Shown here one piece after another: positions 1 through 64,000 of a stretch of DNA of 64,000 bases. The notes beneath the pieces are model-generated. The model saw nothing but the letters and a program-made list of their open reading frames with translations. It did no database searches and was not told the DNA's origin. Source of the stretch: Microcystis wesenbergii NRERC-220 (GTDB lineage: Bacteria > Cyanobacteriota > Cyanobacteriia > Cyanobacteriales > Microcystaceae); the NCBI RefSeq assembly GCF_032027425.1, contig NZ_JAVSJA010000001.1, positions 2,741,501-2,805,500 on the forward strand. Reading direction: 5' to 3'. How positions within the stretch are numbered: the stretch's first letter is position 1; the number at the start of each line of letters is the position of its first letter. The position numbers were made by a program, and so were the translations under genes.

Positions 1-918
1 AACAAAGCTATTGACATTAATCCTAATTATGCTGATGCTTACTACAATCGGGGGATTCTTTACTCTGACTTGCAGAAATACGAATTAGCCCTCTCTGACT
101 ACAACAAAGCTATTGACATTAATCCTAATTATGCTAATGCTTACAACAATCGGGGGAATCTTTACTCTGACTTGCAGAAATACGAATTAGCCCTCTCTGA
201 CTACAACAAAGCTATTGACATTAATCCTAATTATGCTGATGCTTACTACAATCGGGGGATTCTTTACTCTGACTTGCAGAAATACGAATTAGCCCTCTCT
301 GACTACAACAAAGCTATTGACATTAATCCTAATTATGCTAATGCTTACAACAATCGGGGGAATCTTTACTCTGACTTGCAGAAATACGAATTAGCCCTCT
401 CTGACTACAACAAAGCTATTGACATTAATCCTAATTATGCTAATGCTTACAACAATCGGGGGAATCTTTACTCTGACTTGCAGAAATACGAATTAGCCCT
501 CTCTGACTACAACAAAGCTATTGACATTAATCCTAATTATGCTAATGCTTACAACAATCGGGGGAATCTTTACTATAACCAGCAGAAATACGATTTAGCC
601 CTCTCTGACTACAACAAAGCTATTGACATTAATCCTAATTATGCTAATGCTTACAACAATCGGGGGAATCTTTACTATAACCAGCAGAAATACGATTTAG
701 CCCTCTCTGACTACAACAAAGCCATTGACATTAATCCTAATGATGCTGATGCTTACGTCAATCGGGGGGTTGTTTATGCCCTGACAAGAGAGTTTCCAAA
801 AGCCCTTGCTGATGCCGAAAAAGCCTCAGAATTATATCGTCAACAAGGGAATGAAGCAGGTTATCAACAAGCTCAAAAACTAATCAGCATGATTCGCCAA
901 GAAATGAGTAAAAATTAG
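1..918 (+). CDS. TPR repeat protein, C-terminal part (5' end outside window)
   Basis: The frame is open from base 1, so the gene starts upstream of the window; a TTG at 70 is only an internal codon. The visible part holds about eight 34-residue tetratricopeptide repeats with units beginning at bases 1, 103, 205, 307, 409, 511, 613 and 715. Each shows the pattern Y-N-R-G, A-L-S-D-Y and A-I-D-I-N-P expected of TPR helices. TPRs form superhelical protein-binding scaffolds; the partner cannot be told. The repeats are almost identical at DNA level and differ by block swaps (YSDLQ versus YYNQQ; NADAY versus NANAY), which points to recent expansion or homogenisation. The last unit is diverged and is followed by a short helical cap ending at 918. 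Confidence 0.9.
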   Translation, partial: NKAIDINPNYADAYYNRGILYSDLQKYELALSDYNKAIDINPNYANAYNNRGNLYSDLQKYELALSDYNKAIDINPNYADAYYNRGILYSDLQKYELALSDYNKAIDINPNYANAYNNRGNLYSDLQKYELALSDYNKAIDINPNYANAYNNRGNLYSDLQKYELALSDYNKAIDINPNYANAYNNRGNLYYNQQKYDLALSDYNKAIDINPNYANAYNNRGNLYYNQQKYDLALSDYNKAIDINPNDADAYVNRGVVYALTREFPKALADAEKASELYRQQGNEAGYQQAQKLISMIRQEMSKN

Positions 919-929
919 GACAAAAAAAG

Positions 930-1286
930 ATGGAATGGAATATTATCTTTGATGAAGCCTTTCGAGATTGGCTATACGAACAAGAAGAAACTGTACAAGA
1001 TTCAATCTTGGCTTATATTGGGCTACTTAAACAAAAAGGACCCTTGTTAGGACGACCTTATGTTGACACTCTTCAAGGCAGTCGTTACCCCAACCTTAAA
1101 GAATTGCGAGTACAGCATCAAGGACAACCTTGGCGAGTGCTTTTTGCTTTCGATCCTATCCGTCAAGCTATCATGCTAGTAGGAGGGAATAAAACTGGCG
1201 ATAAAAGATGGTATGAAAAAAACATTCCCATCGCCGAAAAAAGATTTGAAGCCTATTTAAAAACCTTAACGGAGCAAAATCTATGA
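930..1286 (+). CDS. RelE/ParE (HigB-like) toxin of a type II toxin-antitoxin pair
   Basis: This 118-residue protein matches phage-derived Gp49/HigB-like members of the RelE superfamily: an early helical part (FDEAFRDWLYEQEE), the central LKELRVQHQGQPWRVLFAFD segment with the basic R-V-x-W-R-V-L-F core, and a G-N-K-T-G-D-K-R-W-Y motif near residues 87-95. Family members are usually mRNA endonucleases acting at the ribosome. The stop overlaps the next start (ATGA, 1283-1286), so toxin and antitoxin should be translationally coupled, in the toxin-first order typical of HigBA. Family assignment is firm; activity is inferred. Confidence 0.85.
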   Translation: MEWNIIFDEAFRDWLYEQEETVQDSILAYIGLLKQKGPLLGRPYVDTLQGSRYPNLKELRVQHQGQPWRVLFAFDPIRQAIMLVGGNKTGDKRWYEKNIPIAEKRFEAYLKTLTEQNL

Positions 1287-1594
1287 TTACCTTTGATGAA
1301 GAAATGGATAAACTGCCCTCTGAAAGAAGGGCAAAAATTGAAGCTAAAACCCAAGAACTTTTACAAGAAATGCAAATCATTGATGAACTTCTTCAACGCC
1401 TAAGACTTTCTTCAGGAGAAATCACGGAAAGCGAAAGTGAACAGCCCTGTTTTTCAGCAAAATCAGATGATTTAAAACAACATCTTACCCTAGAAAATTT
1501 AACCAGTATGATGAGGGAATTAGGGGGAGAATGGGAACTTACCCTTAAATTTTCTGAGCAACAAGTGATTAAATTAAGTAGTGAGCGCCCGTAG
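1283..1594 (+). CDS. Cognate antitoxin, HigA/XRE-like with a shortened HTH region
   Basis: The 103-residue protein begins ITFDEEMDKLPSERRAKIEAKTQEL and ends with MMRELGGEWELTLKF, the N- and C-terminal signatures of antitoxins that follow Gp49/HigB toxins. Between them one expects an XRE helix-turn-helix; here residues about 35-62 (LRLSSGEITESESEQ, then CFSAKSDDL) are recognisable but look shortened and contain none of the usual glycine turn. It may still neutralise the toxin but bind operator DNA poorly. It overlaps the toxin gene by four bases. The stop at 1594 is followed directly by dispersed-repeat sequence. Confidence 0.75.
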   Translation: MITFDEEMDKLPSERRAKIEAKTQELLQEMQIIDELLQRLRLSSGEITESESEQPCFSAKSDDLKQHLTLENLTSMMRELGGEWELTLKFSEQQVIKLSSERP

Positions 1595-1656
1595 TTTCTA
1601 GGTTGGGTTGAGCGAATAAATATGTTAAAGAAAACCTCTCAATTCTCAGGGAAAGG

Positions 1657-1782
1657 GAAACCCAACACCCAACACCTAAATCTGTCTGATACTAAATCTG
1701 GTTATTAAAGACTGATTATTTATTCCCCTTTTTGCATGAGTGCATGAGTAGAAAACGGGTTTCTCGGAGAAACCCGTTTTCT
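1657..1782 (+). repeat. Long direct repeat, copy 1 (of hicB-flanking pair)
   Basis: About 124 bases beginning GAAACCCAACACCC are repeated with few differences at 2209-2334. The repeat includes a perfect hairpin at 1751-1781 (arms GAAAACGGGTTTCT and AGAAACCCGTTTTC with a CGG loop). The two copies lie on either side of the intact hicB gene in the same orientation, so recombination between them could delete the antitoxin. Confidence 0.8.
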
Positions 1783-1802
1783 GTGCGTTACTCAACGGAT
1801 TT
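1688..1802 (+). mobile_element. Family D short inverted-repeat element, copy 1
   Basis: The left end reads ATACTAAATCTGGTTATTAA and the right end ACTCAACGGATTT, which is the inverted complement of the family D end seen intact at 18697-18813. The right end stops exactly where homology to HicA begins, so this copy appears to be inserted in, and to have truncated, the hicA toxin gene. It has no coding capacity and is best described as MITE-like. Confidence 0.65.
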
Positions 1803-1912
1803 TTAAACATCCCCATAAAAAAGGGAAAGTGACTGTTCCTCACCCTAAAAAGGATATTCCCCTTAAAACCCTAATCAGTATCGAAAAACAAGCAGGTATT
1901 AAATTACGATAA
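1796..1912 (+). pseudogene. hicA toxin remnant (C-terminal stub)
   Basis: Reading in frame to the TAA at 1910-1912 gives RIFKHPHKKGKVTVPHPK followed by KDIPLKTLISIEKQAGIKLR, the C-terminal half of a HicA mRNA interferase: a basic beta strand, the K-V-T-V-P-H motif and the final helix. No start codon or N-terminal catalytic region precedes it, because family D repeat DNA ends at about 1802. The stub ends 11 bases before hicB and carries that gene's ribosome-binding site (AAGGAG, 1912-1917). The N-terminal half and the active-site histidine are missing, so the toxin should be dead. Confidence 0.75.
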
Positions 1913-1923
1913 AGGAGAAATCA

Positions 1924-2241
1924 ATGATTACTTATTTAGCCACCGTTCATAAAGATAACCATAGTGATTATGGGGTACAATTTTATGACTTTCCGGGTTG
2001 TATTAGTGCAGGAGAAACCATCGAAGAAGCGAAAAAAATGGCAACTGAAGCCTTAAAAGGTCATATTTCCTTCATGTTGGCAGATGGGGACGAAATTCCC
2101 ACCCCTAGCACCCTAGAAACCATTTTAACCGACGCGGATCATCAAGATGCGATCGCTTTTCTGCTCATTGAGGTATCAGAAGCTATTTTAAACCATCCAA
2201 GGAAAAGCGAAACCCAACACCCAACACCTAAATCTGTCTGA
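1924..2241 (+). CDS. HicB family antitoxin
   Basis: The 105-residue protein starts MITYLATVHKDNHSDYGVQF and continues YDFPGCISAGETIEEAKKMA, the partly degraded RNase H-like fold of HicB antitoxins (D-F-P-G-C-x-S-x-G-x-T), followed by the usual A-L-x-x-H segment. AAGGAG lies seven bases before the ATG. Its last residues (about SETQHPTPKSV) are encoded by the inserted repeat, so the natural C-terminus, often a DNA-binding segment, has been replaced. With hicA reduced to a stub this is an orphan antitoxin. Confidence 0.85.
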   Translation: MITYLATVHKDNHSDYGVQFYDFPGCISAGETIEEAKKMATEALKGHISFMLADGDEIPTPSTLETILTDADHQDAIAFLLIEVSEAILNHPRKSETQHPTPKSV

Positions 2242-2334
2242 TACTAAATCTGGTTATTAAAGACTGATTATTTATTCCCCTTTTTGCATCAGTGCATGAG
2301 TAGAAAACGGGTTTCTTCAAGAAAACCGTTTTCT
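2209..2334 (+). repeat. Direct repeat copy 2, containing family D element
   Basis: This is the second copy of the repeat at 1657-1782. The family D-like part starts at about 2240 and lacks the right-hand ACTCAACGGATTT end. A hairpin like that of copy 1 (GAAAACGGGTTTCTT and AAGAAAACCGTTTTC) is present but imperfect. It supplies the last codons and stop of hicB. Confidence 0.75.
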
Positions 2335-2337
2335 ATC

Positions 2338-2365
2338 AAAAAAAAGGGAGGTTTAAGAACCCCCC
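2338..2365 (-). terminator. Rho-independent terminator of rbcL-rbcX-rbcS
   Basis: Read on the minus strand, an 8-bp stem (GGGGGGTT paired with AACCTCCC, one G-U) with a CTTA loop is followed by eight T. It lies about 30 bases after the rbcS stop and fits the end of the Rubisco transcript. Confidence 0.8.
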
Positions 2366-2395
2366 TCAATAGTTAATAATTAGATGACAACCAAA

Positions 2396-2731
2396 TTAGT
2401 AGCGGCCGGCATTGGGTTTATGAACAATAAAGCTCATGGTTTGACATTGTTTGATGTTGTCAAAAGCGATAACGCGGATGTAGCAATCAGAATACTCGGT
2501 GCGGCACTCGCGAACTTCATTAAGAACTTCTTGGGGACCAGAAACAGAGAATAAAGGCAGTTTCCACATCGTCCAATGATAATCCGCGGGTTTGGGATCT
2601 TTTTCAAATTCCACAGCAGGAATATAACCCTGATCGATCATGTATTGAATTTGTTTAGCAATTTGTTGATCGGTGAGGGGGGGCAAGTAGGAGAGGGTTT
2701 CGTAACGCTTCTCTTTAGGTAAAGTTTTCAT
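2396..2731 (-). CDS. rbcS: Ribulose bisphosphate carboxylase small subunit
   Basis: The 111-residue protein has the form IB small-subunit signatures: [15 protein letters not shown]-like N-terminus (here [17 protein letters not shown]), [16 protein letters not shown], the [13 protein letters not shown] strand and the C-terminal [17 protein letters not shown]. Eight of these subunits cap the L8 core of Rubisco in the carboxysome and are needed for full activity. The start lies 15 bases after the rbcX stop, with AAGGAA near 2742-2750 as ribosome-binding site. It is the last gene of the rbcL-rbcX-rbcS unit. Confidence 0.97.
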
Positions 2732-2746
2732 GGGTTTCTTGATTCC

Positions 2747-3145
2747 TTATGGGTTGGGTAGATCATCAACATCGAGATTTAATTCCGATGTCTCTGGTTG
2801 ACTTATAGCAGTACGGGTGAGACGTTCCAAAAGTTGCCGACGATGTTCGGTATTGTCATTAATAATTCCCGTTTTTACCATCTCTGGCAAGAACTCTAAA
2901 ACCTGTTCGGCTAAATGTTCTCTTACCGTCATGATCCGCAAAACTAACTCTTTATTCTCAGTCATCAACCCCGCAATATAGGCCTCGCCATCCTGAATGG
3001 AATGGCTAGAAGTATAGTGACTCAGCCAAATAGCCAAAGTCGGATTAGTTTCTGACAATTGATCGATAATCGTGCGAACCGCTTGGTAAGTTAGGTAACT
3101 TTGTAAGACTTTCGCGGTATCTTGAACAACTTTTTTCGGATACAT
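2747..3145 (-). CDS. rbcX: Rubisco assembly chaperone RbcX
   Basis: The 132-residue helical protein starts MYPKKVVQDTAKVLQSYLTYQAVRTI, with the conserved Y-L-T-Y-Q-A-V-R groove that grips the C-terminal tail of RbcL, and R-I-M-T-V-R-E-H-L-A around residues 70-80. RbcX dimers stabilise freshly folded RbcL antiparallel dimers before small subunits bind. The position between rbcL and rbcS is the classic cyanobacterial arrangement. The C-terminal tail after about residue 110 is poorly conserved, as in other RbcX proteins. Confidence 0.96.
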   Translation of the reverse strand: MYPKKVVQDTAKVLQSYLTYQAVRTIIDQLSETNPTLAIWLSHYTSSHSIQDGEAYIAGLMTENKELVLRIMTVREHLAEQVLEFLPEMVKTGIINDNTEHRRQLLERLTRTAISQPETSELNLDVDDLPNP

Positions 3146-3149
3146 TTTA

Positions 3150-3275
3150 TACAGTTTTCAGTTATTGGCTAGACAGTTATCAGTGTTGAAATTCTAGCGA
3201 CTGCTTGCCGATTTTGGGCAAGTCCCCAGCATTATTTTCCACCGATAACTGCTAACAACCTTCTGAAGGGCTGTA
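3150..3275 (-). promoter_or_regulatory. rbcL-rbcX spacer with hairpins
   Basis: The 130-base spacer has an inner hairpin (CTTGCC and GGCAAG, 3206-3224) and outer CAGTTATC/GATAACTG inverted ends near 3170 and 3250. It could dampen readthrough from rbcL into rbcX or stabilise the rbcL message. There is no T-run on the minus-strand side, so it is not a clear terminator. Confidence 0.35.
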
Positions 3276-4691
3276 TTAGAGGGTATCCATAGCCTCGAAC
3301 TCGAATTTGATTTCTTTCCAGAGTTCGCAAGCGGCAGCCAGTTCAGGACTCCAACGGCAAGCTTCCCGGATAACGTCGTTACCTTCGCGGGCCAAGGAGC
3401 GTCCTTCGTTACGAGCTTGGATACAAGCTTCCAGAGCCACACGGTTAGCGGTGGCACCCGGTGCGTTACCCCAGGGGTGGCCGAGGGTTCCACCACCGAA
3501 CTGTAAGCAGGAATCGTCACCGAAGATTTCCACCAGCGCGGGCATATGCCAAACGTGGATACCACCAGAAGCAACCGGCATTACCCCGGGTAAGGAAGCG
3601 TAGTCTTGGGTGAAGAAAATACCACGAGCGCGATCTTCTTCTACATAGTCTTCACGCATCAGGTCAACAAAACCCATCGTGATCCCGCGTTCACCTTCGA
3701 GTTTACCGACAACGGTTCCCGAGTGCAGGTGATCACCACCAGAGAGACGTAAGCACTTAGCTAAAACGCGGAAGTGGATACCATGATTTTTCTGACGGTC
3801 GATAACCGCGTGCATTGCCCGGTGAATGTGGAGCAGTAACCCTTTGTCGCGGCAGAATTTCGCCAGGGTGGTGTTAGCGGTGAAACCACCGGTGAGGTAG
3901 TCGTGCATGATGATGGGGGTTTTGATTTCGGCGGCGAATTCAGCCCGTTGCATCATCTGCTCGCAGGTAGGAGCAGTTACGTTGAGGTAATGTCCTTTAA
4001 CTTCGTTGGTTTCTGCTTGGGATTTAACGATCGCCTCTTGGACAAAGAGGAAACGATCGCGCCAACGCATGAAGGGTTGAGAGTTAATATTTTCGTCGTC
4101 TTTGGTGAAGTCTAAACCACCGCGGAGACATTCATAAACGGCACGACCGTAGTTTTTAGCGGAAAGGCCGAGTTTGGGTTTGATGGTGCAACCGAGTAAG
4201 GGGCGACCGTATTTGTTTAATTTGTCCCGTTCAACGGTGATACCGTGGGGAGGACCTTGGAAGGTTTTGATTAAAGCGACGGGGAAACGGATATCTTCTA
4301 ACCGGAGACCGCGTAGAGCTTTGAAACCGAAAACGTTACCAACGATCGAGGTGAGGATGTTGGTGACGGAACCTTCTTCAAATAGATCTAAAGGATAGGC
4401 AACGAAACAGAAGAATTGGTTATCTTCGTTGGGTACGGGTTCGATATCATAACAACGGCCTTTATAGCGATCGAGGTCGGTTAAGTTATCTGTCCAAACG
4501 GTGGTCCAGGTACCTGTGGAAGATTCCGCCGCTACCGCCGCACCTGCTTCTTCAGGAGGAACTCCGGGTTGGGGTGTTACCCGGAAGCAAGCTAGTAGAT
4601 CGGTATCTTTGGGGGTGTAGTCGGGGGTGTAGTAGGTCAGGCGGTAGTCTTTTACGCCGGCCTGGAAACCTTTGGATTTGGCTTGCACCAT
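3276..4691 (-). CDS. rbcL: Ribulose bisphosphate carboxylase large subunit (form IB)
   Basis: The 471-residue protein carries all form I landmarks: TYYTPDY near residue 20, the [17 protein letters not shown] segment with the carbamylated lysine and metal-binding Asp/Glu, the loop 6 region ([11 protein letters not shown]), and the conserved C-terminal [12 protein letters not shown], which also binds RbcX. It carboxylates ribulose 1,5-bisphosphate in the Calvin cycle. The ATG is preceded by GGAGGA (4701-4706 on the plus strand as TCCTCC) at good spacing. It heads the rbcL-rbcX-rbcS unit and lies 3' of the ccm genes in the same direction, so all Rubisco and core carboxysome genes could be co-regulated. 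Confidence 0.98.
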
Positions 4692-5241
4692 TGGGATTAT
4701 TCCTCCATAAACTGCATGATTAGTCGCACCTGTAAAATCTCGCCGTCAACCGACATAGATTTTTCTTAAGCTCCTTTCCCCTGCTGCTAGGAGCGAAGTT
4801 AGGGAGCAATTTTCACTAATGTTTTTTTCAACTGATCATCTTAACACGAACTTTATCCTATTCTGATCATTTTTTTCTCTATCTCTAAAATTTTGATTGT
4901 TTTTTTTTCTCGGGGCGATTAGTTTCTTTAATCTGTCGTCATCTAACTTTGACAATCTCTACAAAAACACAAAAAAATCAACAAAAATTTACCTGATTGA
5001 CACGCAGAAACTTCTGCTCATCAGGCTTTGAGCGATTAAAACTACTCTTTAATTGAGGAAGATTATCAATAATTACAACCTCAAAAAATTGTCGGCAATC
5101 GCTAAATATTAACTGGATTTCTAAGCAATTATACCCAGTACCTAGAGGACAGTTAGACAGCCGTGAACTCTAGATAAATTAGGTCTAATTACTCAGTAAT
5201 TATTGTTGAGATTTTTGGCTTGTGAACGATTATTTTCCCCT
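4692..5241 (-). promoter_or_regulatory. rbcL upstream region / probable promoter and leader
   Basis: These 550 bases separate ccmN from rbcL and hold no ORF. The AT-rich half nearest 4800-4980 is the likeliest promoter zone; on the minus strand a TTGAAA box lies near 4830. A GCTCCT/AGGAGC inverted repeat at 4770-4794 lies in the probable 5' leader. The strong Shine-Dalgarno GGAGGA is at 4701-4706. I cannot assign NtcA, CcmR or RpaB sites with confidence. Confidence 0.4.
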
Positions 5242-5904
5242 TCAAGAATTATGGTTATTGTTGCCATTAAAACGATGACGTTCTGGAAATAGCGTGACCA
5301 ATAACTGATTGATATAGACCTTTCCGACCACAGATGCTTGATTCGGTCGGTTAGTAGTAGATGCTTGTTCTCTGGTTTCCGGAGGACTGGCCTCGGCGGC
5401 CATTTCCTCGCTATCCCAAGGACTGGCCACGGTTTCGGCGACCACTTCCTCCGCGGACGGGACTGGGGACACTTGACTGACTACGGGTTCCGGTTGTGGT
5501 AGAGGAGGCCTTTCCGGTTCCGATGGGGTTGCTGACACCTCGATGGTAATTTGACGGGAAGTATCTCCGATCAGGGAACCAGACGGCACGAGCGACATCG
5601 CTGCCACAGAAGCATTAAAAATCGTTGTGGTTGAGCCAATACAGGCATTCTCACCGATTTCACCCTGACCGACTATTAGAACACCTGTACCTAAAATTGC
5701 CCCTGCACCGATAGCAATAACACCCTGATAGGCGGTTAAAATTGTTCCCATACCCAGGCAAGCACCCGCACCGATAATTATTTGGCTATTGGGGGCTGCT
5801 CGGAGAATCACCCCCGGAGCCACGATCGCACTCTCATCAATGGTTACATCACCATTGACATAGAATTCCGAGCGGCTAATAGGTTGAACGGGGGGTAAGG
5901 ACAT
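5242..5904 (-). CDS. ccmN: Carboxysome assembly protein CcmN
   Basis: The 220-residue protein has an N-terminal left-handed beta-helix of hexapeptide repeats (residues about 15-125; I-I-x-A-G-A, I-A-I-G-A-G-A-I-L-G-T-G-V and similar), a Pro/Glu-rich linker (about 125-185), and a C-terminal amphipathic segment (VVGKVYINQLLVTLFPERH). That layout is CcmN: the helix domain binds CcmM and the C-terminal encapsulation peptide recruits shell hexamers (CcmK2). Without it Rubisco/CcmM condensates do not become enclosed. It follows ccmM by 131 bases and ends the ccm group. Confidence 0.93.
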   Translation of the reverse strand: MSLPPVQPISRSEFYVNGDVTIDESAIVAPGVILRAAPNSQIIIGAGACLGMGTILTAYQGVIAIGAGAILGTGVLIVGQGEIGENACIGSTTTIFNASVAAMSLVPSGSLIGDTSRQITIEVSATPSEPERPPLPQPEPVVSQVSPVPSAEEVVAETVASPWDSEEMAAEASPPETREQASTTNRPNQASVVGKVYINQLLVTLFPERHRFNGNNNHNS

Positions 5905-6035
5905 AATTGACAGTCACTCAGTGATCAGTGATCAGTGATCGGGGGTTAGGGGGTAGGGGTTAGAGTTTCCGGTATTTTTCCCGATCCGCCAACACCTAAC
6001 ACCTATCTCCCTTCACCGATCGCCGAGTCCTGAAA

Positions 6036-7994
6036 TTAAGGGCGTTGAATAATCGATTCGAGAACACGACGTTTCGCTTGGGAGTCAATCCCGATCAGAC
6101 GAACGTATTCCCCTTGATGGTCGCGCAGACAGGTTTCTAAAGCGGCCACCACATCGGATTCGCGACTGCTATCGATCGGGGTGCAGCTTTGCCAAGAACT
6201 GGTTTTAAAACGACGTTTATCCGCGTGTTCGGCCCCGATTTTGTGACCTTGGTTCAATAAAGAGCGAATTTGAGTGATCGTTTCTGCGGTTAAGGTACTG
6301 GTTAAAGTGGCAGTACCGCCGCTGGAGGAACCGGAAGCAGAGCTTTTGAAACTCGGTTCAGCAACGGTGGCGGTTTTACCGTTGCCATTACTAGCCACCG
6401 AACCATCGGGACGCTGGATCACCGTTTCTAAAACCCGTTTTTTGGCTTTAGCATCGATACCGAGTAAGCGGACGTATTCGCCGCTATGTTCGCGTAAACA
6501 ATCTTCCAAAGCAGTAATTACATCGGATTCGCGATTGCTTTCGATCGGAGCGCAACTCTGCCAAGAACTGGTTTTAAACCGGCGTTTATCGGCGTGTTCG
6601 GTGCCGATTTTGTAGCCTTGGGCGAGCAGGGAACGAATTTGAGCGATCGTTTCCCCACTTAAGCTACCACTGCTGCTATGACTGGCTCCGTTACTAGCGG
6701 GGGCGCTGTAGCTGCTGGCTTTGCCGCTGCCGTTACTAGCGGGGGCGCTGCCGGGGCGGTGAATAATCATTTCGACGACCCGTTTTTTCGCTTGCGGGTC
6801 GATCCCGATCAGGCGGACATACTCATCGCTATTTTCAGTCACGATCGCTTCAATATCGCGAATGATGCCCGCTTCGCTCTTGGTTTCGATCGCAGGTCCG
6901 GTTAACCAAGAACTGGTTTTAAACCGGCGTTTATCCGCGTGTTCGGTGGCGATTTTCAGTCCTTGGGCCAGCAGGGAACGCACTTGTACCGACAGGTCGG
7001 AATGGCCGTTACCGTTGCCATGACCGCCGTGGACGGCGGTGGTGGTGCGGGCCGGTTCTCCCGGGGTGTCTTCGGGGCGTTGGATAATCATTTCCAGTAT
7101 GCGCCGTTTAGCGGCGGGATCGACTCCGATCAGGCGGACGTATTCGCCTTGTAGGTCTCTGAGGGAGGCTTCTAGGGATTGGGATACCTGTTCTTCGCGG
7201 CCGCCGTCGATAAAGCCGGCACTTAACCAAGAACTGGTTTTAAAGCGGCGTTTGTCAGCGTATTCGATGCCGATCTTGTAGCCTTGGGAGAGGAGGGAGC
7301 GAACCTGCGCTCGAATGTTTGTATTTAAACTCATAGGTGTCACCGAATTTCTATATAGCGTCTCATTAGCGATGTTTATAGCGGCTGCCGGTGGAGGAGT
7401 CGCTGGGCTGTGGGCTTTGACCGGGACGCTGGGGGCGAGGTCGATATCGACAATGTGACGGGTGAAGGCTCGATCGATTTCTGTGACATCGGGTAAGCGA
7501 TCAGCCTGTTGTTGGCTGGTGATCACGGAACCGGATGGCACGAATTTACCGGCGGGGATTTCCACGTCTTGAACGAGGGCGTGCATCATGACGATGCAAT
7601 CGGCCCCGATGCGGGCATTAAAGACGGTGGAGCGAAAACCGATAAAGCAGCGATCGCCCACATAGGCAGGCCCGTGAATGAGTGCCATGTGGGTGATGCA
7701 GCTGCCCCGGCCGATCCACACCGAATATTCTCGGCCGTCATCTCCCACCACACGGCTTTTTTCTAAACCGTGGATGATTGCTCCGTCCTGAATTTTGCTG
7801 TCGTCGCCAATGTGAAAGGGGGTTCCTTCATCGGCGCGGATGGAAGTCCCCGGAGCAATCACCACTCGCGCCCCGATCTCGATAGCGCCACTGAGGTTAG
7901 AGAAGGTGTGGACTTTGGCACTCTCGTCTATGCGCGTTTCCTCTGGGGATTTGGTCCGCTTTTTCGGACTAGCCGCCGTTGTGCGGACGACCAT
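6036..7994 (-). CDS. ccmM: Carboxysome scaffold CcmM (gamma-CA domain plus four SSU-like repeats)
   Basis: The 652-residue scaffold has an N-terminal gamma-carbonic-anhydrase beta-helix (residues about 20-205) with H75, H102 and H107 at the zinc-ligand positions, then four Rubisco small-subunit-like (SSUL) modules, each with [11 protein letters not shown] and E-Y-V-R-L-(I/L)-G-(I/V)-D, joined by Gly/Ser/Ala-rich linkers. SSUL modules crosslink Rubisco into the nascent carboxysome. I do not see the late-domain Cys pair reported for redox-active CcmM anhydrases, so the enzyme activity is uncertain. The first ATG has a strong GGAGGA (8003-8008). An internal ATG at 7334 (residue 221), preceded by GGTGA, would give the short CcmM form of four SSUL repeats. 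Confidence 0.96.
7332..7345 (-). promoter_or_regulatory. Internal translation start for the short CcmM isoform
   Basis: On the minus strand GGTGA precedes an in-frame ATG (codon 7334-7332) by five bases, immediately before the first SSUL module ([15 protein letters not shown]). Beta-cyanobacteria make a short CcmM from an internal start; this site sits exactly where that start is expected and would yield a 432-residue protein. It is predicted from sequence and family knowledge, not measured. Confidence 0.6.
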
Positions 7995-8064
7995 AGTTAG
8001 TCTTCCTCCATACTGAATTTGGCTGGCTGGTTGTTAATTAACTGTGTTTGGGTCCTATCGATGT

Positions 8065-8376
8065 TTAACCGGATTGACGAAATTCGTCTCTCTTGCTGTA
8101 GAGGGTGCGATTTTCTACGGTTATAGTGTCAATAATCCCCACCACCATCGCGTCAAGGGGGCGATTGTTCTGCCCGTCTTCGATCCGAGCTGCTCCTCCC
8201 CGGGACACTAGCACCCATTCATTAATCCCCGCTCCGACAATATCACCCGCTACTTCGTATTTAGGCAAAAGTTGCCCTTGAGCGTCGATGAATTGCAAAA
8301 GCAGAAGTTTCACTCCCGTCATACTGCGCGGTTTCAGGGTGCTAACGACGGTTCCGCAAACTTTGGCAATTTGCAT
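8065..8376 (-). CDS. ccmL: Carboxysome vertex pentamer protein CcmL
   Basis: The 103-residue protein is an EutN/CcmL (Pfam00936-unrelated) pentamer: MQIAKVCGTVVSTLKPRSMTG at the N-terminus, L-L-L-L-Q-F-I-D-A, the G-A-G-I-N-E-W-V-L-V-S-R-G-G-A-A-R core with pore-lining residues, and MVVGIIDTI near the end. Five copies close each of the twelve icosahedral vertices. It sits between ccmK1 and ccmM with spacers of 32 and 70 bases. Confidence 0.96.
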   Translation of the reverse strand: MQIAKVCGTVVSTLKPRSMTGVKLLLLQFIDAQGQLLPKYEVAGDIVGAGINEWVLVSRGGAARIEDGQNNRPLDAMVVGIIDTITVENRTLYSKRDEFRQSG

Positions 8377-8408
8377 GGAATTTGTTTACACTAAAAGTTA
8401 GTTGCGCT

Positions 8409-8750
8409 CTAGATTCGTCTTAAAGGTTGCGGGTTAACACTTTCACGAAACTGTTCCACGGCTTCTGTATAACGAATGGGAAGAACGTATTCGAGGTTTT
8501 CGTGGGGACGGGCGATGATGTGGGTCGAGAGGACTTGACCACCTTTAACACGATTAGATGCCGCTTCTGTCCCCGCCGATACGGAGGCCTGTACCTCCGA
8601 AACGTCTCCTCGGACGATGACGGTGACGCGACCACTACCAATTTTTTCGTAACCTACTAGGGTTACGCGGGCGGCTTTCACCATGGCATCGGCCGCCTCG
8701 ACGACGGCTGGGAAACCCAAGGTTTCCACCATGCCCACTGCAATTGACAT
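8409..8750 (-). CDS. ccmK1: Carboxysome shell hexamer protein CcmK1
   Basis: The 113-residue BMC-domain protein starts [21 protein letters not shown] chose this ATG because TAGGAGA lies directly upstream at good spacing (8761-8767) and because every CcmK begins here. An upstream in-frame ATG would add 20 residues unlike any BMC protein. The body ([22 protein letters not shown]) is nearly identical to the neighbouring CcmK2. The longer tail ([11 protein letters not shown]) is the usual difference of CcmK1. Hexamers tile the shell facets and pass bicarbonate and RuBP through the pore. Confidence 0.95.
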
Positions 8751-8816
8751 AATATTTTTGTCTCCTAATGGTTGGCTTTCTTCGACTCTATAGATGCTGA
8801 CCCCGATCAACGGTGT

Positions 8817-9128
<312 letters not shown>

Positions 9129-9717
9129 TTTTTTGTTCCTCGCTTGTCAAGCCAAACTAAACTATTAATTTCGTTAGCGTTATCAACTTTGTTTCAGTCA
9201 AATTCTTTCCTTGTTACTTTTCCTGCTCTAGCTTTGGTGGCAGTCGGGATCGTGGCAAGGTGGGTAAGACCATCCTGAATTTTATCTCGATCGTGACCGT
9301 TTTCATCCACTAATTTTATTTTCTAGGGCTGGTTGGTAAAAATTTGACGAGTCAGGCAAAATTATCAACCTAAAAAAAGCATAGGAAACTATGACACCTT
9401 TGACAATATAAAACATTATGATTATTTCTCATCTTCAGGTTAACGAAAGTTAATCATTCCTTCCCTTCGCCCATCAGCCTCAGCAATTCTCAGGAGATTT
9501 ACAGCTAAAACCCTTGCTAAGAGCGGATTTTCGCTTTAACTTCTCTCTTGGCGGCTTGCTTGTCTTGGCTGGATTTATTGGCAGATAAAAGCCTATTTTT
9601 CGCTGATTTCGGCTTTTTTATAATTTTTTTATACTATATACGGCTGGGAGTGGGGAGTGGGGAGCCTTTTTCAGTGATCAGTAAACAGTGAAATGAAAAC
9701 TCCCATCCGATCACTGG
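9129..9717 (-). promoter_or_regulatory. Upstream region of the ccmK2-K1-L-M-N operon
   Basis: About 590 bases with no convincing ORF between ccmK2 and a family A element. It must hold the ccm promoter, which is low-CO2 responsive in related organisms. An AT-rich stretch at 9590-9640 and several poly-T/A tracts are visible, but I could not identify a specific promoter or a NdhR/CmpR site. Confidence 0.35.
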
Positions 9718-9847
9718 TAAGCTGCCCGCGCATTTAAATTGCTTGTTGAGACGAGGCAAGAGGCACTCTTGCAAGAGGCAACAGTAAAGGGATTGGGGGA
9801 GATTCGGCTAATCTTAAGAATAAGCGCTTTAAATGCGTCTTAGCTTA
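9718..9847 (+). mobile_element. Family A MITE-like element, copy A1
   Basis: This 130-base element begins TAAGCTGCCCGCGCATTTAAA and ends TTTAAATGCGTCTTAGCTTA, imperfect terminal inverted repeats. The middle holds GGCAAGAG-type repeats and a block (GATTCGGCTAATCTTAAG) shared with the copies at 25635-25941 and 59066-59185. It has no coding capacity. Confidence 0.75.
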
Positions 9848-9868
9848 ACTGATCACTGCTCACTGATT

Positions 9869-10153
9869 CTAGCGATCGATCTCGCCTTCGTAGGGTTGAA
9901 CACCGATCGAGGGATAATTATCGTGGTTAGGGCTGAAAACTTCTAACACTGCATGAGCTAACTTTTGGAAAAAGTCGGGACTCTCGTGCAAGGATTTGAG
10001 CGCCGCTTCTAATTCAGGAAGGGAGAAATCGAAGCCTTGCGAGCGAGCTATCTCTAGTAATTGCTTAGGATCTTGGGTTGAGCGCATTTTTTGACCCAAT
10101 TCTTCGTTTTTAGCGGCTAAGGCGAAGAAGTCGAACACTTGATTTTTAGACAT
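9869..10153 (-). CDS. Nif11-like domain protein
   Basis: The 94-residue protein starts MSKNQVFDFFALAAKNEELGQKM and continues LEIARSQGFDFSLPELEAAL, the Nif11 domain (F-x-x-x-A-x-x-x-x-x-L, A-x-x-x-G-F-x-F-x-x-x-E-L). Nif11 domains occur as N-terminal leaders of ribosomally made peptides and as free-standing proteins of unknown role. Here there is no Gly-Gly or Gly-Ala cleavage site and no Cys/Ser/Thr-rich core (the tail is SPNHDNYPSIGVQPYEGEIDR), and no lanthionine synthetase or transporter lies nearby. A free-standing Nif11 protein is therefore more likely than a peptide precursor. Confidence 0.8.
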   Translation of the reverse strand: MSKNQVFDFFALAAKNEELGQKMRSTQDPKQLLEIARSQGFDFSLPELEAALKSLHESPDFFQKLAHAVLEVFSPNHDNYPSIGVQPYEGEIDR

Positions 10154-10318
10154 ATAAATACTTTTCCTTTGATGATTAAAGGTGTGGCCTCGGCGGCGTG
10201 GAGGTTAAACTGCCTAGTTATGGTTTATTTTTATCCTACCAGTCAGGAGATATCCTCAAAGCAAAAGTTTCGTTTTTCTTTGCTTGTATGGCTGAGTATG
10301 CTTTATGTCCAATTCTGG

Positions 10319-10488
10319 GGAGTGGGAAGTGGGGTGTAGGGTGTGGGGTGTGGGGTGTAGGGTGTGGGGTGTGGGGTGTAGGGTGTAGGGTGTGGGGTGT
10401 AGGGTGTGGGGTGTGGAGTGTGGGGTGTGGGGTGTAGGGTGTAGGGTGTTTTCTCAGTGAACTGATAACTGATAACTGATAACTGAAT
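10319..10488 (+). repeat. GGGTGT(A/G)-type and AACTGAT-type tandem repeats
   Basis: About 130 bases of GGGTGTGGGGTGTAG-like imperfect tandem repeats (10319-10449) are followed by ATAACTG heptamers (10461-10487). Together they fill most of the 421-base gap between the Nif11-like gene and miaB. Similar tracts recur at 12607, 48419 and 55257, so they are a genome-wide low-complexity feature, not a gene. Confidence 0.85.
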
Positions 10489-10574
10489 CCTGCCGACCGC
10501 CGACCGCTTCTTTCAAGTCAGAGAATAAATAGCCTAAAATAGAAACCTGCACTCTTGTTTCTGTAGCCAGCATC

Positions 10575-11915
10575 ATGAATAAATCCCCACGTCGTTACCA
10601 TATCACCACCTTTGGTTGTCAGATGAATAAAGCTGACTCCGAACGCATGGCGGGTATTTTAGAAGATTTGGGGTTTCAATGGTCCGAGGATGCCAACGAA
10701 GCCGATCTAATCCTCTACAATACCTGTACAATTCGCGATAATGCCGAACAGAAGGTGTATTCCTATCTCGGCAGACAGGCTAAACGCAAACAAACTCAAC
10801 CCGATCTTACTCTAGTGGTCGCTGGCTGCGTGGCCCAACAGGAAGGGGAACAATTGTTAAGACGGGTTCCCGAAGTGGATTTAATTATCGGTCCGCAACA
10901 CGCAAACCGCTTGGGAGACTTATTACAACAAGTTTTTGACGGTTCCCAGGTGGTGGCCACCGAACCCATCCACATCATGGAAGATATCACCAAACCGCGC
11001 CGGGATAGTAATATTACCGCTTGGGTGAACGTCATCTATGGTTGTAATGAACGTTGTACCTATTGTGTGGTTCCGGGGGTGCGCGGGGTGGAACAATCGC
11101 GCACTCCTGCGGCAATTCGAGCAGAAATGGAACAATTAGGACAACAGGGTTATCAAGAAATCACCCTTTTAGGTCAAAATATTGATGCCTACGGACGGGA
11201 TTTACCCGGAGTGACGGCAAGCGGCCGACATCTGCACAATTTCACCGATTTACTCTACTACATTCACGATGTGGCTGGCATTGAACGTCTCCGTTTTGCC
11301 ACCAGTCACCCCCGCTATTTTACCGAACGTTTGATTAAAGCTTGTCAGGAATTACCTAAAGTTTGTGAACATTTTCATATCCCTTTTCAATCGGGGGATA
11401 ATGATGTTCTCAAGGCGATGAAACGGGGCTATACTCAGGAAAAATACCGACAAATTATCGCTAATATTCGCGATTTAATGCCGGATGCTGCTATTAGTGC
11501 CGATGCGATTGTCGGATTCCCCGGAGAAACAGAGGCACAGTTCGAGAATACTTTAAAATTAGTCGATGAGATTGGTTTTGATCAATTAAATACGGCGGCC
11601 TATTCTCCCCGTCCCGGGACTCCGGCCGCTATTTGGGATAATCAATTAAGTGAGCAGGTAAAAAGCGATCGCCTACAAAGATTAAATCATTTAGTGGCCA
11701 CCAAAGCTGCTGAACGTTCCCAAAGATATTTAGGCAGAATTGAGGAAATTTTAGTGGAAGAAGTGAACCCTAAAGATGCTAGTCAAGTTATGGGAAGAAC
11801 TAGAGGCAATCGCTTAACTTTCTTGACGGGAAATATTGAGGAATTGCGCGGCAAATTGGTTAAGGTTAAAATTACCGAAGTCCGTCCCTTTAGTTTGACG
11901 GGAGTGATATTTTAA
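10575..11915 (+). CDS. miaB: tRNA-2-methylthio-N6-dimethylallyladenosine synthase MiaB
   Basis: The 446-residue radical-SAM methylthiotransferase has the N-terminal UPF0004 domain with three cluster cysteines (TFGCQMN, NTCTIRD, AGCVAQQ), the radical-SAM motif GCNERCTYC (CxxxCxxC), and a C-terminal TRAM domain (residues about 375-445, [10 protein letters not shown]). It adds the methylthio group to i6A37 of tRNAs reading UNN codons, using two 4Fe-4S clusters and SAM. The TAA stop (11913-11915) is the first triplet of a family B repeat, so the repeat may have trimmed or fixed the 3' end. Confidence 0.96.
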
Positions 11916-12018
11916 GTAGTGGTGCAAAATTAATTTCTTGGTTAGGAGAGGCAAAAGGCACTCATGCAAAAGGCAAGAGGTAGTTAAATATGTGTAATTA
12001 ATTTTGCTTAGGTACTTA
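11913..12018 (+). mobile_element. Family B MITE-like element, copy B1
   Basis: This 106-base element has terminal inverted repeats: TAAGTA, a five-base spacer and GCAAAATTAATT at the left, and the same in inverted form (AATTAATTTTGC, spacer, TACTTA) at the right. The interior has GGCAAAAGGCA-type repeats. Related copies are at 14988, 37530 and 62535. Its first TAA is the miaB stop codon. Confidence 0.8.
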
Positions 12019-12078
12019 ATAGTTAACAGTGACCCCTCAGCAGTGAAAAAAGGCAATAGCTATCGGGAATAATTTACC

Positions 12079-12181
12079 AAGTAGGTAGCTGTTAAAAATT
12101 GTCAGATACCCCCCTTATTAAGGGGGGCAGGGGGGATCAAAGGCAAAATCTATCTTCAATTTAATTATAACTAATTACTTA
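12079..12181 (+). mobile_element. Family E repeat element, copy E1
   Basis: The element begins AAGTAGGTAGCTGTTAAAAA, contains a CCCCCCTTATTAAGGGGGG hairpin and GGCAGGGGGGATC, and ends in CTATCTTCAATTTAATT plus TACTTA. The same sequence in inverse orientation is at 18493-18667. It stops four bases before the next start codon, so it probably contributes the 5' leader of the DUF2358 gene. Confidence 0.7.
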
Positions 12182-12185
12182 TTTT

Positions 12186-12572
12186 ATGGATATTATCGCT
12201 ATTTTGCAGCAAGATTATCAAAGATTTCCCCTCGATCAAACCTATGATATTTATGCTGATAACGTTTATTTTAAAGACCCTCTCAATCAATTTCGGGGGA
12301 TTAAACGCTATCGGGAAATGATTGGTTTTATGAGTCAATGGTTCCAAGCTATCAAGATGGATGTCCATGCAATTGAACAGCAGGGAAATATTATTAATAC
12401 CCGTTGGACATTGCACTGGACAACTCCTTTACCTTGGCAGCCTCGCATCGCTATTTCTGGACGCAGTGAATTAACTCTCGATGACAATAATCTGATTATT
12501 TCTCATATCGATTATTGGGATTGTTCGCGCTGGGATGTGCTGCGTCAGCATTTACCTTTTCCCAGTTCTTAA
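12186..12572 (+). CDS. DUF2358 family protein (SnoaL-like fold expected)
   Basis: The 128-residue protein has the DUF2358 layout of cyanobacteria and plastids: L-x-x-D-Y-x-x-F-P-x-D-Q-T-Y-x-I-Y-x-x-x-V-x-F-K-D-P at the start, F-R-G-x-x-x-Y near 40, and a C-terminal I-S-H-I-D-Y-W-D-x-S-R-W-D segment. The pattern resembles NTF2/SnoaL-like cone folds, but no biochemical role is established. The ATG follows a family E repeat directly, and no clear Shine-Dalgarno is present. Confidence 0.8.
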   Translation: MDIIAILQQDYQRFPLDQTYDIYADNVYFKDPLNQFRGIKRYREMIGFMSQWFQAIKMDVHAIEQQGNIINTRWTLHWTTPLPWQPRIAISGRSELTLDDNNLIISHIDYWDCSRWDVLRQHLPFPSS

Positions 12573-12604
12573 CTAGGGTCTGCTGAAAAAGTTTTTCGTG
12601 GGGA

Positions 12605-12716
12605 CAGGGTGTGGGGTGTGGGGTGTAGGGTGTGGGGTGTGGGGAGAATAAATAAAATAATCTCCTATCTCCTGACTCCTGAATACTGACTCCTGACTCC
12701 TGACTCCTGACTCCTC
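12605..12716 (+). repeat. Low-complexity GGGTGT and GACTCCT tandem repeats
   Basis: GGGTGTGG-type repeats (12607-12644) and CTGACTCCTGA-type repeats (12663-12716) fill the space between the convergent DUF2358 and DUF697 genes. No gene is seen. Confidence 0.8.
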
Positions 12717-12765
12717 AAAACCTAAGACTCTGTACCTCACAACTATGGAAATTGCTATAGATTTT

Positions 12766-14178
12766 TTAACCAGAAAATGCCGACCAACGAGCGCTCGTTT
12801 GCTTGACAAAATCCTGTAAAAATGCTAGGCGCTGATTTTGTTCCCAGACCTGTTTAACTTTATTCTGCAAACTCGTCCAATTCCAATCATTATTCAGTTG
12901 CTCGTTAATTTCCTGTTCTTGGAAATATTCAATTAAACTTAAACCTGCTAAACGAGTTAGATAGGCTGCCCCAATTCCCTGCACTGTACCACCGGCGATA
13001 TAAGTAATCGTATTTCCCTTGAGAATTGTTCCCAATGCCTGGGTTGTTACCTCTACCATGCCCAATTGTACCATCATTTTCCCTAGGGTAGTCATGGCTG
13101 TTTTTGCTTGTTCAAGGGACATTTTTTGTTGATAAATTGCCCCTAAATCCACTAACATTTGAGCGTTAGTGGCTGCCGCTAAAACTAAATCTAGGGCTGC
13201 AAGAGGATTAGCAAAAGTGGCAGTAGCGGCTATCCATTGGTATTGTTCGATAACAGGTAAAGCCTTTTTGCGTCGGGATTGATTGAGTAATTGTTTGGTT
13301 TCCTTGGCTAATTCTAGCGCTTGTCTCCAGATAGTTCCGAGAACTAATTCGGGCTTTTCTTGTTCGATAATTTGTCGGAGATGATTATCTAAAGGAGCGA
13401 TAACTACCGTTTGAGGTTCCGTCCATTCCTTGATTTCTCCATTGCTTTGATGTTGACGAACTTTTAGGGGTTCAGGGGCAGCGGCTATGGCTAAAATATG
13501 ATGAGCGGGAATAGTTTCTTTCAGTCTTTGTTTTAGGGAAAGGAGAATTTCTTCTCTGGTTTCGGCGGGTAAGCGGTCCTGTTTATTGAGTAACAGGATA
13601 ACACGCTGGTGCATTCGATCGAATTGCTGGAGGATTTGCCATTCGGAATCGCTTAAATCCCCATTGATAAGATACAAAACTAAGTCGGCTGCCAAGGCCT
13701 TTTTCTGGTTAGCGGTGGAGTCGAAAGTCAGAAGGGGTTCCGTTTCCAGAAAAGCGATAGATTCTCCAAAGTTGCCGCTTTCTAGTAGTTTTTTTAAGGC
13801 AGTTTTACCGGTTTTTCTAGCGCCGGTAATGGCAATTTTCAGGTCTTGGCGACTAAATTCTTGGTTTAATTGGGTTAAAGTGCTTTTGAGTGGGGTTAAG
13901 TCTTGATGGGGGTCTTCTTTGGCCAGATAATTAATTATCTTCTCGGCCTTGCTAATCGCTTGTTTAACCTTTTCTAGACTCAGGGGAGTGGGGGGGGAAA
14001 AATCGATTTTCGAGTTGGGTTTTTGCCAAAACCAGATACCAGCACCAAGAGCAATCGCACCTAAAATACCCCAGGAACCGATTTCGCTCAGTTTACTATT
14101 GAGAGTTTCCCCCAGGGTGAAAGCGATGGTAATGCCTATCCCCGTCACTAAAATCGGTTTACCCAATCTTACCGTCAT
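12766..14178 (-). CDS. DUF697 membrane GTPase-like protein with degenerate G motifs
   Basis: The 470-residue protein opens with two hydrophobic segments (residues about 7-25 and 33-50), followed by a Ras-like domain (about 110-270) and a C-terminal DUF697 region (about 305-430) with hydrophobic helices (ATFANPLAALDLVLAAATNA). The P-loop is GARKTGKTALKKL (GxxxxGKT) and NKQD stands for NKxD, but the DxxG switch II motif is not visible; DLVLYLINGD follows where it should be. The gene is a distant paralogue of the GTPase at 28365-29729. GTP binding is plausible; hydrolysis is uncertain. The DUF697 family is linked to membranes, function unknown. Confidence 0.75.
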   Translation of the reverse strand: MTVRLGKPILVTGIGITIAFTLGETLNSKLSEIGSWGILGAIALGAGIWFWQKPNSKIDFSPPTPLSLEKVKQAISKAEKIINYLAKEDPHQDLTPLKSTLTQLNQEFSRQDLKIAITGARKTGKTALKKLLESGNFGESIAFLETEPLLTFDSTANQKKALAADLVLYLINGDLSDSEWQILQQFDRMHQRVILLLNKQDRLPAETREEILLSLKQRLKETIPAHHILAIAAAPEPLKVRQHQSNGEIKEWTEPQTVVIAPLDNHLRQIIEQEKPELVLGTIWRQALELAKETKQLLNQSRRKKALPVIEQYQWIAATATFANPLAALDLVLAAATNAQMLVDLGAIYQQKMSLEQAKTAMTTLGKMMVQLGMVEVTTQALGTILKGNTITYIAGGTVQGIGAAYLTRLAGLSLIEYFQEQEINEQLNNDWNWTSLQNKVKQVWEQNQRLAFLQDFVKQTSARWSAFSG

Positions 14179-14355
14179 TTTTCCTCATCCTCGCCAACTG
14201 CTGTGATTATTCTAGCTTTTTTGTGCTGGATTTCATCCCAAAATCAACTTTTCAGCCGACAATTCCTCGCAGGTGTCCCGGCCGCTCTTGCCTAAAAGGC
14301 CCCAGATATGTCATAATGATCGATTGCGTGTAAATTTACCCGATCCCCTGTTGTT

Positions 14356-14550
14356 ATGGCTAGTAAAAAAGGCGTTCGCCTGATCATCACTGTAGAATGC
14401 ACGGAATGCCGCAGTAATCCCGATAAGCGTACCCCCGGCGTTTCTCGCTACACCACCAGCAAAAACCGCCGCAATACCACCGGCAGACTGGAAATCAAGA
14501 AATACTGTCCCCACTGCAATAAGCACACCGTCCACAAGGAAATTAAGTAA
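14356..14550 (+). CDS. rpmG: 50S ribosomal protein L33
   Basis: The 64-residue basic protein ([20 protein letters not shown], ending [17 protein letters not shown]) is L33 with two CxxC zinc-binding pairs (CTEC and CPHC), the zinc-containing form. It stands 40 bases before rpsR, an order shared with many cyanobacteria and plastids, and is expected to be co-transcribed with it. Confidence 0.97.
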
Positions 14551-14590
14551 GCACACTTTAGTTAAAAAGTCAAGCAATCTTTACAAATCT

Positions 14591-14806
14591 ATGAGCTACT
14601 ATCGTAAACGTCTCTCCCCCATCTCCCCCAGTCAACCGATTGACTACAAAGACACCGAACTCCTCCGCAAATTTATCACCGAACGCGGCAAACTTCTACC
14701 TAGACGCATCACCGGTTTAACTTCTAAACAACAGCGAGATTTAACTGAAGCGGTGAAACGGGCCCGTTTAATGGCTTTATTGCCTTTTGTCAACCAAGAA
14801 GCCTAA
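14591..14806 (+). CDS. rpsR: 30S ribosomal protein S18
   Basis: The 71-residue protein has the S18 signature ([50 protein letters not shown]). It binds the platform of the small subunit next to S6. It follows rpmG in the same direction and ends at 14806 before repeat-rich DNA. Confidence 0.97.
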
Positions 14807-15327
14807 ATTCAGTGATCAGTAATCAGTAATCAGTGAACAGTGATTACTGAAAATAACATATATAGTTAACTAATTACAGCAGTTATCTTCATGGTGAGCT
14901 AGGAAGTTCTCCTTTTGGAGAGCCGGTCGTCGATACCAAATTAGGTTATGCTTCATCTTGAGGAGAAACGCTGTAATTGAACTCTGATAAGTAATAGGAC
15001 AAAATTAACTTCTTGGTTAGGATAGGCACTCATGCAAGAGGCACTCATGTAAGAGGTAGTTAGATATGTGTAATTAATCGTGTCTAGCTACTTAACTTAA
15101 AACTTAAAACTTAAACCTGATAACTGATAACTGATAACTGATAACTGATAACTGATCTCAGTATATTGGGGTTGCTTTCTCGTTTTTGCAAAGAAATATA
15201 TCGGAATCGGCAGCGGATAGGAAAACTTGTGCGAGGATCTTAAAAAATAATTAAATCGCTCTAGGAGTAGCCGACGATTTTGTGATTATCGATCCAAATC
15301 CACCAATTAGCACAATGGGAGGCTCTT
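14807..15327 (+). other. Gene-free spacer with family B and C repeats and heptamers
   Basis: This 521-base spacer holds CAGTAATCAGT-type repeats (14808-14845), a family C fragment (about 14925-14980: GGTCGTCGATACCAAATTAG, ending GAAACGCTGTAAT), family B copy B2 (14988-15094) and ATAACTG heptamers (15117-15156). The last 170 bases are unique and should carry the promoter of the histidine kinase gene. A GGGAGGC box lies ahead of its ATG. Confidence 0.7.
14988..15094 (+). mobile_element. Family B MITE-like element, copy B2
   Basis: TAAGTA at the left and TACTTA at the right bound this copy, with diverged inner ends (ACAAAATTAACTTC; TGTGTAATTAATCGTG) and GGCACTCATG repeats inside. It is more degraded than B1 and B3. 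Confidence 0.7.
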
Positions 15328-17556
15328 ATGGAAAAGCAGCCGTCAGAAATCGATACCGAGTTAGATACACAGCTACAAGAGGAGGATTCCGAACAGTTTC
15401 TGCGTAGTATCTTTAATTCCGTGCAAGCGTCGATTTTTGTGGTGGACGTGCTGGAAAATAGAGATTTTCGCTATGTGGGAGCAAACCCCGTTCATGAACG
15501 CTGGACAGGATTGCGCTCATCGGATATTAAAGGCAAAACTCCCGAACAAATCCTTCCCCCCGATGATGCGCGCAGTGTGCGGCAACACTATAGTGACTGT
15601 GTGCGTTACGGAACGACTATTTCCTACGAACAGTATTTACCTTTTCAAAATATACCCTACTGGTGGCTAACAACTTTAACACCCCTACGGGATAACAATG
15701 CGCGCATCTATCGTTTGGTGGGAACCAGTACCAATATCACCGAACGCAAACAGGCCGAAGAAGCTTTAAGATTACAAGCAGAACGGGAACAACTACTGGG
15801 GGTAATGCAGGAAAGAATCCGGCAATCGTTGGATCTTGATCGCATTTTGCAAAGAACCGTTAAAGAAGTGCGACAATTTCTCAACTGCGATCGAGTGTTA
15901 ATTTATCGTTTATTCCCCGATCATAGTGGCATGATTGTGGTGGAATCCCATACTGGGAGGATTAATTCTGTCTTAGGAAACAGGATCCAGGATCCCTGTT
16001 TTAATTTATCCCCAGAACGTCTGGAAAATTATCGCCGCGGCAGGATTCAAGTTATTGAAAATGTCCATAATTCGGGACTTGATCCCTGTTATCGCAACTT
16101 ACTTACTTCTTTGCAAGTACAGGCTAACTTAGTGGTGCCAATTATCTGCGATAACCAACTCTGGGGGTTACTAATTGCCCAAAATTGCCAAAAAACTCGC
16201 TCTTGGCAATCCCAAGAAATCGATCTGCTCAAACAATTAGCCATTCAAGTGGGAATTGCCATTCAACAAGCAGAACTGCACCAACGGGTAAAATGCTTGA
16301 ATACTGCCCTAGAATCGGAGGTTCAGCAAAGAACCGCCGAATTGCAGATGAGTTTGAAGTATGAGGCATTAATCGGACGGATTACCGAAAAAATTCGTGA
16401 TAGTCTCGATGAAAATCATATTCTGCAAACTACCACCAGGGAATTAGTCCAGGTTTTACCCGTAGAACGCGCCCAAATTGAGCTTTATGATCCCAGTCGC
16501 AGCAAAGCCACTATTGTCCACGAATATACCACTCAAGAGCTTATCTGTCAGGGAATTACCCGTCAAATTAGCGATTTTCCCGAAATCTATCAACCGCTGC
16601 TGCACAAACAAATTTTACAATTTGTTGATCGTCTTCCCCTTGGTAATCCGCAAATTGGTCGTGTTAACCGTTGTGCTTGTCCTATCTTTGACGATCAGGG
16701 TTTTTTGGGCAATCTTTGGCTAATTCGACCAGCTAATCATATTTTTAACTCTTTAGAAACTAATTTGATTCAACATATTGCCACCGAATGTGCGATCGCT
16801 ATTCGACAAGCGCGACTCTACGAATCTTCCCAAGCACAAGTGAGGGAATTAGAAAAACTGGAAAGATTAAAAAGCGAATTCCTGAAAACCCTTTCCCATG
16901 AACTGCGAACCCCGATTACCAGCATTCGTCTAGCGGTGGAAACCCTAGAAAGTCTCCTAGAATATCGAGGGATCGAGATCGATCCAGAGGATTCGATCGG
17001 TCAACTGTTGCAAATTCTTAACATTGAATCTCAACGTCAGAGTAAGTTAGTTAATGATCTGTTGACTTTAACCTATCTGGATGCGGAAACAGAACCGCCG
17101 GCGATCGAAGCGATTGACTTACTTTCTTGGCTACCCTTATTAGTGGAACCTTTTCGCACTCTCACCCGCGAGCGACAACAGCAGTTAATTTTAGATATAG
17201 ATGGGGATATACCGGAGATTAACAGCAGTCTGTGTCATATTGAGCGCATCATAGCGGAATTACTGACCAATGCTTCTAAATATACTCCGGAGCAGGGAAT
17301 AATTAGGGTAAATGTCTGGCGTGCGGACGAGCAAATATTAATTAGTGTGAGCAATTCAGGTGTAGAAATCGTCCCAGAAGAATTATCAAAAATATTCGCT
17401 CCTTTTTATCGCATTCCTAACCAAGATCCCTGGCGCTACAGTGGTACTGGTTTAGGTTTAGCTTTGGTCGGCAAACTGATTAAACCCCTGAATGCTACCA
17501 TCGATGTCACCAGTGCCAATGCTGTCACCACTTTTACCCTCACCTTGCCAATCTAG
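15328..17556 (+). CDS. PAS-GAF-GAF sensor histidine kinase, possible cyanobacteriochrome
   Basis: The 742-residue soluble kinase has a PAS/PAC domain (residues about 22-143, ending NITERKQAEEALRLQ), GAF1 (about 165-320), a coiled coil, GAF2 (about 345-500), HisKA with SHELRTP (phospho-acceptor H524) and HATPase (about 625-740; LLTNASKYTP N box, GTGLGLALV G2 box). The G1 box reads NSGVEIV instead of D-x-G-x-G. GAF1 resembles bilin-binding cyanobacteriochrome GAFs: a DPCF motif (D222-F225, C224) and C254 in GLDPCYRNLL, followed by QVQANLVVPI and LWGLLIAQNC. The usual His after the anchoring Cys is Tyr255. Light sensing is an inference; no response regulator lies adjacent. Confidence 0.88.
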   Translation: MEKQPSEIDTELDTQLQEEDSEQFLRSIFNSVQASIFVVDVLENRDFRYVGANPVHERWTGLRSSDIKGKTPEQILPPDDARSVRQHYSDCVRYGTTISYEQYLPFQNIPYWWLTTLTPLRDNNARIYRLVGTSTNITERKQAEEALRLQAEREQLLGVMQERIRQSLDLDRILQRTVKEVRQFLNCDRVLIYRLFPDHSGMIVVESHTGRINSVLGNRIQDPCFNLSPERLENYRRGRIQVIENVHNSGLDPCYRNLLTSLQVQANLVVPIICDNQLWGLLIAQNCQKTRSWQSQEIDLLKQLAIQVGIAIQQAELHQRVKCLNTALESEVQQRTAELQMSLKYEALIGRITEKIRDSLDENHILQTTTRELVQVLPVERAQIELYDPSRSKATIVHEYTTQELICQGITRQISDFPEIYQPLLHKQILQFVDRLPLGNPQIGRVNRCACPIFDDQGFLGNLWLIRPANHIFNSLETNLIQHIATECAIAIRQARLYESSQAQVRELEKLERLKSEFLKTLSHELRTPITSIRLAVETLESLLEYRGIEIDPEDSIGQLLQILNIESQRQSKLVNDLLTLTYLDAETEPPAIEAIDLLSWLPLLVEPFRTLTRERQQQLILDIDGDIPEINSSLCHIERIIAELLTNASKYTPEQGIIRVNVWRADEQILISVSNSGVEIVPEELSKIFAPFYRIPNQDPWRYSGTGLGLALVGKLIKPLNATIDVTSANAVTTFTLTLPI

Positions 17557-17786
17557 TGGTCTGTTAAGCTAAAAATTGTCAGTTTGAGGGAAAATAGAGA
17601 AGCTATTAGATGCAAGAACGAACCTCATCGATCTGAGAAACGCTGTAGTCCTAAATCCAGACAAAAAACTACATATAAACCAGTAATTACTGCTAGTAAT
17701 TGCGGTTCGGCAAAAATTAACACCTAACACCGTAGTCAGGGCAAAACTAACCGCAGCAAGATTTAAACCAAGACGATAAAGAATGA
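17557..17786 (+). repeat. Family C repeat fragment between convergent genes
   Basis: A degraded copy of the family C end (CCTCATCGATCTGAGAAACG, then CTGTAGT) lies at about 17620-17655. The rest is unassigned. The minus strand holds a hydrophobic open frame without a start, which I do not call a gene. Confidence 0.4.
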
Positions 17787-18482
17787 TTAAATTTCTTCGG
17801 GGTTAATATTTAATTCCCGTAGTTTTGCCGCTAACCTTTCGGCCCGTTGTCGTTCCACTTCAGCCCGTTGTCGTTCCGTTTCGGCCCGTTGTCGTTCCGT
17901 TTCGGCCCGTTGTCGTTCTTGGTTGTAACTGGTGAAAGGTTGACCATCGGGATAATACAAGAGTAACTCTGGTTCGGCTAATTGAAAACGAATGCCCAAG
18001 CGAGGACTGACCCAATTATCGAGATTTTCCAGACTTTCGAGCCGATTTTCCCGACGAATACAGCCGCCCAAATCATTTTTATCGGGATTATAAATGTAGT
18101 ATTCTTCCACACCATAACGGTCATAAAACAGTAGTTTTCTGGTCATTTCCGTTTGGGTATTACCCGGAGAGAGAATTTCAAAAACCACTTGCGGGGGGAT
18201 ATTGTTCTCTTTCCACTGTTGATAGGAACCCCTTTCCCCTTTTGGTCTGCCAAAAGCTACCATGACATCGGGTGCTTGCCGAGTCTTATTATCTCCCTCC
18301 ACGGGATACCAGAGTAAATCACCGGCGACAAAAACATCGGCATTATTGGCAAATAACCAGTCTAAATTCGCTTTAATCGTCGTAATCCAGCGAAATTGTC
18401 TTGTATTGTCGGCCATGGGTTTACCATCGCTATCGGGATAGACGATTGTGGTTTTCGGGCTGTCGTCGAGTTGTCTAACCAT
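17787..18482 (-). CDS. Uma2 family (DUF820) putative endonuclease
   Basis: The 231-residue protein is a Uma2-type PD-(D/E)xK superfamily member: VFVAGDLLWYP, A-P-D-V-M-V-A-F-G, Q-V-V-F-E-I-L-S-P-G-N, then K-L-L-F-Y-D-R-Y-G-V-E-E-Y-Y-I-Y-N-P. These proteins are greatly expanded in cyanobacteria; most have no known function. The C-terminus is a charged coiled coil of seven-residue units (QRAETER repeated) encoded by 21-bp tandem DNA repeats at 17839-17919, so its length is likely variable between strains. It stands alone, convergent with the histidine kinase gene. Confidence 0.88.
   Translation of the reverse strand: MVRQLDDSPKTTIVYPDSDGKPMADNTRQFRWITTIKANLDWLFANNADVFVAGDLLWYPVEGDNKTRQAPDVMVAFGRPKGERGSYQQWKENNIPPQVVFEILSPGNTQTEMTRKLLFYDRYGVEEYYIYNPDKNDLGGCIRRENRLESLENLDNWVSPRLGIRFQLAEPELLLYYPDGQPFTSYNQERQRAETERQRAETERQRAEVERQRAERLAAKLRELNINPEEI
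17839..17919 (-). repeat. 21-bp coding tandem repeat in the Uma2 gene
   Basis: Four near-identical 21-bp units (TCGGCCCGTTGTCGTTCCGT and variants) encode QRAETER/QRAEVER heptads. Whole-codon unit length means copy changes keep the frame. Confidence 0.85.
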
Positions 18483-18492
18483 TGCTTAACCC

Positions 18493-18667
18493 TAAGTAAG
18501 TGGTTTCAATTAAATTGAAGATAGATTTTGTCCTTGATCCCCCCTGCCCCCCTTGATAAGGGGGGTTTTGATCCCCCCTGCCCCCCTTGATAAGGGGGGT
18601 GCCGATAGGCGGGGGGATCCTCCTTGATCATGGGGGTGTCTGACAATTTTTAATACCCACCTACTTA
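18493..18667 (-). mobile_element. Family E repeat element, copy E2
   Basis: This is an inverse-oriented copy of E1: outer ends TAAGTA and TACTTA, GATAGATTTTGTCCTTGATC at one side and TGTCTGACAATTTTTAATA at the other. The interior has the block GATCCCCCCTGCCCCCCTTG duplicated in tandem, each with an AAGGGGGG partner that can fold into a stem. It lies 11 bases upstream of the Uma2 gene start, so it may carry or displace that gene's promoter. Confidence 0.7.
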
Positions 18668-18696
18668 GAATTTCGTCTTTGCTTCCTTAATAGTAT

Positions 18697-18813
18697 AATA
18701 CTAAATCCAGTTATTAAAAACTGATTATTTATTCCCCCTTTTGCCTCTTGCCTCTTGCCTCTTGCCTTTTGCCTATCCTGATATGTTACCTATACTCAAC
18801 GGATTTAGTATAA
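18697..18813 (+). mobile_element. Family D short inverted-repeat element, copy D3
   Basis: Terminal inverted repeats are TACTAAATCC at the left and GGATTTAGTA at the right, with the family-specific TTATTAAAAACTGATTATTT next to the left end and GCCTCTT tandem repeats inside. This is the most complete D copy and defines the ends used to recognise the copy in hicA. About 100 bases of unremarkable sequence remain before hsdR ends. Confidence 0.75.
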
Positions 18814-18912
18814 CTTTACTACAAAAAATCGGAGCAAATATTTAGGGACGGTGATGATTATTAGAGCTAAAATCAGCAACTTCGGAAAAGCGAAATATGG
18901 ACAGTCCAGAAT

Positions 18913-21900
18913 CTAGGCAGCCGACCTGTAATAAGGCGAAGGCAGACTCGGATAAACTCGCCGGATGTGGCGGAAGACTTCTTCGGTTTTTTCTTCCACT
19001 TCTTCTTCCGTGTAGAGATCGACGGGTAAACCAGTATCATCGCTGTATAAAAAGTTGTGAATAGTAGTTTTAACCTCCGCCCGACTGGATTCTTTATCTG
19101 GCCAACGATCGATCTTTAGTTTCTCTTGTTTTAGGGTTTTTAAAAGCTGCGTGGCGATCTGTTTAATTTTTTCAATGTCTTGCGGTGATAGATTCTCTTT
19201 GGTTAAAAGGTCGAACAGGGCGAGGGATTCCTCGTCTAATCCCTCGCTAACCGCCCGTTGGGACTCTTGATCGAGTTCCTGAATAAATTCTAATAAGGCC
19301 TCGAAGGTCTGTTCGATCGCCACCCGATCCTTCTCGAAATTATAATCAGCGACGATCCGCTCGTAATGCTCTTGAAAGTTCGTCCGTTGCAGATTCTGCT
19401 CGAGCATTGTTCGGAGACGGTTTTCGATGGCGTTTTTGAGAGTTTGGACGGTGGTATTCTTACGATCGCTATTGGCGAATTCCTGTTTCAGACGCTCGAA
19501 GTTGATTTTACTGATGTTGTACAGTGGGGTATCATCGGCCCTCGCTTCGGTGGTTACATCGATCGCCCCGTCGATTACCGATCGCATTTCCAAGAGAATT
19601 TCCGCGATGTCTATTTTCTCCCGATCACCTTGAATGCATTTATAGATAAGTTTAATCGTGTCGTGAGCCGGACGGTAGTGATTAACCGATGGCTGATTAA
19701 GACAGGCCTTAAAAAGATGGAAGACCTCTTGAGAGAGGAGTCCAAAATTTTGTCGGGCCTGATCACTTCGATTGATCGCTTCTTTCGCGTCGTTAATAGC
19801 TTTATTGAAGGCAAAACTAGGTATTTTATATTCGAGGAGCGCGTCTAGGGATGCGTTACTTTCCCCCAAAAATTCTTTAACTGCCTCGATCGATCGGGCC
19901 AATTCATCCAGTAAATTTTCTTGCGGTTTCGTGGGGTCGAGACTAAGATGGTCTTCGCCACGTCCCTGATCGGAAATTTGGGCGAGATCGGCGAGAGCTT
20001 GACGGAGATTTCTGAGGATTCCGCAGTAATCCACGATTAAACCGTTGGTTTTGCCCTCGTTAACCCGGTTAGCACGAGCGATCGCTTGCATGAGCGTATG
20101 AGCTTTCAGGGGTTTATCGAGGTAGAGGGTGGAGAGGGAGGGAACATCGAAACCGGTCAACCACATGGCGCAGACGATGGCGATCCGAAAGGGGTGATCG
20201 GCTTGTTTAAAGGCATTTTCTGGGCTGATCCTTGTACCGTCCGCCAGTTCAAAGCCGTTTTTGATTACACTGCGATGGCTGGTAATATCTAACCCGTGTT
20301 TCTGGAATTTGTCGATCTCTCCCTGTTCCTCGCTGACGATCACGGCCGTTAGGGTTGCTTCCATCCATTGAATCTGACGCTGACGATAGTTTTCCTCTTG
20401 GTCATCGGTAATTTTTTTGAGGTCTTTTTTCAGTTGTTGGATTTTTTCGCTCCAGTAACGATCGATCAGGTTATGCAGCTTGACACAGGTGAGCTTGTCG
20501 ATACAAATCACCATGGCTTTGCCTGTTTCCCAAGCGGTGCTGTAATGTTCAACGAAATCACGGGCCAGCGCCTCCAACCGCTGCGGGGCCGTCAGGATGT
20601 AGTAATCCCTTCTTAATTCCCTTTCTAAACGGTCTTCTATCTCGACATTTTCGATCTCTAACTCTTCGATTTTGGCGGCGATCTGTTCGTTGAGGTCGTT
20701 GACGGCGATCGAGAGTTTATCACCCCTTGCATCATAGTAGAGGGGAACGGTGGCTTTATCCTCGACCGCTCTCTGGAAGTCGTAGGTGGAGACATAATCC
20801 CCGAAATAGCGTTTAGTGATCTCGTCGTTGCTGACTAGAGGGGTGCCGGTAAAACCGATAAAACCAGCGCCTGGAAGTGCAGCCCGGAGGTTGCTGGCTA
20901 GGGTTCCGTACTGGGTTCGGTGGGCTTCGTCGCTGATAATGATGATATCGTTTCGGGAGTTGTAGGGTTGGTCGGGATTGACGGTTTGGTTGAATTTCTG
21001 GATGAGGGTGAAAATATAGGCTTTATGGTCTCCCAGAAGACTCTGTAAGTGTTCGTTACTGGAAGCTTGGCAGAGTTCTTGCTCGTTATTGGTCAATCCG
21101 GAACCGGCAAAGGTATAGTAGATTTGTTTATCTAGATCTTCGCGATCGGTACAGATAACAAAGGTATAGTTTGCGCCTAGTTTACGGCGAATTTTGCGGG
21201 TGAAAAAAACCATAGAGTAGCTCTTTCCAGAGCCTTGGGTATGCCAGAAAACCCCTAGTTTGTTATCTTTTATCGCACCCTCCCGCCATCTTTTCACAGA
21301 ATCGATCGCTTGGTTAACCCCTAGAAACTGGTGATTTCGGGCGATAATCTTGCAGGTTTTGCCACTGGAGTTATCGAAAAGGACATAATTTTCTAACAGA
21401 TCGATAAAGTTATTTTTATCGCAGACTCCTTTTAGCATGGTTTCCATATCGACAATGCCGGGGTCACTCTCGGCCAAGCGTTTCCATGGGTGAAAGTGTT
21501 CGTATTTGCCGCAGAAACTACCTATTTTCGCGTCTGTGCCATTAACTAAAATCGCAAAGGCGTTATAGGCGAATAGATGGGGGATAGTATCAAGATAGTC
21601 CGATAAATTCTCGTCGTAGGCCGCTTTTAGGTCTCGGTTGAGGTTTTTCGCTTCTAGGAAGAGTAGGGGAATGCCGTTAACAAAACCTACCAAATCCGTG
21701 CGACGGAGGTAGATTTCCCCCTGTATCCACAGTTCTCGAACCGCTAGAAAATGGTTATTGCTGGGTTGGTCGAAATCAAGGATTTTTAGGGTTTGTCTAA
21801 TTAGCTCTCCTTTGGCGTTGCGGTAGCTCACCTGTACTCCATCGAGAAGGAGTTGATGTTTCTCTTGATTGGTGGCCAGAAGGGTTTGACTAGAGTTGAT

Positions 21901-22131
21901 TTCTTCGATTTGGAGAATAGCCGATTTATAGGCTTCTTCGGGAAGATTGGGGTTAAATTCTCGTAATTTCTGTTTTAGGTAGCGTTTGAGGATAACTTCT
22001 TTCTGATTTTGCCGTCCGAGCAGGCTGTTTTCACCGTAATCCTCTTGATTATAAGCATAGACACTCTGCCAACCAAGTTGATCTCGCAGACAGTTGGCGG
22101 TGAGTTGTTGTACTTTATCCTCGGTGGTCAT
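18913..22131 (-). CDS. hsdR: Type I restriction enzyme, R (restriction/translocase) subunit
   Basis: The 1072-residue protein has the HsdR layout: an N-terminal nuclease domain with a PD-(D/E)xK-type core (GIPLLFLEAKNLN near residues 150-165), a superfamily 2 helicase motor (TQGSGKSYSM Walker A; DEAHRTQYG motif II; GFTGTPL motif III; MQAIARANR motif VI), and a helical C-terminal part. It cleaves DNA at a distance after ATP-driven translocation when bound to the HsdM/HsdS complex. It is the last gene of the hsdM-hsdS-hsdR block, 85 bases after hsdS. Confidence 0.95.
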   Translation of the reverse strand: MTTEDKVQQLTANCLRDQLGWQSVYAYNQEDYGENSLLGRQNQKEVILKRYLKQKLREFNPNLPEEAYKSAILQIEEINSSQTLLATNQEKHQLLLDGVQVSYRNAKGELIRQTLKILDFDQPSNNHFLAVRELWIQGEIYLRRTDLVGFVNGIPLLFLEAKNLNRDLKAAYDENLSDYLDTIPHLFAYNAFAILVNGTDAKIGSFCGKYEHFHPWKRLAESDPGIVDMETMLKGVCDKNNFIDLLENYVLFDNSSGKTCKIIARNHQFLGVNQAIDSVKRWREGAIKDNKLGVFWHTQGSGKSYSMVFFTRKIRRKLGANYTFVICTDREDLDKQIYYTFAGSGLTNNEQELCQASSNEHLQSLLGDHKAYIFTLIQKFNQTVNPDQPYNSRNDIIIISDEAHRTQYGTLASNLRAALPGAGFIGFTGTPLVSNDEITKRYFGDYVSTYDFQRAVEDKATVPLYYDARGDKLSIAVNDLNEQIAAKIEELEIENVEIEDRLERELRRDYYILTAPQRLEALARDFVEHYSTAWETGKAMVICIDKLTCVKLHNLIDRYWSEKIQQLKKDLKKITDDQEENYRQRQIQWMEATLTAVIVSEEQGEIDKFQKHGLDITSHRSVIKNGFELADGTRISPENAFKQADHPFRIAIVCAMWLTGFDVPSLSTLYLDKPLKAHTLMQAIARANRVNEGKTNGLIVDYCGILRNLRQALADLAQISDQGRGEDHLSLDPTKPQENLLDELARSIEAVKEFLGESNASLDALLEYKIPSFAFNKAINDAKEAINRSDQARQNFGLLSQEVFHLFKACLNQPSVNHYRPAHDTIKLIYKCIQGDREKIDIAEILLEMRSVIDGAIDVTTEARADDTPLYNISKINFERLKQEFANSDRKNTTVQTLKNAIENRLRTMLEQNLQRTNFQEHYERIVADYNFEKDRVAIEQTFEALLEFIQELDQESQRAVSEGLDEESLALFDLLTKENLSPQDIEKIKQIATQLLKTLKQEKLKIDRWPDKESSRAEVKTTIHNFLYSDDTGLPVDLYTEEEVEEKTEEVFRHIRRVYPSLPSPYYRSAA

Positions 22132-22216
22132 AGGGTCGATCGTGCGGGGGAGTGGTTTATTTTATTAATATTGCCAATTTTCAGGGATTTTTACAGGTGC
22201 GATCGCTCTTTCGCCT

Positions 22217-23443
22217 CTACACCTCGATCTCTCCATTCATAAGTTTCGGAAGTAGTATGTCACGCGCTTGTTTTAGTTTTTGATTGTATTTATGCAATAG
22301 AGAGCGTTGTTTTAACGCTGGCTCGACTACATCATTAAATAATCTAAGAAGAGTTTTATTAGGAGTAAGTATATGCAAGCCTCTTAAAAATTTCAAACTA
22401 AAAAACTTTTGTGATGTTCCAGAAGACTGAATTTCCATTTTTCTTAAAGTAGCAGGATCGGAAAAATATAAAAACATAAAACTAGAATAGTTTTTGTCAA
22501 AAGGTTTAAATAAAGCTACATTTTTTATACTAAACTCGAATTCATTATCTACCAAAACCGTTGAACCTAATGTCCCGATATTTGAAAAAATTATATCTCC
22601 TGTTTCTGGTCTGCTCCTTTGCATAACCTTTTGATGGTCTTCATCAGTAATCACATAGCATTTAGAAAAATCAATAAAACCATCTGTTATATGTCTTCCA
22701 GTTACTAAATAGTATCCTTCATGTACGGGTTTAGGACTATCGTGAGTTCCATCAATCACATAACATAAATTAGTAATTTTTGTATTCTCCCACCCTTCAG
22801 GAATACCATCGATAATCGGGGTGTGTTCGTGTCCGGGGAAGCGTAAACGGACGAACCATTCCTTGTAAAGTAAACGGGCTGAACGTTCTAATAACTCGAT
22901 GCGGCGGCGATTATTTTCGATTAAATCATCATATTTGGAGAGGATATCGGCGATTTTCTGTTGAACTTGTAGAGGCGGTAAAGGTACTAAACAACGATAA
23001 ATACGTTCTGGTGCTGTATGTTTTACGGTTGTACCTGTAGCCGAGCCTTTGATTTGCGATCTATAATTATGCGTGTTTAATAAATAATAAAGGTATTTTT
23101 TATCAAGTTCTTTTTGATTTAGAATATTAACCAATCCTAATCGTTGATTATGCAAGTATTTTTCATTTTCTGGAATTAGCAACGCACCGCCCAGAATTGG
23201 AGCAGACTGAACCAAATCTGTCATAACTACGAGCAAATCATTTTGATGCAATATAAACTCTTCTGGTACATCACCAACATAATATTTTTCCTTGTCTCCT
23301 TTTAATTTTAATCCCCCTGTTTCATGGCAATTACCCGGAGTAAGTAAAATATATTTTCCTGAATCCGAGAAAAATTCACCCTTAAAAGCGAACCCATGTT
23401 TTATATATATTTGAGATCCTAAAGCAACTTTTGACCATTTCAT
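22217..23443 (-). CDS. hsdS: Type I restriction-modification specificity subunit S
   Basis: The 408-residue protein has two target-recognition domains, each followed by a conserved helix: PLPPLQVQQKIADILSKYDDLIENNRRRIELLE after the first (about residues 150-185) and LLHKYNQKLKQARDILLPKLM at the end. The TRDs fix the two halves of the recognition sequence, which cannot be read from protein alone. Base composition in parts of the gene is more AT-rich than in hsdM and hsdR, as is common for TRDs exchanged by recombination. It lies 68 bases after hsdM. Confidence 0.94.
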   Translation of the reverse strand: MKWSKVALGSQIYIKHGFAFKGEFFSDSGKYILLTPGNCHETGGLKLKGDKEKYYVGDVPEEFILHQNDLLVVMTDLVQSAPILGGALLIPENEKYLHNQRLGLVNILNQKELDKKYLYYLLNTHNYRSQIKGSATGTTVKHTAPERIYRCLVPLPPLQVQQKIADILSKYDDLIENNRRRIELLERSARLLYKEWFVRLRFPGHEHTPIIDGIPEGWENTKITNLCYVIDGTHDSPKPVHEGYYLVTGRHITDGFIDFSKCYVITDEDHQKVMQRSRPETGDIIFSNIGTLGSTVLVDNEFEFSIKNVALFKPFDKNYSSFMFLYFSDPATLRKMEIQSSGTSQKFFSLKFLRGLHILTPNKTLLRLFNDVVEPALKQRSLLHKYNQKLKQARDILLPKLMNGEIEV

Positions 23444-23511
23444 ATTTAAAAACTACTCCTTAATAAATCAATCAACGATAAATTACCTCGATTTTTAAGA
23501 TTTTTGACTGA

Positions 23512-25569
23512 CTAAATCCCCAACCCTTCAAAATTCTTCGCAATTTCATCAGCTAAACGAATCGCCTCGGAGTTGAGATCATTTAACTCCAGATGAATTT
23601 CGCGTAACGTTTCCTCGAAATCGAAACCCTCATCTTCCTCCTCTGGGGAAACGCCTACATAGCGTCCGGGGGTTAAACTCCAATCATTCGCCTGTAACTC
23701 CTCGCGATCGACCACTTTAACCAACCCTTCCACATCCCGCAGCTTGGCATCGGGGAACCTTTCCAATAGCCAGTGAGCGTGACGGTAGAAACCACGAACC
23801 GATTTAAGCTGTTCGATCGCATTCTGACGGCTTGTATCGGCTTCTTTGCGTAAGGTGTTGAGTTCGCGGGAATTCCACCACAGTTTACTATCTCTTGCCC
23901 CCAGATCCTTCTCGGCACGCTCGATCGCTCGACCTAATAATTTATTCACCAGATCCGCCTGTTTGCCCAGATCCCGACTAAATTCGCTGTATTCGTGATA
24001 ACAGCGGACAGCCTCGTGTAAAGTCTCTAAATCATCAGCGTTATAGGAAATCGGAGCGAAACCGGCGTATTTATCCATGTCATCTTTGAAAAGCTCAGAT
24101 GCTGTTCGGAGTTCTAACCATGTTCCGTCTTTTTCATCGATGAGATTATAAAATTTCTCTAGGGACTCGGTTAACTTGTCCAGATGCTCGCGATAGTTTT
24201 GTAAAAGAGCGATCGATCCCTGATACTCTCGATCGATACTCTGGCAATAACCGACAACCAAATCGATAAAACGCTTCGATTCGCTCCGATAGAGCCAGAC
24301 AATCGAGAGAATATTCTGTAACTGCTCTGGGCTAAAATCGTTGATCGTCCGGTTTACTTTCCGGTAAATATTGCGGGCATCGATCATTAATATCTTATCT
24401 TGAAGCTCGGCGGGTTTCCCTCGATTGAGAAACCACAACTCGCAGGGTACGGAGCGGGTATAGAAAAAGTTGGAGCGGATCGCGATCATTATGTCCACCG
24501 TTCCCGTCTCGATTAACTTCTGTCTTACCTTGCCTTCGTCTCTCCCGGCGCTGGAAGCTTGGGAAGACATGACAAAACCGGCTTTTCCTCGATCATTGAG
24601 ATAGCTGTAGAAGTAACTGATCCATAGATAGTTACCGTTGGAAACTTTGTTACTTTTATTAACCCCCGGCAATCCGAAGGGTAAGCGCTCATCACCATCT
24701 ACCTTACTATCCACCTCGTCCACGTTAAAGGGAGGATTGGCCATCACATAATCCACTTTCCCGGCCAATGCCAGCGGATCCTCGTAGTAGGTGATCGCTT
24801 TTTGGATATCCCCTTCTAAACCGTGAACCGCGAGATTCATCTTGGCTAAACGAATTGTGGTCGGATTCTTCTCTAACCCTTTAAAAGTTAACATCTGGGG
24901 ATTGATGCGCTGTCTCTCAACGAAATGTGCGCTCTGGACAAACATTCCCCCCGAACCACAGGCAGGATCGAAAACCAATCCGTGATCGGGTTCTAAAACA
25001 TTGGCGATCAAAGATACTAGAGAAACGGGAGTAAAAAACTCTCCGTTATCGTGAGCTTTGAGATTAGCGAATTGTGTTAGGAAATATTCATAAATTCGCC
25101 CGAAAATATCCCCATCGGCTTTTTTTAACTCTTCTGGGTTTAAAATCCGTAGTAAATTCCCTAATACCACGTTATCTAGTTCTTGGTATTCCGTTTTCGG
25201 TAAAATACCCCCTAAAGGTGGATAATCCCCCTCGATCGATAGCATTGCTTCCATTAAGGAGGTCGATCGATTGACGCTATCGGGGAGCGCCACCAGAAAA
25301 TCGAACTGAGCTTTTTCTTGGAGATAGATCGCTCCTTTGCACAAGAAATCTTCTTTGGTTAAGGAGCGTGTTTTACCCTGTCGCTTCGGTAAATCCGCCT
25401 CTACCTCCCTCTTAACCTTGAGAAAACGACTGTAGGCATGGCGGAGGAAAATCAAGCCCATAACGGGCAGAAAATACTCGTTACTGGCATAGTTAGAATT
25501 AGCGCGCAGAGTATCGGCCGCTTTCCAGAGCTTTTTTTCGATCGCTTCGATGTTGTCCAGTTGGGCCAT
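23512..25569 (-). CDS. hsdM: Type I restriction-modification DNA methyltransferase M subunit
   Basis: The 685-residue protein has the HsdM N-terminal helical domain (LDNIEAIEKKLWKAADTLRA), the SAM-binding motif FDPACGSGGMF and the catalytic MANPPFN (N6-adenine type). It is longer than typical HsdM of about 500-530 residues, with a helical extension from about residue 450 to 640 before a typical type I tail (WSLTPGRYVGVSPEEEDEGF). That layout is shared by a subgroup of HsdM. It is the first gene of the operon; a family A element lies about 65 bases upstream. Confidence 0.95.
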   Translation of the reverse strand: MAQLDNIEAIEKKLWKAADTLRANSNYASNEYFLPVMGLIFLRHAYSRFLKVKREVEADLPKRQGKTRSLTKEDFLCKGAIYLQEKAQFDFLVALPDSVNRSTSLMEAMLSIEGDYPPLGGILPKTEYQELDNVVLGNLLRILNPEELKKADGDIFGRIYEYFLTQFANLKAHDNGEFFTPVSLVSLIANVLEPDHGLVFDPACGSGGMFVQSAHFVERQRINPQMLTFKGLEKNPTTIRLAKMNLAVHGLEGDIQKAITYYEDPLALAGKVDYVMANPPFNVDEVDSKVDGDERLPFGLPGVNKSNKVSNGNYLWISYFYSYLNDRGKAGFVMSSQASSAGRDEGKVRQKLIETGTVDIMIAIRSNFFYTRSVPCELWFLNRGKPAELQDKILMIDARNIYRKVNRTINDFSPEQLQNILSIVWLYRSESKRFIDLVVGYCQSIDREYQGSIALLQNYREHLDKLTESLEKFYNLIDEKDGTWLELRTASELFKDDMDKYAGFAPISYNADDLETLHEAVRCYHEYSEFSRDLGKQADLVNKLLGRAIERAEKDLGARDSKLWWNSRELNTLRKEADTSRQNAIEQLKSVRGFYRHAHWLLERFPDAKLRDVEGLVKVVDREELQANDWSLTPGRYVGVSPEEEDEGFDFEETLREIHLELNDLNSEAIRLADEIAKNFEGLGI

Positions 25570-25634
25570 GAAATTTCACTCAAGAATTAGGTAGATGGTC
25601 GAGCGTGAGAGGAAAATTAAGGGGTTTGGTATAG

Positions 25635-25941
25635 TAAGCTGCCCGCGCATTTAAATTGCTTGTTGAGACGAGGCAAGAGGCAAGAGGCAAGAGGCAAGAG
25701 GCAACAGTAAAGGGATTGGGGGAGATTCGGCTAATCTTAAGAATAAGGTTCTTCCGAACTTACACTGTAGAAAATTCCTCAAGTTCCCTCTCTGCCCAGC
25801 AATGCTCTAAAGTTGATAAATATCAATCTAATAAAAACTCAAAGCCTTAGTATATAAGCTTTACAAGCATGAGTTGTTGATAGTTTTACATGACAGGTTC
25901 GGTAGAGCCAAGAATAAGTGCTTTAAATGCGTCTTAGCTTA
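25635..25941 (+). mobile_element. Family A MITE-like element, copy A2, interrupted
   Basis: The left part (from TAAGCTGCCCGCGCATTTAA) and the right end (TTTAAATGCGTCTTAGCTTA) match copy A1, but the two are split by a 163-base insertion at 25747-25909. Without it the element would be about 136 bases, like A1. Confidence 0.8.
25747..25909 (+). mobile_element. 163-bp MITE-like element nested in copy A2
   Basis: The element begins GGTTCTTCCGAAC and ends GTTCGGTAGAGCC, 13-bp terminal inverted repeats with 11 matches. It is flanked by an 8-bp direct duplication AAGAATAA (25739-25746 and 25910-25917); uninterrupted copy A1 has the site once. This is direct evidence of transposition. It carries no transposase and must have been moved in trans. 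Confidence 0.85.
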
Positions 25942-26165
25942 TCTATTTTCTCAAGTAATGGCAGCGATGGTTAATTGCCCTAACTCCTCTCCCAGAACAA
26001 ACGGAAGGGTTCTTTCGATAGACTAGAGTTATGGACCCAGAGTAAGGAGCTAGGGGCAAGAAAAGCTTAATAATTGAGATGAACCGATCGAGCGAGAATA
26101 TCGTCTAGAATTAATTAACTCAAAAAATCCTGACTGAATCTACCTTTAAGCGAACTTTTCTAAAA
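25942..26165 (+). other. Spacer upstream of the DHH phosphoesterase gene
   Basis: This is unique sequence with no ORF that I can support. It should carry the promoter for the gene at 26166. No clear -10/-35 pair or terminator was recognised. Confidence 0.3.
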
Positions 26166-27389
26166 ATGATGGCTGAATTACTGAGTCTAGTTCCTGCCAA
26201 GTCCCTCGAAACTGATGTAGTGGTAGGGGAAGCGCCGGCAGTATGTCCCCTTCCTCCAGTCACGGTTAGTAATGATACCCTACTTATTTCCCTGATCGAT
26301 CGCCTGCGACGTACTTTGGAAAATCACCGCGGCGAAAATCAAATTGTGGTGATGCAGGATTTCCCAGATCCCGATGCTCTTTCTAGTGCCTGGGCCTATC
26401 AAATTATCGCCGAACAGTACGATATTCACTGTGATATAGTCTATGCGGGGACTCTCTCCCATCAGGAAAATGTCGCTTTGGTAAAACTAACGGGTTTACC
26501 GGCTAAACGTTGGGGAGTCCATACCCTCAAGGATAGAGATCTTTCGGTTTATCAGGGTTGTGTTTTTGTCGATGGTCAGGGAACCAATAGTCAGCTAACT
26601 ACTCTGGTTAAACAGGCAAAAATTCCCATTATTGCCGTGATTGATCATCATACTCGCCAAGGGGAGCTAGAGGCGGAATTTGTCGATATTCGTCCCCAAA
26701 TCCGGGCAACAGCGACGATATTAACCCAATATATCCAAAAAGGGTTAATAAGTTTTAATACTAGCGATACCGTCCATGTTAAGTGTGCCACAGCTTTGAT
26801 GCACGGATTGCGATCGGATACGAATAATTTAATGCAAGCGCAAGAGTGTGAATTTATCGCTGCTGGTTATCTCAGTCGTTTCTACGATGCTCAATTATTA
26901 AACGCTGTCCTGCAATCGGCCAGATCCCGACGGGTGATGGATGTGATTGAACGGGCCCTGAAAAACCGTATTATTAAAAATAATTATTCGATCGCCGGGG
27001 TCGGTTATTTGCGTTATGATGACCGGGATGCGATTCCCCAAGCTGCCGATTTTTTGGTGACAGAAGAAAATGTTCACACGGCTTTAGTTTACGGTATCGT
27101 TCACGATGAAGATGAGGATATCGAGTTAGTCATTGGTTCTATGCGTACCAGTAAAATTACCCTAGATCCCGATGAATTTCTCAAGGAAGCTTTCGGACAG
27201 GATAACCAAGGTCGCTTTTTTGGTGGTGGTCGTTATATGGCCGGAGGTTTTGAAATTCCGATCGGTTTTCTCGGTGGTTTTAATAATAATGCCGAATATG
27301 CAAAACTTAAGTGGGAACTGTATGACACCCAAATTAAACAGAAACTTTCCCATCTAGTTAACCCCGATGAAAAGGTAATTCGCACCTAG
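26166..27389 (+). CDS. DHH/DHHA1 family phosphoesterase (NrnA-like)
   Basis: The 407-residue protein has the DHH motifs: DFPDPDALSSAWA (D-x-D-A), VFVDGQGT and IDHHTRQGE in the first 170 residues, and a DHHA1 substrate-binding domain with GGGRYMAGGFEIPIG near the C-terminus. Relatives degrade short oligoribonucleotides (nanoRNA) or dephosphorylate pAp, using two Mn2+ ions. The exact substrate is not fixed by sequence. Two adjacent ATGs (26166, 26169) can serve as start. Confidence 0.9.
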   Translation: MMAELLSLVPAKSLETDVVVGEAPAVCPLPPVTVSNDTLLISLIDRLRRTLENHRGENQIVVMQDFPDPDALSSAWAYQIIAEQYDIHCDIVYAGTLSHQENVALVKLTGLPAKRWGVHTLKDRDLSVYQGCVFVDGQGTNSQLTTLVKQAKIPIIAVIDHHTRQGELEAEFVDIRPQIRATATILTQYIQKGLISFNTSDTVHVKCATALMHGLRSDTNNLMQAQECEFIAAGYLSRFYDAQLLNAVLQSARSRRVMDVIERALKNRIIKNNYSIAGVGYLRYDDRDAIPQAADFLVTEENVHTALVYGIVHDEDEDIELVIGSMRTSKITLDPDEFLKEAFGQDNQGRFFGGGRYMAGGFEIPIGFLGGFNNNAEYAKLKWELYDTQIKQKLSHLVNPDEKVIRT

Positions 27390-27441
27390 GTATTAAATCT
27401 CAGCTATCTATTATCATGGCCAAGACCGACCCTACACTGAT

Positions 27442-27936
27442 ATGAAACTTTATTTTGTGCGTCATGGATTAGCAGGACAATCTGGGGATTATCTCAACGA
27501 TAGGGAACGTCCTTTAACCGAGGAAGGTAAGACAAAAACTGCTAAAGTTGCCCAAAGATTAGGACAGTTGGGGGTGAAATTTGACCTAATTCTTACTTCT
27601 CCCCTGGTGCGTGCCGTGCAAACCGCCGAAATTTTGCAAAAAGCGGGTTTAAGCCGTAAAATTGAGCAATTTAATCCCCTATCGCCCAATGGCAATCTTC
27701 AAGATTGGGTGCAATGGTGGCAAAAGTCGGACTATCAGCGAGAGCAAAACGCGATCGCACTGGTAGGCCACGAACCGGATTTAGGTTATTGGACGGAAAT
27801 GCTAGTTTGGGGCAAATTTCAAGGAAAATTATCGGTCAAAAAAGCGGGAATAATTGGTCTAGAGGTTCCCAATCAACAAAATCCCCTCGGTAAATGCCAG
27901 TTATTTCTCTTAACTGCCCCAAAATGGTTATTGTAG
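27442..27936 (+). CDS. sixA: Phosphohistidine phosphatase SixA
   Basis: The 164-residue histidine-phosphatase-superfamily protein has the RHG motif (YFVRHGLA, nucleophile His8), DRERPLTEEGK, LTSPLVRAVQTAEIL and the second catalytic His in VGHEPDLG. The size and the absence of a cap domain fit SixA, which removes phosphate from phosphohistidine on HPt domains. It starts 52 bases after the DHH gene in the same direction. Confidence 0.88.
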   Translation: MKLYFVRHGLAGQSGDYLNDRERPLTEEGKTKTAKVAQRLGQLGVKFDLILTSPLVRAVQTAEILQKAGLSRKIEQFNPLSPNGNLQDWVQWWQKSDYQREQNAIALVGHEPDLGYWTEMLVWGKFQGKLSVKKAGIIGLEVPNQQNPLGKCQLFLLTAPKWLL

Positions 27937-28364
27937 CCCTAAAGCTTGCCTCGGTTATTGGTGAACTATCCTAGCCACGTCTGTTAAACTTTTGCTAGGA
28001 ACGAATCGCAGGCCTTAGTTGGAATTTGTCAGCTAAGACGCATTTTAACCGCCTATCCTTAGATTAGCTCTTGCAAAAATCAAAAATCTCCCGTTAGGTG
28101 AGGAGTCTCCGAGCCAGTAGTCAGTAGTCAGGAGAATTAAGAATGAGCATTAATCAATTAAATGCTCTATTTAGGGATTTTAGGCAATTTTATGCCTATT
28201 TTTCTCATTTTTGAATATCAAAAATTAATTATGCAAGAACTCTATAGTCTAAAATTAGAGGAAAAGGATAGGATGGGTTGAAACCCGTCGAGTCGCATTT
28301 CATCCATTGCTTAAAAAGACAATGGCTTTCATGCTCCCGTGTTATTTTGGTAAAAAAATCAACC
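27937..28364 (+). other. Spacer with half of a family A element
   Basis: At 28031-28068 a single family A end (AGCTAAGACGCATTTTAACC, then CCTTAGATTAGC) is present without its partner. The rest holds no ORF. A TATAGTCT box near 28240 could be a -10 element for the following GTPase gene. Confidence 0.45.
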
Positions 28365-29729
28365 GTGACTAAGACCCCATCCCTCCAGGAAACTCATTAC
28401 AATCAGGCCAAAGCTAGTTTACAACAGGCCTTAACTTGGTATGCCAGTTTTCGCCGCCATTGGAATTATCCCCCCGATCCCCAACTTCAGGCCGCCGTTA
28501 AACAGGATTTACAGTCCCTAAAATCGGCCTTGGATAAACTGGATGAAACGGTGATTCGGGTGGCGGCCTTCGGGTTAGTCAGTCGCGGTAAATCCTCGGT
28601 GGTAAACGCTTTAGTCGGTCAAAAAGTCCTGGCAACCGGCCCCCTACACGGGGTGACACGCTGGCCGCGATCGGTGCGTTGGACACCAGCCACGGGTAAA
28701 ATTCAGATAGAATTAATCGATACTCCCGGACTGGATGAGATTGAGGGGGAAGCACGGGCGAATATGGCCAGAGAAGTCGCTAAAAGTGCCGATTTGATTT
28801 TATTTATCGTCGCGGGGGATATTACCCGCACTGAATACGAGGCCCTGGCAGAATTGCGCCGGGCCAAAAAACCGATCATTTTGGTGTTTAATAAGATTGA
28901 TCTCTATCCGGAAGCCGATCGCCGTCAGATTTTTCAGCAGTTACAGCGATTAGGAACCAATCAGGACGAAAAAACGTTAGAAGATTTGTTAACTAGCGAT
29001 GAGATAGTTATGGTAGCCGCCGAACCGCAACCGATTCCCGTCCGGGTGGAATACCCCGATGGGCGCGTGGTGACTGAGTGGGAAACCCCTCCCCCCGAAA
29101 TTGAGGAGCTGCAAGATAAACTCTTAACGATTTTAAATCGGGAAGGGCGCTCGCTGCTGGCCTTAAATGCTTTAGTGCAAGGCCAAGAAGCGGAGGAAAA
29201 TATCGCTAGAAAAACCCTGGAACTCCGGGACAGTCAAGCGGAGGAAATTATCTGGCAATACGCGAAATATAAGGCTTTAGCGATTGCGGCTAATCCGATC
29301 GCTATTTTAGACCTCCTAGGGGCTTCAATCGTCGATTTGACTCTAGTTCGGGCTTTAGCTCGTTTGTACGGCCTGCCGATTACCAGTCACCAAGCTGGTC
29401 AACTCTGGCGGACTCTACTTTTCAGTAGTGCGGGGTTGCTGGTGGGGGAAATCCTCAGCACTGTGATTATCGGTTTGGGCAAAACGGCAGCGGCAGCGGC
29501 GAGTATTTTTGAAAATCCCACCTCTTTAACCCTCTACGGTAGCACCGCTCTCCTACAGGGGGCAATTGCTGCTTATGGAACCTATACCATCGGGAAAGCC
29601 GCTAAAATCTATCTAGAACGCGGTTGTAGTTGGGGGGCATCTGGACCGAGTACGGTGATTAATCAAATTCTCGCTCAAGTTCATCCGCAAACTATCTTAT
29701 ATCGTTTACGTCTAGAACTAGAACAGTGA
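28365..29729 (+). CDS. Era-like GTPase with C-terminal DUF697 domain
   Basis: The product is 454 residues from GTG 28365 (MTKTPSLQETHYNQAK); an upstream in-frame TTG at 28278 would add 29 residues of unconvincing sequence. The G domain is intact: GLVSRGKSSVVNAL (P-loop), DTPGLDEI (DxxG) and FNKIDLY (NKxD). DUF697 follows with membrane-prone helices (ANPIAILDLLGASIVDLTLVRALA; FSSAGLLVGEILSTVIIGLG). The protein is probably peripheral or integral to a membrane. It is paralogous to the gene at 12766-14178, which lost a G motif. Function is unknown. Confidence 0.85.
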   Translation: MTKTPSLQETHYNQAKASLQQALTWYASFRRHWNYPPDPQLQAAVKQDLQSLKSALDKLDETVIRVAAFGLVSRGKSSVVNALVGQKVLATGPLHGVTRWPRSVRWTPATGKIQIELIDTPGLDEIEGEARANMAREVAKSADLILFIVAGDITRTEYEALAELRRAKKPIILVFNKIDLYPEADRRQIFQQLQRLGTNQDEKTLEDLLTSDEIVMVAAEPQPIPVRVEYPDGRVVTEWETPPPEIEELQDKLLTILNREGRSLLALNALVQGQEAEENIARKTLELRDSQAEEIIWQYAKYKALAIAANPIAILDLLGASIVDLTLVRALARLYGLPITSHQAGQLWRTLLFSSAGLLVGEILSTVIIGLGKTAAAAASIFENPTSLTLYGSTALLQGAIAAYGTYTIGKAAKIYLERGCSWGASGPSTVINQILAQVHPQTILYRLRLELEQ

Positions 29730-29861
29730 TTTTAAAGGAAAAAGGAAAAAAGGCAACAGTGATCAATTAAATATTTCCTACTGACTCCTGATGACCGACT
29801 CCTAATTTTAGAAACTTAATTTTTGACAACGACCACTAGCTAGAAATATTGAGAGAAAATC

Positions 29862-30383
29862 ATGTCTGCTGCCCATAAGTCCTATATTCCTGTTCCCGTT
29901 TCTCGCCAAAAAAGCCAAGGGAGTCAACGCCGTCCCCAATCACCAGTAAATCAGGCGACCCCAATGACCAAACCGACGACTAAATCGGTGGCGAGAGTTC
30001 CCGTAGCCCCGACAGAAAAACAAGTGGCCTCGCGTCAATTACGTTCTCTTTGCCTCCTAGAAAGAATAGTGGCCGTGATTACTTTTTGTCTGTTGGGTTC
30101 GACTCTGGGAATATATGCTTGGACGGTATATATTCCCAAGGTTTGGGACAAAGAATTTGGTAAACTGGAAACACTGCAACGTCACGAGCGCCATCTTTTG
30201 GCCACCAATGAAACCCTTAAACATCAACTAGCTCAACAAGCAGAAAAACCCGAAACTGGATTAACTCATCCCCAACCCTTCCAAAATATCTTTTTACAGC
30301 GTAAATCTGCCCCGAACCTGAAACCGGCCCCCGCTTCTCAACCCCAATCTACCGTCAATTCTCGACCCAGAAGTGCCTATTAA
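29862..30383 (+). CDS. Small bitopic membrane protein, candidate cyanobacterial FtsL
   Basis: The 173-residue protein has a basic, Pro/Thr/Ser-rich cytoplasmic N-terminus (1-65), one membrane helix (about 69-90, ERIVAVITFCLLGSTLGIYA), then a short heptad-like helix (KLETLQRHERHLLATNETLKHQLAQQ) and a Pro-rich tail. That is the topology of FtsL: short cytoplasmic part, one TM and a periplasmic coiled coil. It lies directly upstream of ftsI, the standard position of ftsL in bacterial division clusters. No sequence signature proves it; the assignment rests on topology and context. Confidence 0.6.
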   Translation: MSAAHKSYIPVPVSRQKSQGSQRRPQSPVNQATPMTKPTTKSVARVPVAPTEKQVASRQLRSLCLLERIVAVITFCLLGSTLGIYAWTVYIPKVWDKEFGKLETLQRHERHLLATNETLKHQLAQQAEKPETGLTHPQPFQNIFLQRKSAPNLKPAPASQPQSTVNSRPRSAY

Positions 30384-30557
30384 CAGTTATCAGTTATCAG
30401 TTATCAGTGGGTAAGTTAACAGTTAGCAGATGTGAGTTTTTAAGTGTGCAGTATTAAATAGAAGTTTCCTACTGTCTTTTTACTTTTTACTTTTTACTTT
30501 TTACTGATCACTGATTACTGTTTACTGATCACTGATTACTGTTTACTGATAACTGAA
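30382..30557 (+). repeat. AGTTATC and TTTTTAC/TGATTACTG tandem repeats upstream of ftsI
   Basis: AGTTATC heptamers (30382-30409) and ACTTTTT plus CTGATTACTGTTTA units (30475-30557) sit between the FtsL-like gene and ftsI. They end about a dozen bases before the ftsI start, so they are within its leader if the genes are co-transcribed. Confidence 0.8.
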
Positions 30558-30568
30558 AGATACTGCTC

Positions 30569-32422
30569 ATGACTGACACAAAAAGACCCAGATTTAGAGG
30601 TAAAGAAACTCGATCGCCCTCCGGCAGGATCCGGGACAGAAAGTCCTATTTAACCGCCAAAAAACGGCAAAAACAGTTAAAAAATTTGCCTGTGAGTAAC
30701 GGGCGATTGGTGGCGGTGTGGTTGGTTTTAGTCATGGGTATTTTGGGTTTAGCTTGGCGATTGTACCAATTGCAAATAGTACAGGCGCAGGAATTACAAA
30801 AAAGAGCCAGACAACAGCAAACTACAAGTATTAGACCCTATATTCCCCGGCGGGCGATCGTCGATAGTAATGGTAATGTTTTGGCGACCGATCGCTTAAT
30901 TTATACTCTTTATGTACACCCAAAACTGTTTGCTATTCCCCCAGCAGAAGTGGCTGATAAATTAGCTCCTTTATTAAATATTCCCACTAATCAACTCATT
31001 CAAAAATTTAAAGAAAAAGAAACAGGAATTCGTTTAGCCAATCAATTAACTGAATCCGTGGCTAGGGGCTTAAAACAATTATCTCTTGACGGTGTAGAAT
31101 TAGAGGAAAAATACGCTCGTTATTATCCCCAAGACGATGTGGCAGCCGACGTGATTGGCTATGTAGATAAAGAACATCGTGGCCAAGCAGGATTAGAACG
31201 AGGTTCCAGTCAGTTATTAGAAAGATCTCCTTTTTCTGTCAATACAAGACGCATGGGAGACGGGAGAATTTTACCTATTTTTGTTCCCCATGGTATCTTT
31301 CAATTTGATGAATTACAGTTAGAAGTAACCCTCGATTTAAAACTACAAAGAGCCGCCCGCACAGCCCTACGAGAACAGCTAAAAAAATTTAATGCTAAAC
31401 GGGGAGCCGTCATCGTTATGGACTCCCTTGATGGTTCTCTTTTAGCCCTAGTTTGTGAGCCAACTTTTAACCCCAATGAATACTATAAAGCCAATGTGGC
31501 TCTATTTAAAAATTGGACCGTAGCCGATCAGTACGAACCGGGGTCAACTTTTAAACCAATTATTATCGCCCTGGCCATGAAAGCAGGGGCAATTAAAGCT
31601 AATACAGTAGTCAATGATCCGGGGGCAATTAAAGTCGGTACCTGGACGATTAAAAATGCCTCTAAACAGGGTTATGGGGCGCTAGATATGGCCCGAGTCC
31701 TGCAAACCTCTAGTAACGTGGCCATGGTGCAAATTGCCCAAAAAATGGGGCGAGTTGATTTCTATAAAAGTTTATTAGGATTGGACATAAATCAAAGGGT
31801 TGGTGTAGATTTACCCGGGGAAGTGTCAGGATATCTCAAACCCGAACAACAATTTCTGGATAATGCCATTGAATCGGCCACCGCTTCCTTTGGTCAAGGT
31901 TTATCCCTGACTCCTTTAAAATTAGTACAATTGCACGGTGCGCTGGCCAATGGTGGCACCTTGGTAACTCCCCATGTGATCAAAGGATTAGCCGACGACC
32001 GCGGCCGTTTGCACTGGCAGCCCGATTATCCCAGCAAAAAAGTCTTTTCTCCCACCGTGGCCCGGCAAGTGGTGGAAATGATGGAAACCGTCGTCAGCAA
32101 GGGGACGGGGGTAGCGGCCCAAATCCCCGGTTATCGCATCGGAGGCAAAACGGGAACCGCACAAAAAGCTAGTTCGACGGGGGGTTATCTACCTAACGCC
32201 AAAATTACCAGTTTTGTGGCGATTTTACCAATCGAATCGCCCCGTTATGTGGTTTTGGTGGTGGTGGATGAACCCAAGGGGGCCAATACTTTTGGCTCCA
32301 CTGTTGCCGCTCCGGTGGCAAAAACGGTGATGAATACGCTCATTTCCCTCAAGGGTATCCCCCCCACCTCCAAGGTCGCTCCGGCGGCTTCTGCGACCAA
32401 TAAACCCCCGCGGCACGATTAA
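30569..32422 (+). CDS. ftsI: Peptidoglycan D,D-transpeptidase FtsI (PBP3)
   Basis: The 617-residue class B penicillin-binding protein has a basic cytoplasmic N-terminus, one TM helix (about 46-66, AVWLVLVMGILGLAWRLYQL), a pedestal domain (RPYIPRRAIVDSNGNVLATD) and a transpeptidase domain with the active-site SxxK (GSTFKP), SxN (SSN in QTSSNVAM) and KTGT (GGKTGTAQK). It crosslinks septal peptidoglycan. It follows the FtsL-like gene by 185 bases of repeat DNA. The C-terminal tail after the domain is Ala/Pro-rich. Confidence 0.95.
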   Translation: MTDTKRPRFRGKETRSPSGRIRDRKSYLTAKKRQKQLKNLPVSNGRLVAVWLVLVMGILGLAWRLYQLQIVQAQELQKRARQQQTTSIRPYIPRRAIVDSNGNVLATDRLIYTLYVHPKLFAIPPAEVADKLAPLLNIPTNQLIQKFKEKETGIRLANQLTESVARGLKQLSLDGVELEEKYARYYPQDDVAADVIGYVDKEHRGQAGLERGSSQLLERSPFSVNTRRMGDGRILPIFVPHGIFQFDELQLEVTLDLKLQRAARTALREQLKKFNAKRGAVIVMDSLDGSLLALVCEPTFNPNEYYKANVALFKNWTVADQYEPGSTFKPIIIALAMKAGAIKANTVVNDPGAIKVGTWTIKNASKQGYGALDMARVLQTSSNVAMVQIAQKMGRVDFYKSLLGLDINQRVGVDLPGEVSGYLKPEQQFLDNAIESATASFGQGLSLTPLKLVQLHGALANGGTLVTPHVIKGLADDRGRLHWQPDYPSKKVFSPTVARQVVEMMETVVSKGTGVAAQIPGYRIGGKTGTAQKASSTGGYLPNAKITSFVAILPIESPRYVVLVVVDEPKGANTFGSTVAAPVAKTVMNTLISLKGIPPTSKVAPAASATNKPPRHD

Positions 32423-32508
32423 TTTAAGTCTTTTTGACAGAGGCTTTATCTAACAAAGCACAGAGAAATATTATGGGGCTGTCATTCCCATTTCGATCCA
32501 TACTTCTA

Positions 32509-33153
32509 TCAAATCTCGTATAACCCCTGTAACCATCTCAAAAAAATTGCCGATTGGGGATGGGAGCGATTAAGTATTCTTTGTTTTACTGCATCGTGAA
32601 GTTGTTTCCCCGGCGGATCTTGCCAAGCTAAATAGGTATGAATATTAGCCTTATCTAGATGATAATCCCTATAGGTTGCCCCTTGTTGTTTTGCCTCTAT
32701 CACCTTGTTTTGTGTATATTGCCAAAGATTATTATCGGGAACTAAATAGGCTAAAAAAGTCTCTAACATTCCTCTAGATTGATTATCGGGCATCATCCAC
32801 ACACCGAATTTTATCCCCGATTCTAGAGTTATAATTAATCCCTCTGCTGGTAAATTTTGAGGTAAGTTAGGTATATTTGGTAAACAGGCATTATATAAAC
32901 TTTTCCAACGATTATCAGGTTCTTCGTCCGCATCCATAATAATTCCTAAATGAGTTAGTCCACTATCATTGATTTCGTTGTAAATATTATCGCTATCGAG
33001 TAAATTCTCAATACCATCAGTCGGTTTAATATAGATAATAGCTGTGTCTTTTTTGTCTCCCCAAGAGATGCCATGGGCTTCTGCTAATTCGGGAATCACT
33101 CTCATTTCTTCTCTTCCCTCTACCAAGAGTTTTTTAGGATGTATTTTGGGCAT
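32509..33153 (-). CDS. TOPRIM-like DUF3226 family protein, partner of the AAA ATPase
   Basis: The 214-residue protein starts with KLLVEGREEMRVI (E12, the TOPRIM motif I glutamate pattern) and has IIMDADEE with D74 and D76 (the TOPRIM DxD pattern). The middle and C-terminus (GVWMMPDNQSRGMLETFLAYLV) match DUF3226-type proteins. TOPRIM folds cut or bind nucleic acids with Mg2+. It starts two bases after the stop of the upstream AAA ATPase gene, so the two should be co-translated and interact. The pairing resembles OLD, PARIS and related AAA/TOPRIM immunity systems; the function here is inferred. Confidence 0.8.
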   Translation of the reverse strand: MPKIHPKKLLVEGREEMRVIPELAEAHGISWGDKKDTAIIYIKPTDGIENLLDSDNIYNEINDSGLTHLGIIMDADEEPDNRWKSLYNACLPNIPNLPQNLPAEGLIITLESGIKFGVWMMPDNQSRGMLETFLAYLVPDNNLWQYTQNKVIEAKQQGATYRDYHLDKANIHTYLAWQDPPGKQLHDAVKQRILNRSHPQSAIFLRWLQGLYEI

Positions 33154-33155
33154 TT

Positions 33156-34265
33156 TTAGCGAACCTCAACATCTCTTTCAGAAGCGAGGTAAATTTGTCT
33201 AGTATTGAAGGAAACTGCTTTTTCCTTGTCCCTATCTATCCTTTGAATAGTAATCTCGTTATCGGTAATTTTTTCTTCGGTAATTAATTCGGCTAAACTT
33301 TGCCAACAATCCCGGCTGTGAGTGGTGGCAAATACCTGAATATTGAGTTTTTTGGCGATTTCCCAGACGAATTTCCACATATCAGTCATGACAGTAAAGT
33401 GCAATCCGCTATCAATTTCATCAACTAATAAAATTCCATTTTCAAGATTAACCATCGCTAAAACTAATCCTAACATTCGCCAAAATCCATCACCTAAACT
33501 GCCAATCGGAACTGGTTCTTCTACTCCTTTAAGTTTAACCATAAATCCCCCACGTCCTCCCGATGTCCTACTAAATACTGGAGGTTGAAATTCTTCGGTA
33601 GTCGCAATTTTTTCTATTTTAGGTTCAATGATTTTTAAAGCTTCAATAACTAGGTTATCCGTAGAGTTAAGCAGACTTTGACTGAAAAAATATCTGTTTG
33701 CCTCAACTGCTATAGATTGAGGAGGAATCCAAGATAATTCTAGTTTTTCAAAATCCTGAGACGGTTTTTTATCAGTTAAATTTATCTGTAAAATATCCCC
33801 TTCAGGTGATAAAGAATAGACTTTTTGCTGATGCTCAAATTCAACTACCAAGCAAAAACTACCCAGGGATTGCAAATTATTATTATTGACTTTAGAGAGT
33901 AATTCTTTAGATGTAGATTGAATACTTAAAATCACCTGATTGGCTGGTTTATCTGGCTCATAAATAACTATTTTTTGATTATCCTTTAGTAAGTATTTAT
34001 AGAATAAATTTTTTATCTGATAAGATTGCCAGGGATTACCGGGAAAATTAGCCGCATCTATTTCTCTATGAGAATACTCGCCCCGATGATTAAGAATTTT
34101 TTGTATTTTTCCTATATCAAATTTAGAAACATAAATAAGAATCGCTTCTAAAATAGAAGTTTTGCCGCTATTATTTTTACCTACTAAGAGATTAATGCGA
34201 CCAAGATTGGCCATCTCAAAATTTTGAAAACCGCGAAAGCCTTCAATTTTTAGGGATTGTAACAT
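33156..34265 (-). CDS. AAA ATPase of the ABC/SMC-like (AAA15/21, OLD) type
   Basis: The 369-residue protein begins MLQSLKIEGFRGFQNFEMAN and has Walker A VGKNNSGKTS (residues about 28-37), the signature-like GSLGDGFWRMLGL, Walker B GILLVDEIDSGLH and the H-switch FATTHSRDCW. These are hallmarks of the OLD/RecF-like ATPases that work in anti-phage and DNA-repair modules. There is no fused nuclease domain; that role falls to the TOPRIM protein encoded just downstream. The pair reads opposite to ftsI and ends in a convergent junction. Confidence 0.87.
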   Translation of the reverse strand: MLQSLKIEGFRGFQNFEMANLGRINLLVGKNNSGKTSILEAILIYVSKFDIGKIQKILNHRGEYSHREIDAANFPGNPWQSYQIKNLFYKYLLKDNQKIVIYEPDKPANQVILSIQSTSKELLSKVNNNNLQSLGSFCLVVEFEHQQKVYSLSPEGDILQINLTDKKPSQDFEKLELSWIPPQSIAVEANRYFFSQSLLNSTDNLVIEALKIIEPKIEKIATTEEFQPPVFSRTSGGRGGFMVKLKGVEEPVPIGSLGDGFWRMLGLVLAMVNLENGILLVDEIDSGLHFTVMTDMWKFVWEIAKKLNIQVFATTHSRDCWQSLAELITEEKITDNEITIQRIDRDKEKAVSFNTRQIYLASERDVEVR

Positions 34266-34328
34266 CAGTGATTACCCCGGATTTTAGTTATTAAATCTAG
34301 TTTATCTCAACCCCAGAAAACACCTCAA

Positions 34329-34781
34329 TTAACGACAGAGCATCACGATGGCGATACCGATACCCAAACTTAAACCGACCAGCACTTGAAAAGGAGTATG
34401 ACCAATTAATTCCTTTAAACGTTCCTCGTTAAATTCCTTGCCCTCCTGGAACATTTCATCGATAATTTGATTGAGAATCCGGGCCTGTTTTCCGGCTGCC
34501 TGACGCACTCCGGCCGCATCATACATAACAATAACCGCAAAAAGCGCGGCGATGGCAAATTCGGGACTAGACCAACCCATCTGTAATCCTACCCCAGTAG
34601 CCAAGGCTCCCACCAGCGCCGAGTGAGCGCTAGGCATTCCTCCCGACGAGACTAGATAGCGCAGACTCACCTTACCATCCCGGATTAACTCAATCAGCGC
34701 TTTTAGTCCCTGGGCAGTGAAACAAGCTAAAAGAGAGACTAGCAGTATTTGATTGTGTAACACCTGCTCGAAGTCCTGCAT
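34329..34781 (-). CDS. DUF212 (divergent PAP2 family) membrane protein
   Basis: The 150-residue protein has about four hydrophobic segments and the family motif GMPSAHSALVGALATGVGLQMG (PSAHS as in PAP2 phosphatases), R-x-A-G-x-Q-A near residue 95, and LIGHTPFQVLVGL at the end. It is related to acid phosphatase/vanadium haloperoxidase folds, but the substrate is unknown. It starts 17 bases after the crtE stop on the same strand, so the two are probably co-transcribed; a role with polyprenyl phosphates is a guess from context. Confidence 0.85.
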   Translation of the reverse strand: MQDFEQVLHNQILLVSLLACFTAQGLKALIELIRDGKVSLRYLVSSGGMPSAHSALVGALATGVGLQMGWSSPEFAIAALFAVIVMYDAAGVRQAAGKQARILNQIIDEMFQEGKEFNEERLKELIGHTPFQVLVGLSLGIGIAIVMLCR

Positions 34782-34798
34782 AATCTCATTCGTTTAAT

Positions 34799-35728
34799 TT
34801 AATTTTTACGATTAACAATATACTCGGCGATGGCCCGTAAAGGTTCAGCGGCCTCATCGTAGCTACTCAATTCACCGATGGCACTGTCTATTAACTGTTG
34901 AGCTTGCTGGCGGGATCCTTCTATCCCCCAGAGACTAGGATAGGTAGCTTTTTGTGCCTGTAGATCCTTACCGGCGGTTTTGCCCAATTCCTCCATTGTC
35001 GCCGTGATATCGAGAACATCATCGATAATTTGGAAAGCCAAGCCAATATTTTGAGCGTAACGGTCTAATTTAGCTATATCTTCCGCTTTTGCCCCCGCTA
35101 AAACTGCCCCCGACACCACAGAAGTCTCCAACAGGGCCCCCGTTTTGTGAGTATGGATAAAACCGAGAGTTTCCGCCGAAATATCGGGTTTTCCTTCGGA
35201 TTCCAAGTCTAAAACCTGACCTCCCACCAAACCCGCTGCCCCGACAGTGCGACCTAAACGGGCAATTACCTCTAAAATCTGTACAGGAGGTACATTACGA
35301 GTCTGGGTAGCCACATACTCGAAAGCGTAGGCCAGGAGACCATCCCCAGCTAAAATAGCGATATCTTCGCCAAAAACCTTATGATTGGTTAATTTCCCGC
35401 GTCGGTAATCATCGTTATCCATGGCGGGTAAATCGTCATGAATTAATGACATAGTGTGAATCATTTCTAGGGCGCAAGCGGTGGGTAAAGCCATCTCTAG
35501 GGAACCGCCCATCAGTTCACAGGTAGCCAGACATAAAATCGGCCGCAGACGTTTGCCACCGGCGAGGAGAGAATAGCGCATCGCCTCGTAGATTTTGGCA
35601 GGATTGCCGATAACTAAAGAGCTATCCAAAGCTGACTCGACAATTAACCGCTTTTCCTCCAGATAGGAAGCCAGAGAAAAGCTCTCGTTTTTCCTCACTT
35701 CTACCCCTTGTTCGCCCCTAGTAACCAT
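34799..35728 (-). CDS. crtE: Geranylgeranyl diphosphate synthase
   Basis: The product is 309 residues from the ATG at 35728; an in-frame GTG at 35779 would add 17 residues not typical of the family. It has both prenyltransferase aspartate motifs: [14 protein letters not shown] (first DDxxxxD) and IIDDVLD (second DDxxD), plus GGKRLRP and KTGALL. It condenses DMAPP/FPP with IPP to C20-PP, feeding carotenoids, phytol and quinones. It is followed closely by the DUF212 gene. Confidence 0.93.
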
Positions 35729-36138
35729 GTCTTTTTGTCTTGAACCGACTGCTTTTAAAACTATATCAGGAAACTCCACCTCGATCAGAATTAAACTGAC
35801 TGCTCCCTTGTCCCCTAAGCTGTTGACTATCTAAATTACCCCTTCAGACTGCATGGGAATGCCGGAGTTGACAGTCTGAGCATTTGTACTAAAGTTTTCC
35901 AGACGGAGAGAGGTCAATTTTCTTTTCTGATGCCTATTTTCTCTTTTAACCTGAAAAAATACCTCCCTCAGCCTGGTCCAGGAATTGGCGAAAAACGGGC
36001 GATATAATTGAATTTCACCGCAGTTATCAGGGGAAATGCTAAAGTTTTGATGATTCGGTCAAACTTCCGTTTTCTTAGCTTGCGGTTTGGAAATTTCTCG
36101 ATTAGCCTAGAAGTAGGATTCTCCTAGGAATATATTGT
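35729..36138 (+). other. Divergent spacer between crtE and the kinase gene
   Basis: These 410 bases carry promoters for both directions. At 35878-35906 the sequence GAGCATTTGTACTAAA, then TTTTCCAGACG, matches one upstream of clpB (41800-41827). A CCTAGGAATATATTG stretch precedes the kinase ATG. No ORF is supported. Confidence 0.45.
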
Positions 36139-37536
36139 ATGCTGACAGGGCAAATTTTAGGCGATCGATACCAAATTCAAAGTCAGTTAGGTAAACAAAC
36201 CGGAAGACGCACTTTTCTCGCCCAAGATCTAAAAACGGGCGCTACTGTTGTCGTCAAATTATTAATCTTCAGTCCCGATTTTGAATGGACAGATTTAAAA
36301 CTTTTTGAACGGGAAGCCGAAACTCTTAAACATCTAGATTGTCGCTCGATTCCTGAATATATCGACTATTTTGAAGTTCGCACCGATACCTATCAAGGTT
36401 TTGCCCTTGTTCAGAGTTATATCGAGGCTAAATCTCTCAAGGAACAGATAGAAACTGGTCGCAAATTTAGTGAAGCAGACCTGCAAGAATTAGCTAAATA
36501 TATCCTAGGTATTTTAATTTATCTCCATGGACTTAACCCGCCAATTATCCACCGGGATTTGAAACCTAGTAATATTTTATTAAAAGATCGCTCGGGCCAT
36601 AGTATCGGCAATGTTTATTTAATTGATTTTGGTTCTGTCCAGACTGTTGCCCAACAGGAACAGGCCACTTTAACTATTGTCGGAACCTACGGTTATATGC
36701 CCCCCGAACAATTCGGTGGTCGCACCGTTGCCGCTTCTGATTTATACAGTTTAGGAGCCACTTTAATCTATCTAGCTACAGGCATTCATCCCGCCGATTT
36801 ACCGCAGAAAGATGGCAAAATTCAATTAAATAATTTAGCTAATTTAAGCCCTGCTTTTGTTCATTGGTTAGGGCAGCTAATCGAACCTAGTCTCGAAAAA
36901 AGGTTTATTTCAGCACAGGCGGCAAATCAAGCTTTAAATACTCTCCACGAAATGCAATTAACTTCCTCAAACCTTGAAAAACCCTCCGGGAGTCGGGTAC
37001 AATTGCAAAAAAACGAGGAGAAAATTAAAATATTTTTACCCCCCGAAGGTTTTACCCCTAAATTAATTTTTCCCGGAACCTTTGCCATTGCTTGGAACGC
37101 TTTTTTATTAGTATGGACAGGAGGAGCCATTTCTATTCCTCTGTGGATGAGTTGGTTTTTTCTGCTCTTTTCCTTGCCTTTTTGGTTTGTGGGTTTAGGA
37201 ATGCTTGGCGGGATTATTTATTGTCTCAAAGGGGAGGAAATTATCACTATTGATAGGGAAGAAATTGTTGCCTATCAGCGAATTTGGGGTTTGACACTTC
37301 CGGGTAAAAAGAAAATGGCACGGGAACATATTAATAAACTGGTGAAAGCTGATAGTTATCATACCAAAGATGACGATGGCGATCGAGTTTATGTACCGAT
37401 GGCTTTAACTATTTGGGCAGGGACTAAAGAATATACTATTAGCAGTCAGACAAAAGCCTATCTGAGTAAACCCGAAATTGAATGGTTAGCGGCGGAATTA
37501 AGCCAATGGTTAGGAATGCCAATTACTAATAAGTAG
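36139..37536 (+). CDS. Serine/threonine protein kinase with C-terminal membrane region
   Basis: The 465-residue protein has a Hanks-type kinase domain (residues about 10-265): VVVKLL with the ATP-binding lysine, IIHRDLKPSNILL catalytic loop, LIDFGSV, and GTYGYMPPEQFGG. After a linker come two membrane helices (about 315-365, FAIAWNAFLLVWTGG; SWFFLLFSLPFWFVGLGML) and a C-terminal beta-rich domain seen in many cyanobacterial kinases. The TAG stop (37534-37536) lies within a family B repeat, which encodes the last two residues (NK). Confidence 0.92.
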   Translation: MLTGQILGDRYQIQSQLGKQTGRRTFLAQDLKTGATVVVKLLIFSPDFEWTDLKLFEREAETLKHLDCRSIPEYIDYFEVRTDTYQGFALVQSYIEAKSLKEQIETGRKFSEADLQELAKYILGILIYLHGLNPPIIHRDLKPSNILLKDRSGHSIGNVYLIDFGSVQTVAQQEQATLTIVGTYGYMPPEQFGGRTVAASDLYSLGATLIYLATGIHPADLPQKDGKIQLNNLANLSPAFVHWLGQLIEPSLEKRFISAQAANQALNTLHEMQLTSSNLEKPSGSRVQLQKNEEKIKIFLPPEGFTPKLIFPGTFAIAWNAFLLVWTGGAISIPLWMSWFFLLFSLPFWFVGLGMLGGIIYCLKGEEIITIDREEIVAYQRIWGLTLPGKKKMAREHINKLVKADSYHTKDDDGDRVYVPMALTIWAGTKEYTISSQTKAYLSKPEIEWLAAELSQWLGMPITNK

Positions 37537-37627
37537 CTGTGCAAAATTAATTTCCTGGTTAGGAAAGGCAACAGGCACAAGGCAAGAGGTAGTTAGATAT
37601 GTGTAATTAATTTTGCTTAGGTACTTA
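37530..37627 (+). mobile_element. Family B MITE-like element, copy B3
   Basis: This 98-base copy has the same TAAGTA plus GCAAAATTAATT ends as B1. The kinase gene's final codons and TAG stop fall inside the left end, just as B1 supplies the miaB stop. Confidence 0.8.
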
Positions 37628-37955
37628 ATAAGTAATCTTACAGCCATCAGCCTTGAATCAGTTATCAGTTATCAGTTACCAGTGCTCAGATTTGAGTTTT
37701 TAGTTCATTGATTACTGTTTACTGTTTACTGATAACTGAAAAATCTCCCCACTCCCCCACTGATTACTGATTACTGCTTACTGATAACTGAAAAAGCTTC
37801 CCACTTCCCACTTCCCTCCCCCTGATATGGACGAACTGTCTGTGATCGGTGTAAAATTTTATGAAGAGTCTCGGCTTTTTTCTCCCTTTTCCTGAGAAAT
37901 GCCCCAGAGCCAGTGACTAAGATCAAAATTGTGCATCCCATCGATAATTAAGTTT
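37628..37955 (+). repeat. Heptamer-rich spacer upstream of def
   Basis: CAGTTATCAGTTA, TTTACTGATAACTGA, CTGATTACTG and CCCACTTCC repeats fill 37655-37820. The last 130 bases, which should hold the def promoter, are unique. No gene is seen. Confidence 0.65.
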
Positions 37956-38531
37956 ATGAGCGCCACTATTACCGTAGAAAAACGCAAATTAGAAAAACCC
38001 CCTTTAGAACTGCATTATCTCGGCGATCGAGTCCTGCGTCAACCGGCCAAGCGGATTGCTAAAGTCGATGACAGCATTCGTCAATTAGCCAGAGAAATGC
38101 TGCAAACTATGTATAGTGCCAATGGTATCGGGTTAGCAGCCCCGCAAGTGGCAGTCAATAAACAATTGATTGTCATCGATTGTGAACCTGATAAACCCGA
38201 AAATACGCCACTAATTCTGATTAATCCCCAAATTATCGGTTATAGTCGGGAATTGTGCAAAGCGGAGGAGGGTTGTTTGAGTATTCCCGATGTGTTTTTA
38301 GATGTCATCCGTCCCCAATCGATCGAAGTGAGTTATAAAGATGAACAGGGCAAACCGCGAAAACTGCAAGCTAACGGTTTACTAGCGCGGGTAATTCAAC
38401 ACGAAATGGATCATCTTAATGGTGTCATGTTCGTGGATAGAGTAGATAACGATTTGGCACTCAATGAAGAATTAAAAAAACACGGTTTTTCCGTGCAAGC
38501 GGTGAAACCCGTCGAGAAAGTGTCAAAATAA
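37956..38531 (+). CDS. def: Peptide deformylase
   Basis: The product is 191 residues from ATG 37956 (MSATITVEKRKLEKPPLEL); an in-frame TTG at 37929 is less likely. All three deformylase motifs are present: GIGLAAPQV (motif 1), EEGCLSIPD (motif 2, metal-binding Cys) and IQHEMDHLNGVMF (motif 3, HExxH). It removes the formyl group from nascent chains. Motif EGCLS and the length fit type 1B/1A bacterial enzymes. Confidence 0.95.
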   Translation: MSATITVEKRKLEKPPLELHYLGDRVLRQPAKRIAKVDDSIRQLAREMLQTMYSANGIGLAAPQVAVNKQLIVIDCEPDKPENTPLILINPQIIGYSRELCKAEEGCLSIPDVFLDVIRPQSIEVSYKDEQGKPRKLQANGLLARVIQHEMDHLNGVMFVDRVDNDLALNEELKKHGFSVQAVKPVEKVSK

Positions 38532-38562
38532 AGGCATTAGTTAATTGAGGCGAGGAGTGAAG

Positions 38563-38760
38563 ATGACCCCAAAAAGCGGCGTTTTATTGTTATTATCCTG
38601 TATTGCAGCGATCGCTGGTGTGGGTTGTGTCTTTGAAATTAGTTCAGGAGAACCAGATTTAGGCAATACCACCACTGGCTTAATTCTAGCGGCAAGCATA
38701 CCATTAACAGCCCTATTTTTTTGGGCGGCGGTTAAAGACACGAGAGCCAATTACAAATAG
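38563..38760 (+). CDS. Small two-helix membrane protein, unknown function
   Basis: The product is 65 residues from ATG 38563, chosen because GAGGCGAGGAG stands just upstream; the upstream TTG at 38545 lies within that site. It has two hydrophobic helices (SGVLLLLSCIAAIAGVGCVF and TTGLILAASIPLTALFFWAAV) separated by a short acidic loop (EISSGEPDLGN), ending KDTRANYK. It follows def by 31 bases, so it may share its transcript. I do not recognise a named family. Confidence 0.7.
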   Translation: MTPKSGVLLLLSCIAAIAGVGCVFEISSGEPDLGNTTTGLILAASIPLTALFFWAAVKDTRANYK

Positions 38761-38810
38761 AATAAATTCCCCTCGGTTATCGAAAAATTGGCATAATTTT
38801 CATGAGCAGA

Positions 38811-38834
38811 AGAGAGAAGTAAATTCTCTCTTTT
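38811..38834 (+). terminator. Rho-independent terminator after the def unit
   Basis: AGAGAGAA and TTCTCTCT (8 bp each, loop GTAAA) are followed by TTT. It lies 50 bases after the small membrane protein gene. Confidence 0.6.
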
Positions 38835-39345
38835 GTTCGTTTTGATTACAGGGCAAATTGCCAGAAAAAGTTACTACTTTTGAGGATTTTATCATCTTTT
38901 ATGACAATCAATTATATGCCGCCAGGTGAAAATCTGATTAGGTAAAGATTTCCCCCCTGTCTCCTCCTATTTCATCTATAATTCCGGCTACCAATCCTAG
39001 ATGGTCTAGATTCTGAACTTCAATTTCTGTTGATTGAGTCATGGAACAACAACGCCCGCCGCGAGAGGGGTCAAACAATTCCTATTTTCTCCTAATTAGG
39101 GCTCTCAATACCCCCTTGCGGGTACCCAAAAAAGCCTCACTCTCTAAGTATTTTTACTCAAGCCTCTGGAGCGGGACAGCTTATGTGACAGTTGAGGGTG
39201 CGGAATGTGGGTTATTAGGGTTTAGGCACTCGTTTTTTGTTTGGGGCATCTATGATAAGAAATTATTCAATCAATCGATCGGGTGACATTCTAGGCTATG
39301 ATTTCCCTGACTATAGTTATTTCTCTACAGTAAGGAAAATCTACG
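38835..39345 (+). other. Spacer upstream of the transketolase-family gene
   Basis: About 510 bases. A short ORF (39041-39286) lacks any family resemblance or ribosome-binding site and I do not accept it. A GGGTACCC palindrome lies near 39118-39126. TAAGGAAAA precedes the next ATG. The region could hide a small RNA, but nothing specific was recognised. Confidence 0.4.
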
Positions 39346-41247
39346 ATGACAGCCTTTCCCATCGATTTGAGCGCCTATAAACCCATCAGTCTCGACCCCA
39401 GTAACCCCACCCTCACCGACGACCAAAGAAGCGCCCTAAAAGCCAATATCCAACTGTGTCGCGATGCTATCATCTTTTTTACTGCCACGGGTGCGGCCCG
39501 GGGTGTGGGTGGTCACACCGGCGGCCCCTACGATACCGTCCCGGAAGTGGTGATTCTCGATGCTCTTTTCCGCAGTCAACCTAGTCAATTTGTACCAATT
39601 TTCTTCGATGAAGCGGGACACCGCGTCGGTACTCAATATCTCATGTCTGCGTTAGAAGGTTCTTTACCCCCAGAACAATTAATGCACTACCGCGAGGCCA
39701 ATTCTAAACTCCCCGGACACCCGGAATTAGGATTAACCCCCGGCGTAAAATTTAGTTCTGGCCGTTTAGGACATATGTGGCCCTACGTTAACGGTGTCGC
39801 TTTAGCTAACCCCGGAAAAACCGTTTTTTGTTTAGGTTCCGATGGTTCTCAACAGGAAGGCAATGACGCGGAAGCTGCCCGTTTAGCCGTGGCTCAACAC
39901 ATCAATGTTAAGCTAATTATTGATGATAATGATGTGACGATTGCAGGTAATCCTTCCAAATATTTACCCGGTTATGATGTGGCTAAAACTCTCACTGGCC
40001 ATGGCGTAAAAGTGTTAGTGGGAGATGGGGAAGATATCGATAGTTTGTATCGCAATATCTGTGAAGCAATTAATACTCCTGGCCCGATTGCAATTATTAA
40101 TAAACGTCCCATGTGTCCTGGAATTGAAGGTTTAGAAGGTTCTAACCACGGCCATGATGTGATTTCTGTTCCCTTGGCTTTGAAATATTTAGAGGCAAAA
40201 GGACACAGTGCCGCCGTGGAATATCTCAACAGTATTAAGAAGCCTTCTAATGACTATAAATTCCTCGGTTCTGGGGATAAATGGGGTTCTAACCGCAACG
40301 TTTTCGGCGAAGCGGTAGTCAGTCTTTTAGGCAAAATGAGCGAAGAAGAACGCAAGGCTAAGGTATTAGTAGTAGATAGCGATTTAGAGGGTTCCTGCGG
40401 TCTGAAAATTATCCACGATAAACATCCCGAAGTGTTTATTCCTTCCGGTATTATGGAACGGGGCAATCTTTCGGCAGCCGCTGGTTTTGGTATGGAAAAA
40501 GGTAAACAGGGAATTTTCGCCACCTTTGCCGCTTTTCTAGAAATGTGTATTTCTGAAATCACCATGGCCCGCTTGAATTATTCTAATCTTTTATGTCATT
40601 TTTCCCATTCTGGTATCGATGACATGGCGGATAATACCTGTCACTTTGGTTTGAATAATTTCTTTGCCGATAATGGACTAGATGACGGTTACGAAACCCG
40701 TCTTTATTTCCCAGCCGATGCGGCACAAATGACCGCTTGTGTCGAGGCAACTTTCCATCAACCCGGTTTACGTTTTATCTTCTCGACTCGTTCTAAAACT
40801 CCCAATATTCTTGATACTAAAGGCAATAATTTATTTGGCGATGGTTATACCTTTGTCTCTGGAAAAGATGAAGTAATTCGGGAAGGCACTGCTGGTTATA
40901 TCATCAGCTTTGGCGATGGTTTATACCGCGCTTTAGATGCAGTGGAACGTCTAAAACAAGAAGGTATTGACGTGGGTTTAATTAATAAACCGACTCTCAA
41001 TGTAGTGGATGAAGAAATTATCGCTAAAGTTGGTAATTCTCCCTTTGTTTTAGTGGTAGAAGCATTTAACCGTCGCACGGGTTTAGGTAGCCGTTATGGT
41101 TCTTGGTTACTCGAACGCGGTTTAACTCCTAAATACGCCTATATCGGTACTCACCATGAAGGTTGTGGCGGTTTATGGGAACAATTTCCCCACCAAGGTA
41201 TTGACCCAGTTGGTATCATTAGTAAAGTTAAATCTTTAATCGCTTAG
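39346..41247 (+). CDS. Transketolase-family thiamine-diphosphate enzyme
   Basis: The 633-residue protein has the TPP-binding Pyr and PP domains in transketolase order: GAARGVGGHTGGPYDTVPE near residue 50, GRLGHMWPYVNGVALA, then the TPP/Mg motif GSDGSQQEGNDAE with DDNDVTI, a central Pyr domain (FIPSGIMERGNLSAAAGFG) and a C-terminal domain (GYIISFGDGLYRALDAVERL). It is shorter than canonical cyanobacterial Tkt (about 670) and the GDG motif reads GSDGS. It may act on sugar phosphates or be a specialised paralogue; the substrate is not certain. Confidence 0.8.
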   Translation: MTAFPIDLSAYKPISLDPSNPTLTDDQRSALKANIQLCRDAIIFFTATGAARGVGGHTGGPYDTVPEVVILDALFRSQPSQFVPIFFDEAGHRVGTQYLMSALEGSLPPEQLMHYREANSKLPGHPELGLTPGVKFSSGRLGHMWPYVNGVALANPGKTVFCLGSDGSQQEGNDAEAARLAVAQHINVKLIIDDNDVTIAGNPSKYLPGYDVAKTLTGHGVKVLVGDGEDIDSLYRNICEAINTPGPIAIINKRPMCPGIEGLEGSNHGHDVISVPLALKYLEAKGHSAAVEYLNSIKKPSNDYKFLGSGDKWGSNRNVFGEAVVSLLGKMSEEERKAKVLVVDSDLEGSCGLKIIHDKHPEVFIPSGIMERGNLSAAAGFGMEKGKQGIFATFAAFLEMCISEITMARLNYSNLLCHFSHSGIDDMADNTCHFGLNNFFADNGLDDGYETRLYFPADAAQMTACVEATFHQPGLRFIFSTRSKTPNILDTKGNNLFGDGYTFVSGKDEVIREGTAGYIISFGDGLYRALDAVERLKQEGIDVGLINKPTLNVVDEEIIAKVGNSPFVLVVEAFNRRTGLGSRYGSWLLERGLTPKYAYIGTHHEGCGGLWEQFPHQGIDPVGIISKVKSLIA

Positions 41248-41987
41248 ATAGTATTTTCGGGTGGGCTTTAATCAGTGAACAGTAGGGGTGCATCTCATTT
41301 TTGTAAATCTACTAATTTGGGATTTTTCAGGGGAAACTTTCTCCTAAAATTGGGCGTTACTTTCGGTTTTATCACTCAATCCAAGCCTTTGGGGGGTAGA
41401 ACCCCCCAAACCCCTAGGGTTGATTCATAGTAGGTTGATTCATAGTAGGTTGATTCATAGTAGGGTTAATTCATGGTAGGGTTAATTCATGGTAGGGTTG
41501 ATTCATGAATCAACCCTACCCAAACCCCCCGTTGGAGGCGTGGCGGGGCCACTGAGCCTTGTCGAAGTGCCGCCCCCAAACCCCGGAGCGCATTAGCTTA
41601 ACTGTGAGATGCTTACACGCAATTGTTCATATTTTTGTACTAATTTAAGAGTCACTGATAATTGCTGATTGTCGGTATTTCTGCAAATGTGGGATGCACC
41701 CGAACAGTAATCAGTAATCAGTCATCAGTAAACAGTCATCAGTAATCAGTAATCACTGGACATCTTTAATAATTAAGATTTTAGCTTGGTTGAGAATCCG
41801 AGCATTTGTACTAAAATTTCCAAGACGCAGTTTAAATCCCTGACAGCTTATAAACTTGAAACTTTAGCCGCTTAAATCGCACATTAAGGGGAAATCCCCC
41901 TGAACTAGGTACGGTAAGCCCCTAGGAGCCGACAAACCGGTCAATCTAGAATAATCTCTAGGGTATAAAAGTAATCTCTTATAGAAA
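41248..41987 (+). other. Repeat-rich spacer upstream of clpB
   Basis: These 740 bases hold no gene. They contain a G/C block (41390-41420), a set of 15-16 bp tandem repeats ending in a palindrome (41418-41520), CAGTAATCAGT repeats (41705-41755), and the GAGCATTTGTACTAAA motif (41800-41827). CTAGGGTATAAAAG at about 41957-41970 is a plausible -10 zone for clpB. Confidence 0.6.
41418..41520 (+). repeat. GGTTGATTCATAGTA tandem repeats with 30-nt palindrome
   Basis: Five or six units of GGTTGATTCATAGTA/GGGTTAATTCATGGTA run in tandem. The last merges with its own inverse to give a perfect 30-nt palindrome at 41491-41520 (half site GGTAGGGTTGATTCA). In RNA it would fold into a long hairpin downstream of the transketolase gene. 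Confidence 0.85.
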
Positions 41988-44606
41988 ATGCAGCCAACCA
42001 ATCCACAACAATTTACAGAAAAAGCTTGGGAGGCAATTGTCAAAACGCCGGACATTGCCAAACAGAACAGCCAGCAACAAATCGAAAGCGAACATCTAAT
42101 GAAAGCCCTTCTCGAACAGGAGGGATTAGCGGGCAGTGTCTTTAGTAAAGCTAATATTAGTCTAGCCCGTTTGCGGGATCGAACCGATGACTTTATCCGT
42201 CGTCAACCAAAAATCTCTAACCCCGGCGACTCGATTTATTTAGGTCGTAGTTTAGATAGTTTACTCGATCGAGCGGAAAATTATCGCCGAGAATTTGGAG
42301 ATGACTTTATCTCGATCGAGCATTTGATTTTAGGTTATGCTAAAGATGATCGCTTCGGTAAAAATATTTTTCAAGAATTCGGACTTACCGAAAGCAAACT
42401 CAAGGAAATTATTCAACAAGTTAGAGGTAGTCAAAAAGTGACCGATCAGAATCCAGAAGGCAAATACGAGGCCCTAGAAAAATACGGACGGGATCTCACC
42501 CAATTGGCACGGGAAGGTAAATTAGACCCCGTAATTGGACGGGATGACGAAATCCGTCGCACGATTCAGATCCTCTCGCGTCGGACTAAAAATAACCCAG
42601 TTTTAATCGGGGAACCGGGAGTAGGAAAAACGGCCATTGTCGAAGGATTAGCCCAGCGGATTATTAACCGAGATGTGCCAGAATCTCTGTTAGACCGGAC
42701 TCTCATTTCTCTCGATTTAGGTGGCTTAATTGCGGGAGCAAAATATCGCGGGGAATTTGAGGAAAGATTAAAAGCTGTCCTCAAAGAAGTCACCGATTCC
42801 CAAGGCAATATCATCATGTTTATTGACGAAATTCATACCGTTGTCGGTGCGGGAGCCACTCAAGGGGCAATGGATGCGGGCAATTTATTAAAACCAATGT
42901 TAGCCCGGGGTGAATTGCGTTGTATTGGGGCCACTACCCTCGATGAATACCGCAAATATATCGAAAAAGATGCGGCGTTAGAAAGACGTTTTCAAGAGGT
43001 TTTAGTAGATGAACCAAATGTGGTCGATACTATTTCGATTCTTCGCGGTCTTAAAGAACGTTATGAGGTGCATCATGGGGTAAAAATTGCCGATAATGCT
43101 TTAGTAGCGGCGGCACTGCTTTCTAATCGTTATATTAGCGATCGCTTTTTGCCCGATAAGGCCATTGATTTAGTTGATGAAGCGGCAGCCAAATTGAAGA
43201 TGGAAATCACCTCTAAACCGGAAGAACTCGATGAAATTGATCGCAAAATTCTCCAATTAGAAATGGAAAAACTTTCCCTACAACGGGAATACGATCCAGC
43301 TTCGCGGGAACGGTTAGAAAAGTTAGAAAAAGAACTGGCTAACCTCAAGGAAGAACAATCGGGATTAAATGCCCAATGGCAAGGGGAAAAAGAGATTATC
43401 GATAAAGTTCGTGGGGTTAAAGAAGCGATCGAACAAGTTAATCTGGAAATTCAACAGGCCGAACGAGATTATGATTATAATCGCGCCGCAGAATTAAAGT
43501 TCGGAAAATTAACCGATCTGCAGCGGCAAATTTCCGCCCTAGAAACTCAATTGGCCGACAAACAAACCACCGGTAAAAGTTTATTAAGGGAAGAAGTTCT
43601 CGAATCGGATATCGCCGAAATTATCTCGAAATGGACGGGAATTCCTCTCAATAAATTAATCGAATCGGAAAAAGAAAAACTCCTCAATCTCGAAGAGGAA
43701 TTACACGAAAGTGTCATCGGTCAAGAAGAAGCGGTCACAGCCGTGTCCGAAGCGATTCAACGTTCCCGCGCCGGTTTATCGGATCCCAACCGTCCCACGG
43801 CCAGCTTTATTTTCCTCGGTCCGACGGGTGTTGGTAAGACAGAATTGGCGAAAGCTTTAGCGCGCAATCTCTTTGACACGGAAGAGTCCCTAGTTCGCAT
43901 CGATATGTCGGAATACATGGAAAAACACAGCGTTTCCCGTCTCATGGGCGCGCCTCCGGGATACGTCGGCTACGATGAAGGGGGACAATTAACCGAGGCA
44001 ATCCGGCGTCGTCCCTACTCTGTCATCCTCTTTGATGAGATTGAAAAAGCCCATCCCGACGTTTTTAACGTTATGTTACAAATCCTTGACGATGGGCGCT
44101 TAACCGACTCTCAAGGTCATCTGGTTGATTTCAAAAATACCATCATTATTATGACCAGTAATATCGGTTCTCAATACATTTTAGACGTGGCTGGTGATGA
44201 GTCTCGTTACGAGGAAATGCAGGCGCGGGTGATGGAAGCAATGCGGAATAGTTTCCGTCCCGAATTCCTCAATCGTATCGATGAAACGATCATTTTCCAT
44301 AGTTTACAAAAAGCGCAACTGCGATCGATTGTCAAACTACAGGTAGCCAATCTCAGCGACCGCTTGATGGAACAAAAATTAGCCCTGAAATTTGCCGATA
44401 TTGCCCTCGATTATCTAGCAGAAATTGGTTACGATCCAGTGTACGGTGCGCGACCCTTAAAACGGGCAGTACAGAGATATGTGGAAACTCCGATCGCTAA
44501 GGCAATTCTGCGCGGCGAATTCAAAGGGGGAGACACGATTTTTGTCGATGTGGCCGATGAAAGATTGACCTTTAAACGGTTAGCTTCCCAGGTAGTAACC
44601 GCTTAA
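41988..44606 (+). CDS. clpB: ATP-dependent disaggregase ClpB
   Basis: The 872-residue Hsp100 protein has the N domain (1-145), AAA1 with [10 protein letters not shown] and [12 protein letters not shown], a long M-domain coiled coil (about 400-525, [18 protein letters not shown]), and AAA2 with [14 protein letters not shown] and [13 protein letters not shown]. The M domain separates it from ClpC/ClpA, and there is no ClpP-binding loop. It rescues aggregated proteins with DnaK. The ATG lacks a clear Shine-Dalgarno. A stem (AAGGGTGGGC/GCTCACCCTT, 44612-44634) follows the stop. Confidence 0.96.
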
Positions 44607-44611
44607 TTAGC

Positions 44612-44636
44612 AAGGGTGGGCAATGCTCACCCTTTG
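44612..44636 (+). terminator. Stem-loop after clpB
   Basis: A 10-bp stem with one G-U pair lies six bases after the clpB stop. Only three T follow, so termination may be weak. Confidence 0.45.
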
Positions 44637-44671
44637 ATTATTATGGAAGCAGGGGATTTTTGCTTGAATCT

Positions 44672-45304
44672 ATGACTTTAACACTGTTCGCACCACCGGC
44701 TGAAATAATTCACCTGTCCGGGATTAGCTGGAAAACCTACGAAACGCTGCTGGAAGAAATGAGCGATCGCCGTCTCCGGCTGACCTACAATCGTGGCAAT
44801 TTAGAAATCATGGCTCCTTCGACCGGACACGAATTTAGTAAAACACTCATCGGTCGCTTTGTCGAAACCCTAGCGGAAGAATCAACAGTCCCGATTTATC
44901 CCCTCGGTTCTACCACCTTTAAACGCCCTCAATTAAGTGGTGCAGAACCAGATGAATGTTTTTACATTGATAATATTGATGCGGTTCGGGGGAAAAAGCG
45001 ACTGGACTTAAATGAAGACCCAGCACCGGATTTAGTCATAGAAATTGATGTCACCAGCAGTTCTCAAAATCGCCTTCAGGTTTATGCAGATCTAGGCGTG
45101 GCAGAGGTTTGGGTTTATAATGGGGAATCTCTGGTCATCCAACAATTACAAAATGGCACTTATATAACTTCCCCAACCAGTCGATTTTTTCCTAATTTAC
45201 CCATCTTAGAAATTGCTATATTTTTACAACAAGCTGAAACATTGGATTACCTAGAGTTAGTCAAAGCATTTCGGAATTGGGTAAGAAGTCAGTTGAAAAA
45301 ATAA
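44672..45304 (+). CDS. Uma2 family (DUF820) putative endonuclease
   Basis: The product is 210 residues from ATG 44672; an upstream TTG at 44660 would add four. It shows Uma2 landmarks: LEIMAPSTGHE near residue 50, EPDECFYID, PAPDLVIEIDVTSSS with the catalytic Asp/Glu pattern, and Y-A-D-L-G-V-A-E-V-W-V-Y. It differs from the other Uma2 protein in the window and lacks its coiled-coil tail. Function is unknown. Confidence 0.88.
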   Translation: MTLTLFAPPAEIIHLSGISWKTYETLLEEMSDRRLRLTYNRGNLEIMAPSTGHEFSKTLIGRFVETLAEESTVPIYPLGSTTFKRPQLSGAEPDECFYIDNIDAVRGKKRLDLNEDPAPDLVIEIDVTSSSQNRLQVYADLGVAEVWVYNGESLVIQQLQNGTYITSPTSRFFPNLPILEIAIFLQQAETLDYLELVKAFRNWVRSQLKK

Positions 45305-45344
45305 ATCTGAACCGGAGTCTCAAAAATGGAAATTAACAAGTTTT

Positions 45345-45395
45345 CCTTTTGGGTCGTCGGTCGTCAATACCAAATTAGGTTACACTTCATCGACC
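45345..45395 (+). repeat. Family C repeat fragment next to tRNA-Leu
   Basis: GGTCGTCAATACCAAATTAG, then GTTACACTTCATC, is shared with 14925-14980 (+) and, inverted, 53723-53780. It ends about ten bases from the tRNA 3' end. Confidence 0.55.
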
Positions 45396-45405
45396 CCAGG
45401 GTTAA

Positions 45406-45487
45406 TGCGGATGGAGGGACTCGAACCCACACATCAAAGACACTAGAACCTAAATCTAGCGCGTCTACCAATTCCGCCACATCCGCA
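45406..45487 (-). tRNA. tRNA-Leu (anticodon UAG)
   Basis: On the minus strand a 7-bp acceptor stem (TGCGGAT/ATCCGCA), D arm, an anticodon stem CTAGA/TCTAG with loop TTTAGGT (anticodon TAG), a variable arm and the T arm GGGTTCGAGTCCC give a class II tRNA of 82 nt. CCA is not encoded. It reads CUN leucine codons. Confidence 0.95.
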
Positions 45488-45559
45488 AATGTATTACCGT
45501 ATTTGATCATAGCATAAGATACTATAGGAAAGATAAAATTTTTTATTCTTAATAATTTT

Positions 45560-46429
45560 ATGCTCTTAGGTTTTGTCTTTCAGTCTCCCGGCCCCGTCCT
45601 CTGGGAGATCGGACCGATTCCGGTGCTCGGACCGATTTCGGTGCGCTGGTATGGATTTCTGATTGCTATGGCGGTATTATTGGGTGTCACCCTCTCCCAG
45701 TACCTAGCCCAAAAAAGAGCGATCAATCCCGATTTAATCGCTGATTTGGCCATTTGGTTAGTAGTGGGGGCTATACCTGCAGCCCGTCTGTACTATGTTC
45801 TCTTTCAGTGGCAAGAATACGCGCAAAATCCTGCCGATATTATCGCCATTTGGAAGGGAGGTATCGCTATTCACGGGGCAATTATCGGGGGTTTGCTGGC
45901 AGCCCTAATCTTTGCTCGCATTAATCGGGTTTCTCTTTGGCAATTACTCGATCTGGTGGCACCTTCAGTTATTCTCGGTCAAGCGATCGGACGTTGGGGT
46001 AACTTTTTTAATTCGGAAGCTTTTGGCAGTCCGACTAATTTACCTTGGAAGTTGTTTATTCCTCCGGCTAGTCGTCCTTTAGAATATATCACCGTCGATT
46101 ATTTTCACCCCACCTTTCTCTACGAATCTCTCTGGAATCTGGCAGTTTTTGCCCTACTCATCTATCTATTTTTCTGGGGTTTAAAACACCCTAGTAAATT
46201 AAAAATTGGCACCCTTACCCTAGTCTATTTTATCGCCTACAGTCTAGGTAGATTCTGGATCGAGGGACTACGCACCGATAGTTTAATGTTTGGACCTCTG
46301 AAAATGGCGCAAATAATTAGTTTAGGAGCGATCGCTGTCGGTCTTTTCGGTTTATTCTGGTTATATAAACTGCAGCGTCCTTTACCGGATGTGGTGGCGA
46401 CCGTCAGTTATAATCAAAAGTTACCCTAG
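45560..46429 (+). CDS. lgt: Phosphatidylglycerol-prolipoprotein diacylglyceryl transferase
   Basis: The 289-residue membrane protein has about seven TM helices and the Lgt signature [13 protein letters not shown] with essential arginine, plus [11 protein letters not shown] (with His) and [10 protein letters not shown] near the C-terminus. It adds diacylglycerol to the lipobox cysteine. It starts 12 bases upstream of an ABC permease gene's start region, but the two functions are unrelated. Confidence 0.95.
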
Positions 46430-46441
46430 CCAACCCTGACA

Positions 46442-47392
46442 ATGGATCTAGTAACGATTTTTCAACAGGTTTTAAACGGTTTATCGATCGGTAGTGTCTA
46501 TGCTATTTTTGCCCTCGGTTACACTTTGATTTTTTCCATTCTAGGAATTATCAATTTTGCCCATGGCGCAATTTTTACCCTCGGAGCCTATTTTACCTAC
46601 GCTCTAGCGGGGGGAGTTTTCGGTTTTAATGGTTTATTAGCTAATGCCAAATTACCCTTTTCCTTACCCTTTTTTTTAGCACTCTTGCTAGGCTGTATCC
46701 TTTCAGGTTTCACCTCGGTTCTTCTGGAAAGATTGGCCTTTAAACCTCTCCGGGTAAGGGGTTCCGATTCCCTCTTAACCTTGGTTTCTAGCCTAGGAGC
46801 AGCCGTGGTGATTGTCAATGTCATTCAATACTTATTCGGGGCAGAAATTTATACTTTTCCCGATGGGATTTATGGCAATCTTCCCCCCGCAATTAATTTT
46901 GGTACAGCCGATCGCCCCGTGGCAATTCGCACAATTCAGATTATTATTTTTCTGGTTTCAGCAGTGATGGTAGCTTTACTGACTTATTGGGTTAATTTCA
47001 CCAAAATGGGCAAAGCTTTACAAGCGGTAGCTGAAGATGTCACCACTGCCAGTTTGTTGGGGATCAATCCCGAAAAATTTATCGTGATTACCTTTTTTAT
47101 TAGTGGTGCCTTGGCAGGTTTAGCAGGAACTTTAGTCGGTTCTAGTGTTAGTATCGCCGGTCCCTATTTCGGTATTGCTTTCGGATTAAAAGGTTTAGGA
47201 GTGATCGTTTTAGGGGGATTGGGAAGTATCCCCGGAGCGGTCATCGGTGGTTTATTATTGGGTATTGCCGAAGCTTTTGTTCCCGCAGAATATTCTGGTT
47301 ATCGAGAGGCGATAGCTTTTGCTATTCTCTTTATTATGTTGTTAGTTCGTCCCCAGGGTTTACTAGGCAGAAAGTTAATTCAAAAAGTCTAA
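46442..47392 (+). CDS. Branched-chain/neutral amino-acid ABC transporter permease (LivH/Nat type)
   Basis: The 316-residue protein has eight or so TM helices and LivH family landmarks: LSIGSVYAIFALGYTLIFSI, INFAHGAIFTLGAY, the cytoplasmic EAA-like loop MGKALQAVAEDVTTASLLGIN and GLGSIPGAVIGGLLLG. In cyanobacteria such permeases belong to the neutral amino-acid (Nat) system. Its binding protein, partner permease and ATPases are not in the window, so it is encoded apart, as Nat genes often are. Confidence 0.88.
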   Translation: MDLVTIFQQVLNGLSIGSVYAIFALGYTLIFSILGIINFAHGAIFTLGAYFTYALAGGVFGFNGLLANAKLPFSLPFFLALLLGCILSGFTSVLLERLAFKPLRVRGSDSLLTLVSSLGAAVVIVNVIQYLFGAEIYTFPDGIYGNLPPAINFGTADRPVAIRTIQIIIFLVSAVMVALLTYWVNFTKMGKALQAVAEDVTTASLLGINPEKFIVITFFISGALAGLAGTLVGSSVSIAGPYFGIAFGLKGLGVIVLGGLGSIPGAVIGGLLLGIAEAFVPAEYSGYREAIAFAILFIMLLVRPQGLLGRKLIQKV

Positions 47393-47398
47393 GTCGGT

Positions 47399-48397
47399 TT
47401 AATTGGCCCCGAGAAAAACTGTTTTTCCCGACAAAGAAGATTGATAGGCAGCATAAGCCACTTCTAGGGCATAAAGACTGGCTTGGGGAGTAACATAGAG
47501 AGGAACCCGATCGAACAGATAATCTAGCACCATGGCGGTATCTTTGGCAAAAAGACCGCGACGGGTTTCCACTTCTAAAGCTTGGCTACCTTCACTATTA
47601 ATTAACTGCCCTTTTTCTCCTTCAAAAATTAAGCTACCCCCCTCACCATGAATAGTGAAAGTTCGCTCACTTTGCCAAAAAACTTCGCCTTTGCCGTAGG
47701 TAACTTCGGCAATTAGGCCATTTTTAAATAATAACTGCGCCTCACACAAACAGGCCAGAAAATAATCGGATTCTGGGGCATTCCAATAACGACAATGACA
47801 GGATACGGACTCCACTTCCCCAAATAAATTAGTAAAGCGATGGATACGAGAAAGGGCCGCAATCAAAGGAAACCCGAATAAATCCCGATGAAATGTCCAG
47901 CGCCGGGGTGCCGGTCTGCCTGGGACGATCGTGGTATAACGGGCTAGATGGATATTGCCGAGGGTGGCTAAATACTGCTGTTGGGTTTGATGCAGTCCCC
48001 CCAAAAGTTCAATATGTTCGACGTGCAGTAATTTCTTCTCGGTTTCGGCTAGGGTGATTAATTCTGCTGCCGCCGCCGGGTGGAAAGCCAGGGGATACTC
48101 GACGATAACGTGCTTACCTGATTTTAAGGCCGTACGGGCGATCGAGGCATGGGCCTGATTAACGTTGGCAATGACAATCAGATCGAGATCGGGATGGCTG
48201 GCAAGGCTTAGTGCCGAATCTAGGGCAGAAATTTGGTATTTTTGCGAGAAATTAGCGATCGATTCGGGACTATTACCGCTAACATACAGAAGCTGGGCGC
48301 GATCATCGGCTTGCCAGCTTTCAGCGCGACGTTGAGCGGCGAACCCTGTCCCAACTATACCAATTTTCAGGGGATGATTAGAAGTCATCGGGGGCAT
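47399..48397 (-). CDS. bvdR: Biliverdin reductase BvdR (Gfo/Idh/MocA family)
   Basis: The 332-residue protein has an N-terminal Rossmann fold with GIVGTGFAAQRRAE, then HVIVEYPLA and LLHVEHIELLGGLHQ, and FGFPLIAALSRIHRFTNLFG. The whole pattern matches the cyanobacterial biliverdin-IX-alpha reductase group, which reduces biliverdin to bilirubin with NADPH and affects phycobilisome assembly, more than general sugar dehydrogenases. ATGs at 48397 and 48388 are both possible. It is convergent with the permease gene, with six bases between them. Confidence 0.88.
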   Translation of the reverse strand: MPPMTSNHPLKIGIVGTGFAAQRRAESWQADDRAQLLYVSGNSPESIANFSQKYQISALDSALSLASHPDLDLIVIANVNQAHASIARTALKSGKHVIVEYPLAFHPAAAAELITLAETEKKLLHVEHIELLGGLHQTQQQYLATLGNIHLARYTTIVPGRPAPRRWTFHRDLFGFPLIAALSRIHRFTNLFGEVESVSCHCRYWNAPESDYFLACLCEAQLLFKNGLIAEVTYGKGEVFWQSERTFTIHGEGGSLIFEGEKGQLINSEGSQALEVETRRGLFAKDTAMVLDYLFDRVPLYVTPQASLYALEVAYAAYQSSLSGKTVFLGAN

Positions 48398-48735
48398 TCT
48401 GGCGACATTAATTATCGGGAAGTGGGGTGTGGGGTGTGGGGTACGGGGTACGGGGTACGGGGTGCGGGGCGTGGGGAGATAGGGGAGTGGGGAGATAGGG
48501 GAGTGGGGAGATAGGGGAATTTCAACTAATACCCCAAAACCCTAAAACCCCAACTCTCAACTCCTGAATACCGTCTCCTGAATACTTTCTACAGCAATTC
48601 TGCTTTTCCTAGCTTTATCTTGGCAATTAACTCATCTATTATCTCAAAAATAGCGCCCTAAAAGATGTGGGAGGGTGAATTCATATTTTAAATGGGCAAC
48701 GCCAATTTTTTGCTCCTGTTTAGGCCCCAGATCTT
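48398..48735 (+). repeat. Spacer with G-rich tandem repeats
   Basis: GGGGTGTGGGGTACGG-like and GGAGATAGGGGAGTG-like units fill 48419-48519, followed by CTCCTGAATAC repeats near 48560-48590. No gene is seen in the rest. Confidence 0.75.
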
Positions 48736-49011
48736 CTAAACCGCGATCGGTTGTCGGGGAGCATGACGACTAGGGGAAACCACCACGGGAGTTGGCGACA
48801 CTGTACAGGTTAATTCTAGAGACTGTTCTAAACTAACCACCCGATTGAGTTGTTGCCATTCAGTACTAAAAGGAGGCATCGCTAGAGCGCAGGCTTTCCA
48901 ATGAGCTTCGACGGGAACATCTAGTTGTTGACAAGTGCCACCGCGCCGACCTTGGGTTTGATAGTATCGGCAGTATCGACAGGAAGAAGTAAGAAAGTTT
49001 GCGGCTTGCAT
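48736..49011 (-). CDS. Small cysteine-motif protein, unknown function
   Basis: The 91-residue protein has CRYCRYYQTQGRRGGTCQQL (C11, C14, C27) and W-K-A-C-A-L-A-M-P-P-F (C41) in its first half, a spacing that could hold a metal ion or Fe-S cluster. The second half is polar and rich in Val, Pro and Ser. Similar short cysteine proteins occur in cyanobacteria without known function. The start ATG at 49011 lies just after AAAGCCAACCC without a strong ribosome-binding site. Confidence 0.65.
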   Translation of the reverse strand: MQAANFLTSSCRYCRYYQTQGRRGGTCQQLDVPVEAHWKACALAMPPFSTEWQQLNRVVSLEQSLELTCTVSPTPVVVSPSRHAPRQPIAV

Positions 49012-49399
49012 GGGTTGGCTTTAAAAGGAAGATGATTATAAGGAACTCAAGGGATGACTCTCTTTTTGCTCTGTGTAATATTGTCCTACCCTGTGCCAAG
49101 GGTATTTTCCTGACTAGCATAGCTAGAACTGATATGCCATATAGTTTCTAGTGATCCCCAAAAAAAATTTTATTTTTAGAATCTTTTAATAGTTACTTTG
49201 CAAAAAGCAGCACTGTCTCAAAACTGAAGAGTTTAACTCAGTTGTGTCCGATGTTATTGGGTCTAGTATCAGCAATAACAGAACGGGGATCAAGCCTTAA
49301 CTAGACAGAATTGATAAATACAGGTTCAATTAAGACAGAAAAGATCGGCAAATCGATTCCTGACTCAAAACCACTCTTTCCACAAGACTATAAAAAAAT
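49012..49399 (-). other. Spacer between two minus-strand genes
   Basis: Some 390 bases of AT-rich sequence without an ORF or repeat that I can assign. It should carry the promoter of the small cysteine protein gene. Confidence 0.3.
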
Positions 49400-49948
49400 T
49401 TAATCTTTTACTCCGCCCGACTGGGCAAAACAAAAAGCACAACATTGCCAACGCTCAAGCTCTCCGGAGGGACTGGGAGACTGACAACGAGGACAAATCG
49501 GCCAAGATCGGGTTCTATGAACTATTTTCTGGCTCCAACTCTCTAAACCGTCCGGTTGCTGGGGATTTTCTGGCGGTTTTTCTGGGACAACATAACTAGG
49601 ATGATCTCTGAGGGAATTAGGTGCGATCGCTTCTAGCGGAATTAACTGACTATCTTGCTGCCAACGGGCAGCAGAAAAGCGGATATCGCTCAAGGGAGTC
49701 TCTAACTTACTATTAAGCCGTTTTAATAAGCTATAGCGTTGTAAAGACAATTCCTGTGCTAAAGCAGCGCTACTGGTAGCCACCGATAAAACCCCGCGAT
49801 TGAGGGAAAAAGGCCGGGTTTGCTCGAGCAGACGGGGATTAATAATTTTTGGCCATAATTGCAGCACTTGATCATAGTGGCGATATTCTTCCCAACCCGC
49901 CTGTTGAGTAATAGTCGCCAAAATTTTGGCAAGAGAATGTAAAGACAT
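49400..49948 (-). CDS. DciA-like (DUF721) protein with C-terminal zinc finger
   Basis: The 182-residue protein has the DUF721 N-terminal KH-like domain (LAKILATITQQAGWEEYRHYDQVLQLWPKIINPRLLEQTRP, then LSVATSSAALAQELSLQRYSLLKRLN), a linker, and a C-terminal CPRCQSPSPSGELERWQCC plus AFC cluster that looks like a zinc ribbon. DciA proteins load the replicative helicase in most bacteria. The added zinc ribbon is typical of cyanobacterial members. Function is inferred from family. Confidence 0.8.
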   Translation of the reverse strand: MSLHSLAKILATITQQAGWEEYRHYDQVLQLWPKIINPRLLEQTRPFSLNRGVLSVATSSAALAQELSLQRYSLLKRLNSKLETPLSDIRFSAARWQQDSQLIPLEAIAPNSLRDHPSYVVPEKPPENPQQPDGLESWSQKIVHRTRSWPICPRCQSPSPSGELERWQCCAFCFAQSGGVKD

Positions 49949-50042
49949 CTGGAAAATCTAGGGGATACCACGCTACACTGGGACGAAAAAACCTGCTAAC
50001 TTTTCAGCATAACCTTTAATATCCTTGCCCTAGATATCCGCC

Positions 50043-50933
50043 ATGAAATCCGATCAATCCCCATCCCCCCAAGATTCCCCTCTCTCGATCGTCCATCAAC
50101 CCAGTTCAGCCATTGATCCCGCTCAGGAACCAGAACACCTGGAAGCCGCTATTATTAACGTCTATCCCCCAGCTAAAGATGTCTTTTTTACCCCTTGGGG
50201 TATCGGGGCAATGGCGATCTTTTTAATTGCTAATATTCTCCTCAGTCTCAATCAATGGTTAACCACCACCCCCCCCACCCCGAGGAAAGCTGAGAATTCC
50301 CTGCTGGGGCATCGCAAAAATAACTCCCGCCACCTCGATCGATTGATAGCGATCGCTCGTCCAGTGCAGAAAACTCCTCAAACCAGTCCGATCGCTAATA
50401 TTCCCGCTCCTCCCGTTAAAACTAGCCCGATAACTAATATTACCGCCCCACCAGTGGTTCAGAGTCCCCCCACCGCTAGAAATCTGACTAATGCCCTCTT
50501 ACCCCCGAATCCGCCACCGTCCCTGATGCCGGCCCATCAATTACCCGTCAGTAAGATCGAGCAATCTTTACCCGTCGCCCCCCCGGACCCCGCTACCCCG
50601 CCCGTATCTTCCCTAGTTTCCGCACCACCGCCACCACCGCCCCAAGTCACCCCCGTCCCCTCTCCGGCGGTCATTAACGAACGAATGTTAGAGGAATTGC
50701 GCCAAAGAGAAGAATCACCCGCTAATTTACCCTTTTTTCAACGGGAAAAAGCCCGTCGCTTGGCCAATCAAAACCCACAGGATGCGGCGGAGTTAATGAA
50801 ACAGTTACCGCCAGAATTACAAGTAGCCCCTTCTCCCAGTAGTCCGCCACCTTCAGAAACAGCCGATCCCTCCCAGTCCCCCGTCCCTAGTTCTATCATT
50901 ATTGATAGGAGCGGCACTTCGGTAAACTATTAG
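50043..50933 (+). CDS. Proline-rich single-pass membrane protein, unknown function
   Basis: The 296-residue protein has an acidic/polar N-terminus (1-45), a membrane helix (about 53-73, WGIGAMAIFLIANILLSLNQW) and a long Pro/Ala/Ser-rich segment (75-215) with PPAPPV-like runs. A short charged region (FFQREKARRLANQNPQDAAELMKQLPPELQ) precedes the tail. It ends 22 bases upstream of the first PspA-like gene and is likely co-transcribed with it, so it may be a membrane partner. No family is recognised. Confidence 0.7.
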   Translation: MKSDQSPSPQDSPLSIVHQPSSAIDPAQEPEHLEAAIINVYPPAKDVFFTPWGIGAMAIFLIANILLSLNQWLTTTPPTPRKAENSLLGHRKNNSRHLDRLIAIARPVQKTPQTSPIANIPAPPVKTSPITNITAPPVVQSPPTARNLTNALLPPNPPPSLMPAHQLPVSKIEQSLPVAPPDPATPPVSSLVSAPPPPPPQVTPVPSPAVINERMLEELRQREESPANLPFFQREKARRLANQNPQDAAELMKQLPPELQVAPSPSSPPPSETADPSQSPVPSSIIIDRSGTSVNY

Positions 50934-50955
50934 GGTTGGTATCGGGAGGACGGCA

Positions 50956-51612
50956 ATGGGTTTGTTAGATCGCATGGGCCAAGCAATTCGCGCCCAAGTC
51001 AATAGTCTGATTCAGGAAAACCAAGATCCAGAAAAACTGCTGGAAAAGGCGATCTTGGAGATGGAAGGGGAATTGATACAAATGCGACAAGCCCTGGCGG
51101 CGGCCGTCGCTACCCAGAAACGCACCGAGCGCCAACGACAACAACAGGAAAAAGCGGCCCAAACTTGGCACGAACGCGCCCAATTAGCCCTACATCACGG
51201 TAACGAGCAACTCGCCCGCCAAGCTCTCAGCCAATGGCAAACCTATCAAAGTCAGATCGCCCCCCTACAAATCTCCCTGCAACAACAGACGGCTATTATA
51301 CAAAAATTAAAGAAAGAACTCTTGACAATTGAACGCAAATATGCTGAGATGAAAGCACAGAAAAGCCTTTATGTGGCCAGATTGCGATCGGCGAGTGCCA
51401 GTCAAAAAGCTCAAGAAATTATGGGCAGTTTGAACAGCAGTCAGATGGGGACTATTTTCGAGAAATTAGAAGCAAAAGTCCTAGAAGCCGAATCCCAAGC
51501 CGATTTAATCCAGTATAAAGACCCCTTAGAGCGACAATTCCAAGATTTGGAGGGACAAAAACAAATTGAAGCCGAATTACTCAAGTTAAAACAAGAAAAC
51601 TTGGATGGGTGA
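50956..51612 (+). CDS. PspA/IM30 family protein, paralogue 1
   Basis: The 218-residue protein starts with the amphipathic helix MGLLDRMGQAIRAQVNSLIQ, followed by DPEKLLEKAILEM, the long coiled-coil hairpin (about 30-150) and later helices, but stops before the C-terminal tail seen in Vipp1. PspA/IM30 proteins are ESCRT-III-like, binding and remodelling membranes. This copy is diverged (LALHHGNEQLARQALSQW) and carries GGGAGGACGG just ahead of its ATG. It may be a PspA-like stress protein beside the Vipp1 gene. Confidence 0.88.
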   Translation: MGLLDRMGQAIRAQVNSLIQENQDPEKLLEKAILEMEGELIQMRQALAAAVATQKRTERQRQQQEKAAQTWHERAQLALHHGNEQLARQALSQWQTYQSQIAPLQISLQQQTAIIQKLKKELLTIERKYAEMKAQKSLYVARLRSASASQKAQEIMGSLNSSQMGTIFEKLEAKVLEAESQADLIQYKDPLERQFQDLEGQKQIEAELLKLKQENLDG

Positions 51613-51839
51613 TAGGGAATTATAAATTATGAATTATGAATTATGAAGTGGGGTGTAGGGTGTGGGGAGAAAAAAGCTGTCTCCTGTCTCCTGACTCTTG
51701 ACTGTTGACTCCTAACTCCTAACTCCTATCCCCTATCCTAGCTCTCGTGGTTTATATTGGATAATAAGCCGTTAGGCAAGATAGGAAATTTTAAGAACAG
51801 TTAACTGATTTAGTACACACCGAGAGGAACAAGAGCGTC
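51613..51839 (+). repeat. Spacer with tandem repeats upstream of vipp1
   Basis: ATTATGA, GGGTGTAGGG and CTAACTC/CTCCTGA tandem units occupy 51625-51735. The vipp1 promoter should lie in the last 100 bases; AGAGGAAC precedes its ATG. Confidence 0.7.
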
Positions 51840-52613
51840 ATGGGTTTATTCGATCGCCTTAGCCGAGTTGTCCGAGCTAACCTCAATGATATGGTGAGCA
51901 AGGCTGAAGATCCAGAAAAAATGCTGGAACAAGCTGTCAGTGAGATGCAAGAGGATCTAGTACAGGTACGTCAAGCGGTTGCTAGAGCGATCGCTGAACA
52001 ACGACAAACGGAACAAAAATACAGTAAAGACCAGTCAGAAGCCAATAAATGGGAACAAAGGGCCAAATTAGCCCTTTCTAAAGGGGATGAAAATCTCGCC
52101 AGGGAAGCTCTTAAGCGCAAGAAAGATTGCACAGAAACCGCCGCCATTCTCAAAAATCAACTGGATCAGCAAACGGTACAGGTAGATAGTCTGAGAAAAA
52201 ACTTGATCGCGCTCGAAAGTAAGATTTCTGAGGCAAAAACCAAGAAAAATATGTTAGTAGCTCGCTCCAGAGCCGCAAAAGCTAACGAAGAAATCCAAAA
52301 AACCCTCGGCAGTATCGATACTAGCAGTTCCGTGGGCGCTTTTGAGCGCATGGAAGAAAAAGTTATGCAGTTAGAAGCCCGTAGTCAAGCTTACGGTGAA
52401 TTGGGTGGCATCGGCATCGAAAATCAATTCGCTGCCCTAGAATCGGGTAGCGATGTGGATGATGAATTAGCACTGCTAAAAGCACAAATGTCCGGGGGAG
52501 CATTACCCGGTACAGCTTCTAGTCAACCCACTTTACCCCAAGCAACCACCGTCAGGGATTCGGCAGTGGATGCAGAATTAGAGGAATTGCGATCGAAGTT
52601 AAAAGAACTGTAA
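51840..52613 (+). CDS. vipp1: Vipp1/IM30 membrane-remodelling protein
   Basis: The 257-residue protein begins MGLFDRLSRVVRANLNDMVSKAEDPEKMLEQAV, the helix that binds membranes, followed by the long coiled-coil hairpin (about 30-145) and the ESCRT-III-like core. It has the C-terminal extension (about 215-257, RDSAVDAELEELRSKLKEL) that separates Vipp1 from PspA. Vipp1 rings maintain thylakoid membranes. It is the middle of three family genes; its last 215 bases and the start of its 3' flank are almost duplicated at the end of the next gene. Confidence 0.93.
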   Translation: MGLFDRLSRVVRANLNDMVSKAEDPEKMLEQAVSEMQEDLVQVRQAVARAIAEQRQTEQKYSKDQSEANKWEQRAKLALSKGDENLAREALKRKKDCTETAAILKNQLDQQTVQVDSLRKNLIALESKISEAKTKKNMLVARSRAAKANEEIQKTLGSIDTSSSVGAFERMEEKVMQLEARSQAYGELGGIGIENQFAALESGSDVDDELALLKAQMSGGALPGTASSQPTLPQATTVRDSAVDAELEELRSKLKEL

Positions 52614-52628
52614 AACTTTGAGAGCGTC

Positions 52629-52654
52629 GAGACGTACTATCTACGGTACGTCTC
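52629..52654 (+). terminator. Perfect stem-loop after vipp1
   Basis: GAGACGTAC and GTACGTCTC form a 9-bp perfect stem with an 8-nt loop, followed by TATTTATTAATTTTG. The T-run is broken, so it may be a terminator or an mRNA-stabilising hairpin. Confidence 0.6.
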
Positions 52655-52719
52655 TATTTATTAATTTTGTTGTTGAGATAGGGAATATTAATTGCTAGTC
52701 ATAATTAACCATCACTATT

Positions 52720-53694
52720 ATGCGGGATGATTTATCTAATTTACGTTCCTCAATTATCGAAGTAATTGCCTTACAAAAAAGAGCCGAACAACAGTACAAC
52801 CAAGCACAAGCTGAGGTTTTAAAATGGGAAGAAAGAGTTAAACTCGCTCTAGATAAAGGTGATAAGTCTCTGGCACAAGAAGCTAATATAAAGAAAAAAC
52901 ATCACATTAATACCGCAAATATTATTAAAAATCAACTGGAAAAACTGAATATCCAAGTTGATAAACTGAAAGAAAAATTGCCGATTTTAGAAAGAAAGAT
53001 TAACGAAAAAAGTATCGGCAGTATAGATACTAGCATTGACAAGGCGGTTTTTGAAGTCCCAGAGGGAAAAGTTAGACAATTGCAAGATCCTAGTCAAATT
53101 TATGACGAATTGGACGGGATGGCAATCGAAAAGAAATTACCAAGATTAGACATGGCCGAAATAATCACTTTACAAAAAAGAGCAGAACAACAATATAATC
53201 AAGAACTAGCGGAAATTTTAAAATGGGACAGGAGAGCTAAATTAGCTAGATATGAAGTAGATTATTCCCTTGTTAGAGAAGCTTTTAGACAAAAAGAGAA
53301 TCATATTAATATCGCCAATATCATCAAAAGTCAGATCGAACAAATTAAAACTCAAGTCGATACTTTACAAAAAAACTTAACTATTTTTGAGAATGGGAAC
53401 AATAGTATTTACCGTTCAGCTTTTGAGCGCATGGAAGCAAAATTTATCCAGTTAGAATCCAGTAGTCAAGTTGACGGTGAATTGGTTAACATCGGCATCG
53501 AAAATCAATTCGCTGCCCTAGAATCGGGTAGCGATGTGGATGATGAATTAGCACTGCTAAAAGCACAAATGTCCGGGGGAGCATTACCGGGTACAACTTC
53601 TAATCAAAGCAATTTACCCCCAGCAACTACCGTCAGGGATTCGGTAGTGGATGCAGAATTAGAGGAATTGCGATCGAAGTTAAAAGAACTGTAA
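52720..53694 (+). CDS. PspA/IM30 paralogue 3, rearranged and lacking the membrane helix
   Basis: The 324-residue protein lacks the N-terminal amphipathic helix and begins inside the coiled coil (MRDDLSNLRSSIIEVIALQK). The hairpin segment is present twice (ALQKRAEQQYNQAQAEVLKW at about 18 and TLQKRAEQQYNQELAEILKW at about 151). From about residue 252 it is almost identical in DNA to the end of vipp1, including 11 bases past the stop. This looks like a duplication plus gene conversion. It could poison or cap Vipp1 assemblies, or be decaying; the frame is intact. No strong ribosome-binding site precedes the ATG. Confidence 0.75.
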   Translation: MRDDLSNLRSSIIEVIALQKRAEQQYNQAQAEVLKWEERVKLALDKGDKSLAQEANIKKKHHINTANIIKNQLEKLNIQVDKLKEKLPILERKINEKSIGSIDTSIDKAVFEVPEGKVRQLQDPSQIYDELDGMAIEKKLPRLDMAEIITLQKRAEQQYNQELAEILKWDRRAKLARYEVDYSLVREAFRQKENHINIANIIKSQIEQIKTQVDTLQKNLTIFENGNNSIYRSAFERMEAKFIQLESSSQVDGELVNIGIENQFAALESGSDVDDELALLKAQMSGGALPGTTSNQSNLPPATTVRDSVVDAELEELRSKLKEL

Positions 53695-54049
53695 AACTTT
53701 GAGATTGTCGAGACGTATTACAGCCCTTCTCATAAAGATGAAGTATAATTTAATCTGGTATCTACGACCGAAGACCAGCTAATCTTAAGCGTTTCGGCGT
53801 TCCATAAAACGAAAATATTGTACCTCATCATTATAAAAAAATTCCCAAACAATGGCGCTCAAAACCCTTTAATTCTGAAGATAATCCTAAGATTCAGCCC
53901 GAAAAAGAGCCAGAAAGGTGAGGATAGCTAGGATGGAAGTGAAAAGCAATTTTGACTCGAAATTATCCCAAGGGATCGATCGCATTTAACGAAACCCTTA
54001 CCCCAACAGCATAAGACAAGAGAAGGACTTATTAAGGAGAAACCCAGCC
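53695..54049 (+). other. Spacer with family C repeat, upstream of pntA1
   Basis: Only the left arm of the vipp1-type hairpin (GAGACGTA) follows the third PspA-like gene. It is cut by a family C copy in inverse orientation (53715-53780, ATTACAGCCCTTCTC, then GGTATCTACGACCGAAGACC). The pntA1 promoter lies in the last 150 bases; AAGGAGAAA precedes its ATG. Confidence 0.55.
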
Positions 54050-55198
54050 ATGAAAATCGGCGTAATCAAAGAAAGTGACCAAGGCGAGGCGCGGGTGGCG
54101 CTAGTGCCGGATACCGTCGCCCGTTTAGTCAAGGCGGGATTTGAGGTAATTGTCCAAAATGGGGCGGGAATTAGCGCTAACTTTGCCGATAGTGCCTATA
54201 GTGCCGTGGGAGCCGCCCTGAGCGAAAACAGCGAATATATCTATGAAACTGCTGATATTATTCTCAAAGTCGTCCCTCCTAGCGATAGCGAGATCGATCG
54301 CCTGAAAAATGGTGGTATCCTCATCGGCTTTCTCGATCCCCTGCGTCAACCCCGGCGCATTGCCAAATTAGCCGAGCGCGGGATCACCGCTTTGAGCATG
54401 GAATTAATTCCCCGCAGTAGTCGCGCCCAGAGCATGGATGCCCTCTCCTCTCAGGCTAACCTCGCCGGTTACAAAGCGGTACTCCTCGCCGCCGTTGAGC
54501 TGCCGAAAATGTTCCCGATGATGACTACCGCCGCCGGTACGATCGCCCCAGCCAAAGTGCTGGTATTGGGGGCAGGAGTTGCCGGATTGCAAGCTTGCGC
54601 TACCGCCCGCCGTTTGGGGGCAGTGGTGGAGGCTTTTGATATTCGTCCCCAAGTCAAAGAAGAAGTACAGAGTGTCGGGGCGAAATTTATTGAAATGCCC
54701 CTAGAAGAAGATACCGTCGCCGATAACGGTTACGCCAAAGAGGTTTCTCTTAGCACACAGGAGCGCATTTGTCAAGCCCTAACGGAACCAATTAAGCGGG
54801 CTGATGTGGTGATCACCACCGCCCAAGTACCGGGGAAACAGGCCCCGCTGCTAGTTACCAAAGAAATGATCGCCACCATGAAACCGGGGTCGGTAATCGT
54901 TGATTTAGCGGCGGAACAGGGCGGAAATTGCGCCTACACCCAACCGGGACGAGAAATCATCGAAAATGGGGTAAAAATCGTCGGAGCCGTTAATCTTCCT
55001 GCCACAGTGGCCACCAATGCCAGCCAGATGTACGCCAAAAACCTGCAAATGCTGCTACAGCTTCTAGTCAGCAAAGACGGCAGTTTAAACCTCGATTTTG
55101 CCGATGACATCATTAATAGTGCCTGTGTCACCCACGCTGGCGAAATCCGCAACCAACGCATTAAATCCGCCCTCAGTGAACAGTTATCAGCTTTTTAG
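54050..55198 (+). CDS. pntA: NAD(P) transhydrogenase subunit alpha, part 1
   Basis: The 382-residue domain I protein has MKIGVIKESDQGEARVALVPD, SMELIPRSSRAQSMDALSSQ, the NAD-binding GAGVAGLQACATARRLGA and ITTAQVPGKQAPLLV. It binds NAD(H) and couples hydride transfer to proton flow. As in other cyanobacteria and Rhodospirillum, the alpha subunit is split: this soluble part, the membrane part (55331) and pntB (55624). GGAGAAA precedes the start. Confidence 0.95.
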   Translation: MKIGVIKESDQGEARVALVPDTVARLVKAGFEVIVQNGAGISANFADSAYSAVGAALSENSEYIYETADIILKVVPPSDSEIDRLKNGGILIGFLDPLRQPRRIAKLAERGITALSMELIPRSSRAQSMDALSSQANLAGYKAVLLAAVELPKMFPMMTTAAGTIAPAKVLVLGAGVAGLQACATARRLGAVVEAFDIRPQVKEEVQSVGAKFIEMPLEEDTVADNGYAKEVSLSTQERICQALTEPIKRADVVITTAQVPGKQAPLLVTKEMIATMKPGSVIVDLAAEQGGNCAYTQPGREIIENGVKIVGAVNLPATVATNASQMYAKNLQMLLQLLVSKDGSLNLDFADDIINSACVTHAGEIRNQRIKSALSEQLSAF

Positions 55199-55330
55199 CT
55201 ATCAGGAGGCAGGAGGCAAAAGGCAAAAGGCAAAAGGCAGAAGGCAGCTTTATTCTCCCCACACCCCACACCCCACACCCCACACCCCACTTCCCCAATC
55301 CCCAAACCCTATCCCCTTTTTACTTAACCA
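55199..55330 (+). repeat. GGCAAAA and CCCCACA tandem repeats between pntA1 and pntA2
   Basis: GGCAAAA/AGGCAGG units (55203-55246) and ACACCCC units (55257-55290) fill the 132-base gap inside the pnt operon. They add repeats to a transcript that elsewhere is tightly packed. Confidence 0.75.
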
Positions 55331-55627
55331 ATGACTGCCCAACTTTTAACCGCTTTAGTGGTATTTGTCCTCGCTTCCTTTGTCGGTTTCGAGGTAATCA
55401 ATAAAGTCCCTCCCACTCTCCATACACCCCTGATGTCGGGAGCGAATGCAATTTCAGGTATCGCCGTTGTTGGTGCGCTCCTCATCGCCGGAGGCACGGA
55501 TTGGCACGAATTAACCGTAATTTTAGGGTTAATTGCCGTTATTTTGGCGATGGTTAACGTGGTCGGTGGTTTTGTCGTTACCGATCGAATGCTGCAAATG
55601 TTCAAGAAAAAAGAGGCTAAATCATGA
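55331..55627 (+). CDS. pntA2: NAD(P) transhydrogenase subunit alpha, part 2 (membrane)
   Basis: The 98-residue protein has three TM helices (LLTALVVFVLASFVGFEVI, NAISGIAVVGALLIAGG, VILGLIAVILAMVNVVGGF) and PPTLHTPLMSGANAISG, the conserved domain II loop. It forms part of the proton channel with PntB. It overlaps pntB by four bases (ATGA, 55624-55627). Confidence 0.94.
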   Translation: MTAQLLTALVVFVLASFVGFEVINKVPPTLHTPLMSGANAISGIAVVGALLIAGGTDWHELTVILGLIAVILAMVNVVGGFVVTDRMLQMFKKKEAKS

Positions 55628-57033
55628 ATAATGCCCTTACCACAGGGATCGAGTTATCCTATCTACTGGCCGCCATTTTATTTATCATCGGTCTTAAACA
55701 ATTATCTTCCCCCGCTACCGCCCGTCAAGGCAATTTTCTGGCTGCCATCGGGATGCTAATCGCCGTTATTGCCACCTTAATCAATCAAGAAATCCTCAGC
55801 TATGGTTTAATCGCCGTAGCGTTGGTGATTGGCTCAATTATCGGCTTAGTTTCGGCGCAAAAAGTCCCGATGACGGCTATGCCCCAAATGGTGGCGATTT
55901 TTAACGGTTTAGGCGGTGCTGCCAGTGCTTTAATTGCCATTGGCGAATACTGGCGTTTACTGCAAAGTGGTGAAAATATTGCCTTTGACTCGATACTGAT
56001 CGCTATTTTGGGTATATTGATCGGCGGTGTCACTTTTACCGGTAGTGTCCTCGCTTTTGCCAAATTACAGGAATTAATCAGTGGCGCGCCCGTAACTTTT
56101 CCTTTCCAACAACCCTTTAACATTCTCTTGCTACTCACCTTTTTAGGGGGTAGTGTCTATCTCTTTTTTGATCCCACCTCGATCGATGTTTTCCTGACCT
56201 TGGTGGCACTTTCCTTAATTTTCGGGGCTTTATTCGTGCTTCCCATCGGCGGCGGCGATATGCCCGTGGTTATCTCCCTCTTAAACTCTTTTTCGGGACT
56301 TGCCGCCAGCGTAGTCGGTTTTATCCTGATGAATAGTATGTTGATCATCGCCGGTGCTTTGGTGGGTGCGTCGGGGATTATCCTGACTCAGATCATGTGT
56401 AAAGCCATGAATCGATCGCTGGCTAGTGTACTATTTGGGGCATTCGGTACAGGTGCTAGTGCCGGAGGCGAAGCCAGCGCCACTTCTAGCCTTGATAAAT
56501 CGGTTCATGCTATTGATTCAGAAGAAGGGGCAATGATGCTCGGTTATGCGCGTTCTGTGGTGATTGTACCCGGTTACGGCATGGCGGTGGCCCAAGCACA
56601 ACACGCGGTGCGAGAATTAGCCGAACAGTTGGAAAAAAATGGCGTTGAGGTTAAATATGCTATTCACCCCGTGGCGGGAAGAATGCCAGGACACATGAAT
56701 GTATTATTGGCCGAAGCTAATGTTCCCTATCCGCAACTCTACGATATGGATGATATTAATCCTGAGTTTGAGCGCGTCGATGTGGCGTTAATTATTGGGG
56801 CGAATGATGTGGTTAATCCCGCTGCCCGTCACGATAAAGCTAGTCCCATTTATGGAATGCCGATTCTGGACGTGGATAAGGCACAGCACACGATCGTGAT
56901 TAAGCGCAGTATGCGATCGGGTTTTGCCGGGGTAGAAAACGAATTATTCTACAATCCCAAAACCTTTATGCTCTTTGGTAGCGCTCAAGATGTGGTAGCA
57001 CAATTAGTATCACAAGTCAAGGATTTGTCATAA
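55624..57033 (+). CDS. pntB: NAD(P) transhydrogenase subunit beta
   Basis: The 469-residue protein has an N-terminal domain II of about nine TM helices (1-255) and a C-terminal NADP-binding domain III with VPGYGMAVAQAQHAVRELA (GxGxxxA/V type), GRMPGHMNVLLAEANVPY and VDVALIIGANDVVNPAA. It completes the proton-pumping transhydrogenase that makes NADPH from NADH. A strong terminator lies 15 bases downstream. Confidence 0.95.
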   Translation: MNNALTTGIELSYLLAAILFIIGLKQLSSPATARQGNFLAAIGMLIAVIATLINQEILSYGLIAVALVIGSIIGLVSAQKVPMTAMPQMVAIFNGLGGAASALIAIGEYWRLLQSGENIAFDSILIAILGILIGGVTFTGSVLAFAKLQELISGAPVTFPFQQPFNILLLLTFLGGSVYLFFDPTSIDVFLTLVALSLIFGALFVLPIGGGDMPVVISLLNSFSGLAASVVGFILMNSMLIIAGALVGASGIILTQIMCKAMNRSLASVLFGAFGTGASAGGEASATSSLDKSVHAIDSEEGAMMLGYARSVVIVPGYGMAVAQAQHAVRELAEQLEKNGVEVKYAIHPVAGRMPGHMNVLLAEANVPYPQLYDMDDINPEFERVDVALIIGANDVVNPAARHDKASPIYGMPILDVDKAQHTIVIKRSMRSGFAGVENELFYNPKTFMLFGSAQDVVAQLVSQVKDLS

Positions 57034-57047
57034 TTATTGACAAATAG

Positions 57048-57075
57048 GACGGGGTGAAAACCCCGTCTTTTTTTT
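57048..57075 (+). terminator. Rho-independent terminator of the pnt operon
   Basis: GACGGGGT and ACCCCGTC enclose a short AAA-type loop and are followed by eight to nine T. It lies between convergent genes and could serve the plus strand efficiently. Confidence 0.85.
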
Positions 57076-57092
57076 ATCTGATTTTCCAGAGT

Positions 57093-57332
57093 TTAAAGAT
57101 AATCCAGAACTAATTCCCCTTTGCTCACTTTTTCGGTAATTAAAGTTCTGACTAACTCTAATTCTTCTAGGGTCACTTTACCATCAGACCTCATAGCTAG
57201 GGCGATTCTTTCCCTTTCCCCTTGAGTGATCACGCCATCAACACTAGCCTGTTCGATAATAGCTCGCAACTTTTCTAGTTCCTGTTGTTCTTCTGCGGTT
57301 AATTCTACTTGATTAGGACGAGATATTTCCAT
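57093..57332 (-). CDS. Small helical (EF-hand/TerB-like) protein, unknown function
   Basis: The product is 79 residues from ATG 57332, chosen because AAGGAG stands eight bases upstream; an ATG nine codons earlier overlaps that site. The sequence is helical and acidic (VELTAEEQQELEKLRAII), with DGVITQGERERIALAM and DGKVTLEELELVRTLI, a repeated D-G-x-x-x-x-x-E pattern that resembles paired EF-hand-like or TerB-type motifs. Calcium binding is a possibility, not shown. Confidence 0.6.
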   Translation of the reverse strand: MEISRPNQVELTAEEQQELEKLRAIIEQASVDGVITQGERERIALAMRSDGKVTLEELELVRTLITEKVSKGELVLDYL

Positions 57333-57567
57333 AAAAATTTCTCCTTGAGTGATCGACACAAACTTGATAATTTTTTTCTAAGTAGTAGAACCCCTGGCAG
57401 TTATCCCCAGTCAGCATCAGCAATCAGGGACAATGATTTTAGCAAGAGCTAGACCTTGATTCTTGACAGGGAGCCACTAAACCTCAACAGATGATCGATG
57501 ATAACTGATAGAGCTTACAGTATAGTGATTAATAGAAGCAATTTGCAAAGAATTATCGAGATAAAGA

Positions 57568-59043
57568 ATGGATATTCGATCGACTGACACCTCGCTCCTT
57601 ACTTGGACAGGAGATACTTTAGCCCTAGGTTTACCAGAAGGAGCCATCGAGATTGCAGGAGAATTGGCAGAATTAAACGATAAACTAGGGGGAAACCTAG
57701 GGGATCTCATCTCCGAGACGGAATTCGAGGGAAAATTAGGCAGCAGTGCGGCGACTCGTCTAGGTGGTGGTGGTCCGATTCGCAAATTAATCCTGGTGGG
57801 ATTGGGAAAAACTGCCGATTTCGACCTGCAAACCCTGCGTCTAGCGGCCGCCGCGATCGCTCGTCTGGCCAAACAACAAAAAAGCCAAGCTCTGGCCATC
57901 AGTTTACCGGTAGTTGGTGATCAGTCCGCCACCGCCGGAGCAATCACGGAAGGACTACTACTGGCCAATCATCAGGATACCCGCTTCAAGTCCACTAAAG
58001 AGGAAAAAGGAGCCAAATTAGCAACCGTCGAGTTATTGGGTTTAGGAGAACAATCATCGGCGATCGCTAACGCCGAGCAAATCTGTTCCGGGGTGATTCT
58101 GGCCAGAGAATTAGTCAATGCTCCCGCTAACACCGTCACCCCCCTGACCATGGCAGAAACCGCCGAGCAAATTGCCAGCGAATACGGATTAAGTCTGAAA
58201 ATTCTGGAACAGGAAGAATGCGAAAGCTTGGGGATGGGAGCCTTCTTAGGAGTAGCCAAAGCCTCGGATATTCCCCCGAAATTCCTTCATTTAATCTATA
58301 AACCCCAAGGGACCCCGAAACGTAAACTAGCAATCGTTGGCAAAAGTTTAACCTTTGATTCCGGCGGTTTGAATATTAAAGGGGCCGGCAGTGGCATCGA
58401 AACCATGAAAATGGATATGGGAGGTGGTGCCGCCACCCTAGGGGCAGCCAAGGCGATCGCCCAATTACGGCCAGAAGTGGAAGTACACTTTATCTGTCCG
58501 GCTACGGAAAATATGATTAGTGGTCGCGCTATGCACCCCGGGGACATTTTAACCGCTTCTAATGGCAAAACTATTGAAGTCAATAACACCGATGCCGAGG
58601 GACGATTAACCCTGGCCGATGGCTTGGTTTTTGCGGAAAAATTAGAGGTGGATGCGATCGTGGATCTAGCCACTTTAACCGGGGCCTGTGTCGTTGCTTT
58701 GGGAGACGATATCGCCGGTTTATGGAGTAGCGATGAGAGTCTCGCTGATCAACTCCAAGAGGCCGCTAAATTAGCCGGCGAAAAATTCTGGCCGATGCCC
58801 CTAGAAGAAAAATATTTCGAGGGGCTGAAGTCTCAAATTGCCGATATGAAAAACACCGGCCCGCGCCCCGGCGGTTCCATTACAGCCGCTTTATTTTTGA
58901 AGCAATTCATTAATAACACTCCCTGGCTGCACCTAGATATCGCGGGTCCCGTCTGGTCCGACAAGGAAAATGGCGTTAATAATGCCGGGGCCACCGGTTT
59001 TCCCGTCCGCACTCTAGTTAATTGGGTGATGGCCAATAATTAA
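57568..59043 (+). CDS. pepA: Leucyl aminopeptidase (M17)
   Basis: The 491-residue protein has the M17 signature NTDAEGRL (metal ligands and catalytic Arg), [16 protein letters not shown] (Lys, Asp), [14 protein letters not shown] and [14 protein letters not shown]. It forms a hexamer with two metal ions per subunit and removes N-terminal residues from peptides. It is a single gene with its own upstream region. Confidence 0.95.
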
Positions 59044-59065
59044 GTTATCGGTGATCGGTAAGCGG

Positions 59066-59185
59066 TAAGCTAAGACGCATTTAAACCGCTTATTCTTAGA
59101 TTAGCCGCCCCCCCTTGCCCCCCCGACGTCGGGGGGGTTGCCCCTTGCCTCGTCTCAACAAGCAATTTAAATTACGAACAGCTTA
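59066..59185 (-). mobile_element. Family A MITE-like element, copy A3
   Basis: The element reads TAAGCTAAGACGCATTTAAA at the left and CAATTTAAATTACGAACAGC, then TTA, at the right, i.e. inverse to A1. A CCCCCCGACGTCGGGGGG stem is inserted in its middle. It is located 23 bases downstream of pepA. Confidence 0.75.
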
Positions 59186-59331
59186 TTAAGTGGGGAGTAT
59201 TTTCACTGTTTACTGTTTACCGATCCCTGACAAATCTCCCCAAACCCTAACCCCTATTCCCTGATAACTGATAACTGCTAGACTAATTGGGTTACGCTTG
59301 CAAGATTAATAAAACCAGTGTCGAGATTAGA

Positions 59332-60513
59332 ATGCAGGGACTTTTAAGAAAACTTTGGCGCGCGATAGAAAACTTTTTTACCCGACTTTTGGGGGGACAA
59401 GGGGGAAAGGGGAAAGTACAAGCGATCGAATCTGTTCCCCTAACCGATACAGATTACGAATTTCTCTATATGCAGTTACTCGATGGAGTGGCCCACGGTT
59501 GGCACGAAGGCAGAATTCTGAGATTTTTTGAAAAACTGGGCGATCGAGGTCGGCAAAAAGATTGGGTAGAATGGTTAGAGCGCTTTGGGACCCGTCTGCA
59601 ATCCTCCGCTTCCCTTAACCAACTTCTCGCCACCAGAATGATTCGTTTAGGAGAATTAGCCCGCGCTTTCCCCGGAATTGAACGTATTGGTGAAGCTTCC
59701 TACGAGATCGGTTATCAACTCTACACCAAAGAAACTGCCACTTTAATCTGGGAATACGCCGGCGAAGATGAGGACCCGGGCAGTTATACTGTTGCTACCC
59801 CAGAAAATCTCTTATATTCCAGTGAAACTAGCGATTTTAACGGTGCTGACCCAGAAAATCCCCAATTAGAAACCCTCACCCTCGATGAATTATTTAACCG
59901 TCTGCACAACGATCCTACCCTAGCGGGCCAAATGGCCGAACAATTAGGCATCGAAAATAAGGACGCAGAAAGCATTATTAATAGTCTGATCGCTCAATTT
60001 TCCTCCCAGGAGGGTAAAAACCCTGAAACTGCCGCAGATTGGTTTAATCAGGGCTTAGAACAGGCAAATTTAGGCAATTGGTCAAATGCGATCGCTGATT
60101 GGGAACAGGCCCTGAAGATCGATCCCCAATTAGCCTCGGCCTGGCATAATCGTGGTGGTGCCTTAGCCATGATTGGTAACTACGAAGAAGCTTTAAATAG
60201 TTATGATCGCGCCCTAGAAATCACCCCCAACGATCACCAAGTCATTAACGCTAGAGGCAGCGCCCTATACGGACTGCAACGTTGGCAAGAAGCCTTAGAA
60301 TGTTGGCAACAGGTGCTAGAAGCGGACGATAATTTTTATCAAGCTTGGTACAATCGCGGCAGTACCCTAGAAAATTTGGGCGAAACCCAAGCAGCGATCG
60401 CCTGTTATCAAAAAGCTTTAGGGATTGCGCCGGATTTTGAGCTTGCCCAAACTCGTCTAGACGCTTTACTAGGGCAAAAACCGCCCGAAGACGACGGTAA
60501 TCCCCCCGCCTGA
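59332..60513 (+). CDS. TPR repeat protein
   Basis: The product is 393 residues from ATG 59332 (MQGLLRKLWRAIENFFTRLL); an in-frame TTG at 59287 would add 15. The N-terminus is an amphipathic basic helix, followed by a helical domain (about 40-150) and an acidic linker (155-235). Three or four TPRs follow (about 240-385; ADWFNQGLEQANLGNWSNAI, SAWHNRGGALAMIGNYEEAL, QAWYNRGSTLENLGETQAAI). Cyanobacterial proteins of this layout are common; the partner is unknown. It lies 77 bases upstream of ftsH, on the same strand. Confidence 0.88.
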   Translation: MQGLLRKLWRAIENFFTRLLGGQGGKGKVQAIESVPLTDTDYEFLYMQLLDGVAHGWHEGRILRFFEKLGDRGRQKDWVEWLERFGTRLQSSASLNQLLATRMIRLGELARAFPGIERIGEASYEIGYQLYTKETATLIWEYAGEDEDPGSYTVATPENLLYSSETSDFNGADPENPQLETLTLDELFNRLHNDPTLAGQMAEQLGIENKDAESIINSLIAQFSSQEGKNPETAADWFNQGLEQANLGNWSNAIADWEQALKIDPQLASAWHNRGGALAMIGNYEEALNSYDRALEITPNDHQVINARGSALYGLQRWQEALECWQQVLEADDNFYQAWYNRGSTLENLGETQAAIACYQKALGIAPDFELAQTRLDALLGQKPPEDDGNPPA

Positions 60514-60590
60514 TTCAATCTGAACTTGAGCAGTCAACAGCCTACAATGGGGAAAGTATAGAGACTAATTTTAATGAATCAGGCCCAGCA

Positions 60591-62468
60591 ATGAGTATAA
60601 AAAGCAAACCTCCTTCACAATCTCGCCTGATCGGTAATGTTTTATTAGCCGTAGGCGGCTTATTTCTGATTGTTAATCTCCTTTTTCCGCAATTATTTGG
60701 CCCTAGCGTCCCCAAAGTTCCCTACAGTCTTTTTATCGACCAAGTGGAAGATGGCAACGTCGCTAGGGTATCCGTGGGACAGAATGAGATTCGTTATCAG
60801 CTTAAAAACGACCAAGAGGGCAACTACGGACGAATTTTCAGCACTACACCGATTTTTGACCTAGAATTGCCCAAACGTCTGGAAGCTAAGGGCGTAGAAT
60901 TCGCCGCCGCTCCACCGCCAAAAAATGGCTGGATTGGTAGTGTCCTTAGTTGGGTGATTCCTCCCCTGATTTTTGTCGGTATTTGGCAATTTTTCCTCGC
61001 CCGCAGCGGCGGCGGTGGTCCGGCCGGGGCCCTCTCGATTACCAAAAGTCGCGCTAAAGTCTATGTGGAAGGAGACACCACCAAAACCACTTTTAAAGAT
61101 GTGGCCGGTGTGGAAGAAGCGAAAACCGAATTGGCAGAAATCGTCGAATTTCTCAAATATCCCCAACGTTACATTCAAATCGGGGCGCGGATTCCCAAGG
61201 GTGTCCTCCTAGTCGGTCCGCCGGGGACAGGAAAAACCCTGCTGGCAAAAGCAGTCGCAGGAGAAGCGGGGGTTCCTTTCTTTAGTATCTCAGGTTCGGA
61301 ATTCGTGGAACTCTTTGTCGGTGCAGGGGCAGCCCGAGTGCGGGATCTGTTTGAACAGGCCAAGAAAAAAGCCCCCTGTATTATTTTTATCGATGAATTA
61401 GACGCGATCGGTAAATCTCGCGCTAACGGTAATTTTATGGGGGGTAACGATGAACGGGAACAGACTTTAAACCAATTATTGACGGAAATGGACGGTTTTA
61501 ACGCTGGTGATGCGACGGTGATCGTACTGGCCGCCACTAATCGCCCCGAAACTCTTGATCCCGCCCTTTTACGCCCCGGCCGTTTTGATCGCCAAGTGTT
61601 AGTTGATCGCCCCGATCTGGCTGGACGCTTAAAAATCCTCGAAATCTACGCAGGTAAGGTAAAATTAGGCTCGGATGCGGATTTAAAACAGATTGCTACC
61701 CGTACCCCCGGTTTTGCTGGTGCTGACTTAGCTAATCTAGTCAATGAGGCCGCTTTATTGGCAGCCCGCAATCAACGCAGCACCGTCGCCCAAGAGGACT
61801 TTAATGAGGCAATCGAGCGGGTAGTGGCGGGTTTAGAGAAGAAAAGCCGGGTTCTCTCGGAAAAAGAGAAGAAAATCGTCGCTTATCACGAAGTTGGTCA
61901 CGCTCTCGTCGGTGCAGTTATGCCGGGGGGTGGTAAAGTTGCTAAGATTTCGATCGTGCCTCGCGGCATGGCAGCCCTCGGTTATACCCTGCAAATGCCC
62001 ACGGAAGACCGTTTCCTTATGGATGATACGGAATTACGCGACCAAATTGCTACTCTTTTAGGCGGTCGGGCCGCCGAAGAAATTATCTTCGGTAGTATTA
62101 CTACTGGGGCCGCTAATGACCTGCAGCGGGCGACGGACTTGGCCGAACGTATGGTGACGACCTATGGTATGAGTAAGACCTTGGGTCCTCTAGCCTACGA
62201 AAAAGGTCAACAGAATAGTTTTCTGGGAGATGGCATGATGAATCCCCGGCGCTTGGTGAGCGATGATACGGCCAAAGCGATCGATAATGAAGTGAAAGAG
62301 ATTGTCGAAAATGGTCATCAGCAGGCCCTGGATATCCTGGCTCAAAATCGCGATTTACTCGAAGAAATTGCCCAAGAAATCCTCAGTAAAGAGGTGATTG
62401 AAGGGGAACAATTGCAGACCCTGCTCAATCGCGTTAAACCCCTCGATCGAGAACCTGTTACTGTTTAG
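60591..62468 (+). CDS. ftsH: ATP-dependent zinc metalloprotease FtsH
   Basis: The 625-residue protein has two TM helices (about 12-32 and 112-132), AAA domain with [13 protein letters not shown] (Walker A), [11 protein letters not shown] (Walker B) and RPGRFDRQ (arginine fingers), and a protease domain with [10 protein letters not shown] (HExGH zinc site). It degrades damaged membrane proteins such as D1 of photosystem II; cyanobacteria have several paralogues and this sequence does not tell which. A terminator follows 22 bases downstream. Confidence 0.95.
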
Positions 62469-62489
62469 ATTGATTTGATTTTTACCTTA

Positions 62490-62518
62490 CCCCATCTTTG
62501 TTCAAGATGGGGTTTTTT
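62490..62518 (+). terminator. Rho-independent terminator of ftsH
   Basis: CCCCATCTT and AAGATGGGG form a perfect 9-bp stem with loop TGTTC, followed by six T. Confidence 0.9.
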
Positions 62519-62534
62519 CCTATTAGACCTCTTG

Positions 62535-62730
62535 TAAGTATCTAAGCACAATTAATTACACATCTAAGCCACTACTCCGTCAGACTTCTGATGTGAGGAA
62601 ACAGTGAACTGAAAACTCAAATCCGATCCCTAATAGCTGTATCCCGTCTCCCGTCTCCCGTCTCCCGTCTCCTGACGACAGTCTCCTGACGACCGTCTCG
62701 ACTAGGAAATTAATTTTGCACGACTACTTA
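62535..62730 (-). mobile_element. Family B MITE-like element, copy B4, enlarged
   Basis: TAAGTATCTAAGCACAATTAATT-type left and AAATTAATTTTGCACG...TACTTA right ends are those of family B in inverse orientation. At 196 bases it is twice the size of B1 and B3, because CCGTCTC tandem repeats (62643-62700) expand the centre. Confidence 0.7.
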
Positions 62731-62852
62731 ATACTAAATTCTGCTTAAAAGGTATAGGAGGGTGGGGAGAAGGGAGAGGGGAGAATACTGACTCGGAGAA
62801 TACTGACTCCCGACTCCTAACCCCACCAACAAACTTTTTCAGTAAACCCTAA
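62731..62852 (+). other. Remaining spacer between ftsH and the oxidoreductase gene
   Basis: This stretch starts with ATACTAAATTCTGCTTAAAA, a family D-like end, and continues with GGGAGAAGG and ACTGACTC repeats. No gene is seen. Confidence 0.4.
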
Positions 62853-64000
62853 TTAATACCAATTATCCATCGACTGGAAAATTGAGGCATCGGGGAACAT
62901 AGTTGGATTACCACTTGCGTCGATTTTTTGCCGTAATTCTCGCAGTTGTTTATTGCCGATGAGAAAATCACTTTCTACTAATTGATAGGGCAGTACATTA
63001 TTATCTAAAGCATACACTGCCGTGATGCCAGCAGCTACCCCGGAGGACCACTCGAAGGAATGGACACGATAGGCGGCCGCGGCAATATGACTGAGGGCGA
63101 TACTTTTACCCGCTATCAGTAAATTATCGATTTTTTGGGGAATTATAGCCCTTAAAGGTATCTCGAAGGGATAAGCTTGCCCTTGTCCCTGTCTTTCTCC
63201 TGCTTTTTCTGTATTACCCGGTTTTTCGGGGGGATGTTCCGTCATGCAGGGATGAAAATCAATCGCATAGTGGCCGATACCGACGGAATCGGGGTAAATA
63301 GTCGATCGCTTGCGTTTAACGGCCTTATCGGGGGATAATGTGCCATCAAGTACGGAAAATCCCTCTAATCCTGCCAAGGTGGCAATTAAGCGCCGATATT
63401 CTGCCGGGGAAAGATTTTGACGATAGAAATCGCTTTGAAAATTTTGTCGGGAAATATCGATTTCTGTGACGGTAAAACCAGCGGGGAAAGTCAGGGAAGG
63501 ACGACCGATAATCCGTCTTGCTTCCCGAATATAGGGATATTTTGACAAACCGTGGGCAGTACCCATGGGAGAATCAAAACCGGAGAGATAACGGTTATTC
63601 AAATGGGGAACTTTTACCCCGTCCCCTAACTGGGAATCGGTGGTTCCTTCTACTAACCAATAATAGTAGGAAATGGCGTGTTCTTCGCCCCTCGCGAGGG
63701 TTTCTGTGCGTAATCCTCCCATCCATCCCCCCGGAGATAACTGTCCTAGCTGTTGCAACTGTTCACGGGTGTAGATAAAGTTATCCTTCCCAGTCCCCGG
63801 ACGATAATCATTTCCCCAAGTCCAATTCTGCATGGAAATATCCCCTGGAACTGGTTCGGTAAAAGTAATTCCCCCAAAGGTTTTCTCTTTACCTAGTTGC
63901 GGACTCCAAATACGACGATAGGTGAAAACGAGGTCAAAATCGGCTAATCGCGGCAATTCATAGCTAAAATAGGGGGCATAGCGTTCATAATAAACGGGTT
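62853..64000 (-). CDS. FAD-dependent oxidoreductase, C-terminal part (5' end outside window)
   Basis: The frame is open to base 64000, so the N-terminal FAD-binding domain lies outside; the TTG at 63956 is an internal codon. The visible part (382 residues) includes GDISMQNWTWGNDYRPG, TGLSKYPYIREARRIIG-like GLSKYPYIREARRIIGR and the C-terminal IDNLLIAGKSIALSHIAAAA plus YRVHSFEWSSGVAAGITAVYAL segment, which closes around FAD in the FAD-dependent oxidoreductase family PF12831. The substrate is unknown. It is convergent with ftsH. Confidence 0.85.
   Translation of the reverse strand, partial: PVYYERYAPYFSYELPRLADFDLVFTYRRIWSPQLGKEKTFGGITFTEPVPGDISMQNWTWGNDYRPGTGKDNFIYTREQLQQLGQLSPGGWMGGLRTETLARGEEHAISYYYWLVEGTTDSQLGDGVKVPHLNNRYLSGFDSPMGTAHGLSKYPYIREARRIIGRPSLTFPAGFTVTEIDISRQNFQSDFYRQNLSPAEYRRLIATLAGLEGFSVLDGTLSPDKAVKRKRSTIYPDSVGIGHYAIDFHPCMTEHPPEKPGNTEKAGERQGQGQAYPFEIPLRAIIPQKIDNLLIAGKSIALSHIAAAAYRVHSFEWSSGVAAGITAVYALDNNVLPYQLVESDFLIGNKQLRELRQKIDASGNPTMFPDASIFQSMDNWY

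Follow-up and report, generated by a model that had tools for sequence, protein, structure and literature searches.

The window analysed here, a stretch of 64,000 nucleotides from Microcystis wesenbergii NRERC-220, carries on its minus strand two open reading frames separated by 2 bp (Table 1). The first encodes an ATPase and the second a DUF3226 protein, whose ATG follows two bases after the ATPase stop codon. The original prediction, made from the letters alone, had recognised an OLD/RecF-like ATPase by its Walker A and Walker B motifs and, two bases past its stop, a 214-residue partner with E12 and D74-A-D76; both are read from the DNA at the place claimed. Its assignment of the partner as DUF3226-like agrees with Pfam, where PF11536 matches across the full length of the protein (E 2.3e-63). 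The ATPase matches AAA_15 (E 6.8e-24), and on account of these two matches the identity of the pair is far beyond chance. The best PADLOC matches are PDC-M38A (PDLC04611) for the ATPase, over residues 1-369 (E 2.4e-84), and PDC-M38B (PDLC04624) for its partner, over residues 4-213 (E 6.5e-68); the M38B model also matches all 45 DUF3226 relatives. In the same collection the ATPase matches AbiLi (9.3e-54) and, lower, AriA (4.8e-29), and its profile matches the structures of PtuA, OLD and GajA. No NCBIfam family was found for the DUF3226 protein.

Table 1. Features of the gene pair and its surroundings, in window positions; cassette borders are approximate and mark the end of identity.
Feature	Position	Strand	Remark
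ATPase gene, OLD/RecF-type AAA/ABC, 369 aa	33156..34265	-	best PADLOC match PDC-M38A
DUF3226 gene, 214 aa, probable TOPRIM nuclease	32509..33153	-	best PADLOC match PDC-M38B
Walker A VGKNNSGKTS, ATPase residues 28-37	34155..34184	-	read from DNA
Walker B LLVDEIDSGLH, ATPase residues 279-289	33399..33431	-	read from DNA
Cassette 1: ATPase middle, residues ~43-252, here type I	33510..34139	-	borders approximate
Cassette 2: last ~24 ATPase codons, junction and first ~64 DUF3226 codons, here type alpha	32962..33230	-	borders approximate
GAGGT, Shine-Dalgarno-like, within ATPase C-terminal E-V-R codons	33163..33167	-	9 bases before DUF3226 ATG
DUF3226 E12 (in VEG), putative TOPRIM glutamate	33118..33120	-	invariant in 45/45 relatives
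DUF3226 D74-A-D76, putative TOPRIM DxD	32926..32934	-	from conservation and DNA
DUF3226 E131, acidic	32761..32763	-	nearly invariant; from conservation and DNA
DUF3226 K168, lysine	32650..32652	-	nearly invariant; from conservation and DNA
PBP-like gene (name inferred from sequence)	30569..32422	+	flank; no cassette, 95-97% in 4 comparisons
DUF212/YuiD gene	34329..34781	-	flank; no cassette, 95-99% in 9 comparisons; in 59/59 relatives
HsdS of type I RM operon	22217..23443	-	internal replaced block; natural positive control, outside pair

The GAGGT at the end of the ATPase gene is found in most copies, GAAGT or GAAAT taking its place in some, and would be consistent with translational coupling of the two genes. 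The C-terminal E-V-R of the ATPase may be conserved partly because its codons provide the ribosome site for DUF3226. A promoter scan returned 8 sites against 8.0 expected, and a terminator scan 1 against 2.1.

Judging from its motifs and from weak profile matches, the DUF3226 protein is likely a TOPRIM protein and probably a nuclease. E12, D74, G128 and L130 are unchanged in all 45 DUF3226 relatives, and D76, E131 and K168 are nearly invariant (at least 90%); the family therefore carries the E...DxD pattern of TOPRIM catalytic sites, within a longer conserved pattern of E...DxD...E...K. OLD-type TOPRIM sites use additional acidic residues and a lysine. At E values up to 1, 19 of the 45 members match OLD-like_TOPRIM in Pfam (best 1.3e-5), the window protein itself remaining sub-threshold (E 0.042). 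Searched against the PDB, the family profile reaches 2p62, a protein without assigned function (E 5.8e-4), and AriB at a non-significant E of 0.84; the single window sequence finds no match there (best E 0.3). A 660-aa Microcystis protein begins with an ATPase like that of the pair and matches DUF3226 at residues 397-469, with an E of 7e-4 that lies below the Pfam cut-off and an hhalign E of 1.5e-4 at a probability of 51%.

The coupling of the two genes is strict. In 59 relatives, 79 DUF3226 places were found, some of them pieces or weak matches, and 50 loci were fetched; at every one of these an ATPase gene lies directly upstream on the same strand, some copies being partial (49 loci by an ORF script, and one with a stop inside DUF3226, L091, by tblastn). 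The same arrangement recurs at 20 of 20 further cyanobacterial DUF3226 loci, and the window genome itself holds three such pairs. DUF3226 scores above the Pfam cut-off in 35 of the 59 relatives and in 65 of 386 genomes sampled from the phylum, so that the pair is patchy at this scale; in other genera, yuiD and crtE stand without it in all six genomes whose yuiD neighbourhood was read. Within Microcystis the window version is present in 11 of 12 genomes and missing from one (G007). The presence/absence variation anticipated by the original prediction thus holds across the phylum and gives way to near fixation in the genus, and simple presence or absence is therefore not the main variation of the pair there.

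DUF3226 identity in seven Microcystis contigs (seven of the 12 named loci) is 69-96%. The pair adjoins yuiD in 8 of the 11 genus copies and the PBP-like gene in 6, and has both flanks in four (G000, G005, G009 and G059). Three loci (G004, G006 and G008) are rearranged, with a mere yuiD fragment beside the pair; in G001, G002, G003 and G010 the DNA read shows no PBP-like gene next to the pair, although the reading stops short in some of these.

The surroundings were described correctly by the original prediction as far as their parts are concerned. A type I RM operon lies 7 kb from the pair (the hsdM ORF ends at 25569), and two toxin-antitoxin remnants lie about 30 kb away; they probably correspond to the Gp49-type gene at 930-1286 and to the HicB-like one at 1924-2241. 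The proposal that these form a loose defence island did not hold up: the RM operon is separated from the pair by ordinary, housekeeping-type genes, and defence matches were not evidently in excess among 75 neighbour ORFs of 38 related pairs against 72 random ORFs, a tally that covers the first 25 families out of 79 and out of 59 and takes its control from one Microcystis genome. No copy of the pair occurs in 50,697 phage records and none was confirmed in the viral contigs searched; among 72,556 plasmids, nine give weak matches of 21-32% identity. The neighbour tally and the lack of phage or viral copies beside such weak plasmid matches count against the abortive-infection reading set out below.

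Known systems with an ABC ATPase and a TOPRIM-like part offer several points of comparison. The closest is PDC-M38: both window proteins match M38A and M38B best, over their full length and adjacent in one operon, the architecture of an ATPase with a DUF3226-type partner is the same, and nothing compared differs. The PDC candidates come from a guilt-by-embedding survey and most of them are unvalidated (PMC12988326). The gene pair itself is therefore an already catalogued candidate defence system, and what is new is the cassette anatomy across its relatives. Neither PDC-M38 nor DUF3226 is named in the open-licence PMC literature searched, which, judged from titles and abstract starts, gives no sign of cassette exchange in the pair; by the same measure, none of the literature on domain exchange in anti-phage systems seems to describe such cassettes.

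PARIS (AriA/AriB, class 4 OLD) resembles the pair in its separate ABC ATPase and TOPRIM genes and probably in an ATPase that does the sensing and a nuclease that is then set free. In PARIS, AriB is kept on a ring of AriA and let go by the action of a phage protein (PMC11455837), and freed AriB cuts tRNA-Lys (PMC11455837; PMC12409363). The window partner, however, is a DUF3226 rather than a DUF4435/AriB protein, and its ATPase is nearer to M38A than to AriA. Membership was rejected for want of an AriB or DUF4435 match to the window DUF3226; among the 45 relatives, the AriB model matches four (best 0.0018) and DUF4435 one (0.021). AbiL (AbiLi/AbiLii, with an RloB-type TOPRIM) is brought close by the AbiLi match of the ATPase and is described as a two-gene abortive infection system with a TOPRIM_OLD effector (PMC10440598). 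It was rejected as well, the window DUF3226 matching neither RloB nor AbiLii (AbiLii matches one of 45 relatives, 2.1e-5). Class 1 OLD, Gabija (class 2) and retron Eco8 (class 3) share related sequences with ABC ATPase and TOPRIM-like parts, but the window system consists of two genes instead of one. Gabija was rejected on these separate genes and on the neighbours, PBP-like and DUF212 with no GajB helicase; an Eco8-type retron was rejected in the absence of any Rfam match at the gathering score in 28000-38000, and no reverse transcriptase was found among the neighbours searched. Of the families that the original prediction had named for comparison, DUF3226 stands, and PARIS and the retron fall away as memberships.

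The main variation of the pair within Microcystis is the exchange of internal cassettes. These were first recognised by aligning ten genus copies, and their typing covers 12 genus genomes. The ends of the ATPase are nearly identical across the genus (97-98% in the pairs measured), yet its middle exists in two types, I and II, which are about 20-23% identical. A second block, of type alpha or beta, spans the gene junction and varies as one unit, independently of the middle. In sliding windows, DNA identity is mostly 90-100% outside the cassettes; it falls to 36-74% within cassette 1, and to 55-72% in the core of cassette 2, over edges about one window wide. Among the 11 genus genomes with the pair, six have a type II middle and four a beta block. 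The combinations are I-alpha (G000, G001 and G059, the last typed by its 91.6% and 96.3% identity with the window copy), I-beta (G003, G010), II-alpha (G002, G005, G006, G009) and II-beta (G004, G008). Since all four exist, cassettes 1 and 2 have recombined. Type II is itself a further mosaic, with 78-100% identity between G002 and G004. On a poorly supported tree of three flank genes, 4 and 2 changes were counted against shuffled means of 3.9 and 3.5.

In order to place this variation beside that of other genes, the window was scanned for replaced blocks, defined as at least 40 internal columns below 60% identity between windows of at least 85%. The fetched DNA supplied one or more orthologs for 31 window genes, which gave 151 comparisons once length-filtered or paralogous ones had been set aside; another 17 window genes lacked an ortholog there. 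An internal replaced block appears solely in HsdS (2 of 2 comparisons) and in the ATPase of the pair (6 of 9). The DUF3226 gene shows an N-terminal replaced block in 2 of 7 comparisons (G003 and G004), its truncated copies having fallen to the length filter. The other 28 genes show none, the one terminal flag, in G006, being an ORF-start difference. HsdS is known for exchanged recognition domains, and such restriction enzymes keep changing their target; it thereby serves as a natural positive control. What HsdS and the pair share is a fixed locus at which variable domains are swapped within a constant framework. The pair differs in being an ATPase with an effector, in having one variable block that crosses a gene junction, and in that no DNA-recognition domain was found in it.

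The same kind of exchange is seen at a second Microcystis pair locus, near 239-241 kb in G000. Its ATPase body is 85-100% identical in 80-base windows, and two types, P and Q, comprise the last ~19 ATPase residues and all of DUF3226 except its last ~20. P and Q share 46-68% DNA identity between flanks of mostly 92-100% (the downstream flank of G006 differs). Five of 11 genomes carry P (G000, G003, G004, G005, G008) and six Q (G002, G006, G007, G009, G010, G059); G000 and G059, which belong to the same species, differ. G001, whose flanks are split between two contigs, yielded no pair. Exchange at this locus affects the nuclease but leaves the ATPase in place, with a swapped block that again starts in the ATPase tail. 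A third pair locus shows no large swap among three genomes, which counts against the abortive-infection reading; a short stretch of 70-81% occurs there in G003.

Replication outside the genus comes from the loci of 20 further genomes, hand-picked among the better-scoring DUF3226 matches of the phylum. Fifteen of these form one family, f25, probably of Nostocaceae, in which 83 of the 105 locus pairs have ATPase C-lobes of 85% identity or more. The 15 loci comprise four middle types and five types of the DUF3226 N-half in eight combinations, including all four of middle 1 or 2 with N-half 1 or 2. Thus G190 and G077 have the same middle (95%) with different DUF3226 (41% and 59%), and G268 and G077 are alike in tail and DUF3226 (95-98%) and not in the middle (42%). 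Among the 83 pairs, tails are 83% identical where the DUF3226 N-type is the same and 63% where it differs (27 vs 56 non-independent locus pairs, with C-lobes at 93% and 90%). Middle and effector are partly tied in f25, N-half identity being 68% for the same middle and 54% for a different one, which counts against free assortment.

The association of tail and partner extends to distances. After removal of the rest, the ATPase tail and the DUF3226 N-half covary with a partial r of 0.46 in 43 pairs and 0.88 in 15 close ones. Ten pairs that include two Microcystis representatives give 0.68, and outside the genus 26 loci, of which 18 are absent from the first set, give 0.45; in each set, none of 2000 permutations reaches the observed value. 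The ATPase middle, in the same distance tests, covaries with neither. Because tail and N-half are contiguous on the DNA, their covariation may reflect linkage rather than contact.

The allele types look older than the genus Microcystis, since the type II middle is nearer to copies in two other genera (35-39% identity) than to type I (about 20%). The DUF3226 parts of alpha and beta likewise resemble different outside genera; in one outsider (L097), the tail is slightly nearer to beta (50% vs 46%) and the DUF3226 part nearer to alpha. Silent cassettes as a source of the types were ruled against by searches for second copies. None was found of the type II middle in five type I genomes, of the type I middle in six type II genomes and G007, of the beta N-half in seven alpha genomes and G007, or of the alpha DUF3226 in four beta genomes. 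We infer that exchange proceeds by homologous recombination with incoming DNA at the conserved ends and not by a programmed switch.

We consider it reasonably probable, at about 0.6, that the pair is an abortive-infection module of toxin-antitoxin type and of the PDC-M38 kind, its cassettes reshuffled by homologous recombination. Synthesis would begin with the ABC ATPase and, probably through translational coupling, pass straight on to the putative DUF3226 TOPRIM nuclease. The ATPase would then hold the nuclease inactive, in part with its C-terminal tail, until the middle domain of the ATPase senses a trigger that is made by a phage or linked to infection. The nuclease, so released or activated, may cut tRNA or DNA and stop the infected cell. 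The constant ATPase ends could act as homology arms at which incoming DNA of other strains replaces cassette 1 or cassette 2, the two parts presumed to carry specificity. This reading is favoured because the ATPase of published relatives acts as an antitoxin and because DUF3226 is broken more often. For two AAA ATPases, each partnered by a TOPRIM_OLD toxin, such a role was borne out in toxicity-neutralisation assays (PMC10440598). Of the 22 copies at the two genus loci, five have a broken DUF3226 gene, and in one of these five the ATPase gene is broken too. The pattern is as expected for a toxin with its antitoxin, on low counts and with draft assemblies or MAGs among the genomes. At one further locus (L098), the ATPase beside an intact DUF3226 is an open frame without the usual start codon and looked broken. 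The two-gene immunity system proposed in the original prediction is supported in part, by the strict coupling, the patchy occurrence and the match to a catalogued defence candidate, and loses its defence island.

The pair could instead act in direct defence in the manner of Gabija or OLD, as an ATP-gated DNA nuclease that cuts phage DNA without toxin-antitoxin logic and whose cassettes diversify the recognition of DNA or of inhibitors. The profile matches of the ATPase to PtuA, OLD and GajA, the 19 of 45 DUF3226 members that reach OLD-like_TOPRIM and the single ATPase-TOPRIM-like protein of 660 aa all point in this direction. Yet there is no helicase partner beside the pair, the genes are separate as in PARIS and AbiL, where the ATPase holds a TOPRIM toxin, and the nuclease is broken five times to the ATPase's once, in small numbers partly from drafts or MAGs; we therefore hold direct defence to be unlikely.

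That the mosaics are neutral, with diverged alleles kept by chance or by partner compatibility only in a recombination-prone genus, would agree with conserved ends that are natural homology arms and with the poor resolution of the flank-gene tree, which may reflect wide recombination. Such recombination would not be confined to the pair, but none of the 28 other window genes shows replaced blocks. The age of the allele types and the recurrence of swaps at the second locus and in another family also argue against neutrality, which we regard as quite unlikely.

A purely selfish addiction module of toxin-antitoxin type without a defence role, which seems improbable, would account for the tightness of the pair, the link between tail and partner and the several paralogous pairs, three of them in the window's genome, but it does not predict the repeated replacement of the middle with the tail-effector type unchanged, and the near fixation in the genus also speaks against it. 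A house role in repair or in maintaining the chromosome, of the kind that one study reports for the archaeal OLD protein Cran1 (PMC12796447), accords with that near fixation (11/12) and is nonetheless highly improbable, because most cyanobacteria searched are without DUF3226 (65 of 386 positive), the pair is missing or broken in several genomes, and it has diversified like HsdS and unlike the 28 other window genes.

To our knowledge, ATPase/TOPRIM pairs are widespread, and recognition by the ATPase and restraint of the nuclease have been worked out for few of them. Beyond the abortive-infection reading of the window pair, we put forward tentatively, as a possibility short of even odds, that cyanobacterial ATPase/DUF3226 pairs are combinatorial innate-immune receptors. 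In such receptors a constant frame would supply the homology arms, the middle would determine the signal sensed and the tail with the nuclease the response. Homologous recombination with old, trans-genus alleles would let strains reassort the middle and the tail-nuclease block, in parallel to what HsdS does in DNA recognition. The natural recombinants mark the exchangeable parts, namely the middle as a candidate sensor and the tail with the nuclease as a candidate docking and effector unit, so that the question of where specificity sits in the ATPase/TOPRIM class can be put as chimera tests already carried out by nature. Altogether, a candidate defence-type system appears to diversify like a restriction specificity subunit in the bloom-forming genus Microcystis.

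In three other Microcystis genomes (G004, G006 and G008), chromosomal rearrangement has separated the DUF212/YuiD gene, yuiD, from the ATPase-DUF3226 pair that it flanks in the window, as seen at six loci fetched from these relatives (L070, L071, L073, L074, L076 and L077). In all three, a duplicated fragment of yuiD adjoins the pair; in G004 and G008, a duplicated fragment comprising the first 22 ATPase codons adjoins the intact yuiD.

When the type I RM operon is compared with its counterparts in G006 and G010, HsdM and HsdR show 97-99% identity and HsdS just 39%, a divergence of HsdS that is ordinary specificity exchange. The operon is adjoined by a 231-aa protein with a modest match to another PADLOC candidate, PDC-S03. 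Elsewhere, PADLOC IetA models match residues 171-430 of a 625-aa protein (4e-39), which may be an ordinary AAA protein. At the left edge, toxin-antitoxin-like genes adjoin a RuBisCO/carboxysome gene cluster.

Features in the window and, with local coordinates, at two loci of relatives
Feature	Location	Detail
Toxin-antitoxin-like genes	window 930-2241	Gp49-type gene with 103-aa follower; HicB-like gene
RuBisCO/carboxysome cluster	window 2396-9128	
PDC-S03-like protein, 231 aa	window 17787-18482	PADLOC match 2.1e-11
HsdS	window 22217-23443	
AAA protein	window 60591-62468	
Family ATPase, 300 aa	L106:4864-5763	
Single protein, 660 aa	L156:5270-7252	

The single protein of L156 joins an ATPase of the pair's type to a following weak DUF3226-like match, and similarly long frames with a weak match turned up in 6 of the 11 Microcystis genomes covered by the DUF3226 search of relatives. 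In the L106 ATPase the middle (residues ~43-252 in the pair's ATPase) is very short; against one relative, the alignment covers only that relative's residues 1-64 and 233-375, and the protein is perhaps a natural near-minimal version.
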